This document shows, piece by piece, positions 1 to 64,000 of a DNA stretch of 64,000 bases. A program made the translations under genes and the position numbers. Under the pieces are notes generated by a model. That model ran no database searches, had not been told where the DNA came from, and saw only the letters and a list, made by a program, of their open reading frames with translations. The number at the start of each line of letters is the position of its first letter. The stretch's first letter is position 1. Source of the DNA: Pyruvatibacter mobilis (GTDB lineage: Bacteria; Pseudomonadota; Alphaproteobacteria; CGMCC-115125); NCBI RefSeq assembly GCF_012848855.1, contig NZ_CP051630.1, positions 62,001-126,000 on the forward strand, read 5' to 3'.

Positions 1-362
1 AGCGCTGCCGCCACGCCGCAGAGCAGATAGAAGGCCAGGTAGCGCAGATGGCCGAGGTCATCCTCCACATTGTCGCCGAGCACCCACAGGAACAGCATGT
101 TGCCAGCTAAGTGCCAGACGTCGGCGTGCAGGAACATGTAAGTGAGCAGCGCCAGTTCCTCTGGGAAGGCACCGAAATCCGGCAGCCCGCCCACAAGCGC
201 GGCCGGCACAACGCCGAAGGCCTGGTCGGCGGCAATCATCTCGCCGGGAGCGAGGGAGGTCTGCCAGAGGAAGGTCAGCACATTGGCAATGATCAGCCCC
301 ACGGTCACCCGCTGGAAGGAGATGACCTTGAGGGGGTTGTCGTCGTGGATGGGAATGAACAT
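1..362 (-). CDS. Rhomboid family intramembrane serine protease (partial, C-terminus outside window)
   Basis: The reverse strand starts with ATG at 362 and reads off the window edge, so only about 120 N-terminal residues are visible. They begin MFIPIHDDNPLK, then give a membrane helix near residues 17-33, a periplasmic loop, and the rhomboid signature MFLHADVWHLAGNMLFLW, in which the HxxxxH spacing and the GN pair are typical of the family's second helix. Rhomboids cleave membrane proteins within the bilayer; the catalytic Ser and His lie on later helices not present here. The family call is firm from the signature, but the substrate is unknown. Confidence 0.85.
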   Translation of the reverse strand, partial: MFIPIHDDNPLKVISFQRVTVGLIIANVLTFLWQTSLAPGEMIAADQAFGVVPAALVGGLPDFGAFPEELALLTYMFLHADVWHLAGNMLFLWVLGDNVEDDLGHLRYLAFYLLCGVAAA

Positions 363-446
363 CGAGGGCTACCCGGGAACTGGCGTGCCCCCGCATTGGC
401 CGCATTGCCGGGGGCGCTTGCCGCAAGCTTACGGCAAGGGGACACT

Positions 447-647
447 TTAAAACAGCCTGCTTCGATCGGCCGTGCAGTGAGGATTGCCGGTGCAGTAGTC
501 CCGCGTGCTCTGCGGCCGGTCGCACCGGCTGCTGCTGTCGCACCACCGCTCCATGCTGCGCGTCCTGCTCTCCTGGGTGCAGGCTGCCAAGGCCGGTGTC
601 AGGAGGCAGGCCAGCAGCAGCGCACCTGCGGGCATCGTTCTTTTCAT
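447..647 (-). CDS. Small cysteine-containing lipoprotein or exported protein
   Basis: This is a 66-residue protein starting MKRTMPAGALLLACLLTP, a short positively charged N-terminus and a hydrophobic stretch ending in a lipobox-like LAAC. The mature part is hydrophilic with four further cysteines after the lipobox one (WCD, RCD, YCT, HCT), which could form disulphides in the periplasm. A longer reading frame exists upstream but overlaps the neighbouring regulator, so the start before the signal peptide was chosen. No family is recognised. It may be a real small envelope protein, but length alone makes this uncertain. Confidence 0.4.
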   Translation of the reverse strand: MKRTMPAGALLLACLLTPALAACTQESRTRSMERWCDSSSRCDRPQSTRDYCTGNPHCTADRSRLF

Positions 648-660
648 GAGGGCCTTCCCG

Positions 661-891
661 TCATGAAGGATCTCCCTGTTCGGTGGGCTCCGGCTCATAG
701 GCGAGGATATCGCCGGGGGCGCAGTCCAGCTCCCGGCAGATGGCTTCAAGCGTCGCGAAGCGGATGCCCTTGACCTTGCCGGATTTGAGCAATGACAGGT
801 TGGCTTCGGTGATGCCGACCGCCCGGGCAAGGTCGCGGCCTTTCATCTTGCGGCGGGCAAGCATGACATCGAGGGTGACGATAATCGGCAT
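661..891 (-). CDS. XRE/Cro-like helix-turn-helix regulator (YozG type)
   Basis: This 76-residue protein is almost entirely one DNA-binding domain. The segment GRDLARAVGITEANLSLLKS is a classic Cro/CI helix-turn-helix, followed by the YozG-type continuation KGIRFATLEAICRELDCAPGDIL. It lies 10 bases downstream of, and on the same strand as, a DUF2975 membrane protein. This two-gene arrangement is common in bacteria and suggests the regulator acts on its own operon. The signal sensed is unknown. Confidence 0.85.
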   Translation of the reverse strand: MPIIVTLDVMLARRKMKGRDLARAVGITEANLSLLKSGKVKGIRFATLEAICRELDCAPGDILAYEPEPTEQGDPS

Positions 892-901
892 GGATGCCCC
901 T

Positions 902-1459
902 CTAGACGATGCTGGCGCTGTCTTCGGCGGCGCGGGCAGCTTCCACCATCACCCACGAGATCACCAGCGCCACGGCCCCGACCAGCGCGATGGCGACATC
1001 GTTGCTCGACAGCGAGATCGCCACGAAGCGCTCGCCGACCGCATTGTCGAGGCTCATGGCGAGAGACACCACGATATCGCCCAGCATTTGCGCCGGCACC
1101 CATAGGATGAGGGTCATGGCCAGGGCCCGCAGGCGCTCTGCGTTGTCGGGCCCGAGAATAATGCCCCGGGCGTACAGGCCGAACAGCGCCCGCAAATGCC
1201 ACACGCCATAGAGGATGACGCCCGTCGGCAGCAGCAGGGAGGCGCCGAAACCCATTGTGCGGTCCAGCAATGTCAGCGGGCCGGGCTGCGCACCGGGCAT
1301 CATCTTGAGGCCGAGGCTGTCGCCCAGCTGCGCATCGGGGATCAGCGCCCAGCCGAGGGCCAGCAGGAGCGGGATCCCCGGCAGCAGGGCTGTCAGAACG
1401 AGATGCAGCCAGGCGCTGGCGCGTTGAATGCGGGCAAGGCGGATGTCGGAAAGCGGCAT
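902..1459 (-). CDS. DUF2975 domain membrane protein
   Basis: The 185-residue product has four hydrophobic helices, at about residues 18-40, 70-95, 118-145 and 158-178, and matches the general pattern of DUF2975 proteins, which are nearly always paired with a YozG-like XRE regulator as here. It is the first gene of the pair. The upstream 60 bases (about 1497-1530) are AT-rich against a GC-rich background and probably hold the promoter. Function is unknown; a membrane sensor or modulator for the adjacent regulator is an inference from the pairing. Confidence 0.75.
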   Translation of the reverse strand: MPLSDIRLARIQRASAWLHLVLTALLPGIPLLLALGWALIPDAQLGDSLGLKMMPGAQPGPLTLLDRTMGFGASLLLPTGVILYGVWHLRALFGLYARGIILGPDNAERLRALAMTLILWVPAQMLGDIVVSLAMSLDNAVGERFVAISLSSNDVAIALVGAVALVISWVMVEAARAAEDSASIV

Positions 1460-1542
1460 GGCCAGGTCCTTTGAAGGTCGATGACCATGCCGTTTTATGA
1501 TGTATTTTTATTGTATTGCAATAATTAATCGCCGTAGTGCAG

Positions 1543-2430
1543 CTAGTTTCGCAGCTTTCCGACGAAGTCCGCGGTCGCCGTGCCGATCTCGTGCGGGCTA
1601 TCTTCCTGGATGAAATGGCTGCCCTTCACGGTCACTTCCGTCTGGTTGGGCCAGCTGCGGCAGAAATCCCGCATGGCTCCCGTCAGGATCGCGCCCGGCT
1701 CGGCATTGACGAAGAGCTTCGGCAGGTCCGCCTGCGACAGCCAATTGCCGTAGTCCTCGACGATTTTCACAACATCCGCCGGGTCGCCCTCGATCGGGAT
1801 CTGCCGCGGCCAGGTAAGGGTGGGGCGGCGGTCTTCGCCCTTCTCGGCAAAGGGACGCCGATAGACGGCCATCTCATCTTCCGTCAGTCCACGGATGATT
1901 GAGCCTGGCAGCACCGTCTCGACGAAGACATTCTTCTCCAGCACCATCTCTTCGCCGGCGGGGCTGCGGAAGCCCTGGAACACGGCGGTCGCGGCATCCG
2001 GCCATTCATCCCAGGTCATCGGCTTCACGATGCCTTCCATATAGACGATGCCCTGCACTGCGTCGCGGTGGCGGCTGGCCCAATCAAAGCCCAGGGCGGA
2101 CCCCCAGTCGTGGATGACCAGCACGACGTTTCCGGTCACACCGAGGGCGTCCAGCACACCATCCAGATACTCGCGGTGCTGTGCAAAGGTGTAACTGTCC
2201 GGACCCGGATTATCGAGTTTGTCGGAGTCTCCCATGCCGATCAGGTCGGGGGCGATGCAGCGGCCCAGGCCCTTCAGATGCGGCATGATGTTCCGCCACA
2301 GATAGGAGGAGGTCGGATTGCCATGCAGGAAGACAATGGGGTCACCCTCACCCATCTCCACGTAGGACATGGTCTTGCCTTTGACGGTGACTGTCTTCTT
2401 GGGGTGTTCAGCGGTGGAAATCTCGGTCAT
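1543..2430 (-). CDS. Haloalkane dehalogenase (alpha/beta hydrolase, DhaA-like)
   Basis: This 295-residue enzyme hydrolyses carbon-halogen bonds in haloalkanes to give an alcohol and halide. The complete set of subfamily II active-site residues is visible: halide-binding Asn38 in HGNPTSS, nucleophile Asp108 and halide-binding Trp109 in [10 protein letters not shown], acid Glu132 in VYMEGIV, and the base His near residue 272 in GSHFIQED. Length matches DhaA/LinB-type enzymes. The start MTEIS at 2430 was chosen because upstream residues in the open frame are cysteine- and arginine-rich and unlike the family. It lies alone, with a 130-base gap to the next gene. Substrate range cannot be read from sequence. 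Confidence 0.9.
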
Positions 2431-2563
2431 CAGGCGCTCCCGGACGTGAGTTCTGTTTTTGCACCTACACCCTAGTGCGCCAGACCCGGCAAGCCCACAC
2501 ACAGTTTTGCGACCTTGTGGTTCACAGACGGACCAGCGGGGATGACCTGTATTTCAAGGCAGC

Positions 2564-3061
2564 TCAGGCTTCGGCCTGTCCATCGAAACGCTGCTTGGCT
2601 TTTGCGCGCAGGCGTTCCAGCCGGGCTTCCAGCTCGTCGATGGTCTCATCGACCTTGTGCTTTGCCGCGGATGCCTTCTGGCTGCCATCCACATTGCGGC
2701 GCAGCAGCTCTTCCACGTTGGAGAACAGCTTGTCCACGGCAAGGTGGTCGCTGGTGCCCTCATAGGGGTCGTAGGGCACGCGTGCCGTGCCAAAGAGGTT
2801 GATGATCCGTTCGGTCTGGCGACCGAACCGGAGCAGTCCTTCGAAATAGCGATAGGGTCTGTCACCTCCGGCGACCAGCCCCAGCAGAAGCGCCCCGAAG
2901 GAAAACGGGCTGAGTACGAAGTCACGCAAGGCATCAAGGCCGAGCTTTGCCTGAAAGACCAGCACATCCCAGACCAGCGCCCAGCGGTCTTCCCGCCTGT
3001 CGGGTCCGGCCTTCAGCAGGCCGGTGTCGGGTTCCTCCGCCTGGTTCACCGCGTCGTTCAT
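2564..3061 (-). CDS. Conserved hypothetical protein, hydrophobic middle and coiled-coil C-terminus
   Basis: This is a 165-residue protein starting MNDAVNQAEE. A hydrophobic stretch around residues 50-65 (FSFGALLLGLVAGG) could sit in or on the membrane. The C-terminal 45 residues are charged heptads (DETIDELEARLERLRAKAKQ) predicting a coiled coil. The start was taken at 3061, where the protein begins with a hydrophilic segment; an upstream in-frame extension is less protein-like. No recognised family or function. Confidence 0.6.
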   Translation of the reverse strand: MNDAVNQAEEPDTGLLKAGPDRREDRWALVWDVLVFQAKLGLDALRDFVLSPFSFGALLLGLVAGGDRPYRYFEGLLRFGRQTERIINLFGTARVPYDPYEGTSDHLAVDKLFSNVEELLRRNVDGSQKASAAKHKVDETIDELEARLERLRAKAKQRFDGQAEA

Positions 3062-3176
3062 AGGCTGCTCCTCCCATCGAGATCTGCCGGTTCCCAGATG
3101 CATCATATCGGAAGGATCAGCGGCCCTGAAAAGGCCCTGATGCATGTGAGGGTAAATTGGGGGCGGAGCCGGCTGG

Positions 3177-3383
3177 TCAGAAGGGGCGGAAGCCCTGCAC
3201 CCAGAAGGCGATGACGATGATGACGATCGCCACGAATTGCAGCATCACGCGCCAGCGCATCAGCATCTGCGAGCGGGAGGCTGCCGCCTCACCGCCGCCG
3301 CGCCACATATTGATGATGCCGGCCGCGAGCACGAATGCCACGGCAGCGAGTGAAACCGGGATCAGGATGTCGAAAATGTCCAT
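3177..3383 (-). CDS. Twin-transmembrane protein (HIG1-domain-like)
   Basis: A 68-residue membrane protein with two hydrophobic helices: residues about 5-25 (ILIPVSLAAVAFVLAAG) and 45-62 (VMLQFVAIVIIVIAFW). They are joined by a loop containing NMWRGGGEAAASRSQMLMRWR. The arrangement, including a conserved RSQxLMRWRV stretch, is that of the small alphaproteobacterial twin-transmembrane proteins related to the HIG1 family of respiratory chain accessory proteins. Role in this organism is unknown. Confidence 0.75.
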   Translation of the reverse strand: MDIFDILIPVSLAAVAFVLAAGIINMWRGGGEAAASRSQMLMRWRVMLQFVAIVIIVIAFWVQGFRPF

Positions 3384-3401
3384 GGGCAGAACCTTAGTGT
3401 T

Positions 3402-4457
3402 TCAGCGTGCCCCGGCAAGGGGCATGGATGCCGCAGCTTCGAGATCCTCAGCATCGCAGATGGCATGGACCATGGTGAGATAGGCATCGAGAAGAGCCGC
3501 CACCTCATCCGGGTAGAGCTGGAAGGCCGCCACATGCGTGCCCCAGCCGCCAGCTGCGGCCAGGAGCGGGTGGTCGTCCGCCGGATGCGGGGCCACCCAC
3601 AGGTCGATGTTGCGGTTGGCGGCCACAATCTCTTCGGCATGGATGCGGCGGTTCACAGGATCACGTTCGTCCTGGATCAGCAGGGTCGGCCGGGCATAGG
3701 TCATACCCTGGTCCTTGAGGGTCGTCTCGAATGCCGGCGCCCCGTGCAGCAGCCCGGCTGCTGTCGTGGTCACATGGGCCAGGGCCAGGGGAAACCCGGC
3801 TGCCGCGACGGTGCCGCGGGCCATGGTGTCATAGGTATCAAGCATCGGGTCGAGGAGGATAAGCCCGCGAATGCGGCTGTCCTGCGCTGCCGCTGTCAGG
3901 GCTGCCGCACCGCCCATGGAGACGCCGAAGGGGATGATCGGCTCCCCACCGCCGCGTATCTGGGCATAGTCGACAGCGGCCAGCACGTCCCTGGCTTCGG
4001 CGCGCCCCCAGTCCAGCTGTCCGCCGCCCCAGGCTTGTGACGTGCCGGAATTGCGCATGTCGATTGCAAGCACATGGTGCTGCATGCGGGTCAGCAGCTT
4101 GTAGAGGCCAAAGGCATTCACATAGGGGTCAGCGCGGTTCGAGTTGGCGCCATGGATGAAGATGATCACCCCGCGTGTCTCGATGGGCTCGCCGGTGAAC
4201 TCATCGATGCCTGCGGGCGTTGCATCGGGCATCCACCAGCCATTAATGGCCACGCCGTCTGCGGTGGTGAGGCTCACATCCTCGTAAGCTATGCCATGGT
4301 CCGCCGGGGTATCTTCGAGGGCCTCACGCTGTGCCGCCATCAGAAGTGTCGGCAAAACGCCAACCACGAGCACCAGCACCACAAGAGGAACGGCCAGCGC
4401 TGCCCCAAGCCCAATGCGTTTCCACAGCCGATTATCCGCCGTCATCCCGGCCATCAC
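3402..4457 (-). CDS. Membrane-anchored alpha/beta hydrolase
   Basis: This 351-residue protein has an N-terminal membrane anchor or signal (residues about 15-42) and then an alpha/beta hydrolase fold. The oxyanion segment is FIHGANSNR, the nucleophile elbow is GVSMGG, a probable acid lies in DERDPVN, and the base His is in WGTHVAAF. This order is that of BAAT/peptidase S9-like serine hydrolases acting on esters or peptides outside the cytoplasmic face. Two closely spaced Met codons (MMAGM) make the exact start ambiguous by a few residues. The substrate is unknown. Confidence 0.75.
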   Translation of the reverse strand: MMAGMTADNRLWKRIGLGAALAVPLVVLVLVVGVLPTLLMAAQREALEDTPADHGIAYEDVSLTTADGVAINGWWMPDATPAGIDEFTGEPIETRGVIIFIHGANSNRADPYVNAFGLYKLLTRMQHHVLAIDMRNSGTSQAWGGGQLDWGRAEARDVLAAVDYAQIRGGGEPIIPFGVSMGGAAALTAAAQDSRIRGLILLDPMLDTYDTMARGTVAAAGFPLALAHVTTTAAGLLHGAPAFETTLKDQGMTYARPTLLIQDERDPVNRRIHAEEIVAANRNIDLWVAPHPADDHPLLAAAGGWGTHVAAFQLYPDEVAALLDAYLTMVHAICDAEDLEAAASMPLAGAR

Positions 4458-4583
4458 TGATCCCCCATCTCCCTGGCGCGCCGACTATTCCAGCCCGGCG
4501 TCCGCCATGCAATTCAAGACGGCGTGCAATGGTGAACCGTGACAGCGCTGAGGCAGCGATCGGGCAAAGCGGGCTGCTGCCCG

Positions 4584-6260
4584 TCAGCTCTCGAGCAACC
4601 GGCGGGCAATTACCTGCGCCTGGATTTCGGCAGCCCCTTCGAAAATGTTGAGAATGCGGGCATCGCAGAGGACACGGCTGACTGGATATTCGAGGGCGAA
4701 GCCGTTGCCGCCATGGATCTGCAGCGCATTGTCGGCAGCAGCCCAGGCCACGCGTGCGCCCAGCAGCTTGGCCATGCCTGCCTCAAGGTCGCAGCGATGT
4801 CCCTGGTCCTTTTCACGGGCAGCGAAGTAAGTGAGCTGACGGGCGGCGAGGATTTCAGCCGCCATCATGGCGAGTTTGCCGGCAACGCGGGGGAAGTTGA
4901 TCAGCGCCTTGCCGAATTGCTGCCTTTCGGTGGCGTAGGCCAGACCCAAATCAAGCGCTGCCTGCGCCACGCCCACGGCGCGGGCCGCTGTCTGAATGCG
5001 GGCGCTTTCGAATGTTGCCATAAGCTGCTTGAAGCCGCGGCCTTCCTCGCCGCCGAGCAGGGCGGACGCGGGCACCTCGACGCCATCAAAACCGATCTCA
5101 TATTCCTTCATGCCGCGATAGCCGAGCACGCCGATTTCCCCGCCGCTCATGCCCTCAAGGGGGAATGGCTCGGCGTCGGTGCCACGCGGTTTTTCCACGA
5201 GGAACATGGACAGGCCCTTATAGCCCGGCGCATCCGGGTTGGAGCGGGCCAGCAGGGTCATCATGTCGGCGCGGGCTGCGTGGGTAATCCACGTCTTGTT
5301 GCCGGTGATGACATAGCTGTCGCCGGACTTCATGGCGCGCGTCCGCAGGCTTGCGAGGTCCGAGCCCGTATTGGGTTCGGTGAAAACGGCAGTGGGCAGG
5401 ATTTCGCCGGAGGCGATCTTCGGCAGCAGGCGCGCCTTTTGCTCTTCGGTGCCACCCGCCATGATGAGTTCGGCGGCAATCTCCGAGCGGGTGCCGAGGG
5501 AGCCGACGCCAATATAGCCGCGGCTCAGTTCCTCGGACACGACGCACATGGCGATCTTGCCCATGCCCAGCCCGCCTGCATTTTCAGGGATTGTCAGGCC
5601 GAAGACACCCAGCTCGGACATTTCGCGGATGACCTCAAGGGGAATGAGGTCGTCCTTGAGGTGCCATTGATGGGCGAAGGGCGTGACTTTGTCATCGGCA
5701 AAGCGGCGGAACTGGCTGCGTACGAGGTCCAGGGTCTCATCCAGCCCGGCATTGCCGTAAAAGCCCGAGCTATCCGCCTCGATCATTCGTGCCAGGGCAA
5801 CCCGCGCTTCAGCGGAGGCGGCCTCTGTGAACAGCCCGGCTGTGGCGTCAGTCAGCGCATCAACCGCATCCTGCGCCACACCCATATCCGCGGGGCGCAG
5901 GATTTCGCCCTGGCTCATGGGCAGGCCGCCGGTCAGTTCGGCCACATATTCGCCGATGGCGAGTCCGGCCAGCGCCTCTTCCATCGCCGTCAGCGTGCCC
6001 TGGCTTTCCATGCGGGCCAGATAGTCCGCCAGCTGGGTCAGCGTTTCCACATAGGTGGCCGTCCAGGCCAGGCCGTGCGCGGCGACCTGCTCGCGCTCAA
6101 GCAAAGCTGCATCAACCTTGCCGCCGGGGGCCACGCGGGCAGACACCACCTCCCGTGCCGCGGCCAGATAGGCGCGGGCAGCCTCTGCGGCAGTTGCCGC
6201 GCGGGCCGTGATGCCGGACGGGGCGGAGGCGGAAGAGGTGTGGTGTTCGGCCAGGCTCAT
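4584..6260 (-). CDS. Acyl-CoA dehydrogenase with N-terminal extension
   Basis: This 558-residue flavoenzyme carries the acyl-CoA dehydrogenase fold. Seen in order are an N-terminal helical extension of about 150 residues, the central beta domain with TEPNTGSDLAS and ITGNKTWITHA (the FAD- and substrate-binding signatures), and the C-terminal helical domain with QTAARAVGVAQAALD, YATERQQFGK and QIHGGNGFALEYPVSR. The usual length is about 380-400 residues, so the extension marks the longer subgroup. The enzyme oxidises an acyl-CoA to the 2-enoyl-CoA and fits the lipid-degrading character of the region. It is transcribed away from the membrane-protein operon at 6711. Confidence 0.9.
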   Translation of the reverse strand: MSLAEHHTSSASAPSGITARAATAAEAARAYLAAAREVVSARVAPGGKVDAALLEREQVAAHGLAWTATYVETLTQLADYLARMESQGTLTAMEEALAGLAIGEYVAELTGGLPMSQGEILRPADMGVAQDAVDALTDATAGLFTEAASAEARVALARMIEADSSGFYGNAGLDETLDLVRSQFRRFADDKVTPFAHQWHLKDDLIPLEVIREMSELGVFGLTIPENAGGLGMGKIAMCVVSEELSRGYIGVGSLGTRSEIAAELIMAGGTEEQKARLLPKIASGEILPTAVFTEPNTGSDLASLRTRAMKSGDSYVITGNKTWITHAARADMMTLLARSNPDAPGYKGLSMFLVEKPRGTDAEPFPLEGMSGGEIGVLGYRGMKEYEIGFDGVEVPASALLGGEEGRGFKQLMATFESARIQTAARAVGVAQAALDLGLAYATERQQFGKALINFPRVAGKLAMMAAEILAARQLTYFAAREKDQGHRCDLEAGMAKLLGARVAWAAADNALQIHGGNGFALEYPVSRVLCDARILNIFEGAAEIQAQVIARRLLES

Positions 6261-6710
6261 GAAGGGGACGTTCCTCGGTGCGTGATTTTGCGCGCGATCC
6301 TACAGCGCAGCAGTTGGTTTCACAAAAGGGTGGGGCAAAGGCGCTGGAGGGAAAGGGTGGGAACCTTGTGCCTCACTCGGCAGCGGTCGCATCCGTTAAC
6401 GCAACGCCATTGGATGGCCGTATTTCGTCCTATTCTGGCACAAGTCATGCTTGCCCCTCCGGGAAGCAGAAACCGTTGTTTCCGCGACGTTCAACCTGAT
6501 TGGGAAGGTCGGCCCGGCGGCGGGACCAGCGCCGGAGGCAGGGACAGCGTTAACCTGTTCAGGGTGCGTTCATCCGACCGCCCGCAGGGTTCGGGGCATG
6601 ACCCAGTTATCTGCGTAACTTCCGGCGCGGGCGATCATCCGCAGGTCCGGGAGCCTGAATTCGAGGGATCAACCATCCGGGACCGCCTCGTGGGAGGCGT
6701 GTGAAGCTAG
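6261..6710. other. Intergenic region between divergent genes
   Basis: This 450-base stretch separates the divergently transcribed acyl-CoA dehydrogenase and the membrane-protein gene at 6711, so it should contain both promoters. No convincing gene, RNA gene or repeat was seen. Open frames here continue antisense to the dehydrogenase and look like composition artefacts. Confidence 0.5.
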
Positions 6711-8153
6711 ATGTCCGCAGCACAAACCAGTCAGCATTTCGACCCGGCGTCCCTGGCGCCGCGCGAAGGCAGCACCGCCGCCCGCAATTGCGGTCGCAAC
6801 GCGGAGCCTCTGTCCAAACTGCATCTCGTCTCGCGCCTGTCGGAACTCGATCAGGATCTGTCGCAGCGCTACATCAACGACAGCGCGCGCGCCGAGGCCT
6901 TGAAGCCGCAGATCGAAAGCACGGCCCGGCGGCTGTCGCAGGCGCCCTTTGCCGGGGCGGACGAATATGTGGAAGGCCGCCGCGGCCTGTTCGGACGCAA
7001 GCTCGGTTCGGATAACTCGCCCGAGTTGGGCACCGACGGTGACTCCTCAGGCCTCATTCCCCATTCGGTGCGGACGCGCATCGACTATTACCTTCAGGCC
7101 AGCGCCCAGAATGCACGGCAGATGCCGATGCATGTGATGGCGATTCTCGTGGGGCTTTTGATCTTCGCCGGTGCGCTGTTTGTGGATTACACGATCGTCA
7201 GCGAGTTCTGGACGCGTGCGCTGGCGAATGAATTCCTGGAACTGCCGGGGTCGCTGGCGGACTCGGTCGGGTTCAAGTCGCTGCAGGTGCTGTTCGCGGC
7301 GATCGCAGCGCATTTCGTGTTCGCGTCCCTTGGTCCCGTCGGTCAGAAGACCTTTACCCGCATTGTCTTTGTCTTTGCCCTTCTCATGCTCGCCGGTCTC
7401 GGCTTCCTGCTTGCCACCATGTCGCTGCCTGCCGGGTCCGCCGACACCTTCGGCGGTACGACGTCGCTTGATGAAGCGCTGGCTGGCCTTGGCCTCGGGG
7501 GCGAAGGCGCAGCCGTGCCTGCCGCACCGGTGGCGCCCGGCATCGCAGAGGAGGCTCTGTCGCGGGACGTTCACGCCGTTACCTGGCTGGCGTCCCTCGG
7601 GGTCATCTTCCTGGTGGTCACCGGTGTTGCGGCCATTGCCCTGCACAGCGCCGTCCGAGGCTTCACGCATCTGGTGGCCGTCGGCGAATACCGGCAGCGT
7701 GCGGCCCAGGCTGCGGATCTGACGCGCCGGGAGCACGAATATGTGCAGCTGGCCCGCGAGATCGAGCAGCTGCGGCAGCCGCAGGCGCGCCGGGCGATCC
7801 TGTGGGCGGGGCTCATGCGCGAGGTGCAGGCGCATCTCGACGGCATGAACGAAGCCAAGGCGGGGCTGTCGCGCCCGTCGCGTGCTGCCCCGGGCCGCCG
7901 TGGTTTCTTTGGCATGGGCAATGGTGCCGCCATGCAGCCCATCGGCGATACGGCGGACACGGATGACCGCGACAGCCTGCGCGCGCGGCTCGAGCGCAAC
8001 GAACAGTCCATGTCGGTCGAGGCCTATGAGGAAATCTTCGACACCTGGTGGGCCAGCCGCAGCCAGACGGCGCTGGCGCAGGGGGCGGATGTGGCGGTGC
8101 CGTCGCTGCCGCATCGCCCGGCCCAGCAGGCCCTGCCGCCGCTGTCGGCCTGA
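6711..8153 (+). CDS. Hypothetical four-helix membrane protein with coiled-coil C-terminus
   Basis: The 480-residue product has a soluble N-terminal part of about 140 residues and four hydrophobic helices (starting near residues 143, 185, 207 and 285). The C-terminal part, about 170 residues, contains heptad-rich stretches (EHEYVQLAREIEQLRQ). The segment GLSRPSRAAPGRRGFFG is low complexity. It is followed after 59 bases by a secreted VWA-domain protein on the same strand, suggesting a two-gene operon. No family is recognised; a membrane partner for the VWA protein is an inference from position only. Confidence 0.7.
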   Translation: MSAAQTSQHFDPASLAPREGSTAARNCGRNAEPLSKLHLVSRLSELDQDLSQRYINDSARAEALKPQIESTARRLSQAPFAGADEYVEGRRGLFGRKLGSDNSPELGTDGDSSGLIPHSVRTRIDYYLQASAQNARQMPMHVMAILVGLLIFAGALFVDYTIVSEFWTRALANEFLELPGSLADSVGFKSLQVLFAAIAAHFVFASLGPVGQKTFTRIVFVFALLMLAGLGFLLATMSLPAGSADTFGGTTSLDEALAGLGLGGEGAAVPAAPVAPGIAEEALSRDVHAVTWLASLGVIFLVVTGVAAIALHSAVRGFTHLVAVGEYRQRAAQAADLTRREHEYVQLAREIEQLRQPQARRAILWAGLMREVQAHLDGMNEAKAGLSRPSRAAPGRRGFFGMGNGAAMQPIGDTADTDDRDSLRARLERNEQSMSVEAYEEIFDTWWASRSQTALAQGADVAVPSLPHRPAQQALPPLSA

Positions 8154-8212
8154 CCCAAACTCCGACTCACGGGCTTGGCCCGTCGCCTTTCCGTTGCAAG
8201 GAGCGTTGCCTG

Positions 8213-8917
8213 ATGGCCCGCCGTCTCAGCTTTCTGCCTGCCGCCCTTCTGGGACTTGTCATCGGTCTCTCGCCCGCCGGGGCGCAGAGTACGGACCAGC
8301 CTGTCGTGCCGGCTGGGGAAGCAGCGCCGGTGCTGGTCATCGGGCTTGATCTGTCGAAATCCAATCCGATGGTCAGCAATGATGCCTATGCCCGCCGGGT
8401 GGCGGACAGGGTTGCGCCCATGGTGGAAGAGGTGCCCCTGCGCGGGCGGGTGATGGTGCGCAGCTTCGGCTCCTATGATGCCACCTCCAACACCCTGCGG
8501 ATCGACCAGGTGCTCACGGCGCGTGCGAAGCCGGATGACTTTGCGCGCGGGCTGAAGACGCTCATTTCCGGGGTGCCCAAGCTCGTTCGCGACGGCAAGC
8601 TCACCGCCCAGAACAAGACCAACATCCTGCCCTTCCTCGAGACCATGTCTCAGGTGGTCGATTGTTCCGCGGGCCCCGTACGCTTCGTGCTGCTGACCGA
8701 CGGGGTGGAAGACAGCGAATATGCGCGGCTCAAAAATGCGCGCGCCACCTTGCCCGCGCCGGGGCATGGCCGGTTCGCAGGCTGCGCCGAATTGCAGATC
8801 CTCGGCCTCGGCCAGGGGCTCAACAGCCCCAAGACGACGGAACGCCTGCGGGCGACCTGGGCTGCGTGGGCGGGCCAGGCGGGCTTTGGCAGCTTCACCG
8901 GCCTTTACGACTGGTAG
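8213..8917 (+). CDS. Secreted protein with von Willebrand factor A (VWA)-like domain
   Basis: A 234-residue protein with an N-terminal signal peptide (MARRLSFLPAALLGLVIG to the AGA-QS cleavage region). A VWA-like fold follows: the MIDAS metal-site motif DLSKS (DxSxS) lies near residue 46, and LLTDGVEDSE about 110 residues later supplies the usual Thr/Asp pair. VWA domains mediate metal-dependent protein binding. The start at 8213 was chosen because the signal peptide begins there and GCAAGGAG lies just upstream. It is in tandem with the membrane protein at 6711. The partner is unknown. Confidence 0.75.
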   Translation: MARRLSFLPAALLGLVIGLSPAGAQSTDQPVVPAGEAAPVLVIGLDLSKSNPMVSNDAYARRVADRVAPMVEEVPLRGRVMVRSFGSYDATSNTLRIDQVLTARAKPDDFARGLKTLISGVPKLVRDGKLTAQNKTNILPFLETMSQVVDCSAGPVRFVLLTDGVEDSEYARLKNARATLPAPGHGRFAGCAELQILGLGQGLNSPKTTERLRATWAAWAGQAGFGSFTGLYDW

Positions 8918-9043
8918 TCCTGCCGGCCCGGATGAGGCCCCGTCAGGTGATGCGCGAAAACCACGTTCGGGCCACACGCGCAGGTGCCATGCAGAATTGC
9001 CCCTTGGCGGGGCGGACGCTGCGGGTTTAGGCTGCGCGCCGTT

Positions 9044-9232
9044 ATGACCAAGAAACCGACCAGGAGTGTGCGCGCACTGGCCGTCCTTGCGGACGGGACC
9101 ATGCGCATTGGCGTATGCGCGCCGCATGCGGACGCCCATGGCGCCTGCCGCTCCACCGGCATGTGGCTTACCGGCCTTACCGGCCCGGCTGTGATGTGCA
9201 GCCGGGACATGGGCACCACCGGCGCCCGTTAA
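9044..9232 (+). CDS. Possible small protein, unknown
   Basis: A 62-residue frame starting MTKKPTRSVRALAVL lies in a 358-base gap between genes. It contains several cysteines and glycines and no recognised motif. No strong ribosome binding site was seen. It may be a real small gene or chance open frame in GC-rich DNA; the rest of the gap shows nothing else. Confidence 0.25.
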   Translation: MTKKPTRSVRALAVLADGTMRIGVCAPHADAHGACRSTGMWLTGLTGPAVMCSRDMGTTGAR

Positions 9233-9275
9233 GCCATTCCCTTTCTGTCGACGTCATTTTCGGTTTCTTGAACTC

Positions 9276-9689
9276 ATGTCTCCCTTTATTCGCCTGCGGG
9301 CGCCCGGCGCTGCTGCGCCGTCTACGGACCATTCCCTGCCACTGGCCCCGGACCCGGTGTCCGAGGATCCGGCGCTGCCTGCGCGGCCCAATGCGCCGCG
9401 TCTCTTCGCCTTCACCATCCGGGCCATTGCCGAAGCGGAAACCCTGCCGCGCCTATTGACGCCGTTCTCCAAGCGCGGCCTCGTGCCTAAGCGGTTTTCA
9501 TCGAGGGCCGGCCTTGAGCCCGGCTGGATGAGCATCTGGGTCGAAGCCGAGTTGCCCAGCCGCAAGGCGGCCGAGAGCATTGCCTCGTCCTTGCGGGGCA
9601 GTCTCAGCGTTGACGCGGTGCTGGTCGAGGAAACCCAGCGGCTCACCCGGCATGAGACCCGCAGCTTCGGTGCCTTTGCCGCGGGCTAG
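9276..9689 (+). CDS. Hypothetical protein, possibly ACT-like
   Basis: The 137-residue product has a proline- and alanine-rich N-terminus and then about 80 residues (PRLFAFTIRAIAEAETLPR onward) with alternating beta and helix pattern. The C-terminal part, SIASSLRGSLSVDAVLVEE, resembles small ligand-binding ACT-like folds. The similarity is only a pattern seen by eye. The gene lies upstream of an AEC transporter but is separated by about 95 bases, and no functional link is shown. Confidence 0.55.
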   Translation: MSPFIRLRAPGAAAPSTDHSLPLAPDPVSEDPALPARPNAPRLFAFTIRAIAEAETLPRLLTPFSKRGLVPKRFSSRAGLEPGWMSIWVEAELPSRKAAESIASSLRGSLSVDAVLVEETQRLTRHETRSFGAFAAG

Positions 9690-9785
9690 GGCGCTCACCA
9701 TTCGCGCGGCTCGGCGGCTTGACCCGCGGGGCCGTTTGCGTGTTCCTGCGCCGGAAATGCAGCGCGCTGCCCAAGGAAGCCTCCC

Positions 9786-10754
9786 ATGCCCATGCTCGAT
9801 GTTGCCTATTCCCTCGTGCTGCCCGTCTTCGGCGTGGTGGTGGTCGGTTATGTGGCGGCCCGGTTCGGCTGGTTTTCCGACAGCGCGACGGACGGGCTGG
9901 ACAAGTTCGTTTTCACCTTTGCCATTCCGGCGCTCCTGTTCCGAGCGCTGGCGAATACGGACATTCCCGATACGCTGCCCTGGGGGCTGTGGGGCAGCTA
10001 TTACGGCGGCATCCTGATCGTCTGGGCCATTGGTATCGCCGTGGCCATGGCCTTGCTGAGGCGGCCCTTCAAGGATGCGATCATCATCGGCTTCGGCGGC
10101 GGCTTCTCCAACACGGTGATGCTCGGCATACCAATCATTCTCGTCGCATTCGGGGATGAGGCGTCGGTACCACTTTTTCTGATCCTCGCCTTTCACGGGC
10201 TCACGGTGTTCACCATCTGCACTTTCCTGCTTGAAATGGCGCAGGCGGCGGAGCGCCATGACGGCACCGCGCGGCCCGACCCGAAGCGCATCCTGCTCGA
10301 CAGTCTCAAGGGCATGGCCCGCAATCCGCTGATCTGGGCGCTCGGCTCCGGCGTCATCTTCGGGCAGACCGGGCTCACCCTGCCGGGGCCGGTGGACGGG
10401 GTGCTTGAGAAGCTGGGACAGGCCGGCATCCCCTGTGCACTGTTTGCCATGGGCGCCACCCTGTCGCGCTACGAAATCCGCCGCTCGGTCGGGGCGGCGT
10501 CGCAAATTGCGGTGATCAAGCTCGGTCTGCACCCGCTGATCGTCTTTGCGCTCGGGAGCTATGTATTCGCGCTGCCAGTGATGTGGCTCAAGGTCGCCAC
10601 TGTCATGGCGGCGGTGCCGTCGGGGGTTTACACATTCATCATGGCCAACCGCTATCAGGCGGCGCCGGGGGCTGCCTCAAGCGCGGTGGTGCTCACCACA
10701 GGCCTGTCGCTGATCACGCTGTCGGCGGTGCTGACCTGGGCGCTGACTTTCTGA
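9786..10754 (+). CDS. AEC family transporter (auxin efflux carrier-like permease)
   Basis: This 322-residue membrane protein has about ten hydrophobic helices in two similar halves. It shows the family's N-terminal pattern (VLPVFGVVVVGYVAARFGWF) and the mid-protein stretch GGGFSNTVMLGIPIILVAFG, where the SNTVMLGIP segment is characteristic. The C-terminal half contains ALFAMGATLSRYE. Members of this inner-membrane family move organic anions such as malate in bacteria. It is convergent with gluQRS, whose stop lies only 3 bases away on the other strand. Substrate unknown. Confidence 0.85.
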   Translation: MPMLDVAYSLVLPVFGVVVVGYVAARFGWFSDSATDGLDKFVFTFAIPALLFRALANTDIPDTLPWGLWGSYYGGILIVWAIGIAVAMALLRRPFKDAIIIGFGGGFSNTVMLGIPIILVAFGDEASVPLFLILAFHGLTVFTICTFLLEMAQAAERHDGTARPDPKRILLDSLKGMARNPLIWALGSGVIFGQTGLTLPGPVDGVLEKLGQAGIPCALFAMGATLSRYEIRRSVGAASQIAVIKLGLHPLIVFALGSYVFALPVMWLKVATVMAAVPSGVYTFIMANRYQAAPGAASSAVVLTTGLSLITLSAVLTWALTF

Positions 10755-10757
10755 CGA

Positions 10758-11624
10758 TCAGGCCAGCCCCACCATGCGGCGTATGTCATCCGGCGTCTTG
10801 CCTTCCGCTCTCAGGTCCGCCAGGGATTTGGACCCGCGCCGCTTGGCCATCCGCTCGCCCGTCTCGTCCAGGATCAATCCGTGATGCCGGTAACGCGGTT
10901 CGGGCAGGTCCAGCAGCACCTGCAGGACCCTGTGCAGGGGGGTCGCGAAAAACAGGTCCTGTCCGCGGATGACATGGGTAATGCCCTGCGCTGCATCGTC
11001 CATCACCACGGCGAGGTGATAGGCGATGACACCATCCTTGCGTGCCAGCACCGCGTCGCCCATGGGGCGGGGGTCAACCGGCAGTCTGCCTGTCTCGCCG
11101 TCCGGGCCAGCGCCTTCCTCGGTGAAGGTCAGGCGATTGCCGGAAAGCCTCTCGGCCACCTCCACTGCCCGCGCCACATCGAGGCGCAGCGCGAAAGCCA
11201 TCCCCTCAGCCTGTTTTGTGTCCCGCACATCCTTCGGCAGCCCCCTGCAGGTGCCGGGATAGATCACGCCGTCCGGCCCGTGCGGGGCAAGGGCGGAAGC
11301 GCTGATGTCCTTGCGGGTGCAGAAGCAGGGATAGACAAGGCCGAGGTCACGCAGCCTATCAAGACCTCTCTCATAGTCGGGCAGATGGTCTGACTGGCGG
11401 CGGACAGGCTCTTCCCAGTCAAGTCCAAGCCAGCGCAGGTCTTCGATCTGGGATGTTTCAAATTCACGTCGGCTGCGGGTCCGGTCCGTATCTTCGATGC
11501 GGAGGATGAACCGTGCATCATGGGCGCACGCCCAATCCCATGCGGTCAGCGCCGAGAAGGCGTGGCCGGGATGCAGGTGTCCGTTCGGGCTGGGTGCGAA
11601 GCGGGTAGCCAGGCGTATCGTCAT
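10758..11624 (-). CDS. gluQRS: Glutamyl-Q tRNA(Asp) synthetase
   Basis: A 288-residue truncated glutamyl-tRNA synthetase paralogue. It activates glutamate and attaches it to queuosine at the wobble position of tRNA(Asp), not to a tRNA end. Visible features are the class I HIGH-like motif (PNGHLHPGHA), the RIEDTD segment, a CFCTRKDI stretch, and the KMSKS-equivalent GERMAKRRGS near residue 260. The anticodon-binding domain of full GluRS is missing, as expected for GluQRS at this length. It is divergent from the DNA glycosylase gene with an 18-base gap. Confidence 0.9.
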   Translation of the reverse strand: MTIRLATRFAPSPNGHLHPGHAFSALTAWDWACAHDARFILRIEDTDRTRSRREFETSQIEDLRWLGLDWEEPVRRQSDHLPDYERGLDRLRDLGLVYPCFCTRKDISASALAPHGPDGVIYPGTCRGLPKDVRDTKQAEGMAFALRLDVARAVEVAERLSGNRLTFTEEGAGPDGETGRLPVDPRPMGDAVLARKDGVIAYHLAVVMDDAAQGITHVIRGQDLFFATPLHRVLQVLLDLPEPRYRHHGLILDETGERMAKRRGSKSLADLRAEGKTPDDIRRMVGLA

Positions 11625-11642
11625 GGGCCACTAATAGCATTC

Positions 11643-12269
11643 ATGAGCACCATACGGACAAACAAGGACGTTGCTGCCGCGTGTGAGGCATTGGCCGACC
11701 AATGCGCGCATATGGCTGAGGCATTGGATGTCTGCGGCGGCCCGCCGCCTTTACGCCGCCGTCCCGCTGGGTTTGAGACCCTGGCGCGCATCCTGGTCGG
11801 GCAGCAATTGTCTGTCGCCAGTGCGGCGGCCATCTGGTCCCGGGTTGAGCAGGGGCTGGGCGAGGTAACGGCGGATGCGGTGATCGCCCATACCGATGAA
11901 GACTTGCGCGCAATGGGCCTTTCACGCCCCAAGCAACGCTATCTTCGCGCCACGGCTGAAGCTGTGGCGGAGGGCTCGCTCGATCTCAAGCGCCTGTCCC
12001 GCATGGATGACCGGGAAGCGCATGAGCAGCTTGTCGCGGTCAAGGGCATTGGTCCGTGGACTGCGGACATCTATCTGCTGATGGGCCTTGGCAGGCCGGA
12101 TGTGTTTCCTGCCGGTGATCTTGCCCTGCAGGCTGCCGCTCAACGCCTTTTGAACAAGCGCACCCGTCCGGATGCGGAAGGGCTCCTCAAGATCGCGCGC
12201 CGCTGGCAGCCCCATCGTGGGGTAGCCGCCCGCGTCCTGTGGGCCTATTACTCCGTGCCGCCCGTTTAG
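11643..12269 (+). CDS. DNA-3-methyladenine glycosylase (AlkA-like, HhH-GPD)
   Basis: This 208-residue base-excision repair enzyme shows the helix-hairpin-helix-GPD signature: LARILVGQQLSVASA for the first helices, then VKGIGPWTADIYLL as the hairpin. The catalytic Asp follows in VFPAGDLALQ. It removes alkylated bases, leaving an abasic site. It is shorter than E. coli AlkA, lacking the N-terminal beta domain, as in many single-domain relatives. The start at 11643 follows a short divergent promoter gap shared with gluQRS. The carboxylesterase gene follows 19 bases downstream and is probably co-transcribed. Confidence 0.85.
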   Translation: MSTIRTNKDVAAACEALADQCAHMAEALDVCGGPPPLRRRPAGFETLARILVGQQLSVASAAAIWSRVEQGLGEVTADAVIAHTDEDLRAMGLSRPKQRYLRATAEAVAEGSLDLKRLSRMDDREAHEQLVAVKGIGPWTADIYLLMGLGRPDVFPAGDLALQAAAQRLLNKRTRPDAEGLLKIARRWQPHRGVAARVLWAYYSVPPV

Positions 12270-12288
12270 ACCTGCAAGGAAGCCTCAC

Positions 12289-12939
12289 ATGTCCTCCGAA
12301 CTGGATGGTCCCCGTCTTGCTCCCGCCAATGGCGGACCCGCCGACCGGCTGGTGGTGCTCGTGCATGGCTATGGCGCGGACGGCAACGACCTGATCGCGC
12401 TTGGTAATCACTGGCGCACATTGATGCCGTCGGCGGCATTCGTGGCCCCCAACGGTCCGCAGCGCTGCGACGGCAACCCGATGGGCTATCAGTGGTTTCC
12501 CATCACCCGCCTTGATCCTGTGGAACTGCTCAAGGGCGTTGAAAGTGCGGCGCCGCTGCTTGATGCCTTTATCGATCAGGAACTTGAGGCCAATGGGCTG
12601 GATGGTTCCCGGCTGGCGCTGGTCGGCTTTTCGCAAGGCACCATGATGTCCCTGCATGTGGGGACGCGGCGGGTGCCGGGACCGGTCGGCATTCTCGGAT
12701 ATTCAGGTGCGCTGGTGGCGCCCGAAAAGCTGGCTGATGTGCCCTCCCGGCCGCCGGTCATGCTCATTCATGGTGACGCGGATGACATGCTGCCGGTCCA
12801 GGCCATGCATGCTGCTGCCGGTGCGCTGGGCGACGCGGATTTTGCGGTGCGCTGGCATGTGGCGCGCGGTGTCGGCCACGGCATCGACCCGGAAGGGCTG
12901 GAGCTCGGCGGCCGCTTCATTGCCGACTGTTTTGCCTGA
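12289..12939 (+). CDS. Phospholipase/carboxylesterase family hydrolase
   Basis: The 216-residue product is a small alpha/beta hydrolase. The oxyanion strand is VVLVHGYGADGND, the nucleophile Ser is in GFSQGTMM, the acid Asp is in HGDADDMLPV, and the base His is in GVGHGID. This spacing is that of the carboxylesterase/lysophospholipase (YpfH, EstB) family, which cleaves short esters or lysophospholipids. An AAGGAAG ribosome site lies just before the start. It follows the DNA glycosylase gene closely. Confidence 0.85.
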   Translation: MSSELDGPRLAPANGGPADRLVVLVHGYGADGNDLIALGNHWRTLMPSAAFVAPNGPQRCDGNPMGYQWFPITRLDPVELLKGVESAAPLLDAFIDQELEANGLDGSRLALVGFSQGTMMSLHVGTRRVPGPVGILGYSGALVAPEKLADVPSRPPVMLIHGDADDMLPVQAMHAAAGALGDADFAVRWHVARGVGHGIDPEGLELGGRFIADCFA

Positions 12940-12992
12940 CAGTCGCAAGGGGCTTCCCTCCGGCCACGATCGGTATAGAGTCATAAGGGCGT

Positions 12993-13010
12993 CATACAAG
13001 ATATTGTATG
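12993..13010. promoter_or_regulatory. 18-bp perfect palindrome upstream of the HNH gene
   Basis: The sequence CATACAA-GATA-TTGTATG is a perfect inverted repeat with 7-base arms. It is AT-rich in a GC-rich region and about 80 bases before the HNH endonuclease start. Its symmetry and place suggest an operator for a dimeric regulator. No regulator gene lies next to it. Confidence 0.4.
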
Positions 13011-13091
13011 GTCCAGCGCGAATTGGACGAGGCGAGAATCACGCTAGTCTGGTTCTGCAGATTGACTTGAAGGGTCAGGAGGCCAGTTGCG

Positions 13092-13667
13092 GTGCATACC
13101 CAAATGGTGCGATCAGGCCAGGTATCGCCTGAGAGTTGCCCGGCCCTTGTGCTGAATGCGGACTATCGGCCGCTCAGCTACTACCCTCTCTCCCTCTGGT
13201 CCTGGCAGGACACCATCAAGGCTGTCTTCCTCGACCGGGTAAACATCCTTGATCACTACGACCGTGCTGTCAGCAGCCCCTCCTTCGAGATGCAGCTGCC
13301 CAGCGTGGTGTCGCTCAAGACCTATGTGAAGCCCGCGCGCTACCCGGCGTTCACACGCTTCAACGTGTTCCTGCGCGACAAGTTCTCCTGTCAGTATTGC
13401 GGTGCCCGCAGCGAACTGACCTTCGATCATGTCATCCCGCGCTCGCGCGGCGGTCTTACCACCTGGGACAATGTGGTTGCTGCCTGCAGCCCCTGCAATC
13501 TGCGTAAGGCCAACAAGCTGCCCACCGAGATCGGTATGATCCCCTACGAGTCGCCGATCCGCCCGACAGTTCACGAGCTGCACCACAATGGGCGCGCCTT
13601 CCCGCCCAACTACCTGCATGAGAGCTGGCAGGATTATCTTTACTGGGATAGCGAACTCGAGCCGTAG
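13092..13667 (+). CDS. HNH endonuclease family protein
   Basis: A 191-residue protein with a C-terminal HNH domain. Its zinc knuckle is FSCQYCG and later CSPCNLRKANK. The catalytic motif is LTFDHVIPRSRGG (first His) followed by TTWDNVVAAC (Asn). The N-terminal 80 residues (ALVLNADYRPLSYYPLSLWSW) are conserved in a widespread chromosomal alphaproteobacterial HNH family whose role is not established. The GTG at 13092 gives a slightly longer N-terminus than the ATG at 13104; either is possible. An upstream palindrome may control it. Confidence 0.85.
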   Translation: MHTQMVRSGQVSPESCPALVLNADYRPLSYYPLSLWSWQDTIKAVFLDRVNILDHYDRAVSSPSFEMQLPSVVSLKTYVKPARYPAFTRFNVFLRDKFSCQYCGARSELTFDHVIPRSRGGLTTWDNVVAACSPCNLRKANKLPTEIGMIPYESPIRPTVHELHHNGRAFPPNYLHESWQDYLYWDSELEP

Positions 13668-13673
13668 GCCGGG

Positions 13674-14273
13674 TCAGATCTTTTCAGATACGCGGATGGC
13701 CAGGCGGCAAGCGGCCTTGATGGCTCCGGAGAGGACCGGGTAGCCGGGCGTTTCTTCTGCCCCTTCCGCGATGGCCTTTTCCTTGTGCTCGATCTCCTCG
13801 AGACGGAACTTCTCCACCATGTCGCGCAGCTCCGGTTCTGCGCCTTCCTGGTCCAGTTCACGGATTTGGGCCTGGTAGTGTTCGTCGATCACTTCTTCCA
13901 CGGCCGCCGTGCAGGCATGGGCTGCTTTTTCCCCCATCAGTGCTGTCACAGCGCCCATGGCGAAGCCGGCGGCGCCCCAGATAGGGTTCATCAGCGTCGG
14001 CCGCACGCCTTCTTCGGTCACCACCTTATTGAAGGCGTCGAGGTGGATTTCCTCGTCTTCCGCCATGTGCTCCAGATCCTGCACGATCTTGGCGCGTGGC
14101 TTGGCGGCACGGAACACGGCAAGCTGGCCCTCATAAATGCGGACGGCACCGGACTCCCCTGCATGGTCCACACGGATCATCTCGTGCAGTCGGCGCTTGA
14201 TGACCGCATTGCCAGCGAGGTCAGCGCTCGACATCGTCTTCGCTGTCGCGGTTTTTGACGCAGATGCGGTCAT
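13674..14273 (-). CDS. coq7: Demethoxyubiquinone hydroxylase family protein (Coq7)
   Basis: This 199-residue di-iron protein performs the penultimate hydroxylation in ubiquinone biosynthesis. The carboxylate-bridged iron ligands are visible in RVDHAGESGAVRIYEGQL (first Glu), HMAEDEEIHLDAF (ExxH), and the second repeat FRLEEIEHKEKA (ExxH). A central pair of hydrophobic helices (WGAAGFAMGAVTALMG) attaches it to the membrane. An N-terminal extension of about 25 residues precedes the domain. Its start overlaps the stop of dsbB by 4 bases, so the two are translationally coupled. Confidence 0.9.
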   Translation of the reverse strand: MTASASKTATAKTMSSADLAGNAVIKRRLHEMIRVDHAGESGAVRIYEGQLAVFRAAKPRAKIVQDLEHMAEDEEIHLDAFNKVVTEEGVRPTLMNPIWGAAGFAMGAVTALMGEKAAHACTAAVEEVIDEHYQAQIRELDQEGAEPELRDMVEKFRLEEIEHKEKAIAEGAEETPGYPVLSGAIKAACRLAIRVSEKI

Positions 14274-14803
14274 GTTTCGTGCCTTTCCTTCCAGGCCGCA
14301 TAGGCGGGAATGAAGCTCACTGCCGCCAGTGCCAGTGAGATAAGAAAGTTATATCCCGCCAGTGAAATGCCAAGAAAGCGCCAGGCAGCTTTGTCGCACG
14401 GCACAATGGTTGTGTTGCCGGAGAGGGCGGCATTGAGATCGGCGATCGAGCCGGACATCGCCCCGGCGCCGCCGCCGCAATCAGCCGGACCTTCCCACCA
14501 GCCCCATTCAACGCCCGCATGGCGCAGGCCCAGAATGGCGCTGACAACGAAAATGACGCCTACCAGTGCCATCAGCCAGGTCGGCCAGCGCCCGAGATTG
14601 GCTTCGCGGGATACGAACCAGGCCGCCAGGATAATCGGAAGGGCAATGTAGTAGGGCCACCGCTGTTCGAGGCACAGGGCGCAGGGCACATATCCCAGCA
14701 GGTGCTCGAAAACCAGAAAGCCCGCAATGGTGGCCAGCACAATGGTCAGCGTCACGAGCGGGGCGCGGCGGGGCGGGATCATGGCCAGAAGACGCTTCAT
14801 CAT
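14270..14803 (-). CDS. dsbB: Disulfide bond formation protein B
   Basis: A 177-residue inner-membrane quinone reductase that reoxidises DsbA. Four hydrophobic helices are present. The redox Cys pair CALC (in GYVPCALCLEQRWPYY) sits in the first periplasmic loop, and the second pair is DCGGG plus VPCDKAA in the second loop. The conserved LEQRWPYY segment follows. The start was chosen at MMK (14803), as the frame continues upstream into the exoD region without family similarity. It sits between exoD (6 bases upstream) and coq7 (overlap), forming a three-gene operon; both dsbB and coq7 act around ubiquinone. Confidence 0.9.
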   Translation of the reverse strand: MMKRLLAMIPPRRAPLVTLTIVLATIAGFLVFEHLLGYVPCALCLEQRWPYYIALPIILAAWFVSREANLGRWPTWLMALVGVIFVVSAILGLRHAGVEWGWWEGPADCGGGAGAMSGSIADLNAALSGNTTIVPCDKAAWRFLGISLAGYNFLISLALAAVSFIPAYAAWKERHET

Positions 14804-14808
14804 GGGGG

Positions 14809-15429
14809 TCAGGCTCCGATCGCGTTCACAGCGTCCGAGATCAGCGCCACGGCGCCGCCGGCCACGCTCACCAGGAACAGCGTCCAGGCGATACCGAGGA
14901 GGGATCCCAGCACCACCAGCACCCCGTCTCGCTCGATGAAGCCGAGGGAGGCAATCGCGATGGCGATGCCCGGCACCGTGTTGGTTGCCGGCAGGGGGAT
15001 CATGATGGTGAGAGAGAAAAGCACGAAAAGCAGGCCCACCACCTGTTCCATCGGGCTCTTGGTGAGAAAGCCCAGCCGGGGTCGGCTGATGCGCTCGAAG
15101 CGGCGCAGCCAGGGGCGCGCCTTGTCCATCATGTCGGTCAGGTTCGCCTTGCCGATGGTGCGGCGGCGCAGGCTCTCCGGCAGCCAGAGCGTATGACGTC
15201 CCGCCGCCAGCTGGACGGCCACGAAGACCATCGGCAGCGACATGATCTGCGGCACGCCGTAGAGGAAAGGGATTGCGCAGGGCAGGGCCAGCACCAGCAG
15301 CACCATGCCGAATGCCCGCTCGGCAAGCGCATCCAGCAGCGCACCAAGGGGCACGCTGTCGCCCTCGAAGGCCGCAATGGCTTCGTCGAGCAATTGGGAT
15401 GTCTGTTTCGGCTCGCCAGTTTCGGTCAT
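14809..15429 (-). CDS. Exopolysaccharide synthesis protein ExoD-like membrane protein
   Basis: The 206-residue product has four to five hydrophobic helices and conserved ExoD family stretches: LLVLALPCAIPFLYGVPQIMS, RHTLWLPESLRRRT, and SLTIMIPLPATNTVPGI. ExoD was first described in rhizobia as affecting exopolysaccharide and alkaline tolerance, and its biochemical role is unknown. It is the first gene of the exoD-dsbB-coq7 cluster. The start at 15429 was chosen because upstream codons in frame do not look like the family. Confidence 0.8.
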   Translation of the reverse strand: MTETGEPKQTSQLLDEAIAAFEGDSVPLGALLDALAERAFGMVLLVLALPCAIPFLYGVPQIMSLPMVFVAVQLAAGRHTLWLPESLRRRTIGKANLTDMMDKARPWLRRFERISRPRLGFLTKSPMEQVVGLLFVLFSLTIMIPLPATNTVPGIAIAIASLGFIERDGVLVVLGSLLGIAWTLFLVSVAGGAVALISDAVNAIGA

Positions 15430-15626
15430 CACGGCCCATGTCCGGTATGCGGATGATTGCGCGGGAGGGAGGCTAACAGCGCTTCCGCCCTGCGTCGAAT
15501 GCCGCATGGTGACGCATTGGCGGACCTAATGGCTGATTGACGCCGTTTCCCACGTCCCTATGATGCCGCTCCCTTCGTGGCGTCAATGTGATCCATCGTC
15601 TTTATGACAGATGGTGTCACGCACTA

Positions 15627-15669
15627 GCCCCTGTGGCGGAATTGGTAGACGCGGCAGACTCAAAATCTG
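15627..15669 (+). pseudogene. 5' half of the split host tRNA-Leu(CAA) gene
   Basis: The sequence begins with acceptor strand GCCCCTG, continues through the D-arm (GGAATTGGTAGAC), and ends in the anticodon arm GCAGA-CTCAAAA-TCTG. Phage DNA follows directly and contains neither a T-arm (GGTTCGA) nor the matching acceptor strand CAGGGGC. The missing 3' half is 40.6 kb away at 56265-56319. Joining 15627-15669 to 56276-56319 gives an 87-nt canonical tRNA-Leu with encoded CCA. The integrated phage therefore leaves this gene broken. Confidence 0.9.
15655..15669. other. attL core
   Basis: The 15-bp core CAGACTCAAAATCTG is identical to the attR core at 56261-56275. Its centre is the 7-base anticodon loop CTCAAAA with 4-base arms on each side. 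The left flank is host tRNA; the right flank is phage. Confidence 0.9.
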
Positions 15670-15713
15670 ACATGCTCCATTTCCCTTCGGGGAACAATCA
15701 CGAGAACTGAGGG

Positions 15714-15746
15714 AAACCCTAGGCTTTCTGCCTGGGGTTTTTCTTT
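15714..15746 (+). terminator. Rho-independent terminator between attL and the phage RNA polymerase operon
   Basis: AAACCCTAGGC and GCCTGGGGTTT form a stem around a TTTCT loop, followed by TTTTTC. It would stop transcripts entering from the host tRNA promoter at attL, and it may also limit early read-through into the RNA polymerase gene. Confidence 0.75.
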
Positions 15747-15754
15747 CCACCCTT

Positions 15755-15772
15755 TGTTCCTCTAAGGGAACA
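15755..15772. promoter_or_regulatory. Palindromic operator candidate O1
   Basis: TGTTCC-TCTAAG-GGAACA is a perfect 6+6 inverted repeat with a 6-base spacer. The same half-sites and spacing occur in the early promoter at 50589-50606, and with one change at 18510-18527. It lies upstream of the phage RNA polymerase gene. Confidence 0.6.
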
Positions 15773-15777
15773 GATTG

Positions 15778-15813
15778 TGGTGACGGAACAGCCGGTGCCG
15801 GTCACTGGTGACA
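15778..15813. other. Candidate integrase arm-type sites, left
   Basis: Two copies of an 8-base word occur here: TGGTGACG at 15778-15785 and TGGTGACA at 15806-15813. The second is preceded by GTCAC, forming an inverted repeat. Three similar words lie on the other phage flank at 56128-56166. In an excised phage they would surround the attP core, as arm-type integrase sites do. Confidence 0.35.
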
Positions 15814-15831
15814 TTAGGTTCCCCTATATGG
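15814..15831 (+). promoter_or_regulatory. Phage RNA polymerase promoter P1
   Basis: TTAGGTTCCCCTATATGG matches the eight-member family shared by this prophage and differs from the consensus near the start point (TATATG for TATAGG). It lies about 165 bases before the RNA polymerase gene, implying autogenous transcription. Confidence 0.65.
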
Positions 15832-15863
15832 ATTGCGCAGTACGCGGACGATGCCATCGGGAA

Positions 15864-15880
15864 TTAGGTTCCCCTATAGG
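15864..15880 (+). promoter_or_regulatory. Phage RNA polymerase promoter P2
   Basis: TTAGGTTCCCCTATAGG is the consensus form. The CTATAGG end parallels the initiating part of T7 promoters. It is the second promoter in front of the RNA polymerase gene. Confidence 0.75.
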
Positions 15881-15994
15881 CCTAGTCCCCCCCTGTCCGA
15901 TCCCCTCTTAGAGATCATTAAGAGAACTAAAGGTGCCCCTTAAGACCCCTTAAGGAGACCCGAAGTCGTGCCTAAAGCAGAGGAGAGAGAAGCT

Positions 15995-18508
15995 ATGGCC
16001 GAATACATCCACCCCATGAAGGACACGCAGCTTGAACTTGAGGAGGCCATGGCCGTGGCCACCCGCGACGCCTTCTATAAGGAGATCGAGGCTGCCCGTG
16101 CGGAGGGACGCGAGGCGGAGACCGGGTATGGCCGCCACATCCTCAAGCACTCAGTCCTGCCGGTGGCCGAAGCGATCACCGAATGGCTGGAGAAGGCTCA
16201 GTCGGGTCGTCCGGGGCGTAAGCACCTGGCCGTGAAGTACCTCACCCAGATCGAGGCTGACGTGGCCGCGTACCTGGCCCTCAAGGAAATCCTCGACAAG
16301 TTCACCGGGGCCGGGGCGGTCTTCACCAAGACGGCCTTGGCCATCGCCACGTCCATCGAGGATGAGCTTCGTTTCCGGAAGTTCCGGGAGGAGGCACGAG
16401 CCGATTTCGACGCCTCCCAGAAGCGCCTCAGCGCCGCCCGTGCCCAGAACCGTGAGCGCAAGAAGACGCTCCTCCGGCTCATGGCCAACCGCAACAACGT
16501 CTCATGGGACAACTGGCCCAAGCGGGACAAGCTGCATCTGGGGACCCTCCTGATCGAGATGGTCCGCAACGTGACCGGCTTCATCGAGGTCAAGCGGATG
16601 ACCGTGGGGATCAAGGAGACCCAGTACGTCATCCAGCCGACGCCGCAGGCGATCGAGTGGATCGACCGGGCCAACGCGAACCTCGAACTCATGGCCCCAA
16701 AGTATTGGCCCATGGTCTGCCCGCCGAAGCGTTGGTCCAACCCGTGGAATGGGGGTTATTGGAGCGGGTTCCTCCGCCGCATCCCCCTCGTCAAGAGTCA
16801 CAACCGGCACTATCTGGAGGAACTGGCCGAGATCGACATGCCCGAGGTCTATGACGCCATCAATGCGATGCAGGAGACCCCGTGGAAGGTGAACGGACGG
16901 GTCCTGTCGGTCCTCAAGGAGGCCCTTGAGACCAACCTGGAGATCGGCAGCCTGCCTCCGGTCGAGGACCTTGACCTCCCACCGGTCCCGGAGGACATCG
17001 ACACCAACGACGACGCCAAGAAGGAGTGGAAGAAGCGGGCGTCCCGTGTCTATGGGGAGAACCTGCGCATCCGGTCGAAGCGGATGCAGGTCCGTCGCAC
17101 GGCCCGTCTTGCCGAGCAGTTTGCGGAGTATCCGGAAGTGTTCTTCCCGTATCAGCTTGACTTCCGGGGCCGCGCCTACGCTGTCCCCCTGTTCCTCAAC
17201 CCGCAGGGTCCGGACTATGCCAAGGCTCTGCTCACCTTCGCCCATGGCAAGCCCATTGGAGACGGTCCCGGCGCTGGCTGGCTGGCCATCCACGGGGCCA
17301 ACGTCTATGGCGAGGACAAGGTATCCCTTGAGGAGCGGATCACGTGGATCGAGGATCGCTCCGCGCAGATCATGGCTGTGGACGAGGACCCTTGGGCACC
17401 AGAGTCCATTGCCTTCTGGGGGGAGGCCGACAAGCCCTGGCAGTTCCTGGCCTTCTGCTTTGAGTGGGCCGGGTATCTGCGGGAAGGCGCGTCGTTCGTC
17501 TCGTCCCTACCGGTCAATCTGGACGGCTCGTGCAACGGTCTCCAGCACTACTCGGCTGCCCTACGTGATCCGGAGGGGGGCGCTGCCGTGAACCTGATCC
17601 CATCGGAGGTCCCGCAGGACATCTATGGGCTGGTCGCGGAGAAGGCCAAGGCCGAATTGCGTCTTCTTTGTTCCCACAACGGAGCAGAAGGCGAGCCGGG
17701 GTCCCCGGAGTGGATGGCCCGCAAGCTCCTCGACTTCGGGATCAACCGGAAGGTCACGAAGAAGGCCGTCATGTGCCTGCCCTACGGGCTGACCCAGTAT
17801 TCCGCACGGGACTACATCGAGGAGGGTCTCCGCTCCATCGCGGAGCCGGGGCAATCTCCCTTCGCTCACTCCAAGGTCGTCCATGATCGGGAGATCGAGG
17901 CAGAGGGGTGGTGGGAAGCCGCCAGCTTCCTGACCCCGATTGTATGGGGGGCCATCGAGGACACCGTGCGGGGCGCTTCCGATGCCATGGAGTGGCTCCA
18001 GAAGACCGCACGGTACGGTGCCAAGGAGGGTCTCCCCATTTCGTGGACCACGCCTGACGGCTTCTATGTCGAGCAGCGCTACGCCCAGATGAAGGAGAAC
18101 CGGGTCAAGACCATCATTGACGGGGAGACCGTCAAGCTCTCCCTCCAGGAGGAACTCCCGGATATCGACCGGCGCAAGATGTCGTCGGCCATCGCTCCCA
18201 ACTGGGTCCACTCAATGGACGCCACCGCCCTGCGTCAGTTCGTTGTGCTGGCACGGGACAATGGCCTCCGCCACTTCGCTTTGGTCCACGACTCCTACGG
18301 AACCGTGGCGACTGACGTGCAGCTCATGAGTGTCTGCCTCCGGCGGGCCTTCGTGGATATGTACGAGGAGCACGATGTCCTCGCTGAGTTCCAGCAGGAG
18401 ATCGCGGCGATGTTGTCACAGGAGGATCGGAGGGAACTCCCGCCGGTCCCAGCCAAGGGCGACCTCGACATCGCACTGGTGGAGGAGTCCGACTTCTTTT
18501 TCGCCTGA
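15995..18508 (+). CDS. T7-like single-subunit DNA-directed RNA polymerase (gp1)
   Basis: An 837-residue phage RNA polymerase (T7: 883). The catalytic residues are all present: Asp in NLDGSCNGLQHYSA near residue 510 (T7 D537), Lys and Tyr in RKVTKKAVMCLPYGL near 589-597 (T7 K631, Y639), and Asp in LVHDSYGT near 766 (T7 D812). The specificity-loop region precedes SSAIAPNWVHSMD. The ATG at 15995 follows GAGGAGAGAG at good spacing; a GTG at 15968 would add nine residues. It should transcribe the middle and late operons from the GGTTCCCC promoters. It is the first gene right of attL, where an upstream terminator and operator suggest control in the lysogen. Confidence 0.97.
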   Translation: MAEYIHPMKDTQLELEEAMAVATRDAFYKEIEAARAEGREAETGYGRHILKHSVLPVAEAITEWLEKAQSGRPGRKHLAVKYLTQIEADVAAYLALKEILDKFTGAGAVFTKTALAIATSIEDELRFRKFREEARADFDASQKRLSAARAQNRERKKTLLRLMANRNNVSWDNWPKRDKLHLGTLLIEMVRNVTGFIEVKRMTVGIKETQYVIQPTPQAIEWIDRANANLELMAPKYWPMVCPPKRWSNPWNGGYWSGFLRRIPLVKSHNRHYLEELAEIDMPEVYDAINAMQETPWKVNGRVLSVLKEALETNLEIGSLPPVEDLDLPPVPEDIDTNDDAKKEWKKRASRVYGENLRIRSKRMQVRRTARLAEQFAEYPEVFFPYQLDFRGRAYAVPLFLNPQGPDYAKALLTFAHGKPIGDGPGAGWLAIHGANVYGEDKVSLEERITWIEDRSAQIMAVDEDPWAPESIAFWGEADKPWQFLAFCFEWAGYLREGASFVSSLPVNLDGSCNGLQHYSAALRDPEGGAAVNLIPSEVPQDIYGLVAEKAKAELRLLCSHNGAEGEPGSPEWMARKLLDFGINRKVTKKAVMCLPYGLTQYSARDYIEEGLRSIAEPGQSPFAHSKVVHDREIEAEGWWEAASFLTPIVWGAIEDTVRGASDAMEWLQKTARYGAKEGLPISWTTPDGFYVEQRYAQMKENRVKTIIDGETVKLSLQEELPDIDRRKMSSAIAPNWVHSMDATALRQFVVLARDNGLRHFALVHDSYGTVATDVQLMSVCLRRAFVDMYEEHDVLAEFQQEIAAMLSQEDRRELPPVPAKGDLDIALVEESDFFFA

Positions 18509-18509
18509 T

Positions 18510-18527
18510 TGTTCCCCCAGCGGAGCA
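18510..18527. promoter_or_regulatory. Palindromic operator candidate O3
   Basis: TGTTCC-CCCAGC-GGAGCA matches O1 and O2 in half-sites and 6-base spacing with one mismatch (GGAGCA for GGAACA). It lies 4 bases before phage promoter P3. Confidence 0.4.
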
Positions 18528-18531
18528 AACA

Positions 18532-18548
18532 TTAGGTTCCCCTTTAGA
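18532..18548 (+). promoter_or_regulatory. Phage RNA polymerase promoter P3
   Basis: TTAGGTTCCCCTTTAGA is a variant with TTTAG for TATAG. It lies within a 30-bp sequence (18531-18560) that is repeated exactly at 18775-18804. It precedes the small basic protein gene. Confidence 0.65.
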
Positions 18549-18575
18549 CAGTGAAGACGAAAGGAGTTCTCACTC

Positions 18576-18779
18576 ATGCAGGTAACGATCCGCGTCGGTG
18601 CCCTCTATGACGAGGTTGTCATCGACGGCCACCGCTTCGACCGCTCGAAGCTCACCCGCACCGAACGAGGCCACATGGCGGCGATGGTGCGGGACACTCT
18701 GGTCAAGGCCGGGCGCATCAAGGACACGTCTCGGAAACCGAGGCGGCGTCGGCGGCGCAAGCCTCGCCGGTCCAATTAG
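18576..18779 (+). CDS. Small basic phage protein, unknown
   Basis: A 67-residue protein. The first 45 residues look folded (MQVTIRVGALYDEVVIDG), and the C-terminal tail is extremely basic (KPRRRRRRKPRR), suggesting nucleic acid binding or interaction with an acidic partner. AAAGGAG sits 10 bases before the ATG. It is flanked by two identical 30-bp promoter repeats, so it may be a transferable cassette. In T7 this position holds small gp1.x proteins, but no homology is claimed. Confidence 0.65.
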   Translation: MQVTIRVGALYDEVVIDGHRFDRSKLTRTERGHMAAMVRDTLVKAGRIKDTSRKPRRRRRRKPRRSN

Positions 18780-18792
18780 GTTCCCCTTTAGA
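18776..18792 (+). promoter_or_regulatory. Phage RNA polymerase promoter P4
   Basis: TTAGGTTCCCCTTTAGA, identical to P3 within a 30-bp direct repeat (18775-18804). It overlaps the stop codon of the basic-protein gene. Confidence 0.65.
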
Positions 18793-18812
18793 CAGTGAAG
18801 ACGAGCAGCAAC

Positions 18813-18950
18813 ATGACTGACGAACGCTCTCCGCTCTCACGAGCAATCCACCTGTGGCGGCAGGGGCGGAGGATTCCGCTGACACTGTACGCCGAACTGG
18901 TGGAGCGCGGGTATGACGTACCCACCCTCGAACGCTTTTACACACACTGA
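18813..18950 (+). CDS. Small conserved phage protein (45 aa)
   Basis: The frame reads MTDERSPLSRAIHLWRQGRR, then IPLTLYAELVERGYDVPTLE and a short tail. Proteins of this length with the pattern LWRxGxxIPLTLxxELxxxGYDVPxLE recur in phages of proteobacteria, from general recognition; their function is unknown. It lies just after promoter P4 and before the 151-residue protein. The ribosome site is weak. Confidence 0.6.
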   Translation: MTDERSPLSRAIHLWRQGRRIPLTLYAELVERGYDVPTLERFYTH

Positions 18951-18971
18951 TCCTCGAAAGGAACTATCCCA

Positions 18972-19427
18972 ATGAACAGCGAAAACACGACTCTCTCCGG
19001 TTCGGGCATCGACACCATCATCACCGACGAAGCAGAGGCCCCGCTGGCAGATGCCCAGATTTCCGTCCGCATTGGCGCTGATGGTGATCTGACCGCCATG
19101 CGTCGCTTCTATGAGATGGCCCCTGACGCTGGGACCGACGCTGGTCTCCGTGCGGAGGGGTTCATCCGGTCCCTGATCCACTTCTTCATGCAGCGCATCA
19201 ACATGCAGCAGTCGCTGGGCGACGACATGGTCATGGAGATCAAGATCGTCGTGGCCGGTGATGAGGAACTCAAGAACACCATCGAGGCTACCCTCGGATT
19301 CCTGTTCCAGGCCGGTGATGAGGTCTCCATGGGCGCGGTCTCCGGCCCGGCCATCATGAACCATGACGACTGGATGACCGTCAACGGGGACTCCATCGGA
19401 GCGCCTGAGGGCGTCACCCTCCACTAA
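18972..19427 (+). CDS. Hypothetical phage protein (151 aa)
   Basis: An acidic soluble protein starting MNSENTTLSGSGIDT, preceded by GAAAGGAAC. It has predicted helices around residues 57-85 (GLRAEGFIRSLIHFFMQRIN) and a later beta-rich part. No motif is recognised. It sits in the early-middle operon between the RNA polymerase and the single-stranded DNA-binding protein. A hairpin follows. Confidence 0.7.
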   Translation: MNSENTTLSGSGIDTIITDEAEAPLADAQISVRIGADGDLTAMRRFYEMAPDAGTDAGLRAEGFIRSLIHFFMQRINMQQSLGDDMVMEIKIVVAGDEELKNTIEATLGFLFQAGDEVSMGAVSGPAIMNHDDWMTVNGDSIGAPEGVTLH

Positions 19428-19452
19428 TTCCCTTCTCTCTCTCTCACGAAAC

Positions 19453-19478
19453 GCGGCGGGGACTTCGGCCCCCGTCGC
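19453..19478 (+). terminator. Hairpin between small-protein genes and the SSB gene
   Basis: GCGGCGGGG and CCCCGTCGC pair over nine positions, with one G-T pair, around an eight-base loop. A TTTT run lies about 10 bases further on, so this may be an attenuator or RNA-processing site more than an efficient terminator. Confidence 0.4.
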
Positions 19479-19511
19479 ATCCATCCGTTTTAACTGACCG
19501 CAGGAGCCAAC

Positions 19512-20135
19512 ATGGCAGACAAGAAGCGCGAACTGATTACCACGGTGATCGGTCCGGGCATCGCGGCGTACACCTACATTGCAAAGCCCGACACTCAGGG
19601 TAAGTACGCTGACAACAAGCACAAGATCACCCTGGTCGTGGATCAGGACGCCCCCTTCGTTGAGAAGTTCAAGGCCAAGTGTCTCGAAGCCGCGAAGCGT
19701 GAGTGGCCGAAGGCGAAGCCGGAGAAGGTCGTTCTCCCACTGGCCGATGGCGATGATCGCACTGACAAGGACGGCAACCCGAAGGAGGAGTTCGCGGGCA
19801 AGTACCTGATTACCGCGAAGACCTCCAAGAAGACGTTCCAGACCGTTGACGCGAAGCGCGGGGCTATCCCGAAGTCCAAAATCCGCGCAGGTGATGAGGT
19901 CAAAGTGAGCGTGACGCTGAACCCGTGCGTCGTCTCCGGTGTGAAGCGTGTCGCCCTCTGGCTGAACGGCGTCCAGCTCATCACCAAGAACAATGACGGC
20001 GGGTCCTTCGATACCGGCTTCGAGGACGAGGAAGGCTACGTCGCTTCCGAAGACGAGACGTTCGAGGACGAAGACGAAGAAGCCGATCAGGACTCTGATG
20101 GCGGCGAAGAAGACGACGACGACGACGACTTCTGA
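19512..20135 (+). CDS. Single-stranded DNA-binding protein (T7 gp2.5-like)
   Basis: A 207-residue protein with an OB-fold-like body and a C-terminal 40-residue tail that is almost all Asp and Glu, ending DDDDDDF. T7 gp2.5 has the same design: an acidic tail with a terminal aromatic residue that docks onto the polymerase and helicase. It should coat single-stranded DNA at the replication fork. Its last 38 bases overlap the start of the endonuclease gene in another frame, so the Asp-rich tail codons double as the endonuclease ribosome-entry region. Confidence 0.9.
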   Translation: MADKKRELITTVIGPGIAAYTYIAKPDTQGKYADNKHKITLVVDQDAPFVEKFKAKCLEAAKREWPKAKPEKVVLPLADGDDRTDKDGNPKEEFAGKYLITAKTSKKTFQTVDAKRGAIPKSKIRAGDEVKVSVTLNPCVVSGVKRVALWLNGVQLITKNNDGGSFDTGFEDEEGYVASEDETFEDEDEEADQDSDGGEEDDDDDDF

Positions 20136-20568
20136 TCGGGCAGTAGCTCAAGGCTGGCGGAGCGGGCTTGAAAGCAAGATCGGGAAGCAGCTCGAAGACG
20201 CGGGCGTCCCCGTGCAATTCGAGGCAGCCAAGATCGAGTACGAAAAGCCCGCCCGCAAGTCGAAGTACACCCCTGACTTCCTCCTCCCCAACGGGATCAT
20301 CATTGAGTCGAAGGGGCGCTTCCTCACCGCCGACCGTCAGAAGCACCTACTGATCCAGAAGGAACACCCGGACCTCGATATTCGGTTCGTGTTCTCGAAC
20401 AGCCGTACCCGTATCAGCAAGCAGTCGAAGACGACTTACGCAATGTGGTGCGAGAAGAACGGCTTCCTCTACGCGGACAAGCTGATCCCCGAGGAGTGGC
20501 TGAATGAGCCGCTCATTCCGGAGCGCGGCGTCCTCATTCCCAACCAAATCAGGGCTTCCAGAGCATGA
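20098..20568 (+). CDS. Endonuclease I, Holliday junction resolvase (T7 gp3-like)
   Basis: A 156-residue enzyme (T7: 149) resolving branched DNA and degrading host DNA. The active-site pattern is complete: Glu in RSGLESKIGKQLE, Asp in YTPDFLLPNG, and Glu and Lys in IIIESKG (T7 E20, D55, E65, K67). The conserved stretches HLLIQKEHPDLDIRFVF and ADKLIPEEW follow. The start at 20098 (MAAKK) lies inside the SSB gene and was chosen because it gives the family length; the longer open frame is antisense-like repeat sequence. Confidence 0.95.
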   Translation: MAAKKTTTTTTSDRAVAQGWRSGLESKIGKQLEDAGVPVQFEAAKIEYEKPARKSKYTPDFLLPNGIIIESKGRFLTADRQKHLLIQKEHPDLDIRFVFSNSRTRISKQSKTTYAMWCEKNGFLYADKLIPEEWLNEPLIPERGVLIPNQIRASRA

Positions 20569-20777
20569 CCATTCTCTACGTCCTGACCTTCCTGCTTACC
20601 TACGCGATGGGTGCCGTCCTCGTACTGACCATCGTGGAACAGCTTTACGATGAGACGCTCGGCCTCACCGACTGGTTCGTCCTGGCTGTTTGGCCGCTCG
20701 TCGTCGCTTGGTACCTCGCGGAAGGTCCGATCCTCTTTCTCATTCACCGACTGAAAACCCGAAGGAAACGCGCATGA
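20565..20777 (+). CDS. Small membrane protein (70 aa)
   Basis: The ATG overlaps the endonuclease stop (ATGA). Two hydrophobic helices, about residues 3-24 and 37-60, are joined by an acidic loop, and the C-terminus is basic (RLKTRRKRA). Topology resembles small phage membrane proteins of unknown role. Its own stop overlaps the next gene's ATG, so the run from endonuclease to the exported protein is translationally coupled. Confidence 0.65.
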   Translation: MTILYVLTFLLTYAMGAVLVLTIVEQLYDETLGLTDWFVLAVWPLVVAWYLAEGPILFLIHRLKTRRKRA

Positions 20778-21136
20778 CCAAGAAAATCATGGCGGTCTTC
20801 ATGGCCTTCCTGGTCGTGACCGCATCGTTCCCAACATCGGCTGCGTCTTTCCGGTCGTTCTCAACCTTCCGGCCCTCGCCCGTGCGCATCTACAAAGCAC
20901 CGCGCATCGCGCCGCCGAAGGTGACAGCACCGAAACCCACTGCGCCGGAGAAAGCTGCCCGGTTCCTGTCCGGAGCTACGGCATCGCCTAAGAAGCAGGC
21001 CCCCAAGTCTGTTGCCCCGGCCATCCGACCGACGCATCCAGTGTCCTCTCAGGCCCCCGCCTCGACCGGCCTCCCCTGGTATGCCTGGGTCATGGTCTGG
21101 GCCGGTCTGCGTGACGAGCCAGACGAGAAGAAGTAG
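20774..21136 (+). CDS. Exported proline-rich phage protein
   Basis: A 120-residue protein beginning MTKKIMAVFMAFLVVTASFP, a clear signal peptide with likely cleavage after TSAAS. The mature part is rich in Pro, Ala and Lys, low in complexity, and ends with a hydrophobic segment (LPWYAWVMVWAG) before DEPDEKK. It lies directly before the amidase gene, so a role at the envelope during lysis is possible but only inferred from position. Confidence 0.6.
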   Translation: MTKKIMAVFMAFLVVTASFPTSAASFRSFSTFRPSPVRIYKAPRIAPPKVTAPKPTAPEKAARFLSGATASPKKQAPKSVAPAIRPTHPVSSQAPASTGLPWYAWVMVWAGLRDEPDEKK

Positions 21137-21138
21137 CG

Positions 21139-21846
21139 ATGCTGCCTTTCGACCATCTCATCGTTCACGTGACGGCCACGCCCCCGAGCGTTGACTTCAA
21201 CGCAGGTCGGATCGACGCCGACCACCGCAAGAAAGGCTACAAGAAGAACGGCTATCACATTGTCGTGCTTCGTGACGGCAAGGCGGAGGTCCACGTAAAG
21301 TTTGGCCCCGACGAACTCCAGGCCCGCATGATTGACGGTGCCCGCGTCCGCACGTTCTCCGAGCCGGGGGCGCATGTGGGAAGCTCGGGCCGGGGCTGGA
21401 ACAAGCGGTCCATCGGCGTTGTGCTGGTGGGCGGCGTTGATGAAGACGGCAATCCCGAGAACAACGCCACCGAAGCTCAACTCGAAACCCTCCGGATGCT
21501 GATTGACGCGCTCATGGAGGATTTCGACATCCCTCTGGCCAACGTGATGGGCCACCGAGACCTCATCGCCAAGGCGGGCAAGGGCGGGCCGAAGGAGTGC
21601 CCGTGTTTCGATGTCCGCGAGTGGTACACCTGCGGCTCCACGAAGCCCGTGGAGGCTCAGGAAGACGAGCCGCAGGAAGACACTCCGGAACCGGAAGAAA
21701 CGCCTCAGCGGCACACTGTGGTCCACGGAGACACCCTGTGGGCACTGGCCAACACTTACGGCCTGTCCGTCGAGGACCTGATGGACCTCAACGGCCTCAA
21801 GGATGACACCATCCGCATCGGCCAGGTCCTCACCGTAACCGTTTAG
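21139..21846 (+). CDS. N-acetylmuramoyl-L-alanine amidase with C-terminal LysM (T7 lysozyme-like endolysin)
   Basis: A 235-residue cell-wall amidase. The zinc ligands of the T7 lysozyme family are present: His10 in LIVHVTAT, His in VMGHRDL, and Cys in KECPCFD. SIGVVLVGGVDEDG is also characteristic. After an acidic Pro-rich linker comes a LysM peptidoglycan-binding module (HTVVHGDTLWALANTYGLS). T7 lysozyme lacks LysM, so this is a two-domain form. The N-terminus before the first His is about seven residues shorter than in T7, where that tail contacts RNA polymerase. The stop codon overlaps promoter P5. Confidence 0.9.
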   Translation: MLPFDHLIVHVTATPPSVDFNAGRIDADHRKKGYKKNGYHIVVLRDGKAEVHVKFGPDELQARMIDGARVRTFSEPGAHVGSSGRGWNKRSIGVVLVGGVDEDGNPENNATEAQLETLRMLIDALMEDFDIPLANVMGHRDLIAKAGKGGPKECPCFDVREWYTCGSTKPVEAQEDEPQEDTPEPEETPQRHTVVHGDTLWALANTYGLSVEDLMDLNGLKDDTIRIGQVLTVTV

Positions 21847-21859
21847 GTTCCCCTTTAGA
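21843..21859 (+). promoter_or_regulatory. Phage RNA polymerase promoter P5
   Basis: TTAGGTTCCCCTTTAGA overlaps the amidase stop codon. The predicted transcript starts with AGACCT-ACTAG-AGGTCT, a hairpin at the very 5' end, and meets a strong terminator about 40 bases later. Confidence 0.65.
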
Positions 21860-21930
21860 CCTACTAGAGGTCTGACATCTCTCCCCCGAAGCAGCCCCCG
21901 ATCCTCCACCCGGAGGGCCGGGGGTTTTTT
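21858..21930 (+). ncRNA. Possible short phage transcript between P5 and terminator
   Basis: If transcription starts at the P5 AG and stops at the terminator's T run, an RNA of about 70 bases results, folded into a 5' hairpin (AGACCT/AGGTCT) and the 3' terminator stem. No reading frame lies within it. It may simply be the leader of the replication operon with partial termination. Confidence 0.3.
21894..21930 (+). terminator. Strong terminator before the replication genes
   Basis: CCCCCGATCCTCC pairs with GGAGGGCCGGGGG and is followed by TTTTTT. It lies between promoter P5 and the HTH gene, so downstream expression depends on read-through. Confidence 0.85.
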
Positions 21931-21974
21931 CGTTCCACGCATATCCACCAGACAACTTGGAAAGGATAACGCTC

Positions 21975-22223
21975 ATGACGAACCCGCGTTTGTCCCCCCT
22001 CTGCAACAAGATCGTCCGCCACATGACGCGGCGCGGTTACATCACGGCCCGCGATGCCATGCTCGACTACGGCATCACATCGGCCAGCCTGTCCCGCCGC
22101 ATCTGCGACATCGAGGAAACCGGATACATCATCCGCCGCGTCCGGACGGTCCACCCGATCAACAAGCAGCGCTACACCCGCTACTCGATCGACACCAAGG
22201 CCATGGCCCAGAAGGCGGCGTGA
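21975..22223 (+). CDS. Small helix-turn-helix protein (82 aa)
   Basis: The protein is almost all one winged-helix domain: TRRGYITARDAMLDYGITSA, then SLSRRICDIEETGYIIRRV, then a C-terminal wing (RYTRYSI). Such proteins occur in many phage replication modules, and their targets are generally unknown. GGAAAGGATAACG precedes the ATG at 21975. It is downstream of promoter P5 and its terminator. It could be a DNA-binding regulator or a replication accessory protein. Confidence 0.75.
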   Translation: MTNPRLSPLCNKIVRHMTRRGYITARDAMLDYGITSASLSRRICDIEETGYIIRRVRTVHPINKQRYTRYSIDTKAMAQKAA

Positions 22224-22618
22224 CCATGACGGAGTGTTGTGAGAAAGCCTGCGCCTGCAAGCAGGACATCCGTGTCCCTATCTATGACGAGAAGAACCCG
22301 CAGCGTTTGCTGGGCTACCTGGTGAACCCCCCGGAGACCACCCACCGGACACTCAAGTTCGCCCTGCGGCCTCAAGTGCCGCCGTACAATTACCTCCGCG
22401 ACCCGATCCCGCATATCGGCATGTCCACCTACGACCCGGCTATGCGTATTCGGATCGTTGAGTTTTGTAAGCACTTCTCGGCTCCCGAGGGTGCCTCATG
22501 GGTATGCCCCGTCAGTGTGCGGACGAGTGCCACGATGGAGGACCTCCGGGAAGTCGATTGCTTCCGCTTCCCCGGTGAGGACGAAGACGAGGCTGAGTTC
22601 CGTCACCTCAAGGTGTGA
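22220..22618 (+). CDS. Hypothetical phage protein (132 aa)
   Basis: GTG at 22220 overlaps the previous stop; an ATG two codons later is an alternative. The N-terminus has a Cys cluster (ECCEKACACKQD) that might bind a metal, and the C-terminus is acidic (PGEDEDEAEF). No family is recognised. Its stop overlaps the primase-helicase start, giving a coupled replication operon. Confidence 0.65.
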   Translation: MTMTECCEKACACKQDIRVPIYDEKNPQRLLGYLVNPPETTHRTLKFALRPQVPPYNYLRDPIPHIGMSTYDPAMRIRIVEFCKHFSAPEGASWVCPVSVRTSATMEDLREVDCFRFPGEDEDEAEFRHLKV

Positions 22619-24267
22619 CCGTGGACTCTGAGTTCGTCGGTAAAGAACCGTGCCCTGAGTGCGGGTCCAGGGACAACCTGGCCCGCTACTCGGACGGCCA
22701 TGCGTATTGCTTTACGACCGGCTGCGACTACTACGAGCGTGGTGATGGGTCGTCAGAAGAACCTTCCAAATCCCGGAGACGAATGAGCGCAGACTTCATC
22801 CATGGGGATTATCGCCCCCTGGCCAAGCGAGGTATCCACGAGGACACGTGCCGCCTCTTTGGATACCGCGTCGGCACCTTCAAGGACCAAACGGTCCAGG
22901 TTGCTGACTACTACGATCCGAGCGGCCAAGAGGTCGTGGCACAGAAGCTCCGCTTCAAGAACAAGGACTTCCTGACAATCGGGAAGATGAAGAAGGCCGG
23001 GCTGTTTGGTCAGCACGTCTGGCGGGATAGTGGCCGCATGGTCATCATCACCGAGGGAGAGATCGACGCCCTCACGGTGAGCCAACTCCAGAAAAACAAG
23101 TACCCGGTCGTGTCTCTCAAGAACGGGGCCGACTCCGCCAAGAAGGCCGTTGAGGGAGCCATCGACTGGCTGGACGGCTTCGAGAAGGTTGTCTTGTTCT
23201 TCGATAACGATGAGCCGGGCCGTAAGGCGACCGAGATTGCCGCCTCCATCTTGCCCCCCGGTAAGGCGTTCTACGCCCGGATGCCTGACTTCAAGGATGC
23301 CAACGAAGCCTTGTTGGCCGGGCAGGGCCACAAGGTCATGGACGCCGTATGGGGTGCCAAGGCATTTCGCCCGGACGGTATCGTGGATGGGCGGGATGTC
23401 TGGGATGACATTACCTCCGACGAGTTCGTTGAGACCGTCCCGTATCCCTGGGAGGGTCTCAACGAGAAGACGTTGGGCCTCCGCCGCCGCGAGTTGATTA
23501 CGGTCACGGCAGGCTCGGGCATCGGCAAGTCTGCCATCGTCCGCGAGATCGGCTATTCCCTCATTCAGCAGGGAGAGACGGTCGGCTTCCTCATGCTGGA
23601 GGAGTCCAAGAAGCGCACGGCCAAGGGCCTCATGGGTATCCACATGAACAAGCCCCTGCACCTTGACCTCACGCCCTTCGCGGAACTGCCGGAGACCACT
23701 CAGGCTGACTACCGGGAAGCCTTCCAGGCCACCGTAGGGTCAGGCCGCTGTTTCCTCTATGACCACTTTGGATCAACGGAAGTGGACAACCTTCTGTCTC
23801 GGGTCCGCTACCTGGCCCGCGCCTGCGGCTGCGGGTGGATCATCCTCGATCACCTTTCCATTGTCGTATCCGGCATGGGTGACGGGGATGAGCGGCGCAT
23901 GATCGACAACGCGATGACCGCCCTCCGCACCTTGGTCGAGGAGACCGGCGTCGGCCTGATCGTCGTCAGTCATCTCAAACGTCCCGAGAAGAAGGGCCAC
24001 GAGGACGGCGCACAGACCAGCCTATCCCAGCTACGCGGTTCTCACGCTATCGCCCAGCTCTCCGACATGGTGATCGGGGCGGAGCGCAACCAGCAGGGCG
24101 ACAACCCCAACATCACACTCCTCCGCGTTCTCAAGAACCGTTTCAGCGGCGTCACAGGCCCGGCCTGCCTGCTCGGCTATGAGCCGGATACGGGCCGACT
24201 CCGTGAGACCACCACGGCCTTCGACGACAACGGTCCGGATGATGACGACGAGGACGATCCCTTCTAA
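22615..24267 (+). CDS. DNA primase-helicase (T7 gp4-like)
   Basis: A 550-residue bifunctional replication protein (T7 gp4: 566). The N-terminal zinc-binding domain has Cys13, Cys16, Cys32 and Cys37 (CPEC...YCFTTGC). The TOPRIM primase region follows, with IITEGEIDALT and FFDNDEPGRKA. The RecA-like helicase has Walker A GSGIGKS near residues 302-308, Walker B-like WIILDHLSIV, and LIVVSHLKRP. The C-terminus is acidic (DDDDEDDPF), the polymerase-binding tail. GTG at 22615 overlaps the previous stop. An internal Met near residue 57 (RRMSADF) could start a helicase-only form as in T7 gp4B. Confidence 0.95.
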   Translation: MTVDSEFVGKEPCPECGSRDNLARYSDGHAYCFTTGCDYYERGDGSSEEPSKSRRRMSADFIHGDYRPLAKRGIHEDTCRLFGYRVGTFKDQTVQVADYYDPSGQEVVAQKLRFKNKDFLTIGKMKKAGLFGQHVWRDSGRMVIITEGEIDALTVSQLQKNKYPVVSLKNGADSAKKAVEGAIDWLDGFEKVVLFFDNDEPGRKATEIAASILPPGKAFYARMPDFKDANEALLAGQGHKVMDAVWGAKAFRPDGIVDGRDVWDDITSDEFVETVPYPWEGLNEKTLGLRRRELITVTAGSGIGKSAIVREIGYSLIQQGETVGFLMLEESKKRTAKGLMGIHMNKPLHLDLTPFAELPETTQADYREAFQATVGSGRCFLYDHFGSTEVDNLLSRVRYLARACGCGWIILDHLSIVVSGMGDGDERRMIDNAMTALRTLVEETGVGLIVVSHLKRPEKKGHEDGAQTSLSQLRGSHAIAQLSDMVIGAERNQQGDNPNITLLRVLKNRFSGVTGPACLLGYEPDTGRLRETTTAFDDNGPDDDDEDDPF

Positions 24268-24292
24268 CCAGATTGATCCGATAGAGGAACGA

Positions 24293-24811
24293 ATGACTAC
24301 CGTTATCAACTTGTTTGGTGGCCCCGGCGTGGGCAAGTCCACGCTGGCCGCAGCCATCTTCCACCGCCTCAAGGTGGCCGGAAAGAGCGTCGAGATGGTC
24401 ACGGAAGTCGCCAAGGAAATGGTTTGGGAGGAGCGCAAACGCGCCCTCCTGAATCAGGTCTATGTCACCGGCCTCCAGTTCCACCGCCTTTGGAGTTTGG
24501 TGGGCCGGGTGGACCTGGTTGTGACCGATAGTCCCCTCCTCCTCGGGTCGGTTTACGCGCCACACGACATCCCGCCCAGCTTCCACAAGCTGGTCGAGGA
24601 CCTCCACGGCACGTTCCGTAACGAGAACTTCATTCTCCAGCGCCGGGTTCCTTATGACCCGGAGGGACGTGTCCAGGACGAGGGCGAGACCGCCGAGATC
24701 GACCGCAAAGTGCGGGCCATCGTGTCCCGTGCCGACCGCCAGGCCAGCTACCACGTGATGGACCCCACCGACCCGGAAGTGATCGACAAGATCGTCGGGC
24801 GTTTCCTTTAA
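24293..24811 (+). CDS. P-loop ATPase/kinase-like phage protein
   Basis: A 172-residue protein with a clean Walker A motif at the N-terminus (NLFGGPGVGKSTLAAAIF) and a probable Walker B (RVDLVVTDSPLLLGS). The mid-region resembles AAA-type nucleotide or nicotinamide kinases (the AAA_28 group), but no substrate residues are certain. GAGGAACGA precedes the ATG at 24293, chosen because upstream codons are intergenic. It follows primase-helicase and may act in nucleotide supply or modification. Confidence 0.75.
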   Translation: MTTVINLFGGPGVGKSTLAAAIFHRLKVAGKSVEMVTEVAKEMVWEERKRALLNQVYVTGLQFHRLWSLVGRVDLVVTDSPLLLGSVYAPHDIPPSFHKLVEDLHGTFRNENFILQRRVPYDPEGRVQDEGETAEIDRKVRAIVSRADRQASYHVMDPTDPEVIDKIVGRFL

Positions 24812-24859
24812 CCGATCCGCTCCGATATCGGAACAGTCCCTCCAGCGAGAGGACGCGAA

Positions 24860-25114
24860 ATGAGCAAGAACATGAGATTCCCTCACCGAGAACGTGCAGC
24901 CCTGGCCCGTTCCAGGCAGCAGTCCGTGGCCCGTGGCAAGGTCCGGGGCCGCGTGTATTTAGCCGACGAAGACCCCGATGTTTTTCAGGAACAGGCGCGT
25001 GACTTGATCGCTGCTCAGTGGGGCCTACGCGATCTAGAGCAGGCGGCTCGAAATGAGGAAGCCCTCCACGCCTTCCGCTCCAGGGTCCCCTTCGTCGAGG
25101 CGTTCCAGCTTTGA
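24860..25114 (+). CDS. Hypothetical phage protein (84 aa)
   Basis: A hydrophilic protein: the first 35 residues are very basic (PHRERAALARSRQQS, KVRGR) and the rest is acidic and helical. It lies between the P-loop ATPase and DNA polymerase genes, and its stop overlaps the polymerase start by 4 bases (TTGA). No recognised family. Confidence 0.65.
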   Translation: MSKNMRFPHRERAALARSRQQSVARGKVRGRVYLADEDPDVFQEQARDLIAAQWGLRDLEQAARNEEALHAFRSRVPFVEAFQL

Positions 25115-27060
25115 GCCGGTACTTCTTCGACTGTGAGACCAACGGCTTCCTTGACGAACTCGACCGCATTCATTCACTGGTCCTCAAGGACGCCGATACT
25201 GGGCATGTGATCTCCTGCGCCGACCAGCCTCACTACATCAAGAACGGGTTTGGCATCGAAGACGGCGTGAAACTCCTCGCCAGGGCCGACGAGATCATCG
25301 GCCACAACATCATCAAGTTCGACATCCCCGCCCTGGCCAAGGTGTATCCCGGCTTCTCGCCGCAAGGGAAGGTCACGGACACCATGGTCTGGGCGCGTCT
25401 CGTGTATCCCCGCGACGACCTCCGGACGAAGGACGCCAGCCTCAACCGCAAGCGTGAGCGTAAGGGCCTGCCCCGGATCGACGGGAAGGAGATGGGCGGG
25501 CAGAAGCTTGAGACCTGGGGGTTCCGCCTCGGCATCCTCAAGGGCACCTATGCTCAGGACAACGAGGACGCCTGGTCCTCGTGGAACCCTGAGATGCAGG
25601 ACTACTGCGAGCAGGACGTGGAGGTCACTGAGGCCCTCTATAGACGCCTGACCGAGAGGTCTGGCAAGATTTTGGCTGACGGCAAGCCTGCCTTCCCGCT
25701 GGAAGCGATCGACCTGGAGCACCGGGTTGCTGCAATCGTCGCACGGCAGGAGCGGTACGGCTTCTGCTTCGATACCGAGAAAGCAGAGGCCCTGCTCGCC
25801 AGGCTCCTGACCCGCCGCGCGGAACTGGGGGACGAACTCCAGAAGGCATTTCCGCCCCGATGGCGTCCCAAGGGGAAGGGGCCGTTTGTCCCCAAGCGTG
25901 ACAACGCCCGGATGGGCTACGTCGCTGGATGTCCTCTGACCAAGGTTGAGCTTACCCCGTTCAATCCCGGTAGTCGTATCCACGTCTCAGAATGGCTCAA
26001 GGTCATGCGGGGGTGGCGACCGATTGAGTTTACGAACGATGGCCACCCCAAGGTGGATGAAACCATCCTCAACCAATTGCCGTTCCCGGAGGCCAAGGTC
26101 CTTGCTGAGACCTTCATGATCGACAAGCGCCTTGGTCAGTTGTCCGAGGGGGATCAAGCGTGGCTCAAGTGTGTGGGTCTGGATGGCCGAATCCACGGCA
26201 GCGTGAACACCAACGGAGCGGTGACGGGTCGGATGACCCATATGCTCCCGAACGTCGGTCAGGTGCCCAGCGGCAAGGCTCCATATGGTCATGAGTGCCG
26301 TGAATGCTTCACGGTTCCCCCCGATAAGGTGCAAGTCGGCTGCGATGCTGACGCCCTGGAGCTTCGGTGTCTGGCCGGGTACATGGCTAAGTACGACAAT
26401 GGGTCCTACATCGAAGTTGTCCTCAAGGGTAAGAAGGAGGACGGCACCGATAACCACTCGGTGAATTGCCGGGCGCTCGGCCTCGATCCCAAGAAAATCA
26501 TCCCGATTGACGGGAAGCAGGAGACTGGCCGCGACATCGCCAAGACCTGGTTCTACGCCTTCATCTACGGGGCGGGGGACTGGAAGCTGGGCGCTACGGT
26601 GGGAGTCCGGGGAGACGAGGCGGAGATCATCAAGGCCGGTAAGAAGTCCCGCGCCACCTTCCTCAAGAACCTCCCGGCACTCGGGAAGCTGACCGAGAAG
26701 GTCAAGGCCAAAGCCAAGAAGCAGGGCTTCATCCGGGGGCTTGACGGTCGCAGGCTTTCAATCCGCTCCCAACACGCTGCCCTCAACACTCTCCTCCAGT
26801 CTGCCGGTGCGATCATCATGAAGAAGGGCCTCGTCATCCTCGACGGCCTTCTCCAGGACGCTGGTCTCGTGCCCGGCGAGGACTACGAGTTCGTCGCCAA
26901 CGTGCATGACGAATGGCAGATGGAGGTCTCACCGCAACACGCCGAGATGGTCGGACAGACCGCCCGGCGGGCTATTCAACTCGCGGGCGAGGCGTTCAAT
27001 TTCCGCTGCCCGCTCGATGGAGCATATGACATCGGACGCAACTGGGCTGAGACCCACTGA
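25111..27060 (+). CDS. Family A DNA polymerase with 3'-5' exonuclease (T7 gp5-like)
   Basis: The 649-residue replicative polymerase starts with TTG overlapping the previous stop. The exonuclease motif I is at the N-terminus (Asp7, Glu9 in FFDCETNGFL). Polymerase motif A is GCDADALELRC near residue 412, motif B is AKTWFYAFIYGAG near 475-490, and motif C is VHDEW near 598. It is about 55 residues shorter than T7 gp5 (704). Much of the loss is in the thumb, between RWRPKGKG and YVAGCPLT, where T7 carries the basic thioredoxin-binding loop. A second shortening lies before FIRGLDGRR. Confidence 0.95.
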   Translation: MSRYFFDCETNGFLDELDRIHSLVLKDADTGHVISCADQPHYIKNGFGIEDGVKLLARADEIIGHNIIKFDIPALAKVYPGFSPQGKVTDTMVWARLVYPRDDLRTKDASLNRKRERKGLPRIDGKEMGGQKLETWGFRLGILKGTYAQDNEDAWSSWNPEMQDYCEQDVEVTEALYRRLTERSGKILADGKPAFPLEAIDLEHRVAAIVARQERYGFCFDTEKAEALLARLLTRRAELGDELQKAFPPRWRPKGKGPFVPKRDNARMGYVAGCPLTKVELTPFNPGSRIHVSEWLKVMRGWRPIEFTNDGHPKVDETILNQLPFPEAKVLAETFMIDKRLGQLSEGDQAWLKCVGLDGRIHGSVNTNGAVTGRMTHMLPNVGQVPSGKAPYGHECRECFTVPPDKVQVGCDADALELRCLAGYMAKYDNGSYIEVVLKGKKEDGTDNHSVNCRALGLDPKKIIPIDGKQETGRDIAKTWFYAFIYGAGDWKLGATVGVRGDEAEIIKAGKKSRATFLKNLPALGKLTEKVKAKAKKQGFIRGLDGRRLSIRSQHAALNTLLQSAGAIIMKKGLVILDGLLQDAGLVPGEDYEFVANVHDEWQMEVSPQHAEMVGQTARRAIQLAGEAFNFRCPLDGAYDIGRNWAETH

Positions 27061-27373
27061 CAACCCGGCGGCGGGCTACGTGTACCTCGTCAAGAACCCG
27101 GCGTGGCCGGGCATGGTGAAGGTCGGGTCCGCCGCCGACTACGAGCAGCGCTGCCGCAAGTATCAGACGGGCGACCCCTACCGGGCCTATGAGGTCATAG
27201 GGGCGCTCCCGTTCTCTGACCGGCTGGCAGCCGAAAGCGCCGTCCTCCATGAACTCCGCGACCACCACGTAAGCGGTGAGTGGTTCCAGGTGTCGGAGGG
27301 GAGGGCGCTTCACGTTCTTCAAACAGCACCCTGGGAGGTACTGAATGAGCTATCGACGCCACCTTCTGATTGA
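27026..27373 (+). CDS. GIY-YIG-like (T5orf172/MUG113 type) nuclease-domain protein
   Basis: A 115-residue protein (ATG 27026; an ATG at 27017 is also possible) overlapping the polymerase 3' end and, by 29 bases, the exonuclease start. The segment GYVYLVKNPAWPGMVKVGSA is the GIY-YIG-like beginning of the T5orf172/MUG113 family, followed by YEQRCRKYQTGDPYRAYEV and a late ESAVLHELRDHHVSGEWFQ with a Glu. Such single-domain proteins often accompany phage replication genes, and some are homing-type nucleases. Whether it cuts DNA is not shown. Confidence 0.75.
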   Translation: MTSDATGLRPTDNPAAGYVYLVKNPAWPGMVKVGSAADYEQRCRKYQTGDPYRAYEVIGALPFSDRLAAESAVLHELRDHHVSGEWFQVSEGRALHVLQTAPWEVLNELSTPPSD

Positions 27374-28184
27374 CGGTGACGTTCTGGCCTTCAAGGCCGC
27401 TGCCGTGGCCGAGACGGCAATCGAATGGGAGCCGGGATACTGGACCTGGTTCTCTGACGAGATGGAGGCCCGTGACATCTGTGTCGCGGAGATCGACCGT
27501 TACATGGAAGCCCTGGACGCGGACGGCTACACCCTCTGCCTCACCGACGACGCCCACAACTTCCGGAAGGACATCCTCGACTCCTACAAGGGCAACCGAA
27601 AGAGCAAGCGCCCGCTTGTCCTCAAGGCCATCAAGGAATGGATGGCCGACGAGATGGGGGCGATGGTCCGACCCACCCTCGAAGGTGACGACATCCTCGG
27701 CATTCTCGCTACCTGGCCCAAGTTCCGTAAGAAGCACGGGGAGCCGGTCATCGTGTCGATCGACAAGGACATGAAGACAGTCCCTTGTCTGTATTGCCGG
27801 GACCTTGAGACCGGCATCGTCGAGGTCACGCAGGAGGACGCCGACGACTGGCACCTTATCCAAACCCTCGCTGGCGATCAGACCGATGGCTACAAGGGGT
27901 GCCCCGGAATCGGCATGGACCGGGCCTCCAAGATCATCGCGGAGCCGACAATCCTCGTCCCGTACAAGCACACCATCACCCGAGGCAAACGCATCGGGGA
28001 GGTTGAGGTCCGCTACCGCGCCGAGCCTACCTCGGACAAGTGGAAAGCCGTGGTCAGTCACTATGAGGCGGCTGGATTGAACGAGGAAGCCGCCCTCCAG
28101 CAGGCCCGCGTTGCCCGCATCCTCCGGGCCTCCGACTACGACTTCAAGTCCAAGACCCCGATTATGTGGAGTCCGGACAAATAG
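27345..28184 (+). CDS. 5'-3' exonuclease (T7 gp6-like)
   Basis: A 279-residue enzyme of the FEN/5'-3' exonuclease fold (T7: 300). Metal-binding acidic residues are seen in HLLIDGDVLAFKAA, CLTDDAHNFRK, PTLEGDDILGIL, SIDKDMKTV and LAGDQTDGYKG, the last being the helix-hairpin part with PGIGMDRASKII. It should remove RNA primers and degrade host DNA for nucleotides. Its last bases contain promoter P6 and overlap the dNMP kinase frame. Confidence 0.9.
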   Translation: MSYRRHLLIDGDVLAFKAAAVAETAIEWEPGYWTWFSDEMEARDICVAEIDRYMEALDADGYTLCLTDDAHNFRKDILDSYKGNRKSKRPLVLKAIKEWMADEMGAMVRPTLEGDDILGILATWPKFRKKHGEPVIVSIDKDMKTVPCLYCRDLETGIVEVTQEDADDWHLIQTLAGDQTDGYKGCPGIGMDRASKIIAEPTILVPYKHTITRGKRIGEVEVRYRAEPTSDKWKAVVSHYEAAGLNEEAALQQARVARILRASDYDFKSKTPIMWSPDK

Positions 28185-28843
28185 GTTCCCCTATAGCTCT
28201 AGTTAAACTGGAGAAGACAATTTTTAACCTAGTATCACCACGCCTGATCGGTCTGTATTCCGACATCCCTCAGTGTGGTAAATCAGAAATCGCGGACTTC
28301 CTGTGTGATGAGCACGGGTTCGTCCGCATCAAGTGTGCCTCGGTCCTTAAGACCATGCTGATGGTCTTGCTCCGTCACCTATTCCCCACGGGGTCCGAGG
28401 AGGAACTCCTCCGGTATCTGGAGGGCGACCTCAAGGACGAGACCATCCCCGGCCTGGACGGTGTGACGGGACGGTGGATGATGCAGAGCATCGGTACCGA
28501 GTGGGGCCGGGACCTGATCCACGAAGACCTATGGATCAAGGTGGCGGAAGCCCGCATCCGTGACGCCCTCGAATCCCGGACCAAGGTGGTAGTCGATGAC
28601 ATCCGGTTCCCGAACGAAGCCGCCGTGGTCAAGGAGCTAGGAGGCGTGATGGCCTACGTGTTCCGTCCAGGAATGGGAGGGCCGCCCGTCCTCCACGTCA
28701 GCGATGGCCTGCTCGGCAGCTACAGGTTTGACGAGACGATCATCAACGATAGCTCGCTCGACGTTCTCAAGGTCCGCGCCGAGCGTCAGCTTCTCGGAGA
28801 CCGCCCGACCCGAAAGTATCTGGGCGAGGAGCACTTCGTATAA
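28166..28843 (+). CDS. Deoxynucleoside monophosphate kinase-like protein
   Basis: A 225-residue frame from GTG 28166. The kinase part begins LIGLYSDIPQCGKSEIADFL, a P-loop with GKS, and continues with LMVLLRHLF, a lid-like GVTGRWMMQSIGTEWGRD, and KVVVDDIRFPNEA (Walker B-like). This is the pattern of phage dNMP kinases, which make dNDPs from host nucleotides. Promoter P6 lies within the first ten codons, so mRNA from P6 lacks the GTG. A strong GGAG at 28210-28213 points to an ATT start at 28220, giving 207 residues. No ATG occurs before the P-loop. Confidence 0.8.
   Translation: MESGQIGSPIALVKLEKTIFNLVSPRLIGLYSDIPQCGKSEIADFLCDEHGFVRIKCASVLKTMLMVLLRHLFPTGSEEELLRYLEGDLKDETIPGLDGVTGRWMMQSIGTEWGRDLIHEDLWIKVAEARIRDALESRTKVVVDDIRFPNEAAVVKELGGVMAYVFRPGMGGPPVLHVSDGLLGSYRFDETIINDSSLDVLKVRAERQLLGDRPTRKYLGEEHFV
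28181..28197 (+). promoter_or_regulatory. Phage RNA polymerase promoter P6
   Basis: ATAGGTTCCCCTATAGC overlaps the exonuclease stop codon (TAG at 28182-28184) and lies inside the longest dNMP kinase frame. Transcripts from it would begin near 28196. Confidence 0.7.
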
Positions 28844-29090
28844 CCACGCGCCGCCCTCCGGACTCTTTGGGTTCGCGCGTGTTGTCCCGTCTGGGTAGCG
28901 CTTTGAGCGCTGGCGGGGAATGAGCGCAGGGAAGAGAGGAAGTATCCGGAACCCTCCCGCCTGCCCGTCCCGCCGATCCTCCACCAAGACACCGCCGCGA
29001 GCGTACCTCCCGATCGGGGAGGCGACTCGTGAGCGGCCTTGGGGGAGGTCCCCAGTCAGCAAAAAGGTTCCCCTATAAGGATACACGGCA
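28844..29090. other. Structured non-coding gap before the virion genes
   Basis: About 250 bases with no convincing gene. It contains two perfect short hairpins: AGCGCT-TTG-AGCGCT at 28897-28911, and CCTCC-CGATCGG-GGAGG at 29006-29022. Promoter P7 follows. It divides replication genes from head genes and may hold RNA-processing sites as in T7. Confidence 0.5.
29063..29080 (+). promoter_or_regulatory. Phage RNA polymerase promoter P7
   Basis: AAAGGTTCCCCTATAAGG keeps the GGTTCCCCTATA core with A in place of the first G at the end. It is the last promoter before the long head and tail block. Confidence 0.65.
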
Positions 29091-29279
29091 TTGAACGATC
29101 CGTTTCCTATTGTCCCCGACGACCTCATTAAGGCGCTCGATGGCCGCTTTCCAGATCGCTGCCCGCACCCCGATTGGAGTGACCGGAAGATTTGGATGGC
29201 CGTAGGAGCGCGGAAGGTCGTGGACTTTCTCAAGCAGCAGAACACCCAGCAGAACGACAACATCTTGATCGGGAAATAG
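29091..29279 (+). CDS. Small hypothetical phage protein (62 aa)
   Basis: A TTG-started protein directly after promoter P7, with aromatic-rich N-terminus (NDPFPIVPDDLIKALDGRFP) and Gln/Asn-rich C-terminus (FLKQQNTQQND). It lies in the position of T7 gp6.5-7 small proteins. No motif is recognised. Confidence 0.55.
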   Translation: MNDPFPIVPDDLIKALDGRFPDRCPHPDWSDRKIWMAVGARKVVDFLKQQNTQQNDNILIGK

Positions 29280-29283
29280 GCCC

Positions 29284-29676
29284 ATGTGTGGCAACCCCCT
29301 CAAAGTCGTTAAGAACATCTTCAGCCCCCCGAAGCCCCAGTCTCCGCAGGTCGTCGTTCAAGATAGCGGCCCTGATCCGCAGACGATGGAGCAGATTCGC
29401 CAGCAGCAGGAGCAGTTGAACAAGCAGCGTGACGAGTTCATGCAGATGCAGAAGCAGTTCAACGAAGACCAGCGTAAGTGGCTACAGGAAGCCCGGCAGG
29501 CCTCAACGCAGCCGATTGTTGCTCCTGTTGTGGAGAAGAAGCAGGCCACCGCCGCCACCGCGTCGGAGACTGAGCGTTCAATCTCCAGCCGCCGGAAAGG
29601 CCGCAGTTCCCTGCGCATCCCCCTCTCCGCGAATGTTGGCGCGTCCGGTACGGGGCTTAACATCCCGCGAGGTTAG
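29284..29676 (+). CDS. T7 gp7.3-like small virion or tail assembly protein
   Basis: A 130-residue protein starting MCGNPLKVVKNIF, with a central coiled coil (about residues 37-70, Gln-rich heptads) and a C-terminus GRSSLRIPLSANVGASGTGL ending NIPRG. The ending resembles the GGKKSL...GGGINI end of T7 gp7.3, and the gene lies immediately before the portal gene as gp7.3 does. The relationship rests on position and the C-terminal motif only. Confidence 0.6.
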   Translation: MCGNPLKVVKNIFSPPKPQSPQVVVQDSGPDPQTMEQIRQQQEQLNKQRDEFMQMQKQFNEDQRKWLQEARQASTQPIVAPVVEKKQATAATASETERSISSRRKGRSSLRIPLSANVGASGTGLNIPRG

Positions 29677-29681
29677 ACCCG

Positions 29682-31211
29682 TTGACAGCAGCCGAGCGCT
29701 ACGCGCAGCTCGAAGGCTCACGAACGCCCTACCTGACCCGCGCCCGTGAATGCGCAAAGCTGACGATCCCGAGCCTGATGCCCGAGGAGGGCACTTCGGG
29801 GTCGTCAGACCTGCCCACCCCGTACCAGGGGATGGGGGCGCGGGGCGTGAACAATCTAGCAGCGAAGCTGTTGCTGGCGCTCTTACCGCCTTCGGCACCC
29901 TTCTTCCGCCTTTCCATAGACGACTTCGCGCTGGCTGAAATCGCCGGCGATCGTCCCGAGGCCCGCTCCGAGGTCGAAAAGACCCTGGGAGACATCGAAC
30001 GCACTGTCATGACCGAGATCGAGGCGACCGCAATCCGCGTGTCCGCCTTCGAGGCGCTCAAACAGCTTCTCAATGCCGGTAACGTCCTCCTCTACCTACC
30101 GCCTACCGGGGGTATGAAGGTGTTCCGGCTCGATCGCTACGTGGTCAAGCGCGATCCCATGGGCAACATCCTGGAGATCGTCGTCAAAGAGGAGGTCTCT
30201 CCGGCAGCGCTGCCCGAGGAACTCCGCAAGAAGCTCAAGGACCGCATCAAGTCCAAGGGCGTCAATGACCAGAAGACGGTCAAGCTGTTCACCTACGTCC
30301 GCCGCGAAGGCGACAAGATGCTGATGCACCAAGAGGTCGAGGGCGAGATCGTCCCCGGCACCAAGGGATCGGTTCCGGTGGACAAGTCGCCCTGGATCGC
30401 CCTCCGCTGGGCTAAGATCGACGGCGAGGATTACGGCAGGGGTCACGTCGAGGAATACATAGGCGACCTCCGCTCCCTTGAGGGTCTCACTGAGGCCATC
30501 GTTGAAGGCAGCGCCGCCGCCGCCAAGGTCCTATTCCTTGTGGACCCGAACAGCACCACGCAGGCGTCGGTCATTGCCGAGTCCAAGAACCTGGATGTAC
30601 GCACCGGCAACGCCGATGACGTGACCGTCCTCCAAGTGGACAAGCTGGGCGACTTCCGGGTGGCCCTCCAGACAATCGAGATGATTACCGCCCGGCTGGC
30701 CCAGGCTTTCCTGCTCATGGAGTCCGTCCAGCGGGACGCCGAGCGTGTCACCGCCGAGGAAGTCCGCCGCGTGTCGTCAGAGTTGGATGACGCGCTGGGC
30801 GGTGTGTACTCGATCCTGTCGCAGGAGTTCCAGCACCCGCTGGTCCGCCGCGTCATGTATCGGATGCAGGAGGATAACCGCCTCCCGCAGCTTCCCGAGG
30901 ATATGGTCCGACCGACGATCATCACGGGCGTTGAAGCGCTTGGCCGTGGCCATGATCTCAACCGCCTCATGATGTTTGGCCGCGTCATCTCCGACTCCCT
31001 CGGCCCCGAAGCGTTCACGGCAGCCATCCGCGCCGAAGACTTCATCAAGCGCGTGGGGACGAACCTTGGGATCGACATGGACGGTCTCGTGAAGTCCCGC
31101 GAGGAACTCCAGGCCGATCAGCAGAACTCGCAGATGCAGGCCCTTATCCAGAACCTCGGCCCCGAACTCGTCAAGCAGATGGGTCAGGGCGGAGGCGTAC
31201 CAAGTCAGTAA
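29682..31211 (+). CDS. Portal protein (head-tail connector, T7 gp8-like)
   Basis: A 509-residue portal (T7: 536), the dodecameric ring through which DNA enters the capsid. Typical stretches are RTPYLTRARECAKLTIPSLM at the N-terminus, GARGVNNLAAKLLLALLPP, DRYVVKRDPMGNI, and AQAFLLMESVQRDAERVTAE. TTG start at 29682 after a weak ribosome site; the length agrees with the family from that codon. The C-terminus is Gln-rich. Confidence 0.95.
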   Translation: MTAAERYAQLEGSRTPYLTRARECAKLTIPSLMPEEGTSGSSDLPTPYQGMGARGVNNLAAKLLLALLPPSAPFFRLSIDDFALAEIAGDRPEARSEVEKTLGDIERTVMTEIEATAIRVSAFEALKQLLNAGNVLLYLPPTGGMKVFRLDRYVVKRDPMGNILEIVVKEEVSPAALPEELRKKLKDRIKSKGVNDQKTVKLFTYVRREGDKMLMHQEVEGEIVPGTKGSVPVDKSPWIALRWAKIDGEDYGRGHVEEYIGDLRSLEGLTEAIVEGSAAAAKVLFLVDPNSTTQASVIAESKNLDVRTGNADDVTVLQVDKLGDFRVALQTIEMITARLAQAFLLMESVQRDAERVTAEEVRRVSSELDDALGGVYSILSQEFQHPLVRRVMYRMQEDNRLPQLPEDMVRPTIITGVEALGRGHDLNRLMMFGRVISDSLGPEAFTAAIRAEDFIKRVGTNLGIDMDGLVKSREELQADQQNSQMQALIQNLGPELVKQMGQGGGVPSQ

Positions 31212-31219
31212 GGAACTGA

Positions 31220-32026
31220 ATGTCAGAAACAGTCAGCGTCGTCATGCCGGTGAACGAAACCGGCCCGGACGCTCCCGTCCCCTCCCAGACTGAACCGGCC
31301 ACCCCGGCCCCCGACTCCAACACCCGCCCAGAGTGGCTGCCGGAGAAGTTCGAGAACCCGCAGGCTCTTGCTGATGCCTACAAGGCCCTGGAGGCCAAGC
31401 TGGGTACGCAGGCAGCCGCAGATACTCCGGAGGATCAGCCGTCCCCGGACCCCCAGGATCAGCCGCAGCAGGACAGCGGACAGGCCCCGAACTTCGCGTC
31501 GAACCAGGCCGAGGTCTCCAACACCCTCAAGGGTCACGGCATCGACTTCGGTGAACTCCAGGCTCGTTATATGGAGACCGGGGAACTCACCCCCGACGAC
31601 TATGCGACGCTCCAGGAGGCGGGCTTCAACCGTCCGTTCGTGGACAACTGGATCGAGGCTCAGAAAGCCCTCATCGCGCAGGCCGAGAACGCCATCTACG
31701 AGACCGTTGGCGGGAAAGACAGCTACACCAAGATGGTCCAGTGGGCCGCGCAGAATCTCCCGGATGAGGAGATCGAGGCATTCAACACCGCCGTCGAGAG
31801 TGGCGACATGGCCCAGGCCCGGATGGCCGTATCCGGTCTGTATGCCCGCTTCACGGGCGCGTCCGGCTCCGAGCCGACCCTGTTGGCCGGTCAGGCATCG
31901 ACGGCTTCGGAAGGCTTCCAGTCGCAAGCTCAGATGCAAGAGGCCATGTCCGACCCGCGTTATCGCAAGGACCCGGCCTACCGCGCTGAGGTCGAGCGGA
32001 AAATCGCCGCCGCTACCTTCTTCTAA
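31220..32026 (+). CDS. Capsid assembly scaffolding protein (T7 gp9-like)
   Basis: A 268-residue acidic, Pro-, Gln- and Asp-rich protein with low-complexity N-terminal half and a helical C-terminal half (GGKDSYTKMVQWAAQNLP, then EEIEAFNTAVESGD). The C-terminal RKDPAYRAEVERKIAAATFF resembles the end of T7 gp9, which binds capsid protein. It lies between portal and capsid genes as in T7, although here three small genes intervene before the capsid. Confidence 0.85.
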   Translation: MSETVSVVMPVNETGPDAPVPSQTEPATPAPDSNTRPEWLPEKFENPQALADAYKALEAKLGTQAAADTPEDQPSPDPQDQPQQDSGQAPNFASNQAEVSNTLKGHGIDFGELQARYMETGELTPDDYATLQEAGFNRPFVDNWIEAQKALIAQAENAIYETVGGKDSYTKMVQWAAQNLPDEEIEAFNTAVESGDMAQARMAVSGLYARFTGASGSEPTLLAGQASTASEGFQSQAQMQEAMSDPRYRKDPAYRAEVERKIAAATFF

Positions 32027-32038
32027 ACGAGGATCAAT

Positions 32039-32245
32039 ATGGAAATCTTCGCATTCATCGCAGCGAACTGGGAAGCCGTCCTGGCCGTCCTGTTCGCAGT
32101 CCACGGCGTGGCCGTCGCTGTGACCGCCATGACCGACACCCCCGAGGACGATAAGGTCGTCGGCAAGGTGTACAAGTTCCTGGAAGCGCTGGCCGGTGTG
32201 TCGCGCAAGACCAAGCAGCTTCCGGGCGAGTCCAAGCTCTCCTAG
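32039..32245 (+). CDS. Small single-helix membrane protein (possible holin)
   Basis: A 68-residue protein with an N-terminal hydrophobic helix (MEIFAFIAANWEAVLAVLFA onward) and a charged C-terminal part (TDTPEDDKVVGKVYKFLEAL). Proteins of this pattern are frequent in phages and prophages, often beside lysis genes. Together with the next two genes it forms a lysis-like cluster, but it lies between scaffold and capsid, unlike the T7 holin. Holin function is an inference. Confidence 0.55.
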   Translation: MEIFAFIAANWEAVLAVLFAVHGVAVAVTAMTDTPEDDKVVGKVYKFLEALAGVSRKTKQLPGESKLS

Positions 32246-32464
32246 ATGGCGTTCATAGGACGCCTTCTGTCATTGCTCACCAGCCTCCTGGCCCTCTACC
32301 GCGAGTGGTCCATCAAGCGGACCTTCGCCAAGGAGGTCCAGGCAGTGCTGGATGAGGAATCTAGGGACGATCGAGAGGAGGCCAATGCGATCCATGAAGA
32401 AGTTCTTCGTCGCCTTGACCCTAATGATCCCCCTGAGTGGCTGCTTAAGTATCGCCGCGACTGA
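32246..32464 (+). CDS. Membrane-anchored charged protein (possible Rz-like inner-membrane spanin)
   Basis: A 72-residue protein with an N-terminal hydrophobic helix (FIGRLLSLLTSLLALY), then a highly charged helical segment rich in Glu and Arg (DEESRDDREEANAIHEEVLR). The next gene, a lipoprotein, starts inside it in another frame. An inner-membrane protein overlapping an out-of-frame lipoprotein gene is the typical Rz/Rz1 spanin layout. The periplasmic part is short for a spanin, so the call is tentative. Confidence 0.5.
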   Translation: MAFIGRLLSLLTSLLALYREWSIKRTFAKEVQAVLDEESRDDREEANAIHEEVLRRLDPNDPPEWLLKYRRD

Positions 32465-32597
32465 CGAGTGCGCGATCTTTAGGCCGATCAGCTATTCCAG
32501 AAGTGACACCAGCGGCACCGTAAGGGAGATCGCCGCCCACAACGCAAAGTGGGAGCACTTCTGCACAACCGATCCAAGCGATAGTGGTTCTTTCTGA
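32394..32597 (+). CDS. Small lipoprotein (possible Rz1-like outer-membrane spanin)
   Basis: The 67-residue frame starts MKKFFVALTLMIPLSGC, a lipoprotein signal with lipobox LSGC. The mature part has ECAIFRPISYSRSDTSGTVR, then EIAAHNAKWEHFC, a pattern (CxxxxPIxxSxxDxxxxxTxxxIxxHNxxxxxxC) seen in small phage lipoproteins of the lysis region, from general recognition. It overlaps the preceding gene by 71 bases in a different frame. Confidence 0.55.
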   Translation: MKKFFVALTLMIPLSGCLSIAATDECAIFRPISYSRSDTSGTVREIAAHNAKWEHFCTTDPSDSGSF

Positions 32598-32610
32598 GCC
32601 ACCGCTTACT

Positions 32611-32654
32611 ACGCGGGTAGCTCCCGCGCCCGGAGGACTGCGGGCAATCCTCCG
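32611..32654 (+). promoter_or_regulatory. Two hairpins in the leader before the capsid gene
   Basis: CGCGGG-TAGCT-CCCGCG and CGGAGGA-N10-TCCTCCG are perfect stems, and neither is followed by a T run. They lie in the 257-base untranslated gap before the capsid gene. Possible RNA-processing or stabilising sites. Confidence 0.4.
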
Positions 32655-32854
32655 CTAACCCAAAACCCGCCCCTTTTCTACTGCCAATACCCTCTGTGTA
32701 CGGAACATGCCGTCGCGCCTCTTTAGGCGGGCGCTCCGAGCTACCCAACAGAACACTACACGTAACCCTGGCCCGCCGAGGCGGACAACCTTGCGTGAGC
32801 GTGAGCGTTCAGCGGGAGCCACCAACTTCCGAAACACTCACAGAGGTTCAACGA

Positions 32855-33907
32855 ATGGCGAACTTTATCGTATCCCGCCTTGGTGCTGACCAGGGCGATA
32901 CTGGCACCTACGCCAAGGATACCAAGCTCTTTCTCAAGGTCTTCTCTGGTGAAGTCCTCACGTCCTTCGCGGAAACGAATGTCTTCCTGGACAAGCACTA
33001 CGTCCGCACCATCACGCATGGCAAGTCCGCTCAGTTCCCCGTGATGGGTAAGACCTCGGCGGCTTACCACACGCCTGGCGTCGAACTGACTGGCGGCACC
33101 ATCAAGCACACCGAACGGGTCATCACCATTGACGACCTGCTCGTGGCCCAGAAGTCCATCGCCAACATCGACGAGGCGATGAACCACTACGATGTCCGTG
33201 AGAAGTATTCTTACGAGATGGGCGCGGCGCTGGCCCGTCAGATGGATCAGCACATCGCCCAGGTTGCTGTGCGCACCGCCCGCGACACCGCAAACATCGC
33301 CGGTGCCGAGGGCCACGGTGACGGTCTGGTCATCCCGACTGACTACGCGGGCGCTCCGTCTTCCGCCGACTTTGCCACGAACGGCTCCCACCTTACCGAA
33401 GCCTTCTACGTCGCCGCTGAGAAGCTGGCCGAGAAGGACATCCCGGTCGAGGAATGCTTCATCTTCGTGCGCCCCGCTGAGTTCTACCGCCTTGTCCAGA
33501 ACAAGGACCTGCTCAACAAGGACTGGGGTGGTCGCGGCTCCTACGCCGACGCCGACCTGCCGGTGATTGCCGGTATGCGTGTGGTGATGACCAACAACCT
33601 GCCGAAGACCAACATCACGACCGGCACCGCCGCTGGTCCGGATCAGGGCAACGGCCCGAAGTATGCCGGTGACTTCACCAAGACTTCGGCCCTTGTCATG
33701 CACCCGAGCGCCGTGGGCACCTTGAAGCTCATGGACCTCGCCATGGAGATGGAATACTCCGTGCGTCACCAGGCCACCTTCATGGTCGCCAAGTACGCCG
33801 TGGGCCACGATGGCCTGCGTCCGGAAGGTCTGGTCGAGATCGCCAACGACACGAAGGCGAACCTCGTGGCCAACCAGTCCATCACCGCCAGCGTCATTCT
33901 GGACTAA
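32855..33907 (+). CDS. Major capsid protein (T7 gp10-like)
   Basis: A 350-residue capsid protein (T7 gp10A: 345). Conserved stretches are ALFLKVF-like KLFLKVFSGEVLTSFAETNV, GKSAQFPVMGKTSAAY, TERVITIDDLLVAQ, DEAMNHYDVREKYSYEMG, and a C-terminal VRHQATFMVAKYAVGHDGLR. ATG at 32855 follows the AGAGG leader; upstream codons in frame are not capsid-like. Terminator 33947-33982 directly follows, like T-phi in T7, which should raise capsid mRNA relative to tail genes. Confidence 0.97.
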   Translation: MANFIVSRLGADQGDTGTYAKDTKLFLKVFSGEVLTSFAETNVFLDKHYVRTITHGKSAQFPVMGKTSAAYHTPGVELTGGTIKHTERVITIDDLLVAQKSIANIDEAMNHYDVREKYSYEMGAALARQMDQHIAQVAVRTARDTANIAGAEGHGDGLVIPTDYAGAPSSADFATNGSHLTEAFYVAAEKLAEKDIPVEECFIFVRPAEFYRLVQNKDLLNKDWGGRGSYADADLPVIAGMRVVMTNNLPKTNITTGTAAGPDQGNGPKYAGDFTKTSALVMHPSAVGTLKLMDLAMEMEYSVRHQATFMVAKYAVGHDGLRPEGLVEIANDTKANLVANQSITASVILD

Positions 33908-33946
33908 TCGTTCCGCTAAGGGATTAGTTCAGCTTGAGGATCAACT

Positions 33947-33982
33947 AATAGGGAGGCTCCTTCGGGGGTCTCCCTATTTTTT
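33947..33982 (+). terminator. Terminator after the capsid gene (T-phi equivalent)
   Basis: AATAGGGAG pairs with CTCCCTATT around a loop containing TTCG, then a run of T follows (to 33982). Its place directly after the capsid gene matches the class I terminator of T7. Confidence 0.9.
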
Positions 33983-33989
33983 CAGGGGA

Positions 33990-34580
33990 ATGCCCTTGAC
34001 GACTCTCACTACGAAACTCGACGCCATCAACCTGATGCTGTCGATCATCGGGGAAGCCCCGGTGAACTCGGTGGACGACACCGGCATCGTGGATGCTGCC
34101 CTCGCAAAGCAGGTGTTCGATGAGACAAACCGAGAAGTCCAGTCGCATGGCTGGCATTGGAACACCGATCGCGGTTACTCCCTGGCTGCCACCAACGATG
34201 GTGAGGTCCTGCTCCCCAGCAACACGCTCCGGGTCGATGCCGTGGACACCACCCTGGACGTGGTGCAGCGGGGGAACCGTCTCTGGGACCGCGTGAACCA
34301 CACCTACGACATCGGCAGAGCCGTCCTGGTGGACATCGTGCGCCTGCTCGACTTCGAGGAAATCCCCGAGACCGCCCGCGCCTACATCGCCGTCCGCTCG
34401 GGCCGTAAGTTCCAGGACCGCGTGGTCGGCTCCGAGGTCCTCTCCGGCTTCAACAAGGCCGACGAACAGCGGGCCTGGGTTATCCTCCAGAACCACGAAG
34501 CGGCCAATGCCGACTACAATATGCGGGTCAGTGTGCCGGTGCGGAGCGTCCTCAGCCGCCGCGCTCACGGGGGCTTCTAA
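33990..34580 (+). CDS. Tail tubular protein A, gatekeeper (T7 gp11-like)
   Basis: A 196-residue protein, the same length as T7 gp11, forming the ring under the portal. Family features are LDAINLMLSIIGEAPVNS near the N-terminus, NREVQSHGWHWNTDRGY, and the C-terminal AYIAVRSGRKFQDRVVGS. ATG 33990 lies only 1 base after AGGGG, so the TTG at 33996 with 7-base spacing may be the true start. Confidence 0.9.
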   Translation: MPLTTLTTKLDAINLMLSIIGEAPVNSVDDTGIVDAALAKQVFDETNREVQSHGWHWNTDRGYSLAATNDGEVLLPSNTLRVDAVDTTLDVVQRGNRLWDRVNHTYDIGRAVLVDIVRLLDFEEIPETARAYIAVRSGRKFQDRVVGSEVLSGFNKADEQRAWVILQNHEAANADYNMRVSVPVRSVLSRRAHGGF

Positions 34581-34582
34581 CG

Positions 34583-36949
34583 ATGGCTATCATCTCCGCC
34601 CCCATCCCGAACCTTATCAACGGCGTCTCCCAGCAGCCCTTTGCGCTCCGGCTGGCCTCCCAGGCGGAACTCCAGGAGAATTGCTATTCGTCCATTGTGG
34701 AGGGGCTGACGAAGCGTCCGCCTACGGAACACGTGGCAAAGCTGGCCGATGGAGATCACTCCAGCGCCTACGTCCACATGATTAACCGCGACTCCACCGA
34801 GCGGTACATTGCGATCCTGGGCGACCAGTCGATCCGCGTCTTCGACTTCGATGGGAATGAGAAGACGGTGAACACCCCGGACGGCGTTGCGTATCTGGGC
34901 GCTGCGTCCCCCGCCACGAGCTTCTCCGCAGTCACCATCGCGGACTATACGTTCATTGTGAACAAGACCAAGACGGTCGCCATGGACGCCTCCGTCCAAG
35001 CCACCCAGCAGGACCCTGCGGCCCTCGTATGGGTTCGCCAGGGCAACTATTCCACTGACTATAAGGTGGAGTTGTCCGGCCCCGCTGACGTAACAGCGGC
35101 CTACACCACCCCGGACAATGACGGCTCCTTGATCCAGACGGATCACATTGCGGAGCAGCTTTGCACGGCCATTGACGGGGTGAACGGTTACTCCTGCGAG
35201 CGCTTCGGCTCGTCCCTCCACATCTCCCGAGCGGACGGTGCGGACTTCAATCTGTCCACCGAGGATTCCTTCGCGGACCTCGCGCTTCAAAGCATCAAGG
35301 ATGAGGTCCAGACCTTCGATGAACTCCCGCCCCGAGCCAAGCACGGCTTCCAGGTGGAGATCGTGGGGTCGCCGGTCAACGGCTTCGACAACTACTATGT
35401 CGAATACGATGACGGTAACGGTGCCCGGCAGGTCGGTGTGTGGATCGAAATCCCCAAGCCGGGACGTGACATCCGCTTCGACGCCGCCACGATGCCACAT
35501 TCCCTGGTCCGCGAGTCTGACGGGACGTTCACCTTCAAGGCCAACGAATGGAATGACTGCGTGGCCGGTGACGAGGAGACGGCACCTGAGCCGAGCTTCG
35601 TCGGCTTCCGGATCAACGACATCTTCTTCTACCGCAACCGGCTAGGCTTCATCTCGGACGAGAATGTGGTCTTCTCGCGGTCGGGGGACTTCTTCCACTT
35701 CTGGCGGGAGACGGTCACGTCCATCCTGGACACCGATCCGATCGACGTTGCCGTGTCGCACGTGAAGGTGAGCATCCTCCGTCACGCGGTGCCGTTCAAC
35801 GAGAGTCTGCTCCTGTTCTCCGATCAGACCCAGTTTGTCGTGGGTGCTAACGAGTACCTGACGCCCCGCACCGCAGCCATCAACCAGACCACGGAGTTCG
35901 AGACGAACCTTCGCTCGCGTCCCGTTGGGGCAGGGCGCTTCGTCTATTTCGTTGCACCTAAAGGGTCCTACTCGACCGTCCGGGAATACTACACGGATGG
36001 CGATACGAAGCAGAACGACGCGACCGACATCACGGCGCATGTGCCCAAGCTGATCCCCGGCGACGTATTCAAGCTGGCAGCTTCGGCCAACGAAAGCGTC
36101 ATGATCGCGCTCACCGAAGACAAGGCCGATCGCATCTACGTCTATCAGTGGTACTTCGCTGACGGCGGTGAGAAGGTCCAGTCGGCCTGGCACGAGTGGA
36201 CGTGGGCCGATGGGGAGAAAATCCTCAACGCGGACTTCGTCGTATCTACCCTCTGGATTGTCGTGCAGAGGTCTGACGGTCTCTACCTGGAGCGCATGGA
36301 CATCGAGCCGGGTAAAACCGACGAGGACCTTGGGTTCCGGGTCCACCTGGATCGGCGCATAACGGATGCCGACTGTCAGATGGTGTACGATCCGATCACC
36401 GACCGGACGACGATCACCCTTCCGTATGCGGAGGAGAACGAACTCCAGATCGTTGGCCGTGGCACTGTCGAGGAGCTTCCCGGCGGGTTCATCAAGAGCC
36501 ATGAGGTAGTCTCCCCGACCACGATCAAGACCATGGGGGACGTGACCGGCGGCGGGTTCTTTGTGGGCCGTAAGTACGTCAAGCGATACAAGTTCTCGCC
36601 CCTGGTTCTCCGCGAGGAGGCACCGGGCGGCGGCGTAATCGCCAACACGGACGGACGCCTCCAGCTTCGCCGCATGACCCTGAATTTCGCGGATAGCGGC
36701 TACTTCCGGGTCCAGGTGACGCCCTTCCGACGCTCCCCTTACGAGTACGTCTTCTCTGGCCGAGTGGTCGGCTCCGCCCGCAGCCCTCTGGGGCAGGGGG
36801 GTATTGAGACCGGCAAGTTCCGGTTCCCGATCATGGCCAACAACTTCAACGTCGATATTGAGATCGTGAACGATAGCCCGTTCCCCAGCCGCTTCCTCAA
36901 CGCGGACTGGGAGGCGCAGTACATCGTCCGGTCTCAGAGGATGGGATAA
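34583..36949 (+). CDS. Tail tubular protein B, nozzle (T7 gp12-like)
   Basis: The 788-residue product (T7: 794) begins ISAPIPNLINGVSQQPFALR, the hallmark N-terminus of the nozzle family, followed by TKRPPTEHVAKL. Later stretches RNRLGFISDENVVFSRSGDF and FRSPYEYVFSGR-like PFRRSPYEYVFSGR are also typical. It builds the tip of the short tail and receives the fibres. Two bases separate it from the gp11-like gene. Confidence 0.95.
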   Translation: MAIISAPIPNLINGVSQQPFALRLASQAELQENCYSSIVEGLTKRPPTEHVAKLADGDHSSAYVHMINRDSTERYIAILGDQSIRVFDFDGNEKTVNTPDGVAYLGAASPATSFSAVTIADYTFIVNKTKTVAMDASVQATQQDPAALVWVRQGNYSTDYKVELSGPADVTAAYTTPDNDGSLIQTDHIAEQLCTAIDGVNGYSCERFGSSLHISRADGADFNLSTEDSFADLALQSIKDEVQTFDELPPRAKHGFQVEIVGSPVNGFDNYYVEYDDGNGARQVGVWIEIPKPGRDIRFDAATMPHSLVRESDGTFTFKANEWNDCVAGDEETAPEPSFVGFRINDIFFYRNRLGFISDENVVFSRSGDFFHFWRETVTSILDTDPIDVAVSHVKVSILRHAVPFNESLLLFSDQTQFVVGANEYLTPRTAAINQTTEFETNLRSRPVGAGRFVYFVAPKGSYSTVREYYTDGDTKQNDATDITAHVPKLIPGDVFKLAASANESVMIALTEDKADRIYVYQWYFADGGEKVQSAWHEWTWADGEKILNADFVVSTLWIVVQRSDGLYLERMDIEPGKTDEDLGFRVHLDRRITDADCQMVYDPITDRTTITLPYAEENELQIVGRGTVEELPGGFIKSHEVVSPTTIKTMGDVTGGGFFVGRKYVKRYKFSPLVLREEAPGGGVIANTDGRLQLRRMTLNFADSGYFRVQVTPFRRSPYEYVFSGRVVGSARSPLGQGGIETGKFRFPIMANNFNVDIEIVNDSPFPSRFLNADWEAQYIVRSQRMG

Positions 36950-37413
36950 TGCCAACAGTCCGTTCGGCGGTCCTTGAGGACTGCCACAACCTCGCCCCAA
37001 ACCTCCGCCCCGCTGATGCAGCGGAGTTGAGGGCCTTTGCGGGTTACGAGCCTCTTGAAGGTCTAGTGGAGAGTTTCAAGGTCTCCGCCCAGCGGTACGT
37101 CATTGAGCATGAGGGGGAGGTCCTGACGATCTTCGGGGCCTCCCCGTCTCCCCACGACCCGACCTGCGGTCTTGCGTGGATGATGGCCAGCACGTCTTTG
37201 GAGGACCACTCCATATGGTTCCTTCGGAACACCTATTGGATGGAGAAGCTGGTGGACGACCACTACGACTGGCTTTTCAACTTCATCGACATCCGGAACG
37301 AGGTCCACATGAAATGGCTTCGTTGGTGTGGGTGGGAGTTCGGAGCCGTCCACGAAAACTTCGGCGTCGAAGGACGCCCCTTTCAGGAAATCTACAAGTT
37401 CCACAATGTGTAG
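36949..37413 (+). CDS. Internal virion protein A-like (T7 gp13-like, GNAT-like fold)
   Basis: A 154-residue protein in the position of T7 gp13 (138). It resembles an acetyltransferase fold without clear catalytic residues: VRSAVLEDCHNLAPNLRPAD at the start and NEVHMKWLRWCGWEFGAVHE near the end, analogous to HIRFLKTIGAVFHEE in T7 gp13. The start overlaps the nozzle stop. Its function in T7 is in head morphogenesis. Confidence 0.75.
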   Translation: MPTVRSAVLEDCHNLAPNLRPADAAELRAFAGYEPLEGLVESFKVSAQRYVIEHEGEVLTIFGASPSPHDPTCGLAWMMASTSLEDHSIWFLRNTYWMEKLVDDHYDWLFNFIDIRNEVHMKWLRWCGWEFGAVHENFGVEGRPFQEIYKFHNV

Positions 37414-38164
37414 CCCAACGCTCGCCATTACTGGTGCCAGTATGTTCTCCGCCGCCTCCTCATGGAGCGAGCAGGCGGAGTATGCCGCCGAAGCGGAGAC
37501 CTACCGCCAGGCACAGGCGTACCTAGCTGACCGGCACCGCCGACGCATCGAGGAGTACAACAACGAGGTCTATGCGCAGGACATTCAGTATGCGAATGAT
37601 ATTCTCGCGTACCAGAGAGACGAGTTCCAGCGCCAGGCCGAGTGGTTCGATGAGTCCGTAGGTCTCATAAAGAAGGACTACGTGAACCAGCTAGGGACTC
37701 TGCTCCTCCGCGCTACCGAGGAAGCGATTGCAGCGCAACTCTACGGCGAGGAGGCCATCCGCCAGGGCCGCTCCGAGGCCGCTACTGCACAGGTGGCCGC
37801 AGCCGAGCGCGGGATCGCTGGGATCACCGCCCGTATGTTGGTGAACGATACGGATCGTCAGGTAGGCGAAGCCCTCACCAGCATCGACCGAAACCGCCAG
37901 GCTATCAGCCGCCAGTTGTCCCTCGAAGCTCTGGGCCTGAAAGCCCGCGCGGACTCCGCCATCAACCAGCTTCCCTTGCAGACCTTCCAGCCGATCGCGC
38001 CGCCGACGAGGGCGGCTCCGACCTCGCCGGTCATGCCAACCGCTCCGGTGCCCCAGCCCAGCCGGGGTCAGTTGATCGGTGATGTCCTCGGCGCAGGTAT
38101 CAGTGGATACCGGAGCCTCACCAAGAACAGCACCCCGTCAACCGGCGGGTGGAATAGGAGCTAA
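37406..38164 (+). CDS. Internal virion protein B (T7 gp14-like)
   Basis: A 252-residue protein (T7: 196) starting MCSPTLAITGASMFSAASSW; the MC start and IxGA pattern match T7 gp14. The middle is helical, and the C-terminus is Pro- and Thr-rich (PIAPPTRAAPTSPVMPTAP), which accounts for the extra length. T7 gp14 is ejected into the outer membrane during DNA entry. The start overlaps the previous gene by 8 bases. Confidence 0.85.
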   Translation: MCSPTLAITGASMFSAASSWSEQAEYAAEAETYRQAQAYLADRHRRRIEEYNNEVYAQDIQYANDILAYQRDEFQRQAEWFDESVGLIKKDYVNQLGTLLLRATEEAIAAQLYGEEAIRQGRSEAATAQVAAAERGIAGITARMLVNDTDRQVGEALTSIDRNRQAISRQLSLEALGLKARADSAINQLPLQTFQPIAPPTRAAPTSPVMPTAPVPQPSRGQLIGDVLGAGISGYRSLTKNSTPSTGGWNRS

Positions 38165-38169
38165 ACCGA

Positions 38170-40572
38170 ATGCCGATCCAGAAGCAGGGCTTCCGCCCTG
38201 TCGCTTCTCCAGTATCTACCGTGGCAAAGCCCCGCGTCTTCCAGCGGAACCCCGGCCCGGTGGCCCCTGCCCGCCCGGACATGCCGGAGGCTCCGACGCT
38301 CCCGGCACCGCCCACGCCCCTTGAGCATCGAAAAACGTACCAGCTTGCGGAGAGTCTCCTTGAGCTCAACCCGAAGCTCCAGGGGTTCGTGGACGACTAC
38401 TACCAGCGCCGTCAGCGGGAAGTTGGCAAGGACCTCTACAACAAGTTCGCCACGATGGACGCCGCGCAGGCCGAGGCATTCTACAAGGAGCAGCGGGAGA
38501 CTATAGGCGATCGCTACATCGCCGCGCTGGACCGCCAGTACGGCCTCCGGAAGGCTTATCGGGAGTACAACGCGCTCGCGGCGGACCTCAAGGCGGGGAA
38601 CATCGACCTGGAGACGACGAGCCTCCAGGACCTCATCAACCAACAGATGCAGGCATCGCTGAGTTCTTCGCCCTCTGAGTGGTTTGCTGACGGATATAGG
38701 TCCGTCATGGCCGAGATCGTCCCGCAGATGCAGGTGGCGGAGCAAGAGTACCGTGCCCAGCGCCTCCGTAACGAGGCCGATCAGAACTTCTTCCAGATTG
38801 GCGTTGACCTGATCGAGCAGGGAGTTGAGTTCGGCTCCGATCCGGCTTCCGTGAACGAGGCGGTCCGGGCCATGTATGGGGAGTTCGGACCCGGCACCGA
38901 CCTCAACATGAGCAACCGGCGGATGGACGAGTTGGTCCTGGACATGGCGGCTTGGGCCGCAGACCAGGGGCACGATGGGGTCGTGGACGCGCTCCTCAAC
39001 TCCCCACGCACAGGGAAGAACGGTGAATCCGTTCCAGCCCTTTCCAAGGTGCGCAGCCACGCCGACCGTGTGGATACCATCCTCAAGACCGCCGAGGCCC
39101 GCCGCAACGAGCGTATGGCCGAGGAGAACTTTGGCTTCATCGTTGACCTCTACCGAAACGCGGCGGAGGGTCTGGACGTGGAGGGGGTCATCGAGGCCAA
39201 CCAGGGCCTTGTTGAAGACCTCCTTTCGCCCAAGCAGGTCGCGGGTCTTATTGGAACCGCGCAGGCCAAGCGGGAGGCAATCGCCAAAGCAGCCGCAGAG
39301 GCCGCCGCGGAGCAACACGCCCGCAACAGCCTGACCCTGGAAGTGACAGCCCTGACCTCTCAGGTCCTTGCTGATCCCTCCTCGATCCATTCTGTCGGGG
39401 CCGTTGAAGTGCCGCTCCCCAACGGGAAGACGGCCTCCCTCACGAAGAACGAGACCGTCGAGATGGTCCTGGATGGTGTCCGCCGGAGCCTCGGGATCAC
39501 CGAGGGGTTCAGCCCCACCGAGAACCCGGAGGTCGCTGCGCGATATACGCAGTTCCTCCAGCAGTCAGGGTATGTCGATCAGCGTTTGAAATCCGTCATG
39601 CGCGTGGCCCCGAACACCTTCGGCATGAAGAACCTGGCAGAGGGCAATGTCCCGTCCGTCCTGGCCGACGCCGTATCTTGGTACGAGATGATGGACGCCA
39701 ACGGTGCCCGCGCCTTGGCCTCCCAGTATCTCGACGAGAAGACGCAGCGCTTCTACGACACGGTGATGCTCAATGAGCAGACGGTGGCCGTTGGGGACCG
39801 GACCCAGGCCATCGCCCTGGCAGCCCAGGCCCGCATGAACAGCGCAACCCTGACCGACACCCAGCTCGACAACCCGTCCCGCTCCGAGATGAATGACTAC
39901 GTGAACAGTCTCAAGTCGAAGATGACGGGGTGGTTCTGGGACGAGGAGCCGAAGAACAGCGTCTATCTGGAGCGTCTCGTGCAGAAGACGGCTCGCGGCT
40001 ACCTGCTCGAAGGCTGGGACAAGGAGATGGCTTACGAGCGGGCCGTGGATGTCGTGGCCGATACTCACCAGGTGGTGAACGGCGTGGCCATCAATAAAAC
40101 CAACGTCCGTGTGCCGAGCAATATCGAGGACCTGTCCGCATTCGCCGCCAGGCGTTTCGTGGATAGTGGCCTCGGTGACGCCTTCGGGGTCGAAGACCCG
40201 GACGACCTCGTACTGATCCCCCGGCACCAGGGGCAGCAGACTGCCTGGGTCTTGGTCAACAAGGAGACCCTCATGCCCGTGCCCACCGTTTCGCGGCCTC
40301 TCGGGGCTGTGGTGGAGGGCGGCGAGGAAGTGCCCCTCTTGGCCGGGTCGTTCACACAGAAGCAGCTTGATTACCTGGAAAGCGCTCGTAAGCAGCAGGC
40401 CATCGAGAACGTCGAGGAAACTCGCGTGTTCGACCTCACCGATATGGGGGCTGCCCGCGAGCAGGTCCGGGGACTTCCCATAGAGGCCCTGGAGAACCTC
40501 AGAAAGTCCGCATTGTATCAGGGCGAGATCAAGGACATCGTTGACCAAGAGATTGCCCGCAGAGGAGGATAA
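38170..40572 (+). CDS. Internal virion protein C (T7 gp15-like)
   Basis: An 800-residue protein (T7: 747), mostly helical with an N-terminal Pro-rich segment (APARPDMPEAPTLPAPPTP-like) and long amphipathic helices. The motif NPKLQGFVDDYYQRRQREVG near residues 60-80 resembles the start of gp15 proteins. In T7, gp15 with gp16 forms the periplasmic tunnel for DNA ejection. Position between gp14-like and gp16-like genes supports the call. Confidence 0.85.
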   Translation: MPIQKQGFRPVASPVSTVAKPRVFQRNPGPVAPARPDMPEAPTLPAPPTPLEHRKTYQLAESLLELNPKLQGFVDDYYQRRQREVGKDLYNKFATMDAAQAEAFYKEQRETIGDRYIAALDRQYGLRKAYREYNALAADLKAGNIDLETTSLQDLINQQMQASLSSSPSEWFADGYRSVMAEIVPQMQVAEQEYRAQRLRNEADQNFFQIGVDLIEQGVEFGSDPASVNEAVRAMYGEFGPGTDLNMSNRRMDELVLDMAAWAADQGHDGVVDALLNSPRTGKNGESVPALSKVRSHADRVDTILKTAEARRNERMAEENFGFIVDLYRNAAEGLDVEGVIEANQGLVEDLLSPKQVAGLIGTAQAKREAIAKAAAEAAAEQHARNSLTLEVTALTSQVLADPSSIHSVGAVEVPLPNGKTASLTKNETVEMVLDGVRRSLGITEGFSPTENPEVAARYTQFLQQSGYVDQRLKSVMRVAPNTFGMKNLAEGNVPSVLADAVSWYEMMDANGARALASQYLDEKTQRFYDTVMLNEQTVAVGDRTQAIALAAQARMNSATLTDTQLDNPSRSEMNDYVNSLKSKMTGWFWDEEPKNSVYLERLVQKTARGYLLEGWDKEMAYERAVDVVADTHQVVNGVAINKTNVRVPSNIEDLSAFAARRFVDSGLGDAFGVEDPDDLVLIPRHQGQQTAWVLVNKETLMPVPTVSRPLGAVVEGGEEVPLLAGSFTQKQLDYLESARKQQAIENVEETRVFDLTDMGAAREQVRGLPIEALENLRKSALYQGEIKDIVDQEIARRGG

Positions 40573-43500
40573 TGCCTGATCGTTACCTTAGCGGGGCCGT
40601 AATTCGGCCTCGCATTTCCAAGAGCCGCGAGCCTTTGCCTGAGTTCACCGTGGAGGCCCCGGAGGCAAATCCGGAGGATCAGTTCCTCCCGGCCCGCCAG
40701 TTCACCGACGAAATGCGGTACGAGGCCGAGAAGGCCCGGCAGGCCGAGGTCGAGGACGTTGGTACCCTCCAGATCGTAAAGGACGCCATCGACTCCGAAT
40801 GGCTTGGGGCCTGGGCGCTCCGCTCAATGAACATGCCGGAGTTTGATCCGGACCCGGAGTTCTCTTACGACGCCCTTGACGAAAAACAGCGTGAGGAAAT
40901 CTTCGGCGGTCTCAGTCCCGAGGAGGTCGAAATGTTCTCCGATCGCCTGTCCGAGGCCACCAGCTTCGCCCACGCGCAGGCCATCCGAGGGCAACTCGAA
41001 GACATCCGGACAGTGCAGCAGCGCCTCCAGGATCAGGGCCTCACAGGCACAGCGGCCCGCGTCACTGCCGCCATTCTCGATCCGGTCGCCATTGGGGCTA
41101 CCGTGGCCACCGAAGGCGTGGCGGCTCCAGCCATCTGGGGGACGCGCCTCTCGCGCCTCCAGCGGGCCATCCGCACGGGCGCTCTAGCAGGCACGATCAA
41201 CGCAGGTGTTGAGGGGGCAATCGCTCAGTTCGATCCGTACCGAGACCTCAACGATGTCGTCATAGCCGGAGCGACCGGCCTTGTACTCGGCGGTGCCGTG
41301 GGCGGGACTCTCGGCAAGTCCGCCGCTCAGGTCGAGATGGACCGCGCCCTGGCCGAGAACGCTCACCGCCTCATTGACGACATCACGATCGAGGAGGGGA
41401 TCGAACAGGGCCTCACAGGAGCCACTCCTAAGCAGGTGGTCACGACCGTCACCGACGAGGGCGAGATCGTCACTCAGGAGACCGCCGGCGAAACCGGCAA
41501 GTCCTTCGGCGGTAACGTGTCCGCCGCCTTCAACCCGTATGTGGAGGACTTCACGTCCAAGCAGGTGCAGGACAAGTTTGCCCTGGCCGAGGAGTACCGC
41601 CCCGTGGCGGGCGACGTGACGGCCCAGTGGGATATGTATTCCCAGATGGCCCGCTCGAAGCACCCGATGGTTGCGTTCGCTGCGGACCTCCTCACGCCGA
41701 ACCCCTCGGGAATCCGGACCACCGGCAGGCCCCAAGCGGCCACCGCGTGGGAGTCCAGCGTCAACATCTTCAACACTGAGATGACCCGCGTGAACCGCTC
41801 CTTCAACCAAGCCTTCAAAGGATGGGCGAAGGAGAACGGGGTCAACTGGGTGCAGCAGATAAAGCAGCGCGACGACTTCGCCAAGGCCGTGGGCCGCACC
41901 GTCCGCGATCCGAACTTCTCCACCGACAAGTACGTGAAGCAGGCCGCTGACGCTATCCGTGAGACTAACCGCAATCTCCTGGAGATGGCCAAGAAGGCAG
42001 GCGTCCGGGGCTTCGATGAGGTCCCCGAGAACTCCTCCTACCTCATGCGTGTCCACTCGCTGGAGCGCTGGTCCAGCCTCCGGGAGCGGTTCGGTGACGC
42101 CACAATCGACCTGCTCCTGACCCGCGCGATCATGCGGGGGTCCGCTGACCTGGACGAGGAAGCGGCCAGCGCAATCGCCGCTGCCTACCGCCGCACAGTG
42201 GATCGGGCAGGGTGGGGCGTGGACCAGGGGTCCTCAACCATGTTCTCGAACGATCAGCGCGAGTGGCTCCGTGAACTCCTCACGAAGGAGCTTAAGGAAG
42301 CCGGGCAGTCGATCAGCGACGAGCAGATCGAAGATATGCTCTACATCACGCAGCGGGACAACATGGGGAAGTCCTCCCGCGCCAAGCGCCGTCTTGGTTT
42401 GGATGAGACCTACTCAATGCGTGTCCGTGATCCGCAGACCGGCCAGCAGGAGACCCTGAGCGTCCAGGACCTCTTTGAGGACCATGCCGAGGTCATCATG
42501 CAGTCCTACGTCCGTCAGATGTCCGGGATCATCGGCATGGCCCGGCAGGGCTTCAAGGGCCAGAACGACTTCGACAACTGGGTGAACGACATCCGGAAAT
42601 CGGCGTCAAAGGTCCCCGGCTACTCGAAGCAGAAGATGGAGGAGGAGCTGGCCGTCCTGGAGACCCTCAAGAAGGGCGTCCTCGGGCAGCCGCTCGCTGA
42701 CCTCAACCGCTTCGCTTCCATGCGCAGGGCCGGGAGGATGCTCCGGGACTACAACTTCGCCCGTGTGATGGGCAAGGTAGGCTTCGCGCAGATTGCCGAG
42801 ATCGGGAACGTACTCGGTCAGTTCGGTATGCGGGCCACGCTCCGGCACGTCCCGGCACTCCGCAAGGTCTTCAAGAGGATCGAGACGGGCGAGTTGGACG
42901 ACCAGCTTGCACGTGAGTTGGAGGCCATGGTTGCCCCCGGCACCGATCGAATCTTGCAGAACCCGTTGGGCCGTTTCGACGACATGGACATCCCGGAGTT
43001 GCGTACCGCCAACAAGGTGGACAAGGGCCTCCATCTCGCTACTCGGACGGTGGCCGACATCTCCTTCATGCACCCCATCAATATCGCCCTGGAGCGTATG
43101 GGTGCCCGCGCCGCCGTACAGCGCTTCGCTGACATGGCGACCGGGAAGGGCCGTAAACTCTCCAAGAAGCGGCTCCTGTCCCTCGGACTCAACGACGAGA
43201 CTGCCGAGCGGGTATTCGCACAGATGAGGAAGCATGTGGGGTACACGGAAGGTCCCCTCACCGGGAAGCGGGTGAAGACCCTCAACCTGGATGAATGGGA
43301 TGACCCGGTGGCCCGCGATGCCTTCGTGTTCGGTATCCAGCGCTGGATGAGGCGGGCGATCCAGAAGAACGACATAGGCGACCTCGCCCAGTTCATGACT
43401 ACGGATGTCGGCAAGATCATCTTCCAGTTCCGCAGCTTCATGATGGTGTCGTGGGCCAAGCAGACCATCCACGGTGTGCGTATGGCCGACTTCGAGACCT

Positions 43501-43964
43501 ATGCGTCCTTCCTCGGCTCCCTCGTGTTCGGCGGGATTGGCTACGCTTTGATGGCCGCCGCAAGCGCTGCGGGCCGGGATGATGCCCAGGATTACCTCCG
43601 CGAGCGTCTCAACCCCACGGCCCTGGGGTCGGCGGCATTCTACCGAGCCGGATGGGCTTCTATCCTGCCTGTCGGGATTGATACGGGGGCGGAGCTTTAC
43701 GGGAGCGATCCCATCTTCGCCCACGCCAGGACGACCGGCATGTCCGCTGGGGCGTTCTTCGGCAACCCGAGTGTCGATCTGCTCAATCAGGCCCTCAAGG
43801 CAACGCGGGGCGCAACAGCGTCGGCCCTCAATCCGGACTACCAGTTCTCGGAGAAGGACTACAACGCCCTCACGCGGGCGCTGATCCTCCAGAACGCCAA
43901 CGGCGTCCAGAACGGTCTCCAGATGCTCGGGGATGCCTTGGACCTCCCTGAGTCCTCCAAGTAG
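40572..43964 (+). CDS. Internal virion protein D (T7 gp16-like), no transglycosylase domain seen
   Basis: A 1130-residue protein, about 190 residues shorter than T7 gp16 (1318). T7 gp16 begins with a lytic transglycosylase domain (ESRF and GPLGMMQFT motifs); no such motif is visible in the N-terminus here, which starts with a Pro/Glu-rich stretch. Conserved internal-protein features include ILDPVAIGATVATEGVAAPA, the Ala/Gly-rich GLVLGGAVGGTLGKSA, and the C-terminal KIIFQFRSFMMVSWAKQTIH. The C-terminal membrane-like region is LVFGGIGYALMAAASAAG. Should form the ejection channel in the inner membrane. Confidence 0.85.
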   Translation: MPDRYLSGAVIRPRISKSREPLPEFTVEAPEANPEDQFLPARQFTDEMRYEAEKARQAEVEDVGTLQIVKDAIDSEWLGAWALRSMNMPEFDPDPEFSYDALDEKQREEIFGGLSPEEVEMFSDRLSEATSFAHAQAIRGQLEDIRTVQQRLQDQGLTGTAARVTAAILDPVAIGATVATEGVAAPAIWGTRLSRLQRAIRTGALAGTINAGVEGAIAQFDPYRDLNDVVIAGATGLVLGGAVGGTLGKSAAQVEMDRALAENAHRLIDDITIEEGIEQGLTGATPKQVVTTVTDEGEIVTQETAGETGKSFGGNVSAAFNPYVEDFTSKQVQDKFALAEEYRPVAGDVTAQWDMYSQMARSKHPMVAFAADLLTPNPSGIRTTGRPQAATAWESSVNIFNTEMTRVNRSFNQAFKGWAKENGVNWVQQIKQRDDFAKAVGRTVRDPNFSTDKYVKQAADAIRETNRNLLEMAKKAGVRGFDEVPENSSYLMRVHSLERWSSLRERFGDATIDLLLTRAIMRGSADLDEEAASAIAAAYRRTVDRAGWGVDQGSSTMFSNDQREWLRELLTKELKEAGQSISDEQIEDMLYITQRDNMGKSSRAKRRLGLDETYSMRVRDPQTGQQETLSVQDLFEDHAEVIMQSYVRQMSGIIGMARQGFKGQNDFDNWVNDIRKSASKVPGYSKQKMEEELAVLETLKKGVLGQPLADLNRFASMRRAGRMLRDYNFARVMGKVGFAQIAEIGNVLGQFGMRATLRHVPALRKVFKRIETGELDDQLARELEAMVAPGTDRILQNPLGRFDDMDIPELRTANKVDKGLHLATRTVADISFMHPINIALERMGARAAVQRFADMATGKGRKLSKKRLLSLGLNDETAERVFAQMRKHVGYTEGPLTGKRVKTLNLDEWDDPVARDAFVFGIQRWMRRAIQKNDIGDLAQFMTTDVGKIIFQFRSFMMVSWAKQTIHGVRMADFETYASFLGSLVFGGIGYALMAAASAAGRDDAQDYLRERLNPTALGSAAFYRAGWASILPVGIDTGAELYGSDPIFAHARTTGMSAGAFFGNPSVDLLNQALKATRGATASALNPDYQFSEKDYNALTRALILQNANGVQNGLQMLGDALDLPESSK

Positions 43965-43992
43965 CTCCGACCGAAAACTTCAAGACAGCCAC

Positions 43993-44030
43993 AAGGCCCT
44001 GGGGGTGATCCCTGGGGCCTTTCTCTTTTT
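43993..44030 (+). terminator. Terminator between the internal-protein and tail fibre genes
   Basis: AAGGCCC pairs with GGGCCTT, with inner G-C pairs extending the stem, followed by TCTCTTTTT. It lies directly before the tail fibre gene. Confidence 0.75.
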
Positions 44031-44040
44031 GGGAACCTAA

Positions 44041-45468
44041 ATGGCACAGACGTTTATCGAATACACAGGCGATGGGTCTAACACTGACTTCCCCATCCCA
44101 TTCGACTACCTCTCCTCCGACTTCGTGAAGGTCTCTCTGGATGATGAGGCCACCACGGCCTTCTCGTTCCTGGACTCCGGCACGGTTCGGATGGACACCG
44201 CCCCTGCCAACGGCGTGACCGTTAAGGTGCAGCGCGAGACGCCGCGCGATACTCGCCTCGTGGACTTCAAGGATGGCTCGATCCTCCGGGAGACGGACCT
44301 CGACAAGTCCGCCATCCAGATCATCCACGTGGTGCAGGAGGCATACGACAACCTGGGGGCTGAGGCGCGTGACGCCATCGCCTCCGACAAGGCCGAGACC
44401 GAGGAGTACCGCGACGAGGCTCACGCCTGGGCTACGACCGTTGCGGACACTCTGGTCAATGATGGCGACAACCCGGCGGGATACTCTGCCTACCACTGGG
44501 CCGAGAAGGCCAAGGACTGGGCAGGCGCGGACGAAGGCACTTCGGTCAACGATGGCGTGAATCCCGCAGGACACTCGGCGCGTCACTACGTGGCGAAGGC
44601 CCGTCTCTGGTCCATGGCTGGCGAGGACGCCGCCGTCAATGATGGTGAGAACCCCGCCGGTTATTCCGCCTATCACTGGATGAAGAAGGCCGAAGCCGAG
44701 AAGGATGCTGCCCAGGGCTTCTCCAACGACGCCAGTGGGTATGCTGACGCCGCAGCCCAAAGCGCCGCTGACGCCGCCGCGTCCGCTTCGTCCGTCGATC
44801 CGAGTGATTACCTCCAGACCGGCCAGAACCTCGCAGACCTGGACAACACCGCCGCCGCCCTGTCGAACCTCGGCCTGAGTACCGTGATGAAGCTCGACGT
44901 GAACAACGCCATGACCGCCGCGCAGGTCTGGAGCGTGACCCTCCGGGCGAACGCTCCGGATGGAACGGCACCGGCCCTCTACGGCCTCAATGAGTATGGC
45001 CACTATGCAGTCTATGGCCAGGCTGATGGCAACCACGCCATCTACGGCAGGGCGATGCAGTCGAGCCATGGTGGGGTGGCGGGCGTCAACCATGACGCCT
45101 CGGCTACCGGCTTCCTCGGCTATGGCAGCTACGCGCTCTATGGCTCCGGCAACGGGTATGTGACGGGCGCTTTCACGGCTGCCGGGGATATCACGGCGTA
45201 CTCCGATCGACGCCTCAAGAAGGACGTGGAGACCATCCCGTACCCGCTTGAGAAGCTGCGGCAGTTGGAGGGCGTGACCTTCCGGCGCACGGATAACGGC
45301 AAGCGCGGCACCGGCCTGATCGCTCAGGACGTTGCGGCGGTCGCTCCCGAGGCAGTCCTGGAGAACGAGGACGGCTTCCTGTCGGTCGCCTACGGGAACC
45401 TCGTCGGCCTCCTGGTCGAGGCCGTCAAGGCCCTGGAGAACCGCGTGGCAGCATTGGAGGGTCGCTAA
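44041..45468 (+). CDS. Tail fibre protein with T7 gp17-type N-terminus and S74 chaperone
   Basis: A 475-residue fibre (T7 gp17: 553). The N-terminal 130 residues (TFIEYTGDGSNTDFPIPFDY onward, ending with LDKSAIQIIHVVQEAYDN) match the gp17 tail-attachment domain. Three 30-residue repeats follow at about residues 137-226, each with VNDGxNPAGxSAxH. After a Gly- and Tyr-rich tip region the C-terminus is an intramolecular chaperone of the endosialidase type (YSDRRLKKDVETIPYPLEKL, then AQDVAAVAPEAV), which self-cleaves at the Ser in YSDRR after trimer folding. Confidence 0.92.
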   Translation: MAQTFIEYTGDGSNTDFPIPFDYLSSDFVKVSLDDEATTAFSFLDSGTVRMDTAPANGVTVKVQRETPRDTRLVDFKDGSILRETDLDKSAIQIIHVVQEAYDNLGAEARDAIASDKAETEEYRDEAHAWATTVADTLVNDGDNPAGYSAYHWAEKAKDWAGADEGTSVNDGVNPAGHSARHYVAKARLWSMAGEDAAVNDGENPAGYSAYHWMKKAEAEKDAAQGFSNDASGYADAAAQSAADAAASASSVDPSDYLQTGQNLADLDNTAAALSNLGLSTVMKLDVNNAMTAAQVWSVTLRANAPDGTAPALYGLNEYGHYAVYGQADGNHAIYGRAMQSSHGGVAGVNHDASATGFLGYGSYALYGSGNGYVTGAFTAAGDITAYSDRRLKKDVETIPYPLEKLRQLEGVTFRRTDNGKRGTGLIAQDVAAVAPEAVLENEDGFLSVAYGNLVGLLVEAVKALENRVAALEGR

Positions 45469-46070
45469 TGGCCCTCCAGTCTTCCGGCCCGATCTCCCTC
45501 AGCCAGATCGCGGGGGAGTTCGGCGGGGCCGCTCCTCACAGCCTCTCTGAGTATTACGGGGCGGCTCCTGGCGTCCCCGGCTCGGGGGTCATCAAGTTCT
45601 CGGACTTCTATGGAAAGTCGGCTGGGTTCCAGGCGGCTATCTCGTCCGGATTCGGCTCATGGCCCATTAACGACGCGAAGTCCGGCACCCAGATAGGGAC
45701 GCAATATACCTCGGGGTACTCAGACCGGGCGACTCTCTCCCTGCGTAGCCCGGCCAGCGCCATCGGAAGCGCGAGTCCGAAGACGCCCATTCTCGGCGTC
45801 GGGGCCTCCCTCTCCGGCTTGTACATAACCAGGATGATCTACACCAACGGGACCCCCAATGAGTACCTGCTCGAATTGGTCCTCAACAACGCCGTGCCGA
45901 CCCCTTCCTGGAGCACCCTGACCATTCCCGGTCTCGGCACATTCTCAGCGGGCTCCGCCGCCGTGGCCGGAGGGGGCAGCATTAACGGCACCAATGGCCG
46001 CTACTGGCGGTGGAATATCAGTTCCGGATTTACGTCCTTCCCCTCAACCACAATCACGATTGCAGCATGA
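45468..46070 (+). CDS. Tail-associated phage protein, unknown (200 aa)
   Basis: The N-terminal 48 residues (SSGPISLSQIAGEFGGAAPH, then SLSEYYG...IKFSDFYGKS) form a small domain common in phage tail and fibre-associated proteins. The remaining 150 residues are beta-rich, with Ser, Thr and Gly. Its start overlaps the fibre stop (ATGG), so the two are coupled. A fibre tip or receptor-binding accessory is plausible from position. Confidence 0.65.
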   Translation: MALQSSGPISLSQIAGEFGGAAPHSLSEYYGAAPGVPGSGVIKFSDFYGKSAGFQAAISSGFGSWPINDAKSGTQIGTQYTSGYSDRATLSLRSPASAIGSASPKTPILGVGASLSGLYITRMIYTNGTPNEYLLELVLNNAVPTPSWSTLTIPGLGTFSAGSAAVAGGGSINGTNGRYWRWNISSGFTSFPSTTITIAA

Positions 46071-46678
46071 CGAAACTCAACTGGAAGCCCAACCCCTTCG
46101 CTCCCGGCGGCGATACGCAGTACCAGATGGCCCGGACGCCCCGGTTCAACATCTGGCGCATGTTCGATGTCGCTGCCGGTCAGGAGCACCACCTGGCGTC
46201 TTCCGGACTCCCTGAGTTCCCCAACAAGCCCGGCTATACTCCGCATCCGGAGATTCTCCTGGTCACTCGCGGGGCCTGGCGGTTCTCCTGTCCTGACCTC
46301 CCGAATGGCGGGCATGTGTTCACGCAGGGCGACGGGGCCTTCAAGGTCCGTGGTAAGCGGGGCTACGTCATCACAACCGAAGACCCCCGTGGGAATGGCT
46401 ACGTTTGCATCCAACCCCGCGAGCCTGAATGGTTCGACCGGGAGATCGTGATGATCGGGGCAGGCGAAGTCCTGACGCTTCCCGCCCGTGGCGCTGATAC
46501 CTTCCTCTATCTCGGGAAAGGCGAGGCGCTCCTGGACGGCGGGGAGATCGACCCCAATGACCTGATCGCGCTTCCGGATGACGAGGACGTGGAGATCGAA
46601 GCCCTCTCCAAGACCCTCGGGGTCACTTTCTGGAAGCGTGACGAGTTCCCCACGACCCTTGAGGAGCTATCGGTGTGA
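46067..46678 (+). CDS. Hypothetical phage protein, possibly cupin-like (203 aa)
   Basis: ATG 46067 overlaps the previous stop. The middle part (YTPHPEILLVTRGAWRFSC, then GHVFTQGDGAFKVRGKRGYV) has the strand-turn-strand pattern of cupin-like barrels but lacks a confident metal-binding His set. The C-terminus is acidic. Its stop overlaps the desaturase GTG, so it is translationally linked to that gene; a joint role is possible but unproven. Confidence 0.5.
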   Translation: MTKLNWKPNPFAPGGDTQYQMARTPRFNIWRMFDVAAGQEHHLASSGLPEFPNKPGYTPHPEILLVTRGAWRFSCPDLPNGGHVFTQGDGAFKVRGKRGYVITTEDPRGNGYVCIQPREPEWFDREIVMIGAGEVLTLPARGADTFLYLGKGEALLDGGEIDPNDLIALPDDEDVEIEALSKTLGVTFWKRDEFPTTLEELSV

Positions 46679-47382
46679 ACCAGAAGCTCCTCTACCTGAC
46701 CGCCCTCCAGATCGTCTCCACGGCGGTCGCGGTGGGCGGACTGGTGTTGGCCTTCTCTCCCGCCGGTCTCGCGGTCTCCCTCGCCCTGTTCGTCCTGTTC
46801 GGGGGTGTAGGGATGTCCGTCACCTACCACCGTCGCCTGGCCCACCGGGCGTTCAGGACCTCCCCTTTCTGGGAGTGGGTAGGGACCGGCGCGGGCTTCC
46901 TCGGGTCCCATATGAGTCCCGTGGAGTGGGCAGCCCAGCACTTCAACCACCACCGATACGTGGACCAGCCAGGCGATCCGCACTCTCCAGCCCTTCTTGG
47001 CTGGCGGGCAGCGCTCTACGCCTTCCACGGCGCAGATGCTCCGGTGCCCCGTATGTTCCTGGGACGGCTTCTCCGCCAGCGGCCTGTGGAGTTCTTCCAC
47101 CGGCATGGTCCCTCAGTAGCACTACTCCACCTGGCGTTATGCGCTGTCTTCGGGCTTCCTGGGATCATCTACGGGTTCGCCCTTCCGATCGCGTTGACCC
47201 ACTTCGGATTGATCCTCAGCGTCTTCAACCACGGCCTGGACGGTCCTGCGACACGTGGCTGGCTGAATGCCATCCTGACTATGGGCGAGCACAACCACGC
47301 CGCCCATCACCGGAACGCCACGGATGTCTCCCAGGACGGCCCGGCCACCTGGATAATCAACCGCATCCGCACTGACACATGA
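46675..47382 (+). CDS. Fatty acid (acyl) desaturase, phage-encoded
   Basis: A 235-residue integral membrane di-iron desaturase. All three His boxes of the acyl desaturase family are present: H52xxxxH57 (HRRLAH), H89xxH92H93 (HFNHH), and H208xxH211H212 (HNHAAHH with H206). Hydrophobic segments flank the boxes (about 8-46 and 145-182). It would insert a double bond into membrane acyl chains using oxygen and electrons from the host. It is compact against the 270-400 residues usual in bacteria. GTG start overlaps the previous stop, and the next gene overlaps its stop. It is not part of the T7 core set and is best viewed as an auxiliary metabolic gene. Confidence 0.9.
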   Translation: MNQKLLYLTALQIVSTAVAVGGLVLAFSPAGLAVSLALFVLFGGVGMSVTYHRRLAHRAFRTSPFWEWVGTGAGFLGSHMSPVEWAAQHFNHHRYVDQPGDPHSPALLGWRAALYAFHGADAPVPRMFLGRLLRQRPVEFFHRHGPSVALLHLALCAVFGLPGIIYGFALPIALTHFGLILSVFNHGLDGPATRGWLNAILTMGEHNHAAHHRNATDVSQDGPATWIINRIRTDT

Positions 47383-47618
47383 ACGAAAACCGCACCCCCA
47401 CCCATAGCGACATCTACCTGATGCTCGGACGGGTCGAGGGGAAGATCGACGGGTTCCTGGCCCAGTCAGCCCGTCAGGAAAAGCAAATCGAGGACCTCGA
47501 AGACCGGACAGACCGGCTTGAGCGATCCCAGACCTGGGTAGTCGGCGCAGCCGCCGGTATCGGGTTCGTGTCCTCCATACTCACCTTCTTGTTCACTGGA
47601 GGCTTCATTGTCTTCTAA
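47379..47618 (+). CDS. Small coiled-coil membrane protein (candidate holin, T7 gp17.5 position)
   Basis: A 79-residue protein: helical charged N-terminus (LMLGRVEGKIDGFLAQSARQ, then EKQIEDLEDRTDRLERSQ), then one hydrophobic helix at the C-terminus (VVGAAAGIGFVSSILTFLFT). The layout is that of XhlA-like haemolysin/holin accessory proteins. T7 has its holin (gp17.5) between the fibre and terminase genes, exactly here. Overlaps both neighbours. Confidence 0.6.
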   Translation: MNENRTPTHSDIYLMLGRVEGKIDGFLAQSARQEKQIEDLEDRTDRLERSQTWVVGAAAGIGFVSSILTFLFTGGFIVF

Positions 47619-47844
47619 AGCATCCGAGGAGGCCCTTGAGCGTCTCCACACCGCCGTAGCGGAGGAGCTTACCCGACGCATTCAGTCTGGTGAGGCCAAG
47701 CCCGCCGACATCTCGGCAGCCGTCAAGTTCCTCAAGGACAACGGCATCGAGGCCGATATCGGGTCCAGTAATGCGGACTCCGCCACGCAGAAGCTGGCAG
47801 ACATCCTTCCCTTCCCGCAGTCCATAACGGGCGAGCAGTCCTAG
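47608..47844 (+). CDS. Terminase small subunit (T7 gp18-like DNA maturase A)
   Basis: A 78-residue protein, TTG start overlapping the previous gene by 11 bases. The stretch ALERLHTAVAEELTRRIQSG, then AAVKFLKDNGIEAD, is typical of small terminase or maturase A proteins in T7-like phages, which recognise concatemer junctions. It precedes the large terminase gene by 115 bases. Shorter than T7 gp18 (89). Confidence 0.8.
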   Translation: MSSKASEEALERLHTAVAEELTRRIQSGEAKPADISAAVKFLKDNGIEADIGSSNADSATQKLADILPFPQSITGEQS

Positions 47845-47959
47845 AAGCCTCTCAGGAGTCCGCTGGTGGGCGTTTGGGTCTCCGAAGGCAATCACACCGG
47901 ACATCCCCCAGACCCCACTCAGCGGGCCTCCCTGGCCCTTCTGTACCCATAAGGGAGCA

Positions 47960-49651
47960 ATGATCTTAGACCAACTCCGGGATTTCAGGAACTTCCTCTA
48001 CCTCGTATGGAAGCACCTGTGTCTCCCCGACCCAACGCCAGTCCAGTACGACATTGCCGCATACCTCCAGCACGGCCCCGACCGAAAAATCATCGAAGCG
48101 TTCCGGGGCGTCGGCAAGTCGTGGATCACCGCCGCCTACGTGGTCTGGCGGCTCTACCTGGACCCCCATGTGAACATCCTGGTCGTATCGGCCTCCAAGG
48201 AACGCTCTGACCAGTTCTCCACCTTCGCCAAGCGGCTGATCGCTGAGATGCCGGTCCTGGCCCATCTCCGGCCCCGGCCAGGTTGCCGAGACTCCAACAT
48301 CATGTTCGACGTTGGCCCGGCCCGCGCCTCGCACTCCCCGTCCGTGAAATCGGTCGGCATCTTCGGGCAGCTTACCGGCTCCCGTGCCGACGAGATCGTT
48401 GCGGATGACGTGGAGGTCCCCAAGAACTCCGAGACCCAGGTTATGCGAGACAAGCTGGCCGAGCGTGTGAAGGAGTTCGACGCCATCATCAAACCGGACA
48501 TCGGTAAGGTGACGTATCTGGGTACTCCCCAGTGCGAGCAGTCCCTCTACAACGTCCTCCCCCAGCGTGGTTACGAAATCCGCGTGTGGCCCGCTCAGTA
48601 TCCCGACGAGAAGGTCCGACTGGCCTACGGGGATCGCTTGGCCCCCATGGTAGCCGAGGCGCTCGACCTGGGGACCGCCCAGGCCGGTATGCCGGTGGAC
48701 CCCAAGCGCTTCGATGAGGAGGACCTGGAGAAACGTAAGCTGTCCTATGGACGCTCCGGCTACTCCCTCCAGTTCATGCTGGACACCAGCCTGTCGGACG
48801 CCGACCGCTACCCGCTCCGCCTGAGAGACCTCATCGTCCGCTCGGTTGACATCGACCTGGCCCCCACCCGCGTCGTGTGGGCCGGTGATCCCGACCTGGT
48901 GATTGACGACCTCCCCAACGTGGGCCTGGCGGGCGACCGCTTCCACCGCCCCATGGCCATCTCGCGGTCCCCAGAAGGATACCCGGAACTGGCCCCGTAC
49001 ACCGGCTCGGTCATGGCGATCGACCCCTCGGGGCGTGGTAAGGACGAGACGACCTACGCCGTGACCAAGATGCTCAACGGGTCCCTGTACGTCCCTGACG
49101 TGATGGGCTTCCGTGGCGGTTACGAGGAGGATGTCCTGGTCGAGTTGGCCCAGGCTGCCAAGCGGAACAAGGTCAACTCCATCGTGATCGAGGAGAACTG
49201 GGGAGACGGCATGTTCACCCAGTTGTTCAAGCCGGTCCTCCAGCGCATCTACCCGTGCCGGATCGAGGACGGCGTGAAGCACTCGGTCCAGAAGGAGAAG
49301 CGCATCTGCGACACCCTGGAGCCGGTCATGAACGCCCACCGCCTCATCGTGGACCCGGAGGTCATCCGGAAGGACTACCAGTCCATCCAGGAGTACCCAG
49401 GGGAACGTGCCCACCACTATAGCCTGTTCCACCAGATGACCCGGATCACCCGCGATAAGGGTGCCCTGGGGCAGGACGACCGCCTCGACGCCCTCGCCAT
49501 GGCTGTCGCCTTCTGGACCGACAAGATGGCCCAGGACGCCGCCAAGAGGCAGCAGGAGCACCGTGAGGCCCTCCTCGCCCAGGAACTCCAGAAGTTCATT
49601 CAGGCAGCCGGTGGGAAAGGCCCCAGGAACCCCTCATGGGTCCGTGTGTGA
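47960..49651 (+). CDS. Terminase large subunit (T7 gp19-like DNA maturase B)
   Basis: A 563-residue packaging motor (T7: 586). The ATPase Walker A is AFRGVGKSW near residues 47-55, and the region ILVVSASKERSDQFSTF is typical of T7-type terminases. Walker B-like EIVADDVEVP follows. The nuclease Asp residues are in AIDPSGRGKDETTYAV and QDDRLDALAMAV. GPARASHSPSVKSVGIFGQL is almost shared with T7. Packages concatemers into heads and cuts at the terminal repeats. Confidence 0.97.
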   Translation: MILDQLRDFRNFLYLVWKHLCLPDPTPVQYDIAAYLQHGPDRKIIEAFRGVGKSWITAAYVVWRLYLDPHVNILVVSASKERSDQFSTFAKRLIAEMPVLAHLRPRPGCRDSNIMFDVGPARASHSPSVKSVGIFGQLTGSRADEIVADDVEVPKNSETQVMRDKLAERVKEFDAIIKPDIGKVTYLGTPQCEQSLYNVLPQRGYEIRVWPAQYPDEKVRLAYGDRLAPMVAEALDLGTAQAGMPVDPKRFDEEDLEKRKLSYGRSGYSLQFMLDTSLSDADRYPLRLRDLIVRSVDIDLAPTRVVWAGDPDLVIDDLPNVGLAGDRFHRPMAISRSPEGYPELAPYTGSVMAIDPSGRGKDETTYAVTKMLNGSLYVPDVMGFRGGYEEDVLVELAQAAKRNKVNSIVIEENWGDGMFTQLFKPVLQRIYPCRIEDGVKHSVQKEKRICDTLEPVMNAHRLIVDPEVIRKDYQSIQEYPGERAHHYSLFHQMTRITRDKGALGQDDRLDALAMAVAFWTDKMAQDAAKRQQEHREALLAQELQKFIQAAGGKGPRNPSWVRV

Positions 49652-49654
49652 TAA

Positions 49655-49676
49655 TTAGGTTCCCCTATAGGGAGGG
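49655..49676 (+). promoter_or_regulatory. Phage RNA polymerase promoter P8
   Basis: TTAGGTTCCCCTATAGG is the consensus, followed by GAGGG as in the T7 phi10-type initiating sequence. It lies just after the large terminase gene and points toward the genome end. Confidence 0.75.
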
Positions 49677-49710
49677 TGGAAAGGGTTCCCTGTAAGATAT
49701 ACATAGGGAT

Positions 49711-49744
49711 ACCTACAGACACCTAAAGACACCTAAAGACACCT
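49711..49744. repeat. Tandem 10-bp repeats near the virion genome end
   Basis: The unit ACCTAAAGAC occurs twice in tandem, with a variant before (ACCTACAGAC) and a partial copy after (ACCT). T7 carries arrays of CCTAAAG beside its terminal repeats, so this marks the right-end region of the virion genome. Confidence 0.7.
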
Positions 49745-49761
49745 GATTGATGTACGAAGAA

Positions 49762-49800
49762 CCCTCCCCAAAGGTCTCGGTAAGAGTCCCGAGGGGAGGG
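49762..49800. repeat. Inverted repeat before the gp19.5-like gene
   Basis: CCCTCCCC (49762-49769) and GGGGAGGG (49793-49800) are exact 8-base arms 23 bases apart. Could form an RNA hairpin at the end of the late transcript. Confidence 0.4.
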
Positions 49801-49817
49801 GGTCCTCCCCCACCGCC

Positions 49818-49988
49818 ATGGATATTCTCAACTCCCTCTGGGACATCTTCACGCACACCATTGGTCTCCTGGTCGTCCTGACCCTCATGGGCCTCCCGAT
49901 AAAGCTGTTCGACCTCTGGATCGACTACGTGGACCGCAAGCAGCGCCGCGAGAACCGTGAGGACCCCCACATGCTCCGGACCCGGTGA
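49818..49988 (+). CDS. Small membrane protein, T7 gp19.5 position (56 aa)
   Basis: The frame reads MDILNSLWDIFTHTIGLLVV, a hydrophobic helix to about residue 35, then a basic tail (DRKQRRENREDP). It follows the terminase gene and the CCTAAAG-type repeats, the place T7 uses for the small gp19.5. Similarity is of position and design, not residue by residue. GAGGGGAGGG about 10-20 bases upstream may serve ribosome binding. Confidence 0.55.
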   Translation: MDILNSLWDIFTHTIGLLVVLTLMGLPIKLFDLWIDYVDRKQRRENREDPHMLRTR

Positions 49989-50103
49989 TTTTGCCGCAAA
50001 AATTTGAGCGGGTATCATCGGATAGGCTGGCTGGAGTTTCCCCCATAGGGGGGTCCGCTGGCCCCTAGGGGATCGTGCAGGGGGCTTTGCGTCACCATCT
50101 ACC

Positions 50104-50137
50104 GTCACCATTCAGGCTAACCCATTGATTTCATTGG
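50104..50137. repeat. Imperfect direct repeat, copy 1 (genome-end region)
   Basis: Starts GTCACCATTCAGGCTAACC and ends TTTCATTGG. It matches 50525-50559 at about 28 of 35 positions with one gap. The two copies are 421 bases apart. Confidence 0.6.
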
Positions 50138-50403
50138 GTCCGGGTGAGATCGTGGATCACTCCGGTACCTATCGGGGCCAATAGGTGCCCGGCGAGTGTC
50201 CTGCGGGCCGGTCGTTTCGGGCGTCCGCGAGGCATATATGGTTTTGCTGACAGGACCACAGCCCTAGGGGACACTTACAGACCCTCTAGGACTCGCAAGG
50301 TTGCCCGCTGATAAGCGTTTAGACCCTGCCCGGTACATCACCACTGGCCAGCCTAAGGGGCACTCTAGGACTCTTTATGAGCCTCCTAGGGCCACGGGGC
50401 ATG

Positions 50404-50427
50404 ACCACCACCACCACCACCACCACC
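50404..50427. repeat. Trinucleotide repeat (ACC)8
   Basis: Eight perfect tandem ACC units in non-coding DNA near the putative virion end. Could vary in number between isolates. Confidence 0.8.
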
Positions 50428-50524
50428 GCAGGGGCCAGCCCTTGGGGGACACGCTCCGGACACGAATTGAACCGATAAGGGGACATAACCCGCCCCTCTG
50501 ACAATCCGTCTAGTGACGCTTTTC

Positions 50525-50559
50525 GTCACCATATCCGTCTAACCTGTTGTTTTCATTGG
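50525..50559. repeat. Imperfect direct repeat, copy 2 (genome-end region)
   Basis: Starts GTCACCATATCCGTCTAACC and ends TTTCATTGG, the second copy of 50104-50137. It lies 25 bases before the early promoter. Confidence 0.6.
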
Positions 50560-50583
50560 TCTAAAAAAATTTCAAAAAGGGTG

Positions 50584-50612
50584 TTGACTGTTCCGACAAG
50601 GGAACATATCTT
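50584..50612 (+). promoter_or_regulatory. Early sigma70-type promoter with embedded operator O2
   Basis: The -35 is TTGACT (50584-50589), followed by an exact 17-base spacer and -10 TATCTT (50607-50612). The spacer is occupied by the palindrome TGTTCC-GACAAG-GGAACA (50589-50606), sharing half-sites with O1 and O3. A repressor bound here would block host RNA polymerase. It is the only clear host-type promoter before ArdA and the early genes, analogous to the A promoters of T7. Confidence 0.75.
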
Positions 50613-50885
50613 TCTCAACGTCAACGGGGCGCACCGCTCCGATGACCACGGCGGAACCGCAACCGCCACGGGATAAACCAAAGCGCGGCGCGTGGCTGGC
50701 AGGAACCAGTGCGGAGTGACCGAACCAGTATCCAGAGCGGAAGCAGAAGACCTTGGGTGCGTAGGCGGGAGCGAGGGTGAGCCTCTAGGGGAAACGCTAG
50801 GGGCACGTGTCGCGGCCTAATGCCGGTCGCCTGATGATGCCCCAAGGCAGGGGCGAAACACGATCCACTTAAGGGGACAGAGATC

Positions 50886-51431
50886 ATGAGTGATTTGCGG
50901 GTCTATGTGGCTGATTTGGCTGCATATAACGAGGGCCGGTTATTAGGACGCTGGTTTGATCTGGCGGACTATGCCGGGGATGCCGAGGGCCTTAACGATG
51001 ACATTGACGCCATGTTGGCGGAGAACGGGCGCGGCGATGAATGGGCCATTCATGATTACGATGGGGCTTTCCCCTTGGAAATCCGCAGCAGCGAAAACCC
51101 GTCACTTGATGGTCTGGCGGAATATGCCGAGGCGGTGGCCGAAGTTGAGCGGGACATGGGCATGAGCGATGCAACCCGGCTGGTGGCCGCGTACCTAGAC
51201 GAGATCGGAGGCGACATCTGCAATGTGGCCCAGAACATCGCGGAGAACTACCGGGGCACTTATGACAGCCTTGCGGAGTTCGCGGAGGAACTGACCGAGG
51301 ATACGTCCGAAATCCCGGACCATCTCCAATACTACATTGACTGGGACAAGATGGGCCGGGACATGGAAATCGGCGGCGACATTACGTCCGTCAATATCGG
51401 CGGCGAGTTGCACATCTTTTGGAACCATTGA
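50886..51431 (+). CDS. ardA: Antirestriction protein ArdA
   Basis: A 181-residue highly acidic DNA mimic that blocks type I restriction enzymes. The family start is clear: RVYVADLAAYNEGRLLGRWF; it continues with EWAIHDYDGAFPLEI, and a C-terminal DHLQYYIDWDKMGRDM and GELHIFWNH, all typical of ArdA. As the first gene after the early promoter it would be made as soon as DNA enters, the job of Ocr (gp0.3) in T7. AAGGGGACAG precedes the ATG. Confidence 0.93.
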   Translation: MSDLRVYVADLAAYNEGRLLGRWFDLADYAGDAEGLNDDIDAMLAENGRGDEWAIHDYDGAFPLEIRSSENPSLDGLAEYAEAVAEVERDMGMSDATRLVAAYLDEIGGDICNVAQNIAENYRGTYDSLAEFAEELTEDTSEIPDHLQYYIDWDKMGRDMEIGGDITSVNIGGELHIFWNH

Positions 51432-51452
51432 TCCGCTAAGGGAGTAGTCACA

Positions 51453-51791
51453 ATGGGACATTATGAACGCATGTGGACATTTGAGACCGAGCGCTTCCTA
51501 GTCGCTTGGGACATAACGCCTTGCGATTATCTGGACCTGTCATGGGACGATACCGGGGAAGTCCGGGAGGGTCTGGAAAGCGGCCATTACGTGGCCTTTG
51601 ACAGTCGCGTTGCGGTGTATCTGGACGGTCAGATGATCGGCGCGGACTACTTGGGCCAGTCGATCTATGCGGACCCGGCGGACTTCCGGGACGTTGGCGG
51701 CTACTTCGGCGATATGGTCCGCGAGGCGGTGCGGGAGGCGCGGGAGGCGCTGCGGAGCCTTAAGGACATCCACGTCCGGGAGGCCGCGTGA
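51453..51791 (+). CDS. Early phage protein, unknown (112 aa)
   Basis: The protein has a patterned N-terminus (TFETERFLVAWDITPCDYLD, then LSWDDTGEVREGLESGHYVA) and a C-terminal helix (VREAVREAREALRSLKDI). Similar proteins are seen beside ArdA on plasmids and phages in my recollection, without a known function. Ribosome site CTAAGGGAGTAG. The stop overlaps the next gene. Confidence 0.65.
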   Translation: MGHYERMWTFETERFLVAWDITPCDYLDLSWDDTGEVREGLESGHYVAFDSRVAVYLDGQMIGADYLGQSIYADPADFRDVGGYFGDMVREAVREAREALRSLKDIHVREAA

Positions 51792-52192
51792 TGAAATTCG
51801 TCTATTACGAAATCCGGCCATGCGTTGAGGTCGATGGGGAAACGCGCAGCTTCCTAGGGAACACGTCCTATAACCCCGAAATCGGGGACATGGTGTACAC
51901 CCATGAGGGGGCGTATGAAGAAGCCGCCGCTGTGGCGGAGGAGCGCGGGACCGGTGTGTTCTGGACGCTCTATGGCCGGGATACAGATGGGCAGGCCACG
52001 GCCATTGGCGACTTCGCGGATTTCGACGCGGCGCTCAACGTCCTAAACGCGATCATCGCTCCAATAGCGGAAGCGCGTGACGATCTGGTCAGCCTTGCCG
52101 GTCTGACCGAGCCGGACACCGCCGACCTCTACGCCTTAGCAGGCGACCTTGACGACATCATCAACCAATCGACCACCAAAGAACGCCTTTAA
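51791..52192 (+). CDS. Early phage protein, unknown (133 aa)
   Basis: Acidic soluble protein starting MKFVYYEIRPCVEVDGETRS; the ATG overlaps the preceding stop (GTGATG; GTG 51788 also possible). The C-terminus contains a helical acidic segment (ALAGDLDDIINQSTTK). No recognised motif. The run of short acidic genes after ArdA suggests host-takeover functions, by analogy only. Confidence 0.6.
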   Translation: MKFVYYEIRPCVEVDGETRSFLGNTSYNPEIGDMVYTHEGAYEEAAAVAEERGTGVFWTLYGRDTDGQATAIGDFADFDAALNVLNAIIAPIAEARDDLVSLAGLTEPDTADLYALAGDLDDIINQSTTKERL

Positions 52193-52206
52193 TGGGAGGC
52201 ATACGG

Positions 52207-52554
52207 ATGATTAATCCAGAACCAACCACCTTTGACCTGATCGAAGCCGCCGCCTGCATTTGGGAAACGTACCTAGAGACGTTGCGGGAGGAACATGAGC
52301 GCGGCGGCGGGCCTTACACCGATTTTGTTGAGGCGCACGGCTATGCCACCACACGGGCGGCGGTCATTGATCCAGCCTTGGCCACTGCCTGTCACAAGGC
52401 CTTTGCGGAGGCGATGAACGCCGGGCGCTATGACGGCCCCTTCGATTGGGACTGGTGCCCCGAGTTTTTCGCCAAGTGCGTCCTTATGGATGCCGACACG
52501 ATCCGTCTGCGCGATGACTGGCAGGTCCGGGCGGCAGCAATCACCACCCTCTAA
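52207..52554 (+). CDS. Early phage protein, unknown (115 aa)
   Basis: Starts MINPEPTTFDLIEAAACIWE and is acidic and aromatic-rich (FDWDWCPEFF). ATG 52207 has GGGAGG 7 bases upstream; the ATG at 52192 overlapping the previous stop would add five residues but lies before the ribosome site. No family recognised. Confidence 0.6.
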   Translation: MINPEPTTFDLIEAAACIWETYLETLREEHERGGGPYTDFVEAHGYATTRAAVIDPALATACHKAFAEAMNAGRYDGPFDWDWCPEFFAKCVLMDADTIRLRDDWQVRAAAITTL

Positions 52555-52564
52555 GGAAATCACC

Positions 52565-53029
52565 ATGCAAACCGAATATGAGACCGGCGGGAGGGTCCTA
52601 ACGCTTCCGCAGGAGGCGGTGGACGCCGCTGGGGACTATGATCTGGAGGCGTTCATTAAGGGCTACCTTGACGCCCTCTTTTTCACCAACACGGGCGAGG
52701 AAGACGACGCCCTTCCGGCAGGGGCCACGGTGGACGACTTCGCGCCAGAAACGGCGGCACTGATCCGCACTGACTGCACACGCTTTGTTGCCGACCATGG
52801 GAACCTGTTGGTCATGGCGGAGCGGTGGGCCGAGGCCAAGGGCTTCACCTATACCGCCGAGCAGGCCGGGATTGACCTTTGGTTCACGCGCAACGGTCAC
52901 GGTGTGGGCTACTGGGACCGCGGCCTTGGCCCCCTAGGGGACGTTTTGGCGGACCTTTGCGGGTACGGCACTGAATACCCGCCCCTCGATCCATACGTGG
53001 GCGATGACGGCAACGTCTATTTGTTCTAA
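52565..53029 (+). CDS. Early phage protein, unknown (154 aa)
   Basis: An acidic protein with a patterned second half (FTRNGHGVGYWDRGLGPLG, then DVLADLCGYGTEYPPLDPYV). This HGVGYWDRG stretch recurs in small phage proteins of unknown role. ATG 52565 follows CTCTAAGGAAATC. No catalytic motif is evident. Confidence 0.65.
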   Translation: MQTEYETGGRVLTLPQEAVDAAGDYDLEAFIKGYLDALFFTNTGEEDDALPAGATVDDFAPETAALIRTDCTRFVADHGNLLVMAERWAEAKGFTYTAEQAGIDLWFTRNGHGVGYWDRGLGPLGDVLADLCGYGTEYPPLDPYVGDDGNVYLF

Positions 53030-53054
53030 CTGACCCTCTAAGGGAGTAATTGCA

Positions 53055-53417
53055 ATGCAGGTGTTTAGCCTGAACAACATTGGCTGGATCATCTCCGGCT
53101 GCGATGACAACGGCGGGGCGACCGCTGACCGCTACACGGTGGCATTCTTTGACGGGGACTGTCTGGGTATGAGCGATGCCCCGACGCATCCCCTAGGGGT
53201 CTCTATGTGGTGCGGCGGGGGCGTCGATCCGGCCGCTGAGACGGCCTGTAATTTCGATGACCTGCCCGACCATATCCAAGCGCACACCGTGGCCCGCCTC
53301 AACCAAGGACTGGCCGACTGGGCCGAAGGTTCCGGCCTGACGCCAGAGGAATGTGCCCGCGAGATCATCCACGAGATGACCGGCGAGTGGCCTGACCTCG
53401 CTGAATGCCGCCCTTAG
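53055..53417 (+). CDS. Early phage protein, unknown (120 aa)
   Basis: A Cys- and Gly-containing protein (NNIGWIISGCDDNGGATADR, SMWCGGGVDPAAETAC) with a helical C-terminus (LTPEECAREIIHEMTGEW). CTCTAAGGGAGTAATTG gives the ribosome site. No family recognised. Confidence 0.6.
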   Translation: MQVFSLNNIGWIISGCDDNGGATADRYTVAFFDGDCLGMSDAPTHPLGVSMWCGGGVDPAAETACNFDDLPDHIQAHTVARLNQGLADWAEGSGLTPEECAREIIHEMTGEWPDLAECRP

Positions 53418-53451
53418 TGCGTCCTGACTGATCCGAGAAAGGAACAATCCC

Positions 53452-53760
53452 ATGACCATAAAACTCACCCTACGCACCATCGGCGGGGAAGCCACCGTGG
53501 ACGCTTACGAGCATGGTGATTTCTTTGCGATCCACCGAAGCCTCTTGGCCAAGTCGTGGTGGACCCTGACCCATATCCCAACGGGTATGCGGTGCGGGCC
53601 TGACCGGCGGACCAAGCGGGAATGCCGGGAGATCGGGGACATGCTCACCGCCTCCGGTGTCGATTGGTCCCATGAGGAATACGAGAAGCTGACCGGGCAG
53701 GACGCCTTTTTGGAAGCCGCCCGGAAGATCAGCAACTGGCCGACACGGGGGCGGGCATGA
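53452..53760 (+). CDS. Early phage protein, unknown (102 aa)
   Basis: Starts MTIKLTLRTIGGEATVDAYE; the following part, FFAIHRSLLAKSWWTLTHIP, GMRCGPDRRTKRECREIGDM, is rich in basic and aromatic residues, unlike its acidic neighbours. GAGAAAGGAACAATCCC precedes the ATG. Unknown function; the pattern could suit a small nucleic acid-binding protein. Confidence 0.6.
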   Translation: MTIKLTLRTIGGEATVDAYEHGDFFAIHRSLLAKSWWTLTHIPTGMRCGPDRRTKRECREIGDMLTASGVDWSHEEYEKLTGQDAFLEAARKISNWPTRGRA

Positions 53761-53849
53761 GAAAGGACCGCTTCCGCCGCCTAAAGAATTGCGACACCCC
53801 CCTCTCGCTCAATGGAGGCTCACGACCGTGGGAATGTTTGACACCGTAA
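53757..53849 (+). CDS. Possible very small basic protein (30 aa)
   Basis: The ATG overlaps the previous stop (ATGA). It reads MRKDRFRRLKNCDTPLSLNG and ends soon after. The frame is coupled by overlap but overlaps the next gene's start, so it may be only a coupling peptide or chance. Confidence 0.3.
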   Translation: MRKDRFRRLKNCDTPLSLNGGSRPWECLTP

Positions 53850-54100
53850 CCGCCCGCTGCCCGGAGTGCGGTGGGAAAATCGAATGGCAGTCCAAGGCCG
53901 GGGAGTGCTGCTTGGTCTCCTATGACGCCCGCGCCGTCCCGGCGTCCATCGCGGAGGACCTAGATGGCGCCTACTCCAGATGCCCGGAGTGCGGCGAGGA
54001 CGTTGAGTTGAGGCAGGTCACGGCCCCCGCTCGGGTCCCTATGTACGCGGTGACGCTGGGCGGGACCGTTGACCCGAACGCCGGGGAGGATTGGATTTGA
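53828..54100 (+). CDS. Zinc-ribbon early phage protein (90 aa)
   Basis: GTG 53828 with GGAGG 9 bases upstream (an ATG two codons on also possible). Two CPECG knuckles (ARCPECGGKIEW and SRCPECGEDVEL) about 46 residues apart should bind one zinc ion. Small phage zinc ribbons often contact RNA polymerase or nucleic acid, but the partner here is unknown. The stop overlaps the next small gene. Confidence 0.7.
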   Translation: MGMFDTVTARCPECGGKIEWQSKAGECCLVSYDARAVPASIAEDLDGAYSRCPECGEDVELRQVTAPARVPMYAVTLGGTVDPNAGEDWI

Positions 54101-54198
54101 AGCGCCTAATCCTCGACGCCTTGGGCGGGGTCATCTTCGCAGGCTCCGCCTTCACCCTTGTAATCATCTTCATGCTGACTATCGGAGGAGTAGCGTGA
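54097..54198 (+). CDS. Tiny single-helix membrane protein (33 aa)
   Basis: TTG 54097 overlaps the previous stop, with GGGGAGGA 7 bases upstream. It reads MKRLILDALGGVIFAGSAFT and continues as one hydrophobic helix. The stop overlaps the next ATG by one base. The strong ribosome site and coupling support a real gene. Confidence 0.5.
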   Translation: MKRLILDALGGVIFAGSAFTLVIIFMLTIGGVA

Positions 54199-54365
54199 TG
54201 GAAACATTGCTGATGACAGCCGCCTGCATGGCGCTCGCGGTGAGTGCGATGGTCGTGGGCGTTGCAACCATGAGTGTTCTCACCACAATCGCGGAGAACT
54301 GTGCGGCGTTCTGTCGCAAAACCTATAGGAGGCTGGCCGGAAAGCGCCCCGCTAAAGCCCCATAA
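54198..54365 (+). CDS. Small single-helix membrane protein (55 aa)
   Basis: ATG 54198 after GGAGGAGTAGCG. The hydrophobic part spans about residues 5-32 (MTAACMALAVSAMVVGVATM), and the tail is basic (RKTYRRLAGKRPAKAP). It lies at the end of the early operon. Unknown; small early membrane proteins can act on host membrane functions. Confidence 0.5.
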   Translation: METLLMTAACMALAVSAMVVGVATMSVLTTIAENCAAFCRKTYRRLAGKRPAKAP

Positions 54366-54441
54366 CGCAGGACCACCCCGTCTCTGGCGGGTCTCGAAAC
54401 ACCCTTATGTCTCGCCGGGAGTTGCCCAGCGGCGGTGTCGA

Positions 54442-54456
54442 TCCGAAAATATCGGA
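54442..54456. promoter_or_regulatory. Palindrome upstream of the regulator-integrase genes
   Basis: TCCGA-AAATA-TCGGA is a perfect inverted repeat about 70 bases before the gene at 54514. A -10-like TAAAAT at 54495-54500 lies between them without a clear -35. May be part of a lysogeny promoter for regulator and integrase. Confidence 0.35.
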
Positions 54457-54513
54457 AACGGCGAGTCGCCTCCCGGTTCCCCCCGAAACCTATGTAAAAT
54501 AGAGGGTATTTAC

Positions 54514-54768
54514 GTGAAGTTACTGCGTTTTTGGTATGTCCGCATTGCTCCTTCGTGGGAACTGTATGTAGAGTTCACACGCGGGGACGGTAATGGTCAC
54601 AGGAAGTTCTTTGAGACCGCCCGTGACGCAGGCGAGCTGCACATCTGGATCGGCCAGATGAAGCTCGAAATTTGCAAGTCAGTGCAGAGAGATAGAGGAA
54701 AAAATGGCATCTCAAACCCCTCAGCGAGCCAGCAAGCGAACGATTGGCCGCTTGATAAATACGATTGA
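54514..54768 (+). CDS. Hypothetical protein overlapping the regulator (84 aa)
   Basis: GTG 54514 after GAGGG. It reads KLLRFWYVRIAPSWELYVEF and TRGDGNGHRKFFETARDAGE, a beta-rich pattern. It overlaps the winged-helix gene by 65 bases in another frame. Plausible as first gene of the lysogeny operon; no family recognised. Confidence 0.5.
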   Translation: MKLLRFWYVRIAPSWELYVEFTRGDGNGHRKFFETARDAGELHIWIGQMKLEICKSVQRDRGKNGISNPSASQQANDWPLDKYD

Positions 54769-55063
54769 GGCGTTCCGCGTATTGGAACCCGACATTCAGG
54801 CCCAGACCATCATGACATTCCTCATGGCGGCCCGGAAAGAAGGCGTCGGCATGAGAGAGATGCAGGATCACCTAGGCGTTGCCCGCTCCACCATGAGCCG
54901 CAACGTGGGCATCCTGTCATCCACCGGATACCGGAAGGGCGTTCCCGGCTTCGGCCTGATCGAAGCGCGGGAGGACCCCGAGGATCGCAAGGCCAAGCAG
55001 GTTTACCTGACGCCGAAGGGGCGTCGGTTCCTGGAGAACCTCTTGTCACAAGGAGCAGATTGA
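54704..55063 (+). CDS. Winged-helix (MarR-like) regulator, candidate lysogeny repressor
   Basis: A 119-residue DNA-binding protein. The helix-turn-helix is GVGMREMQDHLGVARSTMSR and the wing is FGLIEAREDPEDRKAKQVYL, followed by TPKGRRFLENL, the MarR-like order. It lies directly before the integrase gene. A dimer of this type would bind a palindrome such as TGTTCC-N6-GGAACA in the early promoter; this pairing is an inference. No other repressor candidate is seen except the 82-residue HTH at 21975. Confidence 0.8.
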   Translation: MASQTPQRASKRTIGRLINTIEAFRVLEPDIQAQTIMTFLMAARKEGVGMREMQDHLGVARSTMSRNVGILSSTGYRKGVPGFGLIEAREDPEDRKAKQVYLTPKGRRFLENLLSQGAD

Positions 55064-55064
55064 T

Positions 55065-56126
55065 ATGGCAGTAAGACGAAAGGGGACGAAGTGGCAGGCG
55101 GACGTGACCGTCAAAGGCCAGCGCCTCCCCCGCTACTCCTTCAACACCGAGGAGGAGGCCAAGGCATGGGAAATGGAAGCCCGTGCCGCCGCGATCCTCG
55201 GGAAGCCTATCCCGGTCCCCGACGATGCACCGATCCGTGGGGGCAAGAAGCCCCGGCGGGTCGGCGGGCCGTGGACGCTGGAGCAGGCATTCCGGGAGAC
55301 ACATACCAAATACTGGAAGGGCACCGCTCACGGGCGGAAGCAGACCCACAACATCCGGCAGATTGAGGAGTTCTTTGGGCCGCACCTGCCGGTGACTGAG
55401 ATCGGGACCGAGGAGATCGAGGCATTCGTTGCTGCCTGCATCGAGAAGGGCAATAGCGGGAGCACGATCAACCGCAAGCTGTCCTGCCTGTCCAAGGCGC
55501 TCAATCTGGCTCAGACCCGTGGCCACTTGACGGTCCTGCCCAAGATCGAACGGGCGAAGGAGAACCAAGGCCGCATACGCTGGTTGAGTGACGCCGAGGA
55601 GCAGGCATTCCATCACTACTTCGGCCTGTGGGGCGACCAAGACCGACTGGACGCCTTTGTGTGCCTGATAGACACCGGCTTCCGTCCGTCCGAGTTGTGG
55701 ACGCTCGAAGCCCGCGACATCAACTTCGGCCTCGGGATGATTACCCTCTGGGAGAACAAGACCAACTGGCCCCGGTCGATCCACATGACAGGCCGGGTCA
55801 AGGAGGTCCTGCTCCGCCGCACCGATGGCGGGCGGCATGGTCCCTTTGACTTCGGCCTCTCCACGGAGGAGATGGGCCGGTGGTTCCTGTACGGATGGGA
55901 TCGGGTCCGCGCCGAGTTGGGTCTGTCAGATGACCCGCAGTTCGTACCGTATGCCTTGCGGCATACTTGCTGTTCCCGCCTTATCCAGCGGGGCGTTGAT
56001 CTGGTACGGGTCAAGGAATGGATGGGCCACAAGACTACCCAGACAACCATGCGCTACGCTCACCTTGCGCCCAAGCACCTGGCCTCGCTTGTGGACGCCC
56101 TTGAGCAGCCCCGCGAAGTCGCGTAG
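55065..56126 (+). CDS. int: Tyrosine-type integrase
   Basis: A 353-residue site-specific recombinase with the full catalytic set: Arg207 (GFRPSE), Lys232 (ENKTNW), His300 and Arg305 (LRHTCCSR), His322 (MGHKTT) and the nucleophile Tyr331 (MRYAHL). The N-terminus is an arm-binding-like domain (VRRKGTKWQADVTVKGQRLP) and the middle a core-binding helical domain from about residue 70. It starts 1 base after the regulator stop and lies 135 bases from attR, as usual for a phage integrase. It should catalyse insertion into the tRNA-Leu anticodon loop. Confidence 0.96.
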   Translation: MAVRRKGTKWQADVTVKGQRLPRYSFNTEEEAKAWEMEARAAAILGKPIPVPDDAPIRGGKKPRRVGGPWTLEQAFRETHTKYWKGTAHGRKQTHNIRQIEEFFGPHLPVTEIGTEEIEAFVAACIEKGNSGSTINRKLSCLSKALNLAQTRGHLTVLPKIERAKENQGRIRWLSDAEEQAFHHYFGLWGDQDRLDAFVCLIDTGFRPSELWTLEARDINFGLGMITLWENKTNWPRSIHMTGRVKEVLLRRTDGGRHGPFDFGLSTEEMGRWFLYGWDRVRAELGLSDDPQFVPYALRHTCCSRLIQRGVDLVRVKEWMGHKTTQTTMRYAHLAPKHLASLVDALEQPREVA

Positions 56127-56127
56127 G

Positions 56128-56166
56128 TAGTGACGCCACTGGTGACGTGACCCGTAGCTGGTGACG
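56128..56166. other. Candidate integrase arm-type sites, right
   Basis: Three direct copies of an 8-base word lie here: TAGTGACG (56128-56135), TGGTGACG (56140-56147) and TGGTGACG (56159-56166), between the integrase gene and the phage tRNA. Matching words occur on the left phage flank. Their binding by the integrase is an inference. Confidence 0.4.
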
Positions 56167-56253
56167 CGGAAGTGGTGGAATTGGCAGACACGGCGGACTC
56201 AAAATCCGCTGCCCTTCAAAGGCTTGCGGGTTCGAGTCCCGCCTTCCGCACCA
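56166..56253 (+). tRNA. Phage-carried tRNA-Leu(CAA)
   Basis: A complete cloverleaf: acceptor GCGGAAG/CTTCCGC, D-arm GGAATTGGCAGAC, anticodon arm GCGGA-CTCAAAA-TCCGC with anticodon CAA, long variable arm TGCCC-TTCAA-AGGCTT region, T-arm GCGGG-TTCGAGT-CCCGC, discriminator A and encoded CCA. It reads UUG codons. The long variable arm and A73 are leucine identity features. It differs from the split host tRNA (acceptor GCCCCTG), so it was not made by duplication of the target. It lies 8 bases inside attR and can replace the tRNA that insertion destroys. Confidence 0.95.
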
Positions 56254-56260
56254 AGCATCT

Positions 56261-56275
56261 CAGACTCAAAATCTG
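56261..56275. other. attR core
   Basis: CAGACTCAAAATCTG, identical to 15655-15669. Left flank phage (AAGCATCT), right flank host tRNA 3' half. Combined phage flanks give attP GCATCTCAGA-CTCAAAA-TCTGACATGC, an inverted repeat with one mismatch. Confidence 0.9.
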
Positions 56276-56319
56276 CTGGGGGTAACTCCGTGCTGGTTCG
56301 AGTCCGGCCAGGGGCACCA
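56265..56319 (+). pseudogene. 3' half of the split host tRNA-Leu(CAA) gene
   Basis: From the anticodon loop it continues TCTGC, a variable arm (TGGGGGTAACTCCGTG), the T-arm GCTGG-TTCGAGT-CCGGC, acceptor CAGGGGC, and ACCA. The upstream phage sequence lacks a D-arm and the GCCCCTG strand, so no functional tRNA is formed here. Its partner is 15627-15669. Confidence 0.9.
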
Positions 56320-56408
56320 CGAAGCGCGGGCCACCCTTGACCCATCACCGCCACATTCCGGGCTATCATCCGTGGCCGACAGCGTTTCAATCCGGGCGGG
56401 AGGGCCCT

Positions 56409-58226
56409 TTGGCGGATACTGACCCGCATCAGGACAAGCAAGGCAGCGACATCGTCCCGGCCGAACCCAGGGCCCTGACCTGGGTCTATGCGGCGCGCGT
56501 ATGGCGTGAATGGATGTTGCCGCAGTTGCCCCGCGTGCTGCTCGCCATGCTGCTGCTTGCATTGGTGGCCTCTACCACCGGCATCTATCCGTTGCTCATT
56601 GAGTACGCGATCGATGCGATCGAGGCGGGCAACATGGATAAGATCGTCGAGGTGCCGCTGATCATCGTGGCACTGGTGATCGCCAAGTCGGTGACGCTCT
56701 ACCTGCAAACCGTGGTCACGAGTTCCGTTGTGTTCCGTGTGCTGAAGGGGATGCAGTCGGCCATGTTCGGGCGTCTGCTGACCATCGATCTTGCTCGGCT
56801 CAACCGGGAAGCCACCGGCCGGTACCTGTCGCGATTCACCAACGACCTCAATGTGGTCCGCGAAGCGCTGACGCGTGTGATGACCAATGGTGTGCGTGAT
56901 CTCCTGACACTGGTGTTTCTGGTCGGCACCATGATCTACATGGATTGGCGGCTGACGCTTGGCATCCTTGCGATCTACCCGCTCGCCATCGTTCCCATCA
57001 ATGCACTCGGCAAGCGCATGCGCCGGGTTTCGGCCGACACGCAAAGCTATGTGGGTGACATGACAGCGCTTCTGAACGAGAGCCTGTCCGGTGCCCGCAT
57101 GGTCAAGACATTCGGCCTCGAAGACTATGAGAACAAGCGGGCCAACAGCTTCTTCGAGGGGTTCTACCGCTGGAACATGAAGCTCGTGCGCGGCCGCTCC
57201 CTGGTCGATCCGGGCATGGAGATTTTGGGCGGTGTCGCTGTTGCCGGCGTCGTTGCCTACGGAATCTGGAGTGTGTTTGCCGGCGTCGGCTCCGTCGGCA
57301 GTCTGATGGGTTTCCTGTCTGCCCTGCTGCTGGGGGCCGCCCCGGCGCGGGCGCTCGGGACGCTCCACGTGGTGTTCCAGGAGGGGATGGCGGCCGTCCA
57401 GCGGGTGTTCGATCTCGTGGACGAAGTGCCGGCGATCCGGGACCGGGCGGATGCAAGGCCGCTCGACCTTGAAAAAGGCCATGTGCGCTTTGCGGATGTC
57501 GGGTTCGAGTACGAGCCGGGTGCTCCGGCATTGAGTGCCTTTTCGCTCGACGTGGCCGCGGGGTCCACGGTCGCGCTTGTAGGGCCGTCCGGGGCGGGCA
57601 AGTCCACGGTCATCAATCTCATTCCGCGGCTTTATGACGCCACGTCCGGGGCCGTCACCATCGATGGACAGGATGTGAAGGACGTGACGCTTGCGTCCCT
57701 GCGCCGCGAAATGGCGATCGTCAGTCAGGATGTGACCCTCTTCAACGACACGGTCCGCGCCAATATTGCCTTCGGCAAGCTTGATGCAACGGATGACGAG
57801 ATCCGTGCCGCGGCCAGGGCGGCGGCGGCTGAAGAGTTCATCACCGCCATGCCGGAAGGCTATGAGACGGTTGTCGGCGACAGGGGGCTCAAGCTTTCCG
57901 GCGGGCAGCGCCAGCGCATCGCCCTGGCCCGGGCCATTTTGCGCGATGCCCCGATCCTGCTGCTTGATGAAGCAACCAGCGCGCTTGACGCGGAAAGCGA
58001 GCGGAAGGTGCAGGACGCGCTTGAGACCCTGCGCCATGGGCGCACCACCATTGTCATCGCCCATCGCCTTGCGACGGTGCGTGAAGCGGACATGATCTGT
58101 GTGATGGATCAGGGCAGGGTGGTCGAGCTCGGCAGCCATGATGACCTTGTGGCAGCCGACGGCCTTTATGCCCGCCTGTGCAAGATGCAGTATTTCGCTG
58201 AAGACAAGGTAGAGGCTGCCCAGTAG
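56409..58226 (+). CDS. ABC transporter, fused permease and ATP-binding protein (MsbA-like)
   Basis: A lipid or drug exporter half-transporter of about 605 residues: six hydrophobic helices in the first 320 residues, then an ATPase with Walker A GPSGAGKST, Q-loop IVSQDVTLF, signature LSGGQRQRIALARAIL, Walker B ILLLDEATSALD, and H-loop IAHRLAT. TTG 56409 lies closely after GGGAGGG and was preferred; TTG 56337, just after the split tRNA, would add 24 residues with no family look. It faces away from the prophage and could receive read-through from the phage tRNA promoter. Confidence 0.9.
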   Translation: MADTDPHQDKQGSDIVPAEPRALTWVYAARVWREWMLPQLPRVLLAMLLLALVASTTGIYPLLIEYAIDAIEAGNMDKIVEVPLIIVALVIAKSVTLYLQTVVTSSVVFRVLKGMQSAMFGRLLTIDLARLNREATGRYLSRFTNDLNVVREALTRVMTNGVRDLLTLVFLVGTMIYMDWRLTLGILAIYPLAIVPINALGKRMRRVSADTQSYVGDMTALLNESLSGARMVKTFGLEDYENKRANSFFEGFYRWNMKLVRGRSLVDPGMEILGGVAVAGVVAYGIWSVFAGVGSVGSLMGFLSALLLGAAPARALGTLHVVFQEGMAAVQRVFDLVDEVPAIRDRADARPLDLEKGHVRFADVGFEYEPGAPALSAFSLDVAAGSTVALVGPSGAGKSTVINLIPRLYDATSGAVTIDGQDVKDVTLASLRREMAIVSQDVTLFNDTVRANIAFGKLDATDDEIRAAARAAAAEEFITAMPEGYETVVGDRGLKLSGGQRQRIALARAILRDAPILLLDEATSALDAESERKVQDALETLRHGRTTIVIAHRLATVREADMICVMDQGRVVELGSHDDLVAADGLYARLCKMQYFAEDKVEAAQ

Positions 58227-58251
58227 GGCGGCACACCCTTTGGCGAGCCTC

Positions 58252-58926
58252 CTACTCGCGCTGCAGGATGAAGTCGATGATGACGTCACCGGCTTTCATG
58301 TTCTGGAAGCGGGCGTTGAGGCCTTCGCGGTCATATTCCGTGTTCACCCATGTCATGAAATCGATGGGTTCGCGCGCGTTCCGAGCTTCGTATTCCTCGA
58401 GAAAGGCATCGAGCACGCCGGTCTTGGCCTGGCGCACATGGCCGAAGCGCAGGGACAGCTGCTCCTTGGCTTCCGAGACCGGGCGGCCTTCCTTCAGCAT
58501 CATGTAGAGCGCCGTGCCGATGCCCACCCGGTCCGCTCCGGACTTGCAATGCAGCAGGATGGGATACTCGACCGAGTTGAACACCTCGTTGGCACGGTTG
58601 AGCCTGTCCACCTGGGGGGCGGAGCGGCTTTCCAGCGGCATGTCGATCATCGTGACGCCATATTTCTCGCACGCCTCGCGCTCGAGCACATAGGCCCCGC
58701 AATCACGCGCACCGCGCAGGTTGATGATCGTCTTGACGCCCCGCTCCTTCGCCAGTTTCACGTGGCGCGGCCAGAGCTGGCCTGAGCGCCAGGCGCGCGG
58801 GGTCACGGGCGTTGCGAGATTGATGAACAGCCGGAAAATCCCGTGATCGACAAACATCATGTCGAGATAGGTGCGCATCCGCTTCGTGAAGGTCGAGGTG
58901 TTGTCCGCTGTGCGGTCAATCGCCAT
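58252..58926 (-). CDS. Protein tyrosine/dual-specificity phosphatase family protein
   Basis: A 224-residue protein with the CxxxxxR active site HCKSGADRVG (nucleophile Cys and phosphate-binding Arg) near residue 136, preceded by GVKTIINLRGARDCGAY with a conserved Arg and Asp. The N-terminus has a hydrophobic stretch (GIFRLFINLATPV). Such DSP-like bacterial phosphatases may act on phosphoproteins or phospholipids. The start at 58926 was chosen over a longer Arg- and Pro-rich extension. Convergent with the ABC exporter. Confidence 0.85.
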   Translation of the reverse strand: MAIDRTADNTSTFTKRMRTYLDMMFVDHGIFRLFINLATPVTPRAWRSGQLWPRHVKLAKERGVKTIINLRGARDCGAYVLEREACEKYGVTMIDMPLESRSAPQVDRLNRANEVFNSVEYPILLHCKSGADRVGIGTALYMMLKEGRPVSEAKEQLSLRFGHVRQAKTGVLDAFLEEYEARNAREPIDFMTWVNTEYDREGLNARFQNMKAGDVIIDFILQRE

Positions 58927-59203
58927 GGAATCTGCCAGGTCCGGTATGGTTGCTGCCGGCTGCGGGACCGCGCCAGCATTGGTGCGGCGCACTATAGGGA
59001 TCGCGTGGCAGATTAAAAGCGCTTGTCGATCATATGGTTGCGGCGCTCTCACGCCTGGTCGCCAAAGCGTGATTTGGGCGTGTGGCCTCCAAGCGCCCAT
59101 CTGGTTGCGGACCGGTCCGGTTCGTCATCGTGACAGCCGGCGGCTCCTGTGGCGGAAGGCGTCTCATCAGCGCACTCCGCGCTAATTTGGAAGGGGATCA
59201 AAA

Positions 59204-59620
59204 ATGAAATCCGTCAGCCTCATGTTGCTGCGGGTCGGCATCGGCCTGCTCATTCTCATCTGGGCCATCATCAAGCTGGCCGCCACCGAAGCCGCCATCG
59301 GCGTCTCCGACACCTATTACGGCGGCATCCTGAGTGATCCGACGCTGCAGATCGTACTTGGTGCCCTGCAGGCGGTCCTTGCCGTTGCGGTGATCGTCGG
59401 GCTGTTCCGCCGTGTCACCTATCCGGCCATGGCGGCTCTCATCGGCATTGGCATCCTGCCAATCTGGCAGTCCATCGTCGATCCGCTGGGCGTGATCTTC
59501 GGTCAGGACAATGTACAGATCCTGTTCTTCCCGTCGCTCACGGTGTTCTTCGCCACGCTGGTGATGCTGGCCTTCCGTGACGAGGACACGCTGTCACTGG
59601 ATGCCCGCCGCGGCGCCTGA
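59204..59620 (+). CDS. DoxX-like four-helix membrane protein
   Basis: A 138-residue protein with four hydrophobic helices (about 5-22, 46-66, 72-90, 103-125). The arrangement resembles the DoxX/SURF4-like family but without a clear diagnostic motif. GGAAGGGG precedes the ATG at 59204. It is convergent with the TetR gene downstream. Function unknown. Confidence 0.65.
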   Translation: MKSVSLMLLRVGIGLLILIWAIIKLAATEAAIGVSDTYYGGILSDPTLQIVLGALQAVLAVAVIVGLFRRVTYPAMAALIGIGILPIWQSIVDPLGVIFGQDNVQILFFPSLTVFFATLVMLAFRDEDTLSLDARRGA

Positions 59621-59646
59621 CAACAGTCTTGGGCGACGGCTCCGGT

Positions 59647-60375
59647 TTACTTGACCGGGTGCAGTAGCGCCTTGAGACGGGTTCTGAACTTGGCGGCGGC
59701 TTCAGGGTCGCCGCCAAGACCTGCCGCCTCATACATCTGGCGGCCCACAATTGCCTCGCCGAAGGCCGACATGGCGGCCAGCAGAATGAAGAAGCGGGTG
59801 TCTTCCTTGCTGGGTTCGATCTTGCCGGCATCCCGCGCCTGCCGTGCTGCGGCTTCATGCACCAGGTCTGTCAGTTCACCCAGCATCTGGCGGCCGCGGC
59901 TTCCCTCAGCCTTGCTTTTCTCGTCGTCACTGTCAGTGAGGCCCGACTCCGGCTCCACGCGGCCGGTCAGGGTCAGCCAGGCCAGCAGGCGGGCATGGCC
60001 CCGGTCGGAGAGGGTTGCGAATACCTCGTCCATCATCGCATCGGTGTCCAGAGCACCGCTCTGTCCGCGGGTGATGACGCCCAGCAGAGCATCCCGCAGA
60101 TGGGTCATGGTGCGTTCCACCAACGCCCCCACGAGGCCTTCTCTGCTCTGGAAATGATGCAGGATTGCCGGGTGCGAAATACCCACGTCCTTTGCAATGT
60201 CCTGCAGCCGGATACCTTCCGGCCCGCTTGAGGCAAGGCGCTGTTCGGCAGCATCCAGAATCAGCCGGCGTGCTTCCTCGCCCGTGCGGCGCACCCGGCG
60301 GGTCCGGGGAGCGGCCTTTGTCTCGCCTTCCGGGGCCGGAGCGGGAGCCGTCTTTTCGTCGGTGGACGCTGACAT
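59647..60375 (-). CDS. TetR family transcriptional regulator
   Basis: A 242-residue regulator. After a Pro/Ala/Glu-rich N-terminal 30 residues, the TetR domain reads ARRLILDAAEQRLASSGPEG, IRLQDIAKDVGISHPAILHH, FQSREGLVGALVE, with the helix-turn-helix at about residues 58-78. The C-terminal ligand domain is helical. It lies divergent from the GNAT gene and near acyl-CoA synthetase and TusA genes, so it may respond to a lipid-type ligand; the target is unknown. Confidence 0.85.
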   Translation of the reverse strand: MSASTDEKTAPAPAPEGETKAAPRTRRVRRTGEEARRLILDAAEQRLASSGPEGIRLQDIAKDVGISHPAILHHFQSREGLVGALVERTMTHLRDALLGVITRGQSGALDTDAMMDEVFATLSDRGHARLLAWLTLTGRVEPESGLTDSDDEKSKAEGSRGRQMLGELTDLVHEAAARQARDAGKIEPSKEDTRFFILLAAMSAFGEAIVGRQMYEAAGLGGDPEAAAKFRTRLKALLHPVK

Positions 60376-60575
60376 GGGCGCGGGACTTTTTCTCTAACTG
60401 CCTGCGGCGGCATGGTTTTCAGGCCGCGCTTTGGTCATTTCACGTGTGAAACGGGGTTATGCCCGCCCTTGGTGGCCAATGGCAAGGCCAGCCACGGCAT
60501 TGCGATCATTGGCAAGGCCGGGGCCGAAGGAGTAGCGTCGCCGTTTATCGCTTTCTGGGGACCCGACAGACCTTC

Positions 60576-61193
60576 ATGAGACAGACCGCCGCCCTCTCCG
60601 CGCCGCAGGTGCCAGCCGAGCCCCGGCATGCCGATTATCCGCCCCTGGTGCTGCCGCTGCGCAGCCGGCGGCTGGTGGTGCGGGATTTCACCTCGGGAGA
60701 TCTGGGGGCGCTGCATGCCTATGCAGAACGCCGGGAGGTCACAAAGCATCTTCTCTGGGGGCCCAATACGGTCGAACAGTCCCGCGCCACACTTGCCGAG
60801 TTTCTCAATCAGCAGCAGGTCTCGCCGCGCCTGCGGTATGATCTTGCGCTTGCCCTGCCGGGCGGTAAGGCCATCGGCGGTGTTTCCCTGCATCTGGATG
60901 ATCTGCGTCTTGGCAATGCCGAGATCGGCTATGTGCTGCATTCGGATTACTGGGGCGGCGGCTTCGTCAGCGAGGCGGTGCGGCTGGTGGCAGAAGCGGC
61001 TTTCTCACAATGGCCGCTCAACCGGCTGTGGGCACGTTGCGTCTCGGACAACAAGGCGTCACGCCGGGTCCTGGAGCGCATGGGCATGCGCCACGAGGGT
61101 ACTCTGCTCAAGGCCGAACGCCTTGATGACCGCTGGCATGATGTCCTGATCTATGCGCTGCTTGCGGATGAATGGCAGGCGTCAGACGGCTGA
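60576..61193 (+). CDS. GNAT family N-acetyltransferase (RimJ/RimL type)
   Basis: A 205-residue acetyltransferase. RSRRLVVRDFTSGDLGALHA begins the fold, GNAEIGYVLHSDYWGGGFVS is the acetyl-CoA binding strand and loop (the QxxGxG-like WGGGFVSEA), and CVSDNKASRRVLERMGMRHE is the typical end of RimJ/L-type enzymes. ATG 60576 was chosen because upstream codons are not family-like. Overlaps the convergent TusA gene by 12 bases. Confidence 0.85.
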   Translation: MRQTAALSAPQVPAEPRHADYPPLVLPLRSRRLVVRDFTSGDLGALHAYAERREVTKHLLWGPNTVEQSRATLAEFLNQQQVSPRLRYDLALALPGGKAIGGVSLHLDDLRLGNAEIGYVLHSDYWGGGFVSEAVRLVAEAAFSQWPLNRLWARCVSDNKASRRVLERMGMRHEGTLLKAERLDDRWHDVLIYALLADEWQASDG

Positions 61194-61457
61194 CGGCAGG
61201 GCCTTGCATTCCACTTCATAGATGAAGGTGTCTGCCTCGCGACGATTGGTCAGCAGGGTATGGCCCGTCTCATTGCAGAAATGGGGCACGTCGATCTGTG
61301 AGGCGGGGTCTGTTGCGAGCAGCGTCACGCGCTCGCCGATTGCGCATCGACGCAACGCCTTTTGCAGCTTGAGGACCGGCAGCGGGCATTGCAGGCCGAT
61401 CGCATCTACCTGCTGCCCGGCATAAGTCCTTACAGTCTCTGCGTCTTTAGGCTTCAT
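61182..61457 (-). CDS. TusA family sulfurtransferase
   Basis: A 91-residue sulfur carrier protein. The active motif is DAIGLQCPLPVLKLQKALR, in which the Cys of CPxP carries persulfide sulfur. The C-terminal part (ATDPASQIDVPHFCNETGH) is the usual second half of the fold. Acts in sulfur relay, for example in tRNA thiolation or cofactor synthesis. It is convergent with the GNAT gene and divergent from the acyl-CoA synthetase gene. Confidence 0.88.
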   Translation of the reverse strand: MKPKDAETVRTYAGQQVDAIGLQCPLPVLKLQKALRRCAIGERVTLLATDPASQIDVPHFCNETGHTLLTNRREADTFIYEVECKALPSAV

Positions 61458-61543
61458 GACGACCCCGTTTCAGCCCCGGTTCCGCTTGACCAATTTTCAA
61501 TGACACTTCTATATCGGCGGAAACGTCTTGGGAGGACGCCGTT

Positions 61544-63334
61544 GTGTTAAACCGAATTGGCAAAGAGATCACCTATCTGCGCAGTGCCGTGCGCACGCTT
61601 GGCCGGCTGAAGGACATCCAGAAGAATCCGGACCGGACCTGGGCGGACATCATTGAGGGGCTGGCAGCTACCAAGCCCGACAATCTGGCCATCACGGGTG
61701 AAGATGGCTCGACCCTCACCTACGCACAGCTGAACGAGCGCGCTAACCGGTATGCGCGCTGGGCTTTGGCCTCGGGCGCGCGCAAGGGTGACGCCATTGC
61801 GTTGCTGATGGAGAACAAGCCCGAATACATCGTGGCGTGGCTCGGCATCGTGAAGATGGGTGGCGTCGCAGCGCTGATCAACACAAACCTCACCGGCATG
61901 GGGCTTGCCCATTGCCTCAATATTTCCGGCGCCAACCACGCCATCGTCGATGACAGCCTCGCAGACAATTTCTTCGGTGCTGCCGACAAGTTCGACCGCG
62001 ACATCAAGCCTTGGATTCACGGCGAACCGGTGCAAGGAGCAGAAAACCTGTCCGATAGTCTGGGTCTTTATTCCGCGGAACCCCTTCCGGCCGATACGCG
62101 CAAGGATCTGCAGCAGACCGACAACGCGCTCTATATCTATACGTCCGGCACCACAGGTCTGCCCAAGGCTGCCAAGATCACCCATTACCGGCTGCAGACC
62201 ATGGCCGGGGCCTTCTCAGCCGCAACTGCGGCAACGGAGAAGGACCGTATGTATGTGGTGCTTCCGCTCTATCACTCGGCCGGCGGTGTCTGCGCCGTGG
62301 GTGCAGTCCTGACGGTCGGCGGCTCGGTTATCGTCAAGCGCAAGTTCTCCGCCCGGGAGTTCTGGGAAGACTGCGCCAAGCATGAAGCGACCCTGTTCCA
62401 GTATATCGGCGAGCTGTGCCGGTATCTTCTGAACACGGATCAGAAGCCCGGTGAGAACAGGCACAAGGTACGCCTTGCCGTGGGCAACGGCCTGCGGCCT
62501 GAAATCTGGGAGCCGTTCCAGCAGCGCTTCAAGATCCCGCGCATCGTTGAGTTCTATGGGGCGACTGAAGGCAATATCGCGCTGATGAATTATGACGGCA
62601 CGGTTGGTGCTGTCGGCCGCGTGCCCGGTTATGCCAAGAAGACCTTCAACGTTGAAATCGTGAAGTTCGACGTGGACGCCGAGGAGCCCATTCGCGGTGC
62701 CGACGGGCTGTGTATCAAATGCGCACCAGGCGAGGTCGGTGAGGCGCTCGGCAAGATCGATCCTGAAAGCGCCACCGGCAAGTTCGACGGCTATGCGGAT
62801 GCCAAGGCAACCGAGAAGAAAATCCTGCGCGACGTCTTCGAGAAAGGCGACATGTGGTTCCGCTCCGGTGACCTTCTGAAGCAAGACGAGCGCGGCTATT
62901 TCTATTTCATGGATCGCATCGGCGACACGTTCCGCTGGAAGGGGGAGAACGTGGCGACGTCTGAAGTGGCGGAAGCGATCTCTATCTATCCGGGCATCAA
63001 GGAAGCCAATGTCTATGGCGTTGCCATCAATGGCATGGATGGCCGCGCCGGCATGGTCTCCATGGTGGTCGCGGAAGAACCGGACTGGACCAGGTTCAAG
63101 GCGCATCTGGACGACAATTTGCCGGCCTATGCGCAGCCTGTCTTCGTGCGCCTTCAGGAAGAGGTGGAAATCACCGGCACCTTCAAGCACCGCAAGGTGG
63201 AACTGGTGAAGGAAGGGTTCGATCCGGAGGCAATCTCTGATCCCATCTTCTTCTTCGACCCGCGTGAAAAGCAGTTCATCCGGCTCACCAAGGATCTCTA
63301 CAACGACATCCAGACCGGCAGTCTGAAGCTGTAA
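61544..63334 (+). CDS. Long-chain acyl-CoA synthetase (FATP/very-long-chain type)
   Basis: A 596-residue AMP-forming enzyme. The ATP-binding P-loop signature is IYTSGTTGLPKAAKITHYR near residue 200, followed by YGATEGNIALMNYDG and the FATP-type motif YFYFMDRIGDTFRWKGENVA with TSEV. It activates long fatty acids to acyl-CoA. GTG start at 61544 after GGGAGGAC. Together with the acyl-CoA dehydrogenase it points to fatty acid catabolism. A GC hairpin follows. Confidence 0.93.
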   Translation: MLNRIGKEITYLRSAVRTLGRLKDIQKNPDRTWADIIEGLAATKPDNLAITGEDGSTLTYAQLNERANRYARWALASGARKGDAIALLMENKPEYIVAWLGIVKMGGVAALINTNLTGMGLAHCLNISGANHAIVDDSLADNFFGAADKFDRDIKPWIHGEPVQGAENLSDSLGLYSAEPLPADTRKDLQQTDNALYIYTSGTTGLPKAAKITHYRLQTMAGAFSAATAATEKDRMYVVLPLYHSAGGVCAVGAVLTVGGSVIVKRKFSAREFWEDCAKHEATLFQYIGELCRYLLNTDQKPGENRHKVRLAVGNGLRPEIWEPFQQRFKIPRIVEFYGATEGNIALMNYDGTVGAVGRVPGYAKKTFNVEIVKFDVDAEEPIRGADGLCIKCAPGEVGEALGKIDPESATGKFDGYADAKATEKKILRDVFEKGDMWFRSGDLLKQDERGYFYFMDRIGDTFRWKGENVATSEVAEAISIYPGIKEANVYGVAINGMDGRAGMVSMVVAEEPDWTRFKAHLDDNLPAYAQPVFVRLQEEVEITGTFKHRKVELVKEGFDPEAISDPIFFFDPREKQFIRLTKDLYNDIQTGSLKL

Positions 63335-63344
63335 GCGTTACCCG

Positions 63345-63369
63345 GACCCCGCGGCTCAGCCGCGGGGTC
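63345..63369 (+). terminator. GC-rich terminator hairpin after the acyl-CoA synthetase gene
   Basis: GACCCCGCGGC and GCCGCGGGGTC form a perfect 11-bp stem with a TCA loop. No T run follows, but the hairpin lies between convergent genes and probably ends transcription from both sides. Confidence 0.6.
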
Positions 63370-63431
63370 AGGGGCACTGCGGGAACTGCCCGCCGGTGAG
63401 GTGCAGCAGCCCGTGAAAGAGCGTCGGGCAG

Positions 63432-64000
63432 TTACTCCGCTGCAGACTGACCCTTCTTTTTTTCCTCGTCTTCGTAGTGCTGCTGGATGGTCGTCATCGC
63501 GGCGGACATGGCCTGGCCGATGAACTCCTCCGCATTGTCGGTCGCCCAGCCGAAGCTTGCCCGGCGCGCGTCGTTCATCTTGTTGATCTCCGGCATCACG
63601 TGGCGCATCCACAGCTCGTAGGATTTCTTCGTAGTGTCGAAGTCCGCCCAGTTGTGGGCCAGCTGCAGGAAGCAGCCGAAGCCGGGCATCTTCTCCTCAA
63701 GGCGCCTGATCTGCGCGATCGCGTCGTCCGGTGTGCCGACAATGCCCTGGCCGCTTTCGATCATCGCGTCGAGCGGATCCTTGGACTTGTCGGCGTTGGG
63801 CGCGGCCATGGGGTTGATGGAGTTGAAATAGTCCGACCATTTGTAGAAGCCGTATTTCACGTTCTCCATCGCCTGTTCCCTGGTCTCGGCGATGTGGATG
63901 GGGCCGACGAGGCGCAGGCAATCCGGGTCCATTGTGCGGCCATGCTCCTTGGCCACCTGCTGGGCCACCTCCCAGTTGATGGCGAGCGCGTCATAACCGG
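63432..64000 (-). CDS. LLM class flavin-dependent oxidoreductase (partial, N-terminus outside window)
   Basis: The C-terminal 189 residues of a bacterial luciferase-like monooxygenase are visible, continuous to the window edge. Seen are LRLVGPIHIAETREQAMENV, a stretch typical of this family's C-terminal barrel, GIVGTPDDAIAQIRRLEEK, and CFLQLAHNWADF. The start lies beyond 64000. These flavin (FMN) enzymes oxidise aldehydes, alkanes or related substrates with oxygen; the substrate here is unknown. Confidence 0.85.
   Translation of the reverse strand, partial: GYDALAINWEVAQQVAKEHGRTMDPDCLRLVGPIHIAETREQAMENVKYGFYKWSDYFNSINPMAAPNADKSKDPLDAMIESGQGIVGTPDDAIAQIRRLEEKMPGFGCFLQLAHNWADFDTTKKSYELWMRHVMPEINKMNDARRASFGWATDNAEEFIGQAMSAAMTTIQQHYEDEEKKKGQSAAE

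Follow-up and report, generated by a model that had tools for sequence, protein, structure and literature searches.

Bacteriophage T7 is the textbook lytic phage. For temperate T7-like phages, a lysogeny switch based on a MarR-like regulator has already been proposed in the study of LUZ100, in which the starts of P1 and P2 were mapped experimentally by ONT-cappable-seq, and a mapped but non-canonical promoter, P3, was placed ahead of the MarR-like gene (PMC10134795). That regulator is proposed to repress the phage RNA polymerase (RNAP) through sites upstream of the RNAP gene, which the paper credits to an earlier publication, its reference 14; the word "operator" was not found in the paper (PMC10134795). 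Cyanophage P-SSP7 encodes a MarR-type protein, pMarR (gp0.7), which binds DNA as a dimer and in which S66, R67 and G106 contribute to dimerisation and to the binding of Ca2+ and DNA (PMC9692554). In the Cluster A mycobacteriophages L5, Bxb1 and Trixie, one repressor acts at a promoter operator and at dispersed intergenic sites, the stoperators, which block elongation and whose sequence diverges along with the repressor (PMC6550527). The tRNA-dependent lysogeny of Fionnbharth and other mycobacteriophages combines a short att core in a host tRNA gene, which integration leaves broken, with a phage tRNA of the same isotype (PMC10865867).

The window, by which we mean the whole 64,000-nucleotide stretch of DNA analysed, contains a temperate T7-like prophage (Table 1) with a T7-type RNAP, its own promoter set, and an integrase with attL and attR sharing the 15-bp core CAGACTCAAAATCTG. 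The 87-bp host tRNA-Leu gene that is split in this genome is intact in three congeners (intact attB). Along the chromosome, the left end runs from the host tRNA promoter through attL, the terminator, operator U, the two phage promoters, the RNAP gene and operator D to the phage promoter at 18531. The right end runs from a large ORF (47960-49651), known only by its position where terminase usually stands, through the early promoter with operator E, ArdA, the early genes, the MarR-like gene, integrase and tRNA-Leu to attR. The phage-RNAP promoter has eight matches (0.03 expected), those beyond the RNAP gene lying at 18531, 18775, 21842, 28180, 29062 and 49654. In the circular phage form the early region runs straight into the RNAP gene, and because the att site lies between int and RNAP, integration parts the early promoter from the RNAP gene and places the host tRNA promoter before it. 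Once integrated, the host tRNA-Leu promoter faces the phage RNAP gene with the strong terminator and operator U in between, and we infer that these two elements guard the RNAP gene from read-through.

Table 1. Features of the prophage and its borders, numbered from the first letter of the window
Feature	Coordinates	Strand	Basis
Host promoter of split tRNA-Leu, TTGACG-16-TATGAT	15537..15564	+	10/12 match
attL core, in 5' half of split host tRNA-Leu (15627-15669)	15655..15669	+	comparison with congeners
Intrinsic terminator between attL and operator U	15709..15745	+	stem of 16 bp (-25.6 kcal/mol, z -3.6); 3' arm and tail rich in T
Operator U (putative), perfect dyad TGTTCC-TCTAAG-GGAACA, past attL and the terminator and ahead of the RNAP gene's phage promoters	15755..15772	.	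blind-motif rank 7/40,677
Two phage-RNAP promoters ahead of RNAP gene	15813-15829, 15863-15879	+	promoter-motif matches
T7-type single-subunit RNA polymerase	15968..18508	+	phrog_414, E 2.7e-267
Operator D (putative), one-mismatch dyad TGTTCC-CCCAGC-GGAGCA	18510..18527	.	blind-motif rank 8/40,677
Early host promoter, sigma70-type, TTGACT-17-TATCTT	50584..50612	+	sequence; top promoter-like match within 50000-54703 (9/12)
Operator E (putative), perfect dyad TGTTCC-GACAAG-GGAACA filling the promoter spacer	50589..50606	.	sequence, rarity, blind-motif rank 25/40,677
MarR-family winged-helix regulator, 119 aa, inferred lysogeny repressor	54704..55063	+	phrog_9665, AlphaFold2, MarR structural match, family alignment
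Tyrosine integrase, directly 3' of regulator	55065..56126	+	sequence
Complete phage-borne tRNA-Leu (CAA), could replace split host gene	56166..56253	+	sequence
attR core; host tRNA-Leu 3' part = 56261-56319	56261..56275	+	comparison with congeners

The early promoter consists of TTGACT (50584-50589), a 17-bp spacer (50590-50606) and TATCTT (50607-50612); the first base of operator E is the last base of the -35, and its final base abuts the -10. Operator D begins 2 bp past the RNAP stop codon and ends 3 bp short of a phage promoter. The sequence-only reading had described a good sigma70 promoter whose spacer is filled by a palindrome of the lysogeny-operator type, the same palindrome with a different centre at 15755-15772 and a one-mismatch copy before a phage promoter. 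The promoter and its palindrome proved exact to the base, the second copy is perfect, the mismatched copy stands where it was placed, and the operator interpretation gains support from spacer-filling sites in the early promoters of other temperate T7-like phages and from equivalent sites in their int-RNAP gaps and past their RNAP stops. Its caution over a further match at 17669-17686 was well placed, since this lies inside the RNAP gene and is treated as probably chance rather than as an operator.

In the window, TGTTCC-N6-GGAACA is perfect only in operators U and E and has one mismatch at 17669, 18510 and 53429; with up to two mismatches there are 14 matches against 2.2 expected from shuffles, and 0 of 100 shuffles reached 14. 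Across the whole genome (3,333,914 bp), U and E are the only perfect copies; allowing a single mismatch gives 12 places in all, 5 of them inside the ~41-kb prophage. We rejected the notion that every match with up to two mismatches is an operator, several being a stop codon plus ribosome-binding sequence; the weaker matches at 18948, 24274, 47942 and 53429 fall in such gene-boundary sequence (stop + TCC...AAGGA...ATG). TCC-N6/7-GGA sequences resembling TGATCCGCTAAGGGAGTA stand at the gene boundaries 50862, 51429, 52540, 53031, 53429, 18948, 24274 and 47942, most of which belong to the early region; these sequences overlap the ribosome-binding site and are possibly weak stoperator-like sites or merely ribosome-binding sites.

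The regulator encoded at 54704 sits immediately upstream of int, and candidate operator dyads lie at the lytic promoters. Its AlphaFold2 model (pLDDT 90.2, pTM 0.82) has MarR 3bpx as best structural match (Z 13.2, rmsd 5.2 over 108 residues), the list of structural matches also holds several MarR-operator complexes, and a profile search against the PDB likewise matches MarR regulators. A 26-member family alignment shows conservation of S65-R66, the recognition-helix pair, and of G106; judged from the motif rather than from an alignment, these would correspond to S66, R67 and G106 of pMarR. The sequence-only reading had named this winged-helix protein the best repressor candidate, a choice that the co-variation described below favours. 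No clear or consensus promoter was found just upstream of the gene, which counts against the repressor reading, as a repressor would have to be produced while the early promoter is off. The regulator was not found in the other genomes of the genus (four genomes of the genus searched), an RNAP search of 385 genomes of the class returned only two weak matches, and a contig scan for close relatives of the prophage only two distant partial matches.

MarR-like relatives adjoin the integrase in many temperate T7-like phages, and the MarR-int-RNAP module is conserved by sequence in Pelagibacter phages, T7-like cyanophages, LUZ100 and Lo5R7ANS, and by gene order in Pasto. An unbiased dyad search showed that several of these relatives each have a dyad family of their own at the equivalent places, namely the early-promoter spacer, the int-RNAP gap and just past the RNAP stop. 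In Pasto the dyad AGTCAC-N6-GTGACT occurs at 551 within the early promoter, where it fills the spacer (TTGCATT[AGTCACTCAAGGGGGACT]ATCTT), twice ahead of RNAP (8767 and 8867) and once behind it (11855). In LUZ100, TATCCACCAGCGCATA occupies the spacers of P1 (377; TTGACA-TCC[TATCCACCAGCGCATA]AGAT) and P2 (578), with near-copies at 3940 and 6690, the latter after RNAP; the sites in P1, in P2 and after RNAP are absent from the description in the LUZ100 paper. The early promoter of RHEph01 also has a spacer-filling site (TTTACA-TTCA[ATTCACCAGTGCAT]ATATG), as do loci L053/L191 and L070, and RHEph01, HTVC200P and HTVC119P have a like pattern with ATTCAC-N2-GTGAAT or TTACAC-N2-GTGTAA. The promoter scan of the AT-rich Pelagibacter phages was too noisy to place early-promoter operators.

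A dyad equivalent to U and D, common to the gap between int and RNAP and to the first 60 bp past the RNAP gene, was found at p<0.05 in 32 of 69 loci against 3.5 expected from random windows of the same locus, a binomial comparison that overstates independence since the loci are partly related. In non-redundant sets, a dyad with at least 5 of 6 arm pairs lies within 26 bp past the RNAP stop in 15/26 MarR-plus loci and in 1/26 MarR-minus loci (Fisher p = 2e-5); several MarR-plus loci have no recognisable site D. As a blind test, a symmetric motif (ATCCACTAGTGGAT) was fitted solely to sites that other phages carry behind RNAP; it places U, D and E 7th, 8th and 25th among 40,677 prophage positions. 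Its two top matches, 33911 and 51431, are at gene ends, and 51431 and other early gene starts bear TCCNCTAAGGGAG, which is either a ribosome-binding sequence or a stoperator-like layer. Across 34 non-redundant phages, the more alike the MarR proteins are, the more alike are the 22 bp that succeed RNAP (rho 0.42); with RNAP controlled the partial correlation is 0.35 (permutation p 0.0005 to 0.002), and with MarR controlled the correlation is -0.03 for RNAP and -0.02 for integrase. No co-variation was seen in five control windows: the 3' end of RNAP, one behind int, one ahead of RNAP and two lying further downstream. This comparison ties the post-RNAP site to the MarR-like regulator rather than to the polymerase or the integrase.

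Sequence alone establishes the three sites, the arrangement of the prophage, its recurrence in relatives and the co-variation of site D with the MarR-like protein. These lead us to propose that the 54704 protein is very probably a lysogeny repressor, acting through E as operator of the early promoter, with U and D restraining the phage RNAP; that the protein dimerises, binds and represses, and what each site does, is what we infer from them. The protein would bind E as a dimer lodged between the -35 and the -10, and occupation of E would keep host RNA polymerase off the early promoter. The other two operators would act on the phage RNA polymerase side: U follows the attL terminator and precedes the RNAP gene's phage promoters, and D separates the RNAP stop from the first middle phage promoter. 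Together they would stop leaked phage RNAP from starting its autocatalytic loop. More tentatively, and with rather less than even confidence, temperate T7-like phages may share a hitherto undescribed three-point lock (early-promoter spacer, int-RNAP gap, post-RNAP) that is tied to integration and co-evolves with the MarR-like repressor, with stoperator-like sites at early gene boundaries in some members.

The MarR-like protein might instead bind these sites but time the lytic cycle, by early-gene shut-off, or activate promoters, and so have no part in the upkeep of lysogeny. Such a role, the main rival to repression, is suggested by pMarR of P-SSP7, the one relative studied biochemically, which was reported to contact the alpha subunit of RNAP and to activate the promoter of host rne (PMC9692554), and by the T7-like cyanophages, which bear the module yet gave no stable lysogens. 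We consider it unlikely, since the phage here is a stable, bounded prophage that needs silencing, a site filling the -35/-10 spacer suits occlusion more than activation, and in P-SSP7 the next gene begins at the RNAP stop codon, so that the site-D gap is absent there. That the sites serve another regulator, either a host protein or the HTH_39-domain protein encoded at 21975, with 54704 not the binder, is quite improbable: a second winged-helix gene is indeed present and binding by 54704 is a prediction, but perfect copies are absent from the rest of the host genome, and the site-D sequence tracks the MarR-like protein after control for RNAP and integrase. The 21975 protein in particular is an unlikely lysogeny repressor because its relatives occur in SIO1 (Siovirus), ICBM and P12053L-type roseophages, which are known as lytic phages.

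Several weaker copies of the dyad overlap ribosome-binding sites, and integrase arm sites would be expected close to attL. The dyads are nevertheless very unlikely to be arm sites or to act in RNA, whether as ribosome-binding sites, as terminators or as hairpins of the RNase III type, given that the site at 50589 is upstream of the transcript start and hence absent from that RNA, that 15755 is ~200 bp from the RNAP start, and that the early-promoter site is ~5.7 kb from attR; integrase arm sites were rejected as an explanation because the partial correlations leave no link to integrase when MarR is taken into account. Any 64 kb will hold many short dyads, but chance is hardly credible as the source of these: in none of 20,000 first-order Markov resamples did the early leader share a perfect 6-bp dyad of equal gap (0-10) with the int-RNAP gap, and the 69 loci, the MarR-plus/minus contrast, the blind motif, the early-promoter scan of other loci and the co-variation all speak against it.

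Other features lie near the early promoter. Between it and ardA is a hammerhead ribozyme-like RNA (50804-50864, + strand; 27.9 bits, E 0.0019, under the gathering score). It shows three stems, the cores CUGAUGA and GAAA, and GUC as cleavage triplet. Outside the window the positions are L031 658-715 and L096 near 5921; RHEph01 has one at the equivalent early position (29.3 bits), and a hammerhead descriptor search of ~4 Mb on both strands gave matches only in the window and in one Pelagibacter-phage-like contig. The imperfect direct repeats TCAGGCTAACCCATTGATTTCATTGG / GCTTTGCGTCACCAT (50112-50137 and 50534-50559; 50084-50098 and 50518-50532), spaced by 422-434 bp, fall where the late genes give way to the early promoter and are perhaps at the packaging end or terminal repeat. 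A CAC-repeat run, accaccaccaccaccaccaccgc, lies ahead of the early promoter at 50405-50428.

The prophage resembles LUZ100 in having a MarR-like gene beside the integrase and upstream of a T7-type RNAP, a phage promoter and terminator between int and RNAP, and a regulator proposed to repress RNAP via sites upstream of it; the published scheme lacks the site filling the early host promoter spacer and the site past the RNAP stop, for both of which LUZ100 itself has the matching sites given above. Reference 14 of the LUZ100 paper is presumably the Autographiviridae origins paper of Boeckman et al. The 54704 protein is homologous to pMarR (32.5% identity over 113 aa), likewise stands beside integrase and RNAP, and may likewise bind DNA as a dimer, whereas pMarR is reported as a host rne activator and P-SSP7 is not known to make stable lysogens. 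As in Cluster A, a single repressor would serve a promoter operator and dispersed sites that diverge with it. Several motif matches lie at gene boundaries here, where they overlap ribosome-binding sites. The Cluster A repressor appears unrelated to 54704, which was placed by its MarR fold; the sites there are 13-mers without symmetry, and elongation blocking, a property of stoperators there, is only putative here. The host tRNA split within the anticodon arm at the short (15-bp) core, together with a complete tRNA-Leu(CAA) of the same isotype supplied by the prophage, points to apparent tRNA-dependent lysogeny like that of Fionnbharth, with the difference that the tRNA is tRNA-Leu, the prophage is T7-like and the need for the phage tRNA is putative. 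Genes for tRNA-Leu are likewise found close to int in Pasto, LUZ100, Lo5R7ANS and a Limnohabitans phage, and tRNA genes adjoin int in RHEph01 and RHEph21.

The sequence-only reading had considered a repressor circuit layered on a T7-type programme notable in itself; its operator interpretation is supported, but the combination of a temperate T7-type phage with a MarR-like regulator was already published (PMC10134795 and work cited there). In the open literature searched we found no account of operators that fill the early-promoter spacer or follow the RNAP gene, nor of such operators varying together with the regulator, and the site layout and co-variation appear to be new. How the autocatalytic RNAP is silenced in temperate T7 relatives is listed as unresolved by the LUZ100 authors (PMC10134795). 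The present analysis offers named operator sites, a named candidate repressor and, from the comparison, a rule for predicting operators in many further phages, which make this question directly testable by footprinting and reporters, and which help to judge whether T7-like phages proposed for therapy retain a lysogeny switch.

Follow-up and report, generated by a model that had tools for sequence, protein, structure and literature searches.

When a prophage carries an antirestriction gene followed by a run of small genes, do those followers also counter host defences, do they take over the host, or are they passengers? The question is raised by positions 50613–54365 of a 64,000-nucleotide stretch of the Pyruvatibacter mobilis genome (the window), within which we found a temperate T7-like prophage at about 15.65–56.28 kb. 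On balance we consider it probable that this island is the early operon of the prophage and works in counter-defence. As read from the sequence, the island has the position of an early region, a genuine ArdA gene, a single reading direction, no phage-type promoter inside it, and a palindrome whose one other perfect copy in the genome is upstream of the phage RNA polymerase gene.

An island in the place of the T7 early genes

The order of genes is large terminase, leader, ArdA, ten small genes, MarR-like regulator and integrase, with the phage RNA polymerase gene across the attachment site (Table 1). This is a T7-like order (for genes other than the terminase, ordered by eye), accompanied by the features of a temperate phage: an integrase and an integrated state, with a 15-bp attachment repeat at 15655 and 56261. 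In T7, the early genes precede the gene for the single-subunit RNA polymerase, and the island is in their place. T7 likewise has a DNA-mimic antirestriction gene in this left-end position ahead of the polymerase, but the present island has ArdA in place of Ocr, a regulator and an integrase between the island and the polymerase, and an operator-like palindrome in the promoter. Ocr, the product of T7 gene 0.3, is described as a DNA-mimic antirestriction protein (PMC7261183).

The early position and the T7 analogy proposed by the earlier note are borne out by phages LUZ100, Lo5R7ANS and Pasto, in which terminase, small early genes, MarR-like regulator, integrase and polymerase follow in the same order. 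ProddE shares the order of small early genes, integrase and polymerase, but a cI-like repressor replaces the MarR-like regulator; Pasto and ProddE also have ArdA in the early region. The early gene content of these four phages is nearly all unlike that of the island, with no match to g2–g11 at E ≤ 0.01 in the parts fetched. A weak match of g5 in ProddE (E = 0.05), to the gene just before its ArdA, was dropped and not counted. Close DNA relatives of the island among phage records amounted to one stretch of 65 bases within g5, shared with two phages, and across 59 related genomes the phage polymerase turned up only in the window’s own.

Table 1 Features of the prophage early region and of its regulatory and flanking elements, in window coordinates
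Feature	Position	Strand	Basis
Second perfect palindrome copy, upstream of phage RNA polymerase gene	15755–15772		
Single-subunit phage RNA polymerase	15968–18508	+	PF00940, E = 1.3e-107; 42.5% identity to LUZ100
Large terminase subunit, T7 type	47960–49651	+	PF22530; 56–61% identity to four relatives
Putative host sigma70-type promoter, TTGACT-17-TATCTT	50584–50612	+	promoter scan
Palindrome TGTTCC-N6-GGAACA, putative operator inside promoter	50589–50606		
Leader, about 270 bases	50613–50885	+	sequence
g1, ArdA antirestriction protein, 181 aa, net charge −32	50886–51431	+	PF07275, phrog_2059, 2w82
g2, acidic, 112 aa; member of a phage family	51453–51791	+	29 loci, window and one duplicate contig counted
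g3, 133 aa acidic protein	51791–52192	+	12 loci including window, two duplicate pairs
g4, acidic orphan, 115 aa (120 aa if started at 52192)	52207–52554	+	no family, no relative in last profile search
g5, 154 aa acidic protein, PHROG 1915	52565–53029	+	PHROG match, E = 3.2e-28
g6, 120 aa acidic protein	53055–53417	+	6 loci including window and one duplicate
g7, 102 aa orphan, near neutral	53452–53760	+	profile and Pfam/PHROG searches
g8, zinc-ribbon-like, two CPEC motifs; GTG start, ATG at 53834	53828–54100	+	sub-threshold zinc-ribbon matches
g9, 33 aa hydrophobic protein, TTG start	54097–54198	+	GRAVY 1.80
g10, 55 aa hydrophobic protein, ambiguous coding signal	54198–54365	+	GRAVY 0.63
g11, 84 aa orphan, overlaps start of regulator gene	54514–54768	+	ORF list
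MarR-like winged-helix regulator, candidate prophage repressor	54704–55063	+	sub-threshold HTH/MarR matches
Tyrosine integrase	55065–56126	+	PF00589

At its attachment site, the prophage splits a host tRNA-Leu(CAA) gene and carries its own tRNA-Leu(CAA), of the same isotype, at 56166–56253. The attachment core is 15 bp; the host tRNA is rebuilt at neither junction (attL has no tRNA and attR has the phage tRNA alone), and joining the host flanks restores an intact tRNA-Leu(CAA). The sequence GACTCAAAATC had five matches in the genome, only the phage match lying inside an intact tRNA; a copy with another anticodon arm is possible. The short core, the unrestored host tRNA and the phage tRNA of matching isotype are features of tRNA-dependent lysogeny, under which the split host gene would be the sole copy and the phage tRNA would be needed.

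Gene content and composition

The open reading frames lie where the earlier note placed them, all on the + strand; as far as g10, neighbours either overlap slightly or are 0–67 bases apart, and a gap of 148 bases precedes g11. The note counted about ten small proteins after ArdA; the last of the ten small genes, g11, falls just past position 54365, where it had ended the island. Codon scores backed the annotated frame for g1–g9 and g11; that of g10 was ambiguous (−0.045 in the annotated frame versus +0.10 in another), and codon usage was phage-like in every island gene except g10.

The description of these products as mostly acidic or membrane proteins fits g1–g6 and g8, which are acidic, and the hydrophobic g9 and g10, its two tiny putative membrane proteins; g7 is near neutral. 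Net charge per 100 residues ranged from −8.3 to −17.7 for g1–g6 and g8. A comparison set of 27 further proteins of the prophage, chosen by eye and containing the HTH and integrase proteins, had a median of −2.6; the difference in acidity gave p = 0.0007 for g1–g8 and p = 0.057 for all eleven proteins (one-sided Mann–Whitney). A zinc ribbon had been read into g8, consistent with its two CPEC motifs and with its Pfam matches, of which the 25 listed out of 59 all fell below cut-offs.

Searches of Pfam, PHROGs, NCBIfam and PADLOC recognized a function for only one of the eleven island proteins, ArdA. The claim that the others have no recognized motif needs correcting in part: g5 belongs to PHROG 1915, and g2, g3 and g6 have phage relatives. 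Profile searches gave no credible relatives for g4 and g7–g11; weak profile matches of g4 to loci L151 and L075 were not recovered in a larger search and were dropped.

Putative promoter, palindrome and regulator

As the earlier note described, ArdA is the first gene after a leader of about 270 bases, the sigma70-like −10 element ending at 50612 and ArdA starting at 50886. The promoter scan found two sites where 2.5 were expected by chance, and so is no evidence on its own. A phage-type promoter, ATTAGGTTCCCCTATA, occurs at eight sites with 0–2 mismatches, all on the + strand and all in the prophage (0.08 expected); the last is at 49654 and none is inside the island. The early region of LUZ100 has three host-type promoters with mapped transcription starts (PMC10134795).

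The palindrome TGTTCC-N6-GGAACA occurs without mismatch twice in the 3.33-Mb genome, each time within the prophage; the Poisson probability of two occurrences in 40.6 kb is p = 1.4e-6, for a pattern picked after being seen. Since one lies in the putative island promoter and the other upstream of the polymerase gene, the sequence suggests that one repressor may govern both. In all, the window holds 14 copies with up to two mismatches, against 2.2 expected (12 of them imperfect, and 12 of the 14 in the prophage), including a near-copy at 53429 that overlaps the g7 ribosome-binding site. These imperfect copies weaken the case for one shared repressor; the motif may partly reflect a general tendency of this phage’s sequence. 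Palindromes common to the leader and the polymerase upstream region were present in 3 of 25 loci, the window included, and we rejected a general operator across sister phages on that count. The candidate repressor, the MarR-like protein, has 40% identity over 89 aa to LUZ100, at its annotated MarR-family gene.

ArdA and its target

ArdA scored 123.2 bits against PF07275 (cut-off 27), covering positions 1–152 of the 155 in the profile, and is strongly acidic (pI 4.05). A solved ArdA, ORF18 of Tn916 (PDB 2w82), matched residues 1–172 by sequence at E = 3e-13; g1 differs from this relative in being a phage early gene. The host genome has no HsdR_N or HsdS match, so the usual ArdA target is missing here; one of three same-genus genomes has both.

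We compared 66 terminase-to-integrase islands, this one included, of which 11 have ArdA; these share ancestry (loci L076 and L080 are both pelagibacterial) and are not 11 independent events. From 177 cluster representatives of at least 95 aa, 174 island proteins (two with a later start) were scanned against Pfam, the other three being window proteins covered by the scan of the island itself. The scan gave single matches to an ArdC N-domain and a C5 methylase and two to ArdA, as counts in which the tool does not identify the matching member. In the light of these matches and of the 11 islands with ArdA, the earlier suggestion that the set is a good place to look for anti-defence genes is reasonable. 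Sister islands also matched metabolic families (Thy1, transaldolase and dNMP kinase), which speaks against a counter-defence role.

The anti-defence gene clusters of mobile elements described by Pinilla-Redondo et al. 2020 (PMC7648647) also have ArdA amid small unknown genes, but this island has just one recognized anti-defence gene. A strict anti-defence island has at least two such genes side by side; with ArdA alone recognized, we do not file the region as one, but only as possibly working like one.

Small acidic proteins with relatives in other phages

PHROG 1915, the family of g5, is widespread, with members in 370 out of 50,697 records of phages, most of which are of types other than T7-like (Mycobacterium 168 and Escherichia 77 of the 370); g5 shares the family motif around DFWxTRNGHGVGYWDR. 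Searching with the single g2 sequence found two phages, none confirmed in viral contigs and none in plasmids, and further relatives surfaced only with an alignment-based search; these have a median net charge of −5.7 per 100 residues and so are not as acidic as the protein in the window. For g6, 34 phage records matched at E up to 0.01, with none confirmed in viral contigs.

These three proteins recur together in unrelated phages, and all three named phages that bear a pair infect alphaproteobacteria. A g5 relative was near g2 in 6 of 25 g2-anchored loci versus 2 of 160 terminase-anchored loci (p = 8e-5), in a comparison of loci that differ in length and origin and in which one g5-bearing locus out of the six, L221, is a contig that the g5 search had already yielded (L016). 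The T7-like locus L147 has ArdA and then g5, their reading frames 117 bases apart. In Rhodococcus phage RGL3, Orf52 matches the g2 profile (E = 1.6e-4 within the ORF set of the locus) and is encoded on the same strand as ArdA, 1.9 kb away; a 119-residue RGL3 protein, probably Orf52, matches the g2 model at TM 0.68. Because g2, g5 and g6 are found together in unrelated phages, our best guess for them is a counter-defence role.

The g3 family recurs in early islands of other temperate T7-like phages, where 10 of its 12 loci (the window and two duplicate pairs being counted) have it beside the HTH gene, and our best guess is an early role specific to the T7 lineage. A sequence search with g3 found one plasmid and no phage record, and in 289 genomes of the class both g2 and g3 were confined to the window’s own genome.

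Confident structure models of g2 (pLDDT 92.5) and g5 (pLDDT 89.6) had no convincing match among solved structures. The best scores for g5 were a Foldseek E of 0.6 and a Z of 3.7, which do not prove a new fold. The g2 model aligned with the solved AcrIF proteins 7dtr and 7xi1 (Z 4.3 and 4.1, rmsd 3.7–3.8 over 68–70 residues), scores level with those of unrelated rows, which reached 4.8, and there was no sequence match at E up to 10; a relationship to AcrIF24 may be treated as a lead only.

Discussion

The likeliest reading is that of a repressible early operon, encoding ArdA against type I restriction and, with it, candidates for counter-defence or takeover. While the phage is lysogenic, its repressor, for which the MarR-like protein is the likeliest candidate, would bind the palindrome and keep the island and the RNA polymerase gene silent. 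On infection or induction, host RNA polymerase would transcribe the island from its putative promoter; ArdA, a DNA mimic, would be made first and block type I restriction, and the acidic g2–g6 would add further functions in counter-defence or takeover. The regulator and the integrase would then contribute to the choice between lysis and lysogeny. A more exacting version, in which g2, g5 and g6 are portable counter-defence families behind ArdA, g5 having a fold unsolved so far, and one repressor acts through TGTTCC-N6-GGAACA on a lysis-linked operon and the polymerase gene alike, is possible but doubtful.

Apart from ArdA, the island could instead serve mainly in host takeover, its small proteins binding host RNA polymerase or other enzymes as T7 early proteins do. 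It has the genome position of the T7 early genes and its small proteins are acidic, and the authors of the LUZ100 study presume that the corresponding region serves host takeover (PMC10134795); no named takeover protein, however, was matched in Pfam, PHROGs, NCBIfam or PADLOC at the cut-offs applied, and we consider this reading unlikely. Another proposal, which we regard as improbable, is that the unknowns are lysogeny genes that protect the lysogen, with g9 and g10 as superinfection-exclusion membrane proteins. These two tiny hydrophobic proteins do lie near the regulator, and the Pfam families AbiJ_NTD4 and Rap1a immunity were each matched by a single protein of the sister islands. The palindrome common to the island promoter and the polymerase region, however, suggests that the island is silent in the lysogen, and PADLOC yielded one weak match on the island, of ArdA to ZorA (E = 0.008).

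The site might also be a hot spot for small genes, most followers of ArdA being passengers without a selected early role. Among the ORF clusters of the compared islands, 424 of 480 were singletons, a rough count from a simple caller that also makes false ORFs (in the window it missed g4 and started g5 too early), and g4 and g7–g11 are without credible relatives. Yet g2, g3 and g5 retain family-wide motifs across distant phages, and phage-like codon usage extends to all genes but g10; we think it unlikely that passengers account for most of the island.

Under the preferred reading of a repressible early operon, the g2, g3, g5 and g6 families become named candidates, each with relatives. If the followers of ArdA do block defences, the early regions of temperate T7-like phages, as in the 66 islands compared here, would be a general source of counter-defence genes.

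Gene order of the T7-like prophage

The complete genome containing the window is 3.33 Mb, and its T7-like prophage encodes an RNA polymerase 42.5% identical to that of Pseudomonas phage LUZ100. The early gene island (g1, ArdA, to g11, all on the plus strand) lies 3' of the terminase and is followed by a MarR-like HTH protein and a tyrosine integrase; once joined over the attachment site, the order runs terminase, early island, regulator, integrase, polymerase. The gene layout is the same in LUZ100, Lo5R7ANS and Pasto, and in all three the MarR-like protein was recognised. ProddE, compared from its early genes to the polymerase, shares the order early genes with ArdA, integrase, polymerase, but it carries a cI-like repressor, and no MarR-like protein was recognised in the part compared.

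Features of the prophage and its early island (window positions)
Feature	Position	Remark
T7-like prophage	about 15.65 to 56.28 kb	bounded by 15-bp direct repeat at 15655 and 56261
Attachment core, 15 bp	15655-15669; right-hand copy from 56261	in anticodon arm of host tRNA-Leu(CAA)
Palindrome, second perfect copy	15755-15772	upstream of phage RNA polymerase gene
ATTAGGTTCCCCTATA copies	15813, 15863, 18531, 18775, 21842, 28180, 29062, 49654	plus strand
Single-subunit RNA polymerase	15968-18508	PF00940
Palindrome near-copy	17669	within polymerase gene
Palindrome near-copy	18510	3' of polymerase gene
Replication and virion genes	between RNA polymerase and large terminase	assigned by eye
AAA_28 ATPase	24284-24811	replication region
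T5orf172/MUG113 protein	26984-27373	overlaps end of DNA polymerase gene
Fatty acid desaturase-like protein	46675-47382	PF00487, 33.2 bits (cut-off 29.7); between late genes and terminase
Large terminase, T7-type	47960-49651	
Imperfect 26-base direct repeat, 81%	50112-50137 and 50534-50559	between terminase and ArdA
Palindrome TGTTCC-N6-GGAACA	50589-50606	fills promoter spacer
Sigma70-like promoter, TTGACT-17-TATCTT	ends at 50612	putative
g1, ArdA	50886-51431	far above Pfam cut-off; sequence relative of solved ArdA 2w82
g2-g10	after ArdA, up to 54365	
Palindrome near-copy	53429	covers g7 ribosome-binding region
g11	54514-54768	overlaps start of regulator gene
Phage tRNA-Leu(CAA), complete	56166-56253	adjoins attR
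Split host tRNA-Leu(CAA) site, right-hand stretch	56261-56319	

Control of the early island

The sigma70-like promoter match is, taken alone, not above chance; the leader of about 270 bases described in the earlier note is borne out as the distance from its end to ArdA. The perfect palindrome in its spacer has just two copies in the whole genome, both in the prophage (Poisson probability 1.4e-6, for a pattern picked after being seen). With up to two mismatches, the window holds 14 copies against 2.2 expected, and 12 of the 14 lie in the prophage; because near-copies exceed expectation, the motif may partly reflect a general sequence preference of this phage. A phage repressor acting through the palindrome is still the simplest reading, since a host regulator should have more perfect sites, and the obvious candidate for this repressor is the MarR-like protein. 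For LUZ100, a MarR-like repressor was proposed to control the polymerase promoter, and host-type promoters were reported in the early region (PMC10134795).

ATTAGGTTCCCCTATA occurs eight times in the prophage at 0-2 mismatches, with two copies before the polymerase gene, one directly after the terminase gene and none within the island; these copies are probably promoters of the phage RNA polymerase. The combination of host-type promoter and palindrome with an island free of ATTAGGTTCCCCTATA suggests that the island is probably read early, by the host enzyme, and is probably silent in the lysogen.

Island proteins and their relatives

ArdA does come first after the leader, with about ten small genes behind it, as the earlier note had proposed. 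The annotated frame agrees with codon usage in every island gene except g10. The acidic proteins are g1-g6 and g8, the last of these with two CPEC motifs; g9 and g10 are hydrophobic. CCTAGG and CTAGGG crowd in the leader and early genes, 48001-56000 holding 7/8 and 8/11 of the window's copies, respectively. The 26-base direct repeat is perhaps connected with the terminal repeat.

Structure prediction, one of the checks that note had suggested, gave confident AlphaFold models for g2 (pLDDT 92.5) and g5 (pLDDT 89.6), but neither found a convincing match among solved structures. For g2, predicted to be a small alpha-beta protein, no match exceeded Z 4.8, the best ones, which include two AcrIF proteins, were weak and tied, and a viral structure library returned two uncharacterised phage proteins at E <0.001. 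By sequence profile, no convincing relative among solved proteins emerged for g2, g3 or g5.

g3 was found at 12 loci, window included (L031 and L227 are one contig; L096 and L231 are identical at g3), ten of which contain the HTH gene typical of temperate T7-like phages. Of the remaining two, one lies on an Aminobacter conjugative plasmid, near DUF932, DUF2958 and strawberry notch genes, and at the other, L225, no T7 marker was found within the 12 kb examined. g5 corresponds to PHROG 1915 (370/50,697 phage records; 8/72,556 plasmid records). Caulobacter phage CcrRogue carries this family in its terminal repeat, and two further T7-like islands have it, one of them (L147) directly after ArdA. 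g5 shares 10 of the 29 g2 loci and five of the six g6 loci, both totals including the window and a duplicate (L016/L221). g2 pairs with g5 in Sphingomonas phage Carli and in Erythrobacter phage XM05, where the pair sits among the small genes that follow the terminase, and g6 pairs with g5 in Rhodobacter phage RcCWillis. Citromicrobium phage RXM carries g6 in the stretch that follows its terminase, about 2.2 kb beyond an annotated ArdA; this ArdA matches the ArdA profile weakly (E=2e-6 scored alone, 14 bits) and is absent from the matches of the larger profile search. Rhodococcus phage RGL3 has ArdA 1.9 kb from the g2-like Orf52. Profile searches of the collected loci found no credible relative of g4 or g7-g11.

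The same place in other phages

Terminase-alignment scans yielded 160 loci, the best 80 from genomes and the best 80 from viral contigs among the matches listed. When the window is added to them, an integrase lies no more than 12 kb downstream of the terminase in 66 loci, and 11 of these 66 islands, again with the window, contain ArdA. Their 609 ORFs, called by a simple script, fell into 480 clusters, 424 of them singletons. Among 174 cluster representatives of at least 95 aa, Pfam matched ArdC N-domain, C5 methylase, ArdA (two), metallopeptidases, Bro-N, AbiJ and Rap1a, singly or doubly, and also Thy1, transaldolase, dNMP kinase, amidase and RNA polymerase. This place is variable, with anti-restriction genes there repeatedly, not exclusively.

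A family of up to 266 aa recurs in six temperate T7-like early islands (L046, L054, L096, L117, L130 and L150), with a further member, by eye, at L031 543-1313; we infer that it is GP88 (PF17338), which had three matches among the 174 proteins (1/88 and 2/86). Islands L055 and L092, with which L022 was grouped, have two adjoining larger genes in common, at whose place Pasto has an annotated zinc peptidase. Two metallopeptidase Pfam families match island proteins, and by eye these are the same genes.

Integration at tRNA-Leu(CAA)

Joining the host flanks in silico restores an intact tRNA-Leu(CAA) gene, and no tRNA was found around attL. The tRNA-Leu(CAA) gene is intact in loci taken from three same-genus genomes, and tRNA-Leu was found in 8/10 other T7-like loci scanned. 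The prophage has both sequence features of the tRNA-dependent lysogeny described for actinobacteriophages (PMC10865867), and looks like a case of it in a T7-like phage; the main text of that paper lacks the words T7-like, Autographiviridae and pelagi-. tRNA-Leu genes are integration sites of T7-like cyanophages (PMC8776855), and the tRNA-Leu by the LUZ100 integrase may, according to its authors, stem from imprecise excision (PMC10134795).

An anti-defence reading

Anti-defence islands (PMC7648647) and T7 Ocr as an early DNA mimic (PMC7261183) are already published. Among the matches listed in a literature search, no title or abstract opening dealt with temperate T7-like phages that have ArdA as an early gene; a Virology 2022 paper on such phages was outside its reach. 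Neither an HsdR_N nor an HsdS match was found in the host genome, so ArdA would be of use in strains other than this host; one of three same-genus genomes has both (one of the three is 81% complete). No result of the analysis spoke for inhibition of host RNA polymerase, a role that the earlier note had raised. With a single recognised anti-defence gene, the stretch does not count as an anti-defence island strictly defined, though it probably works like one.
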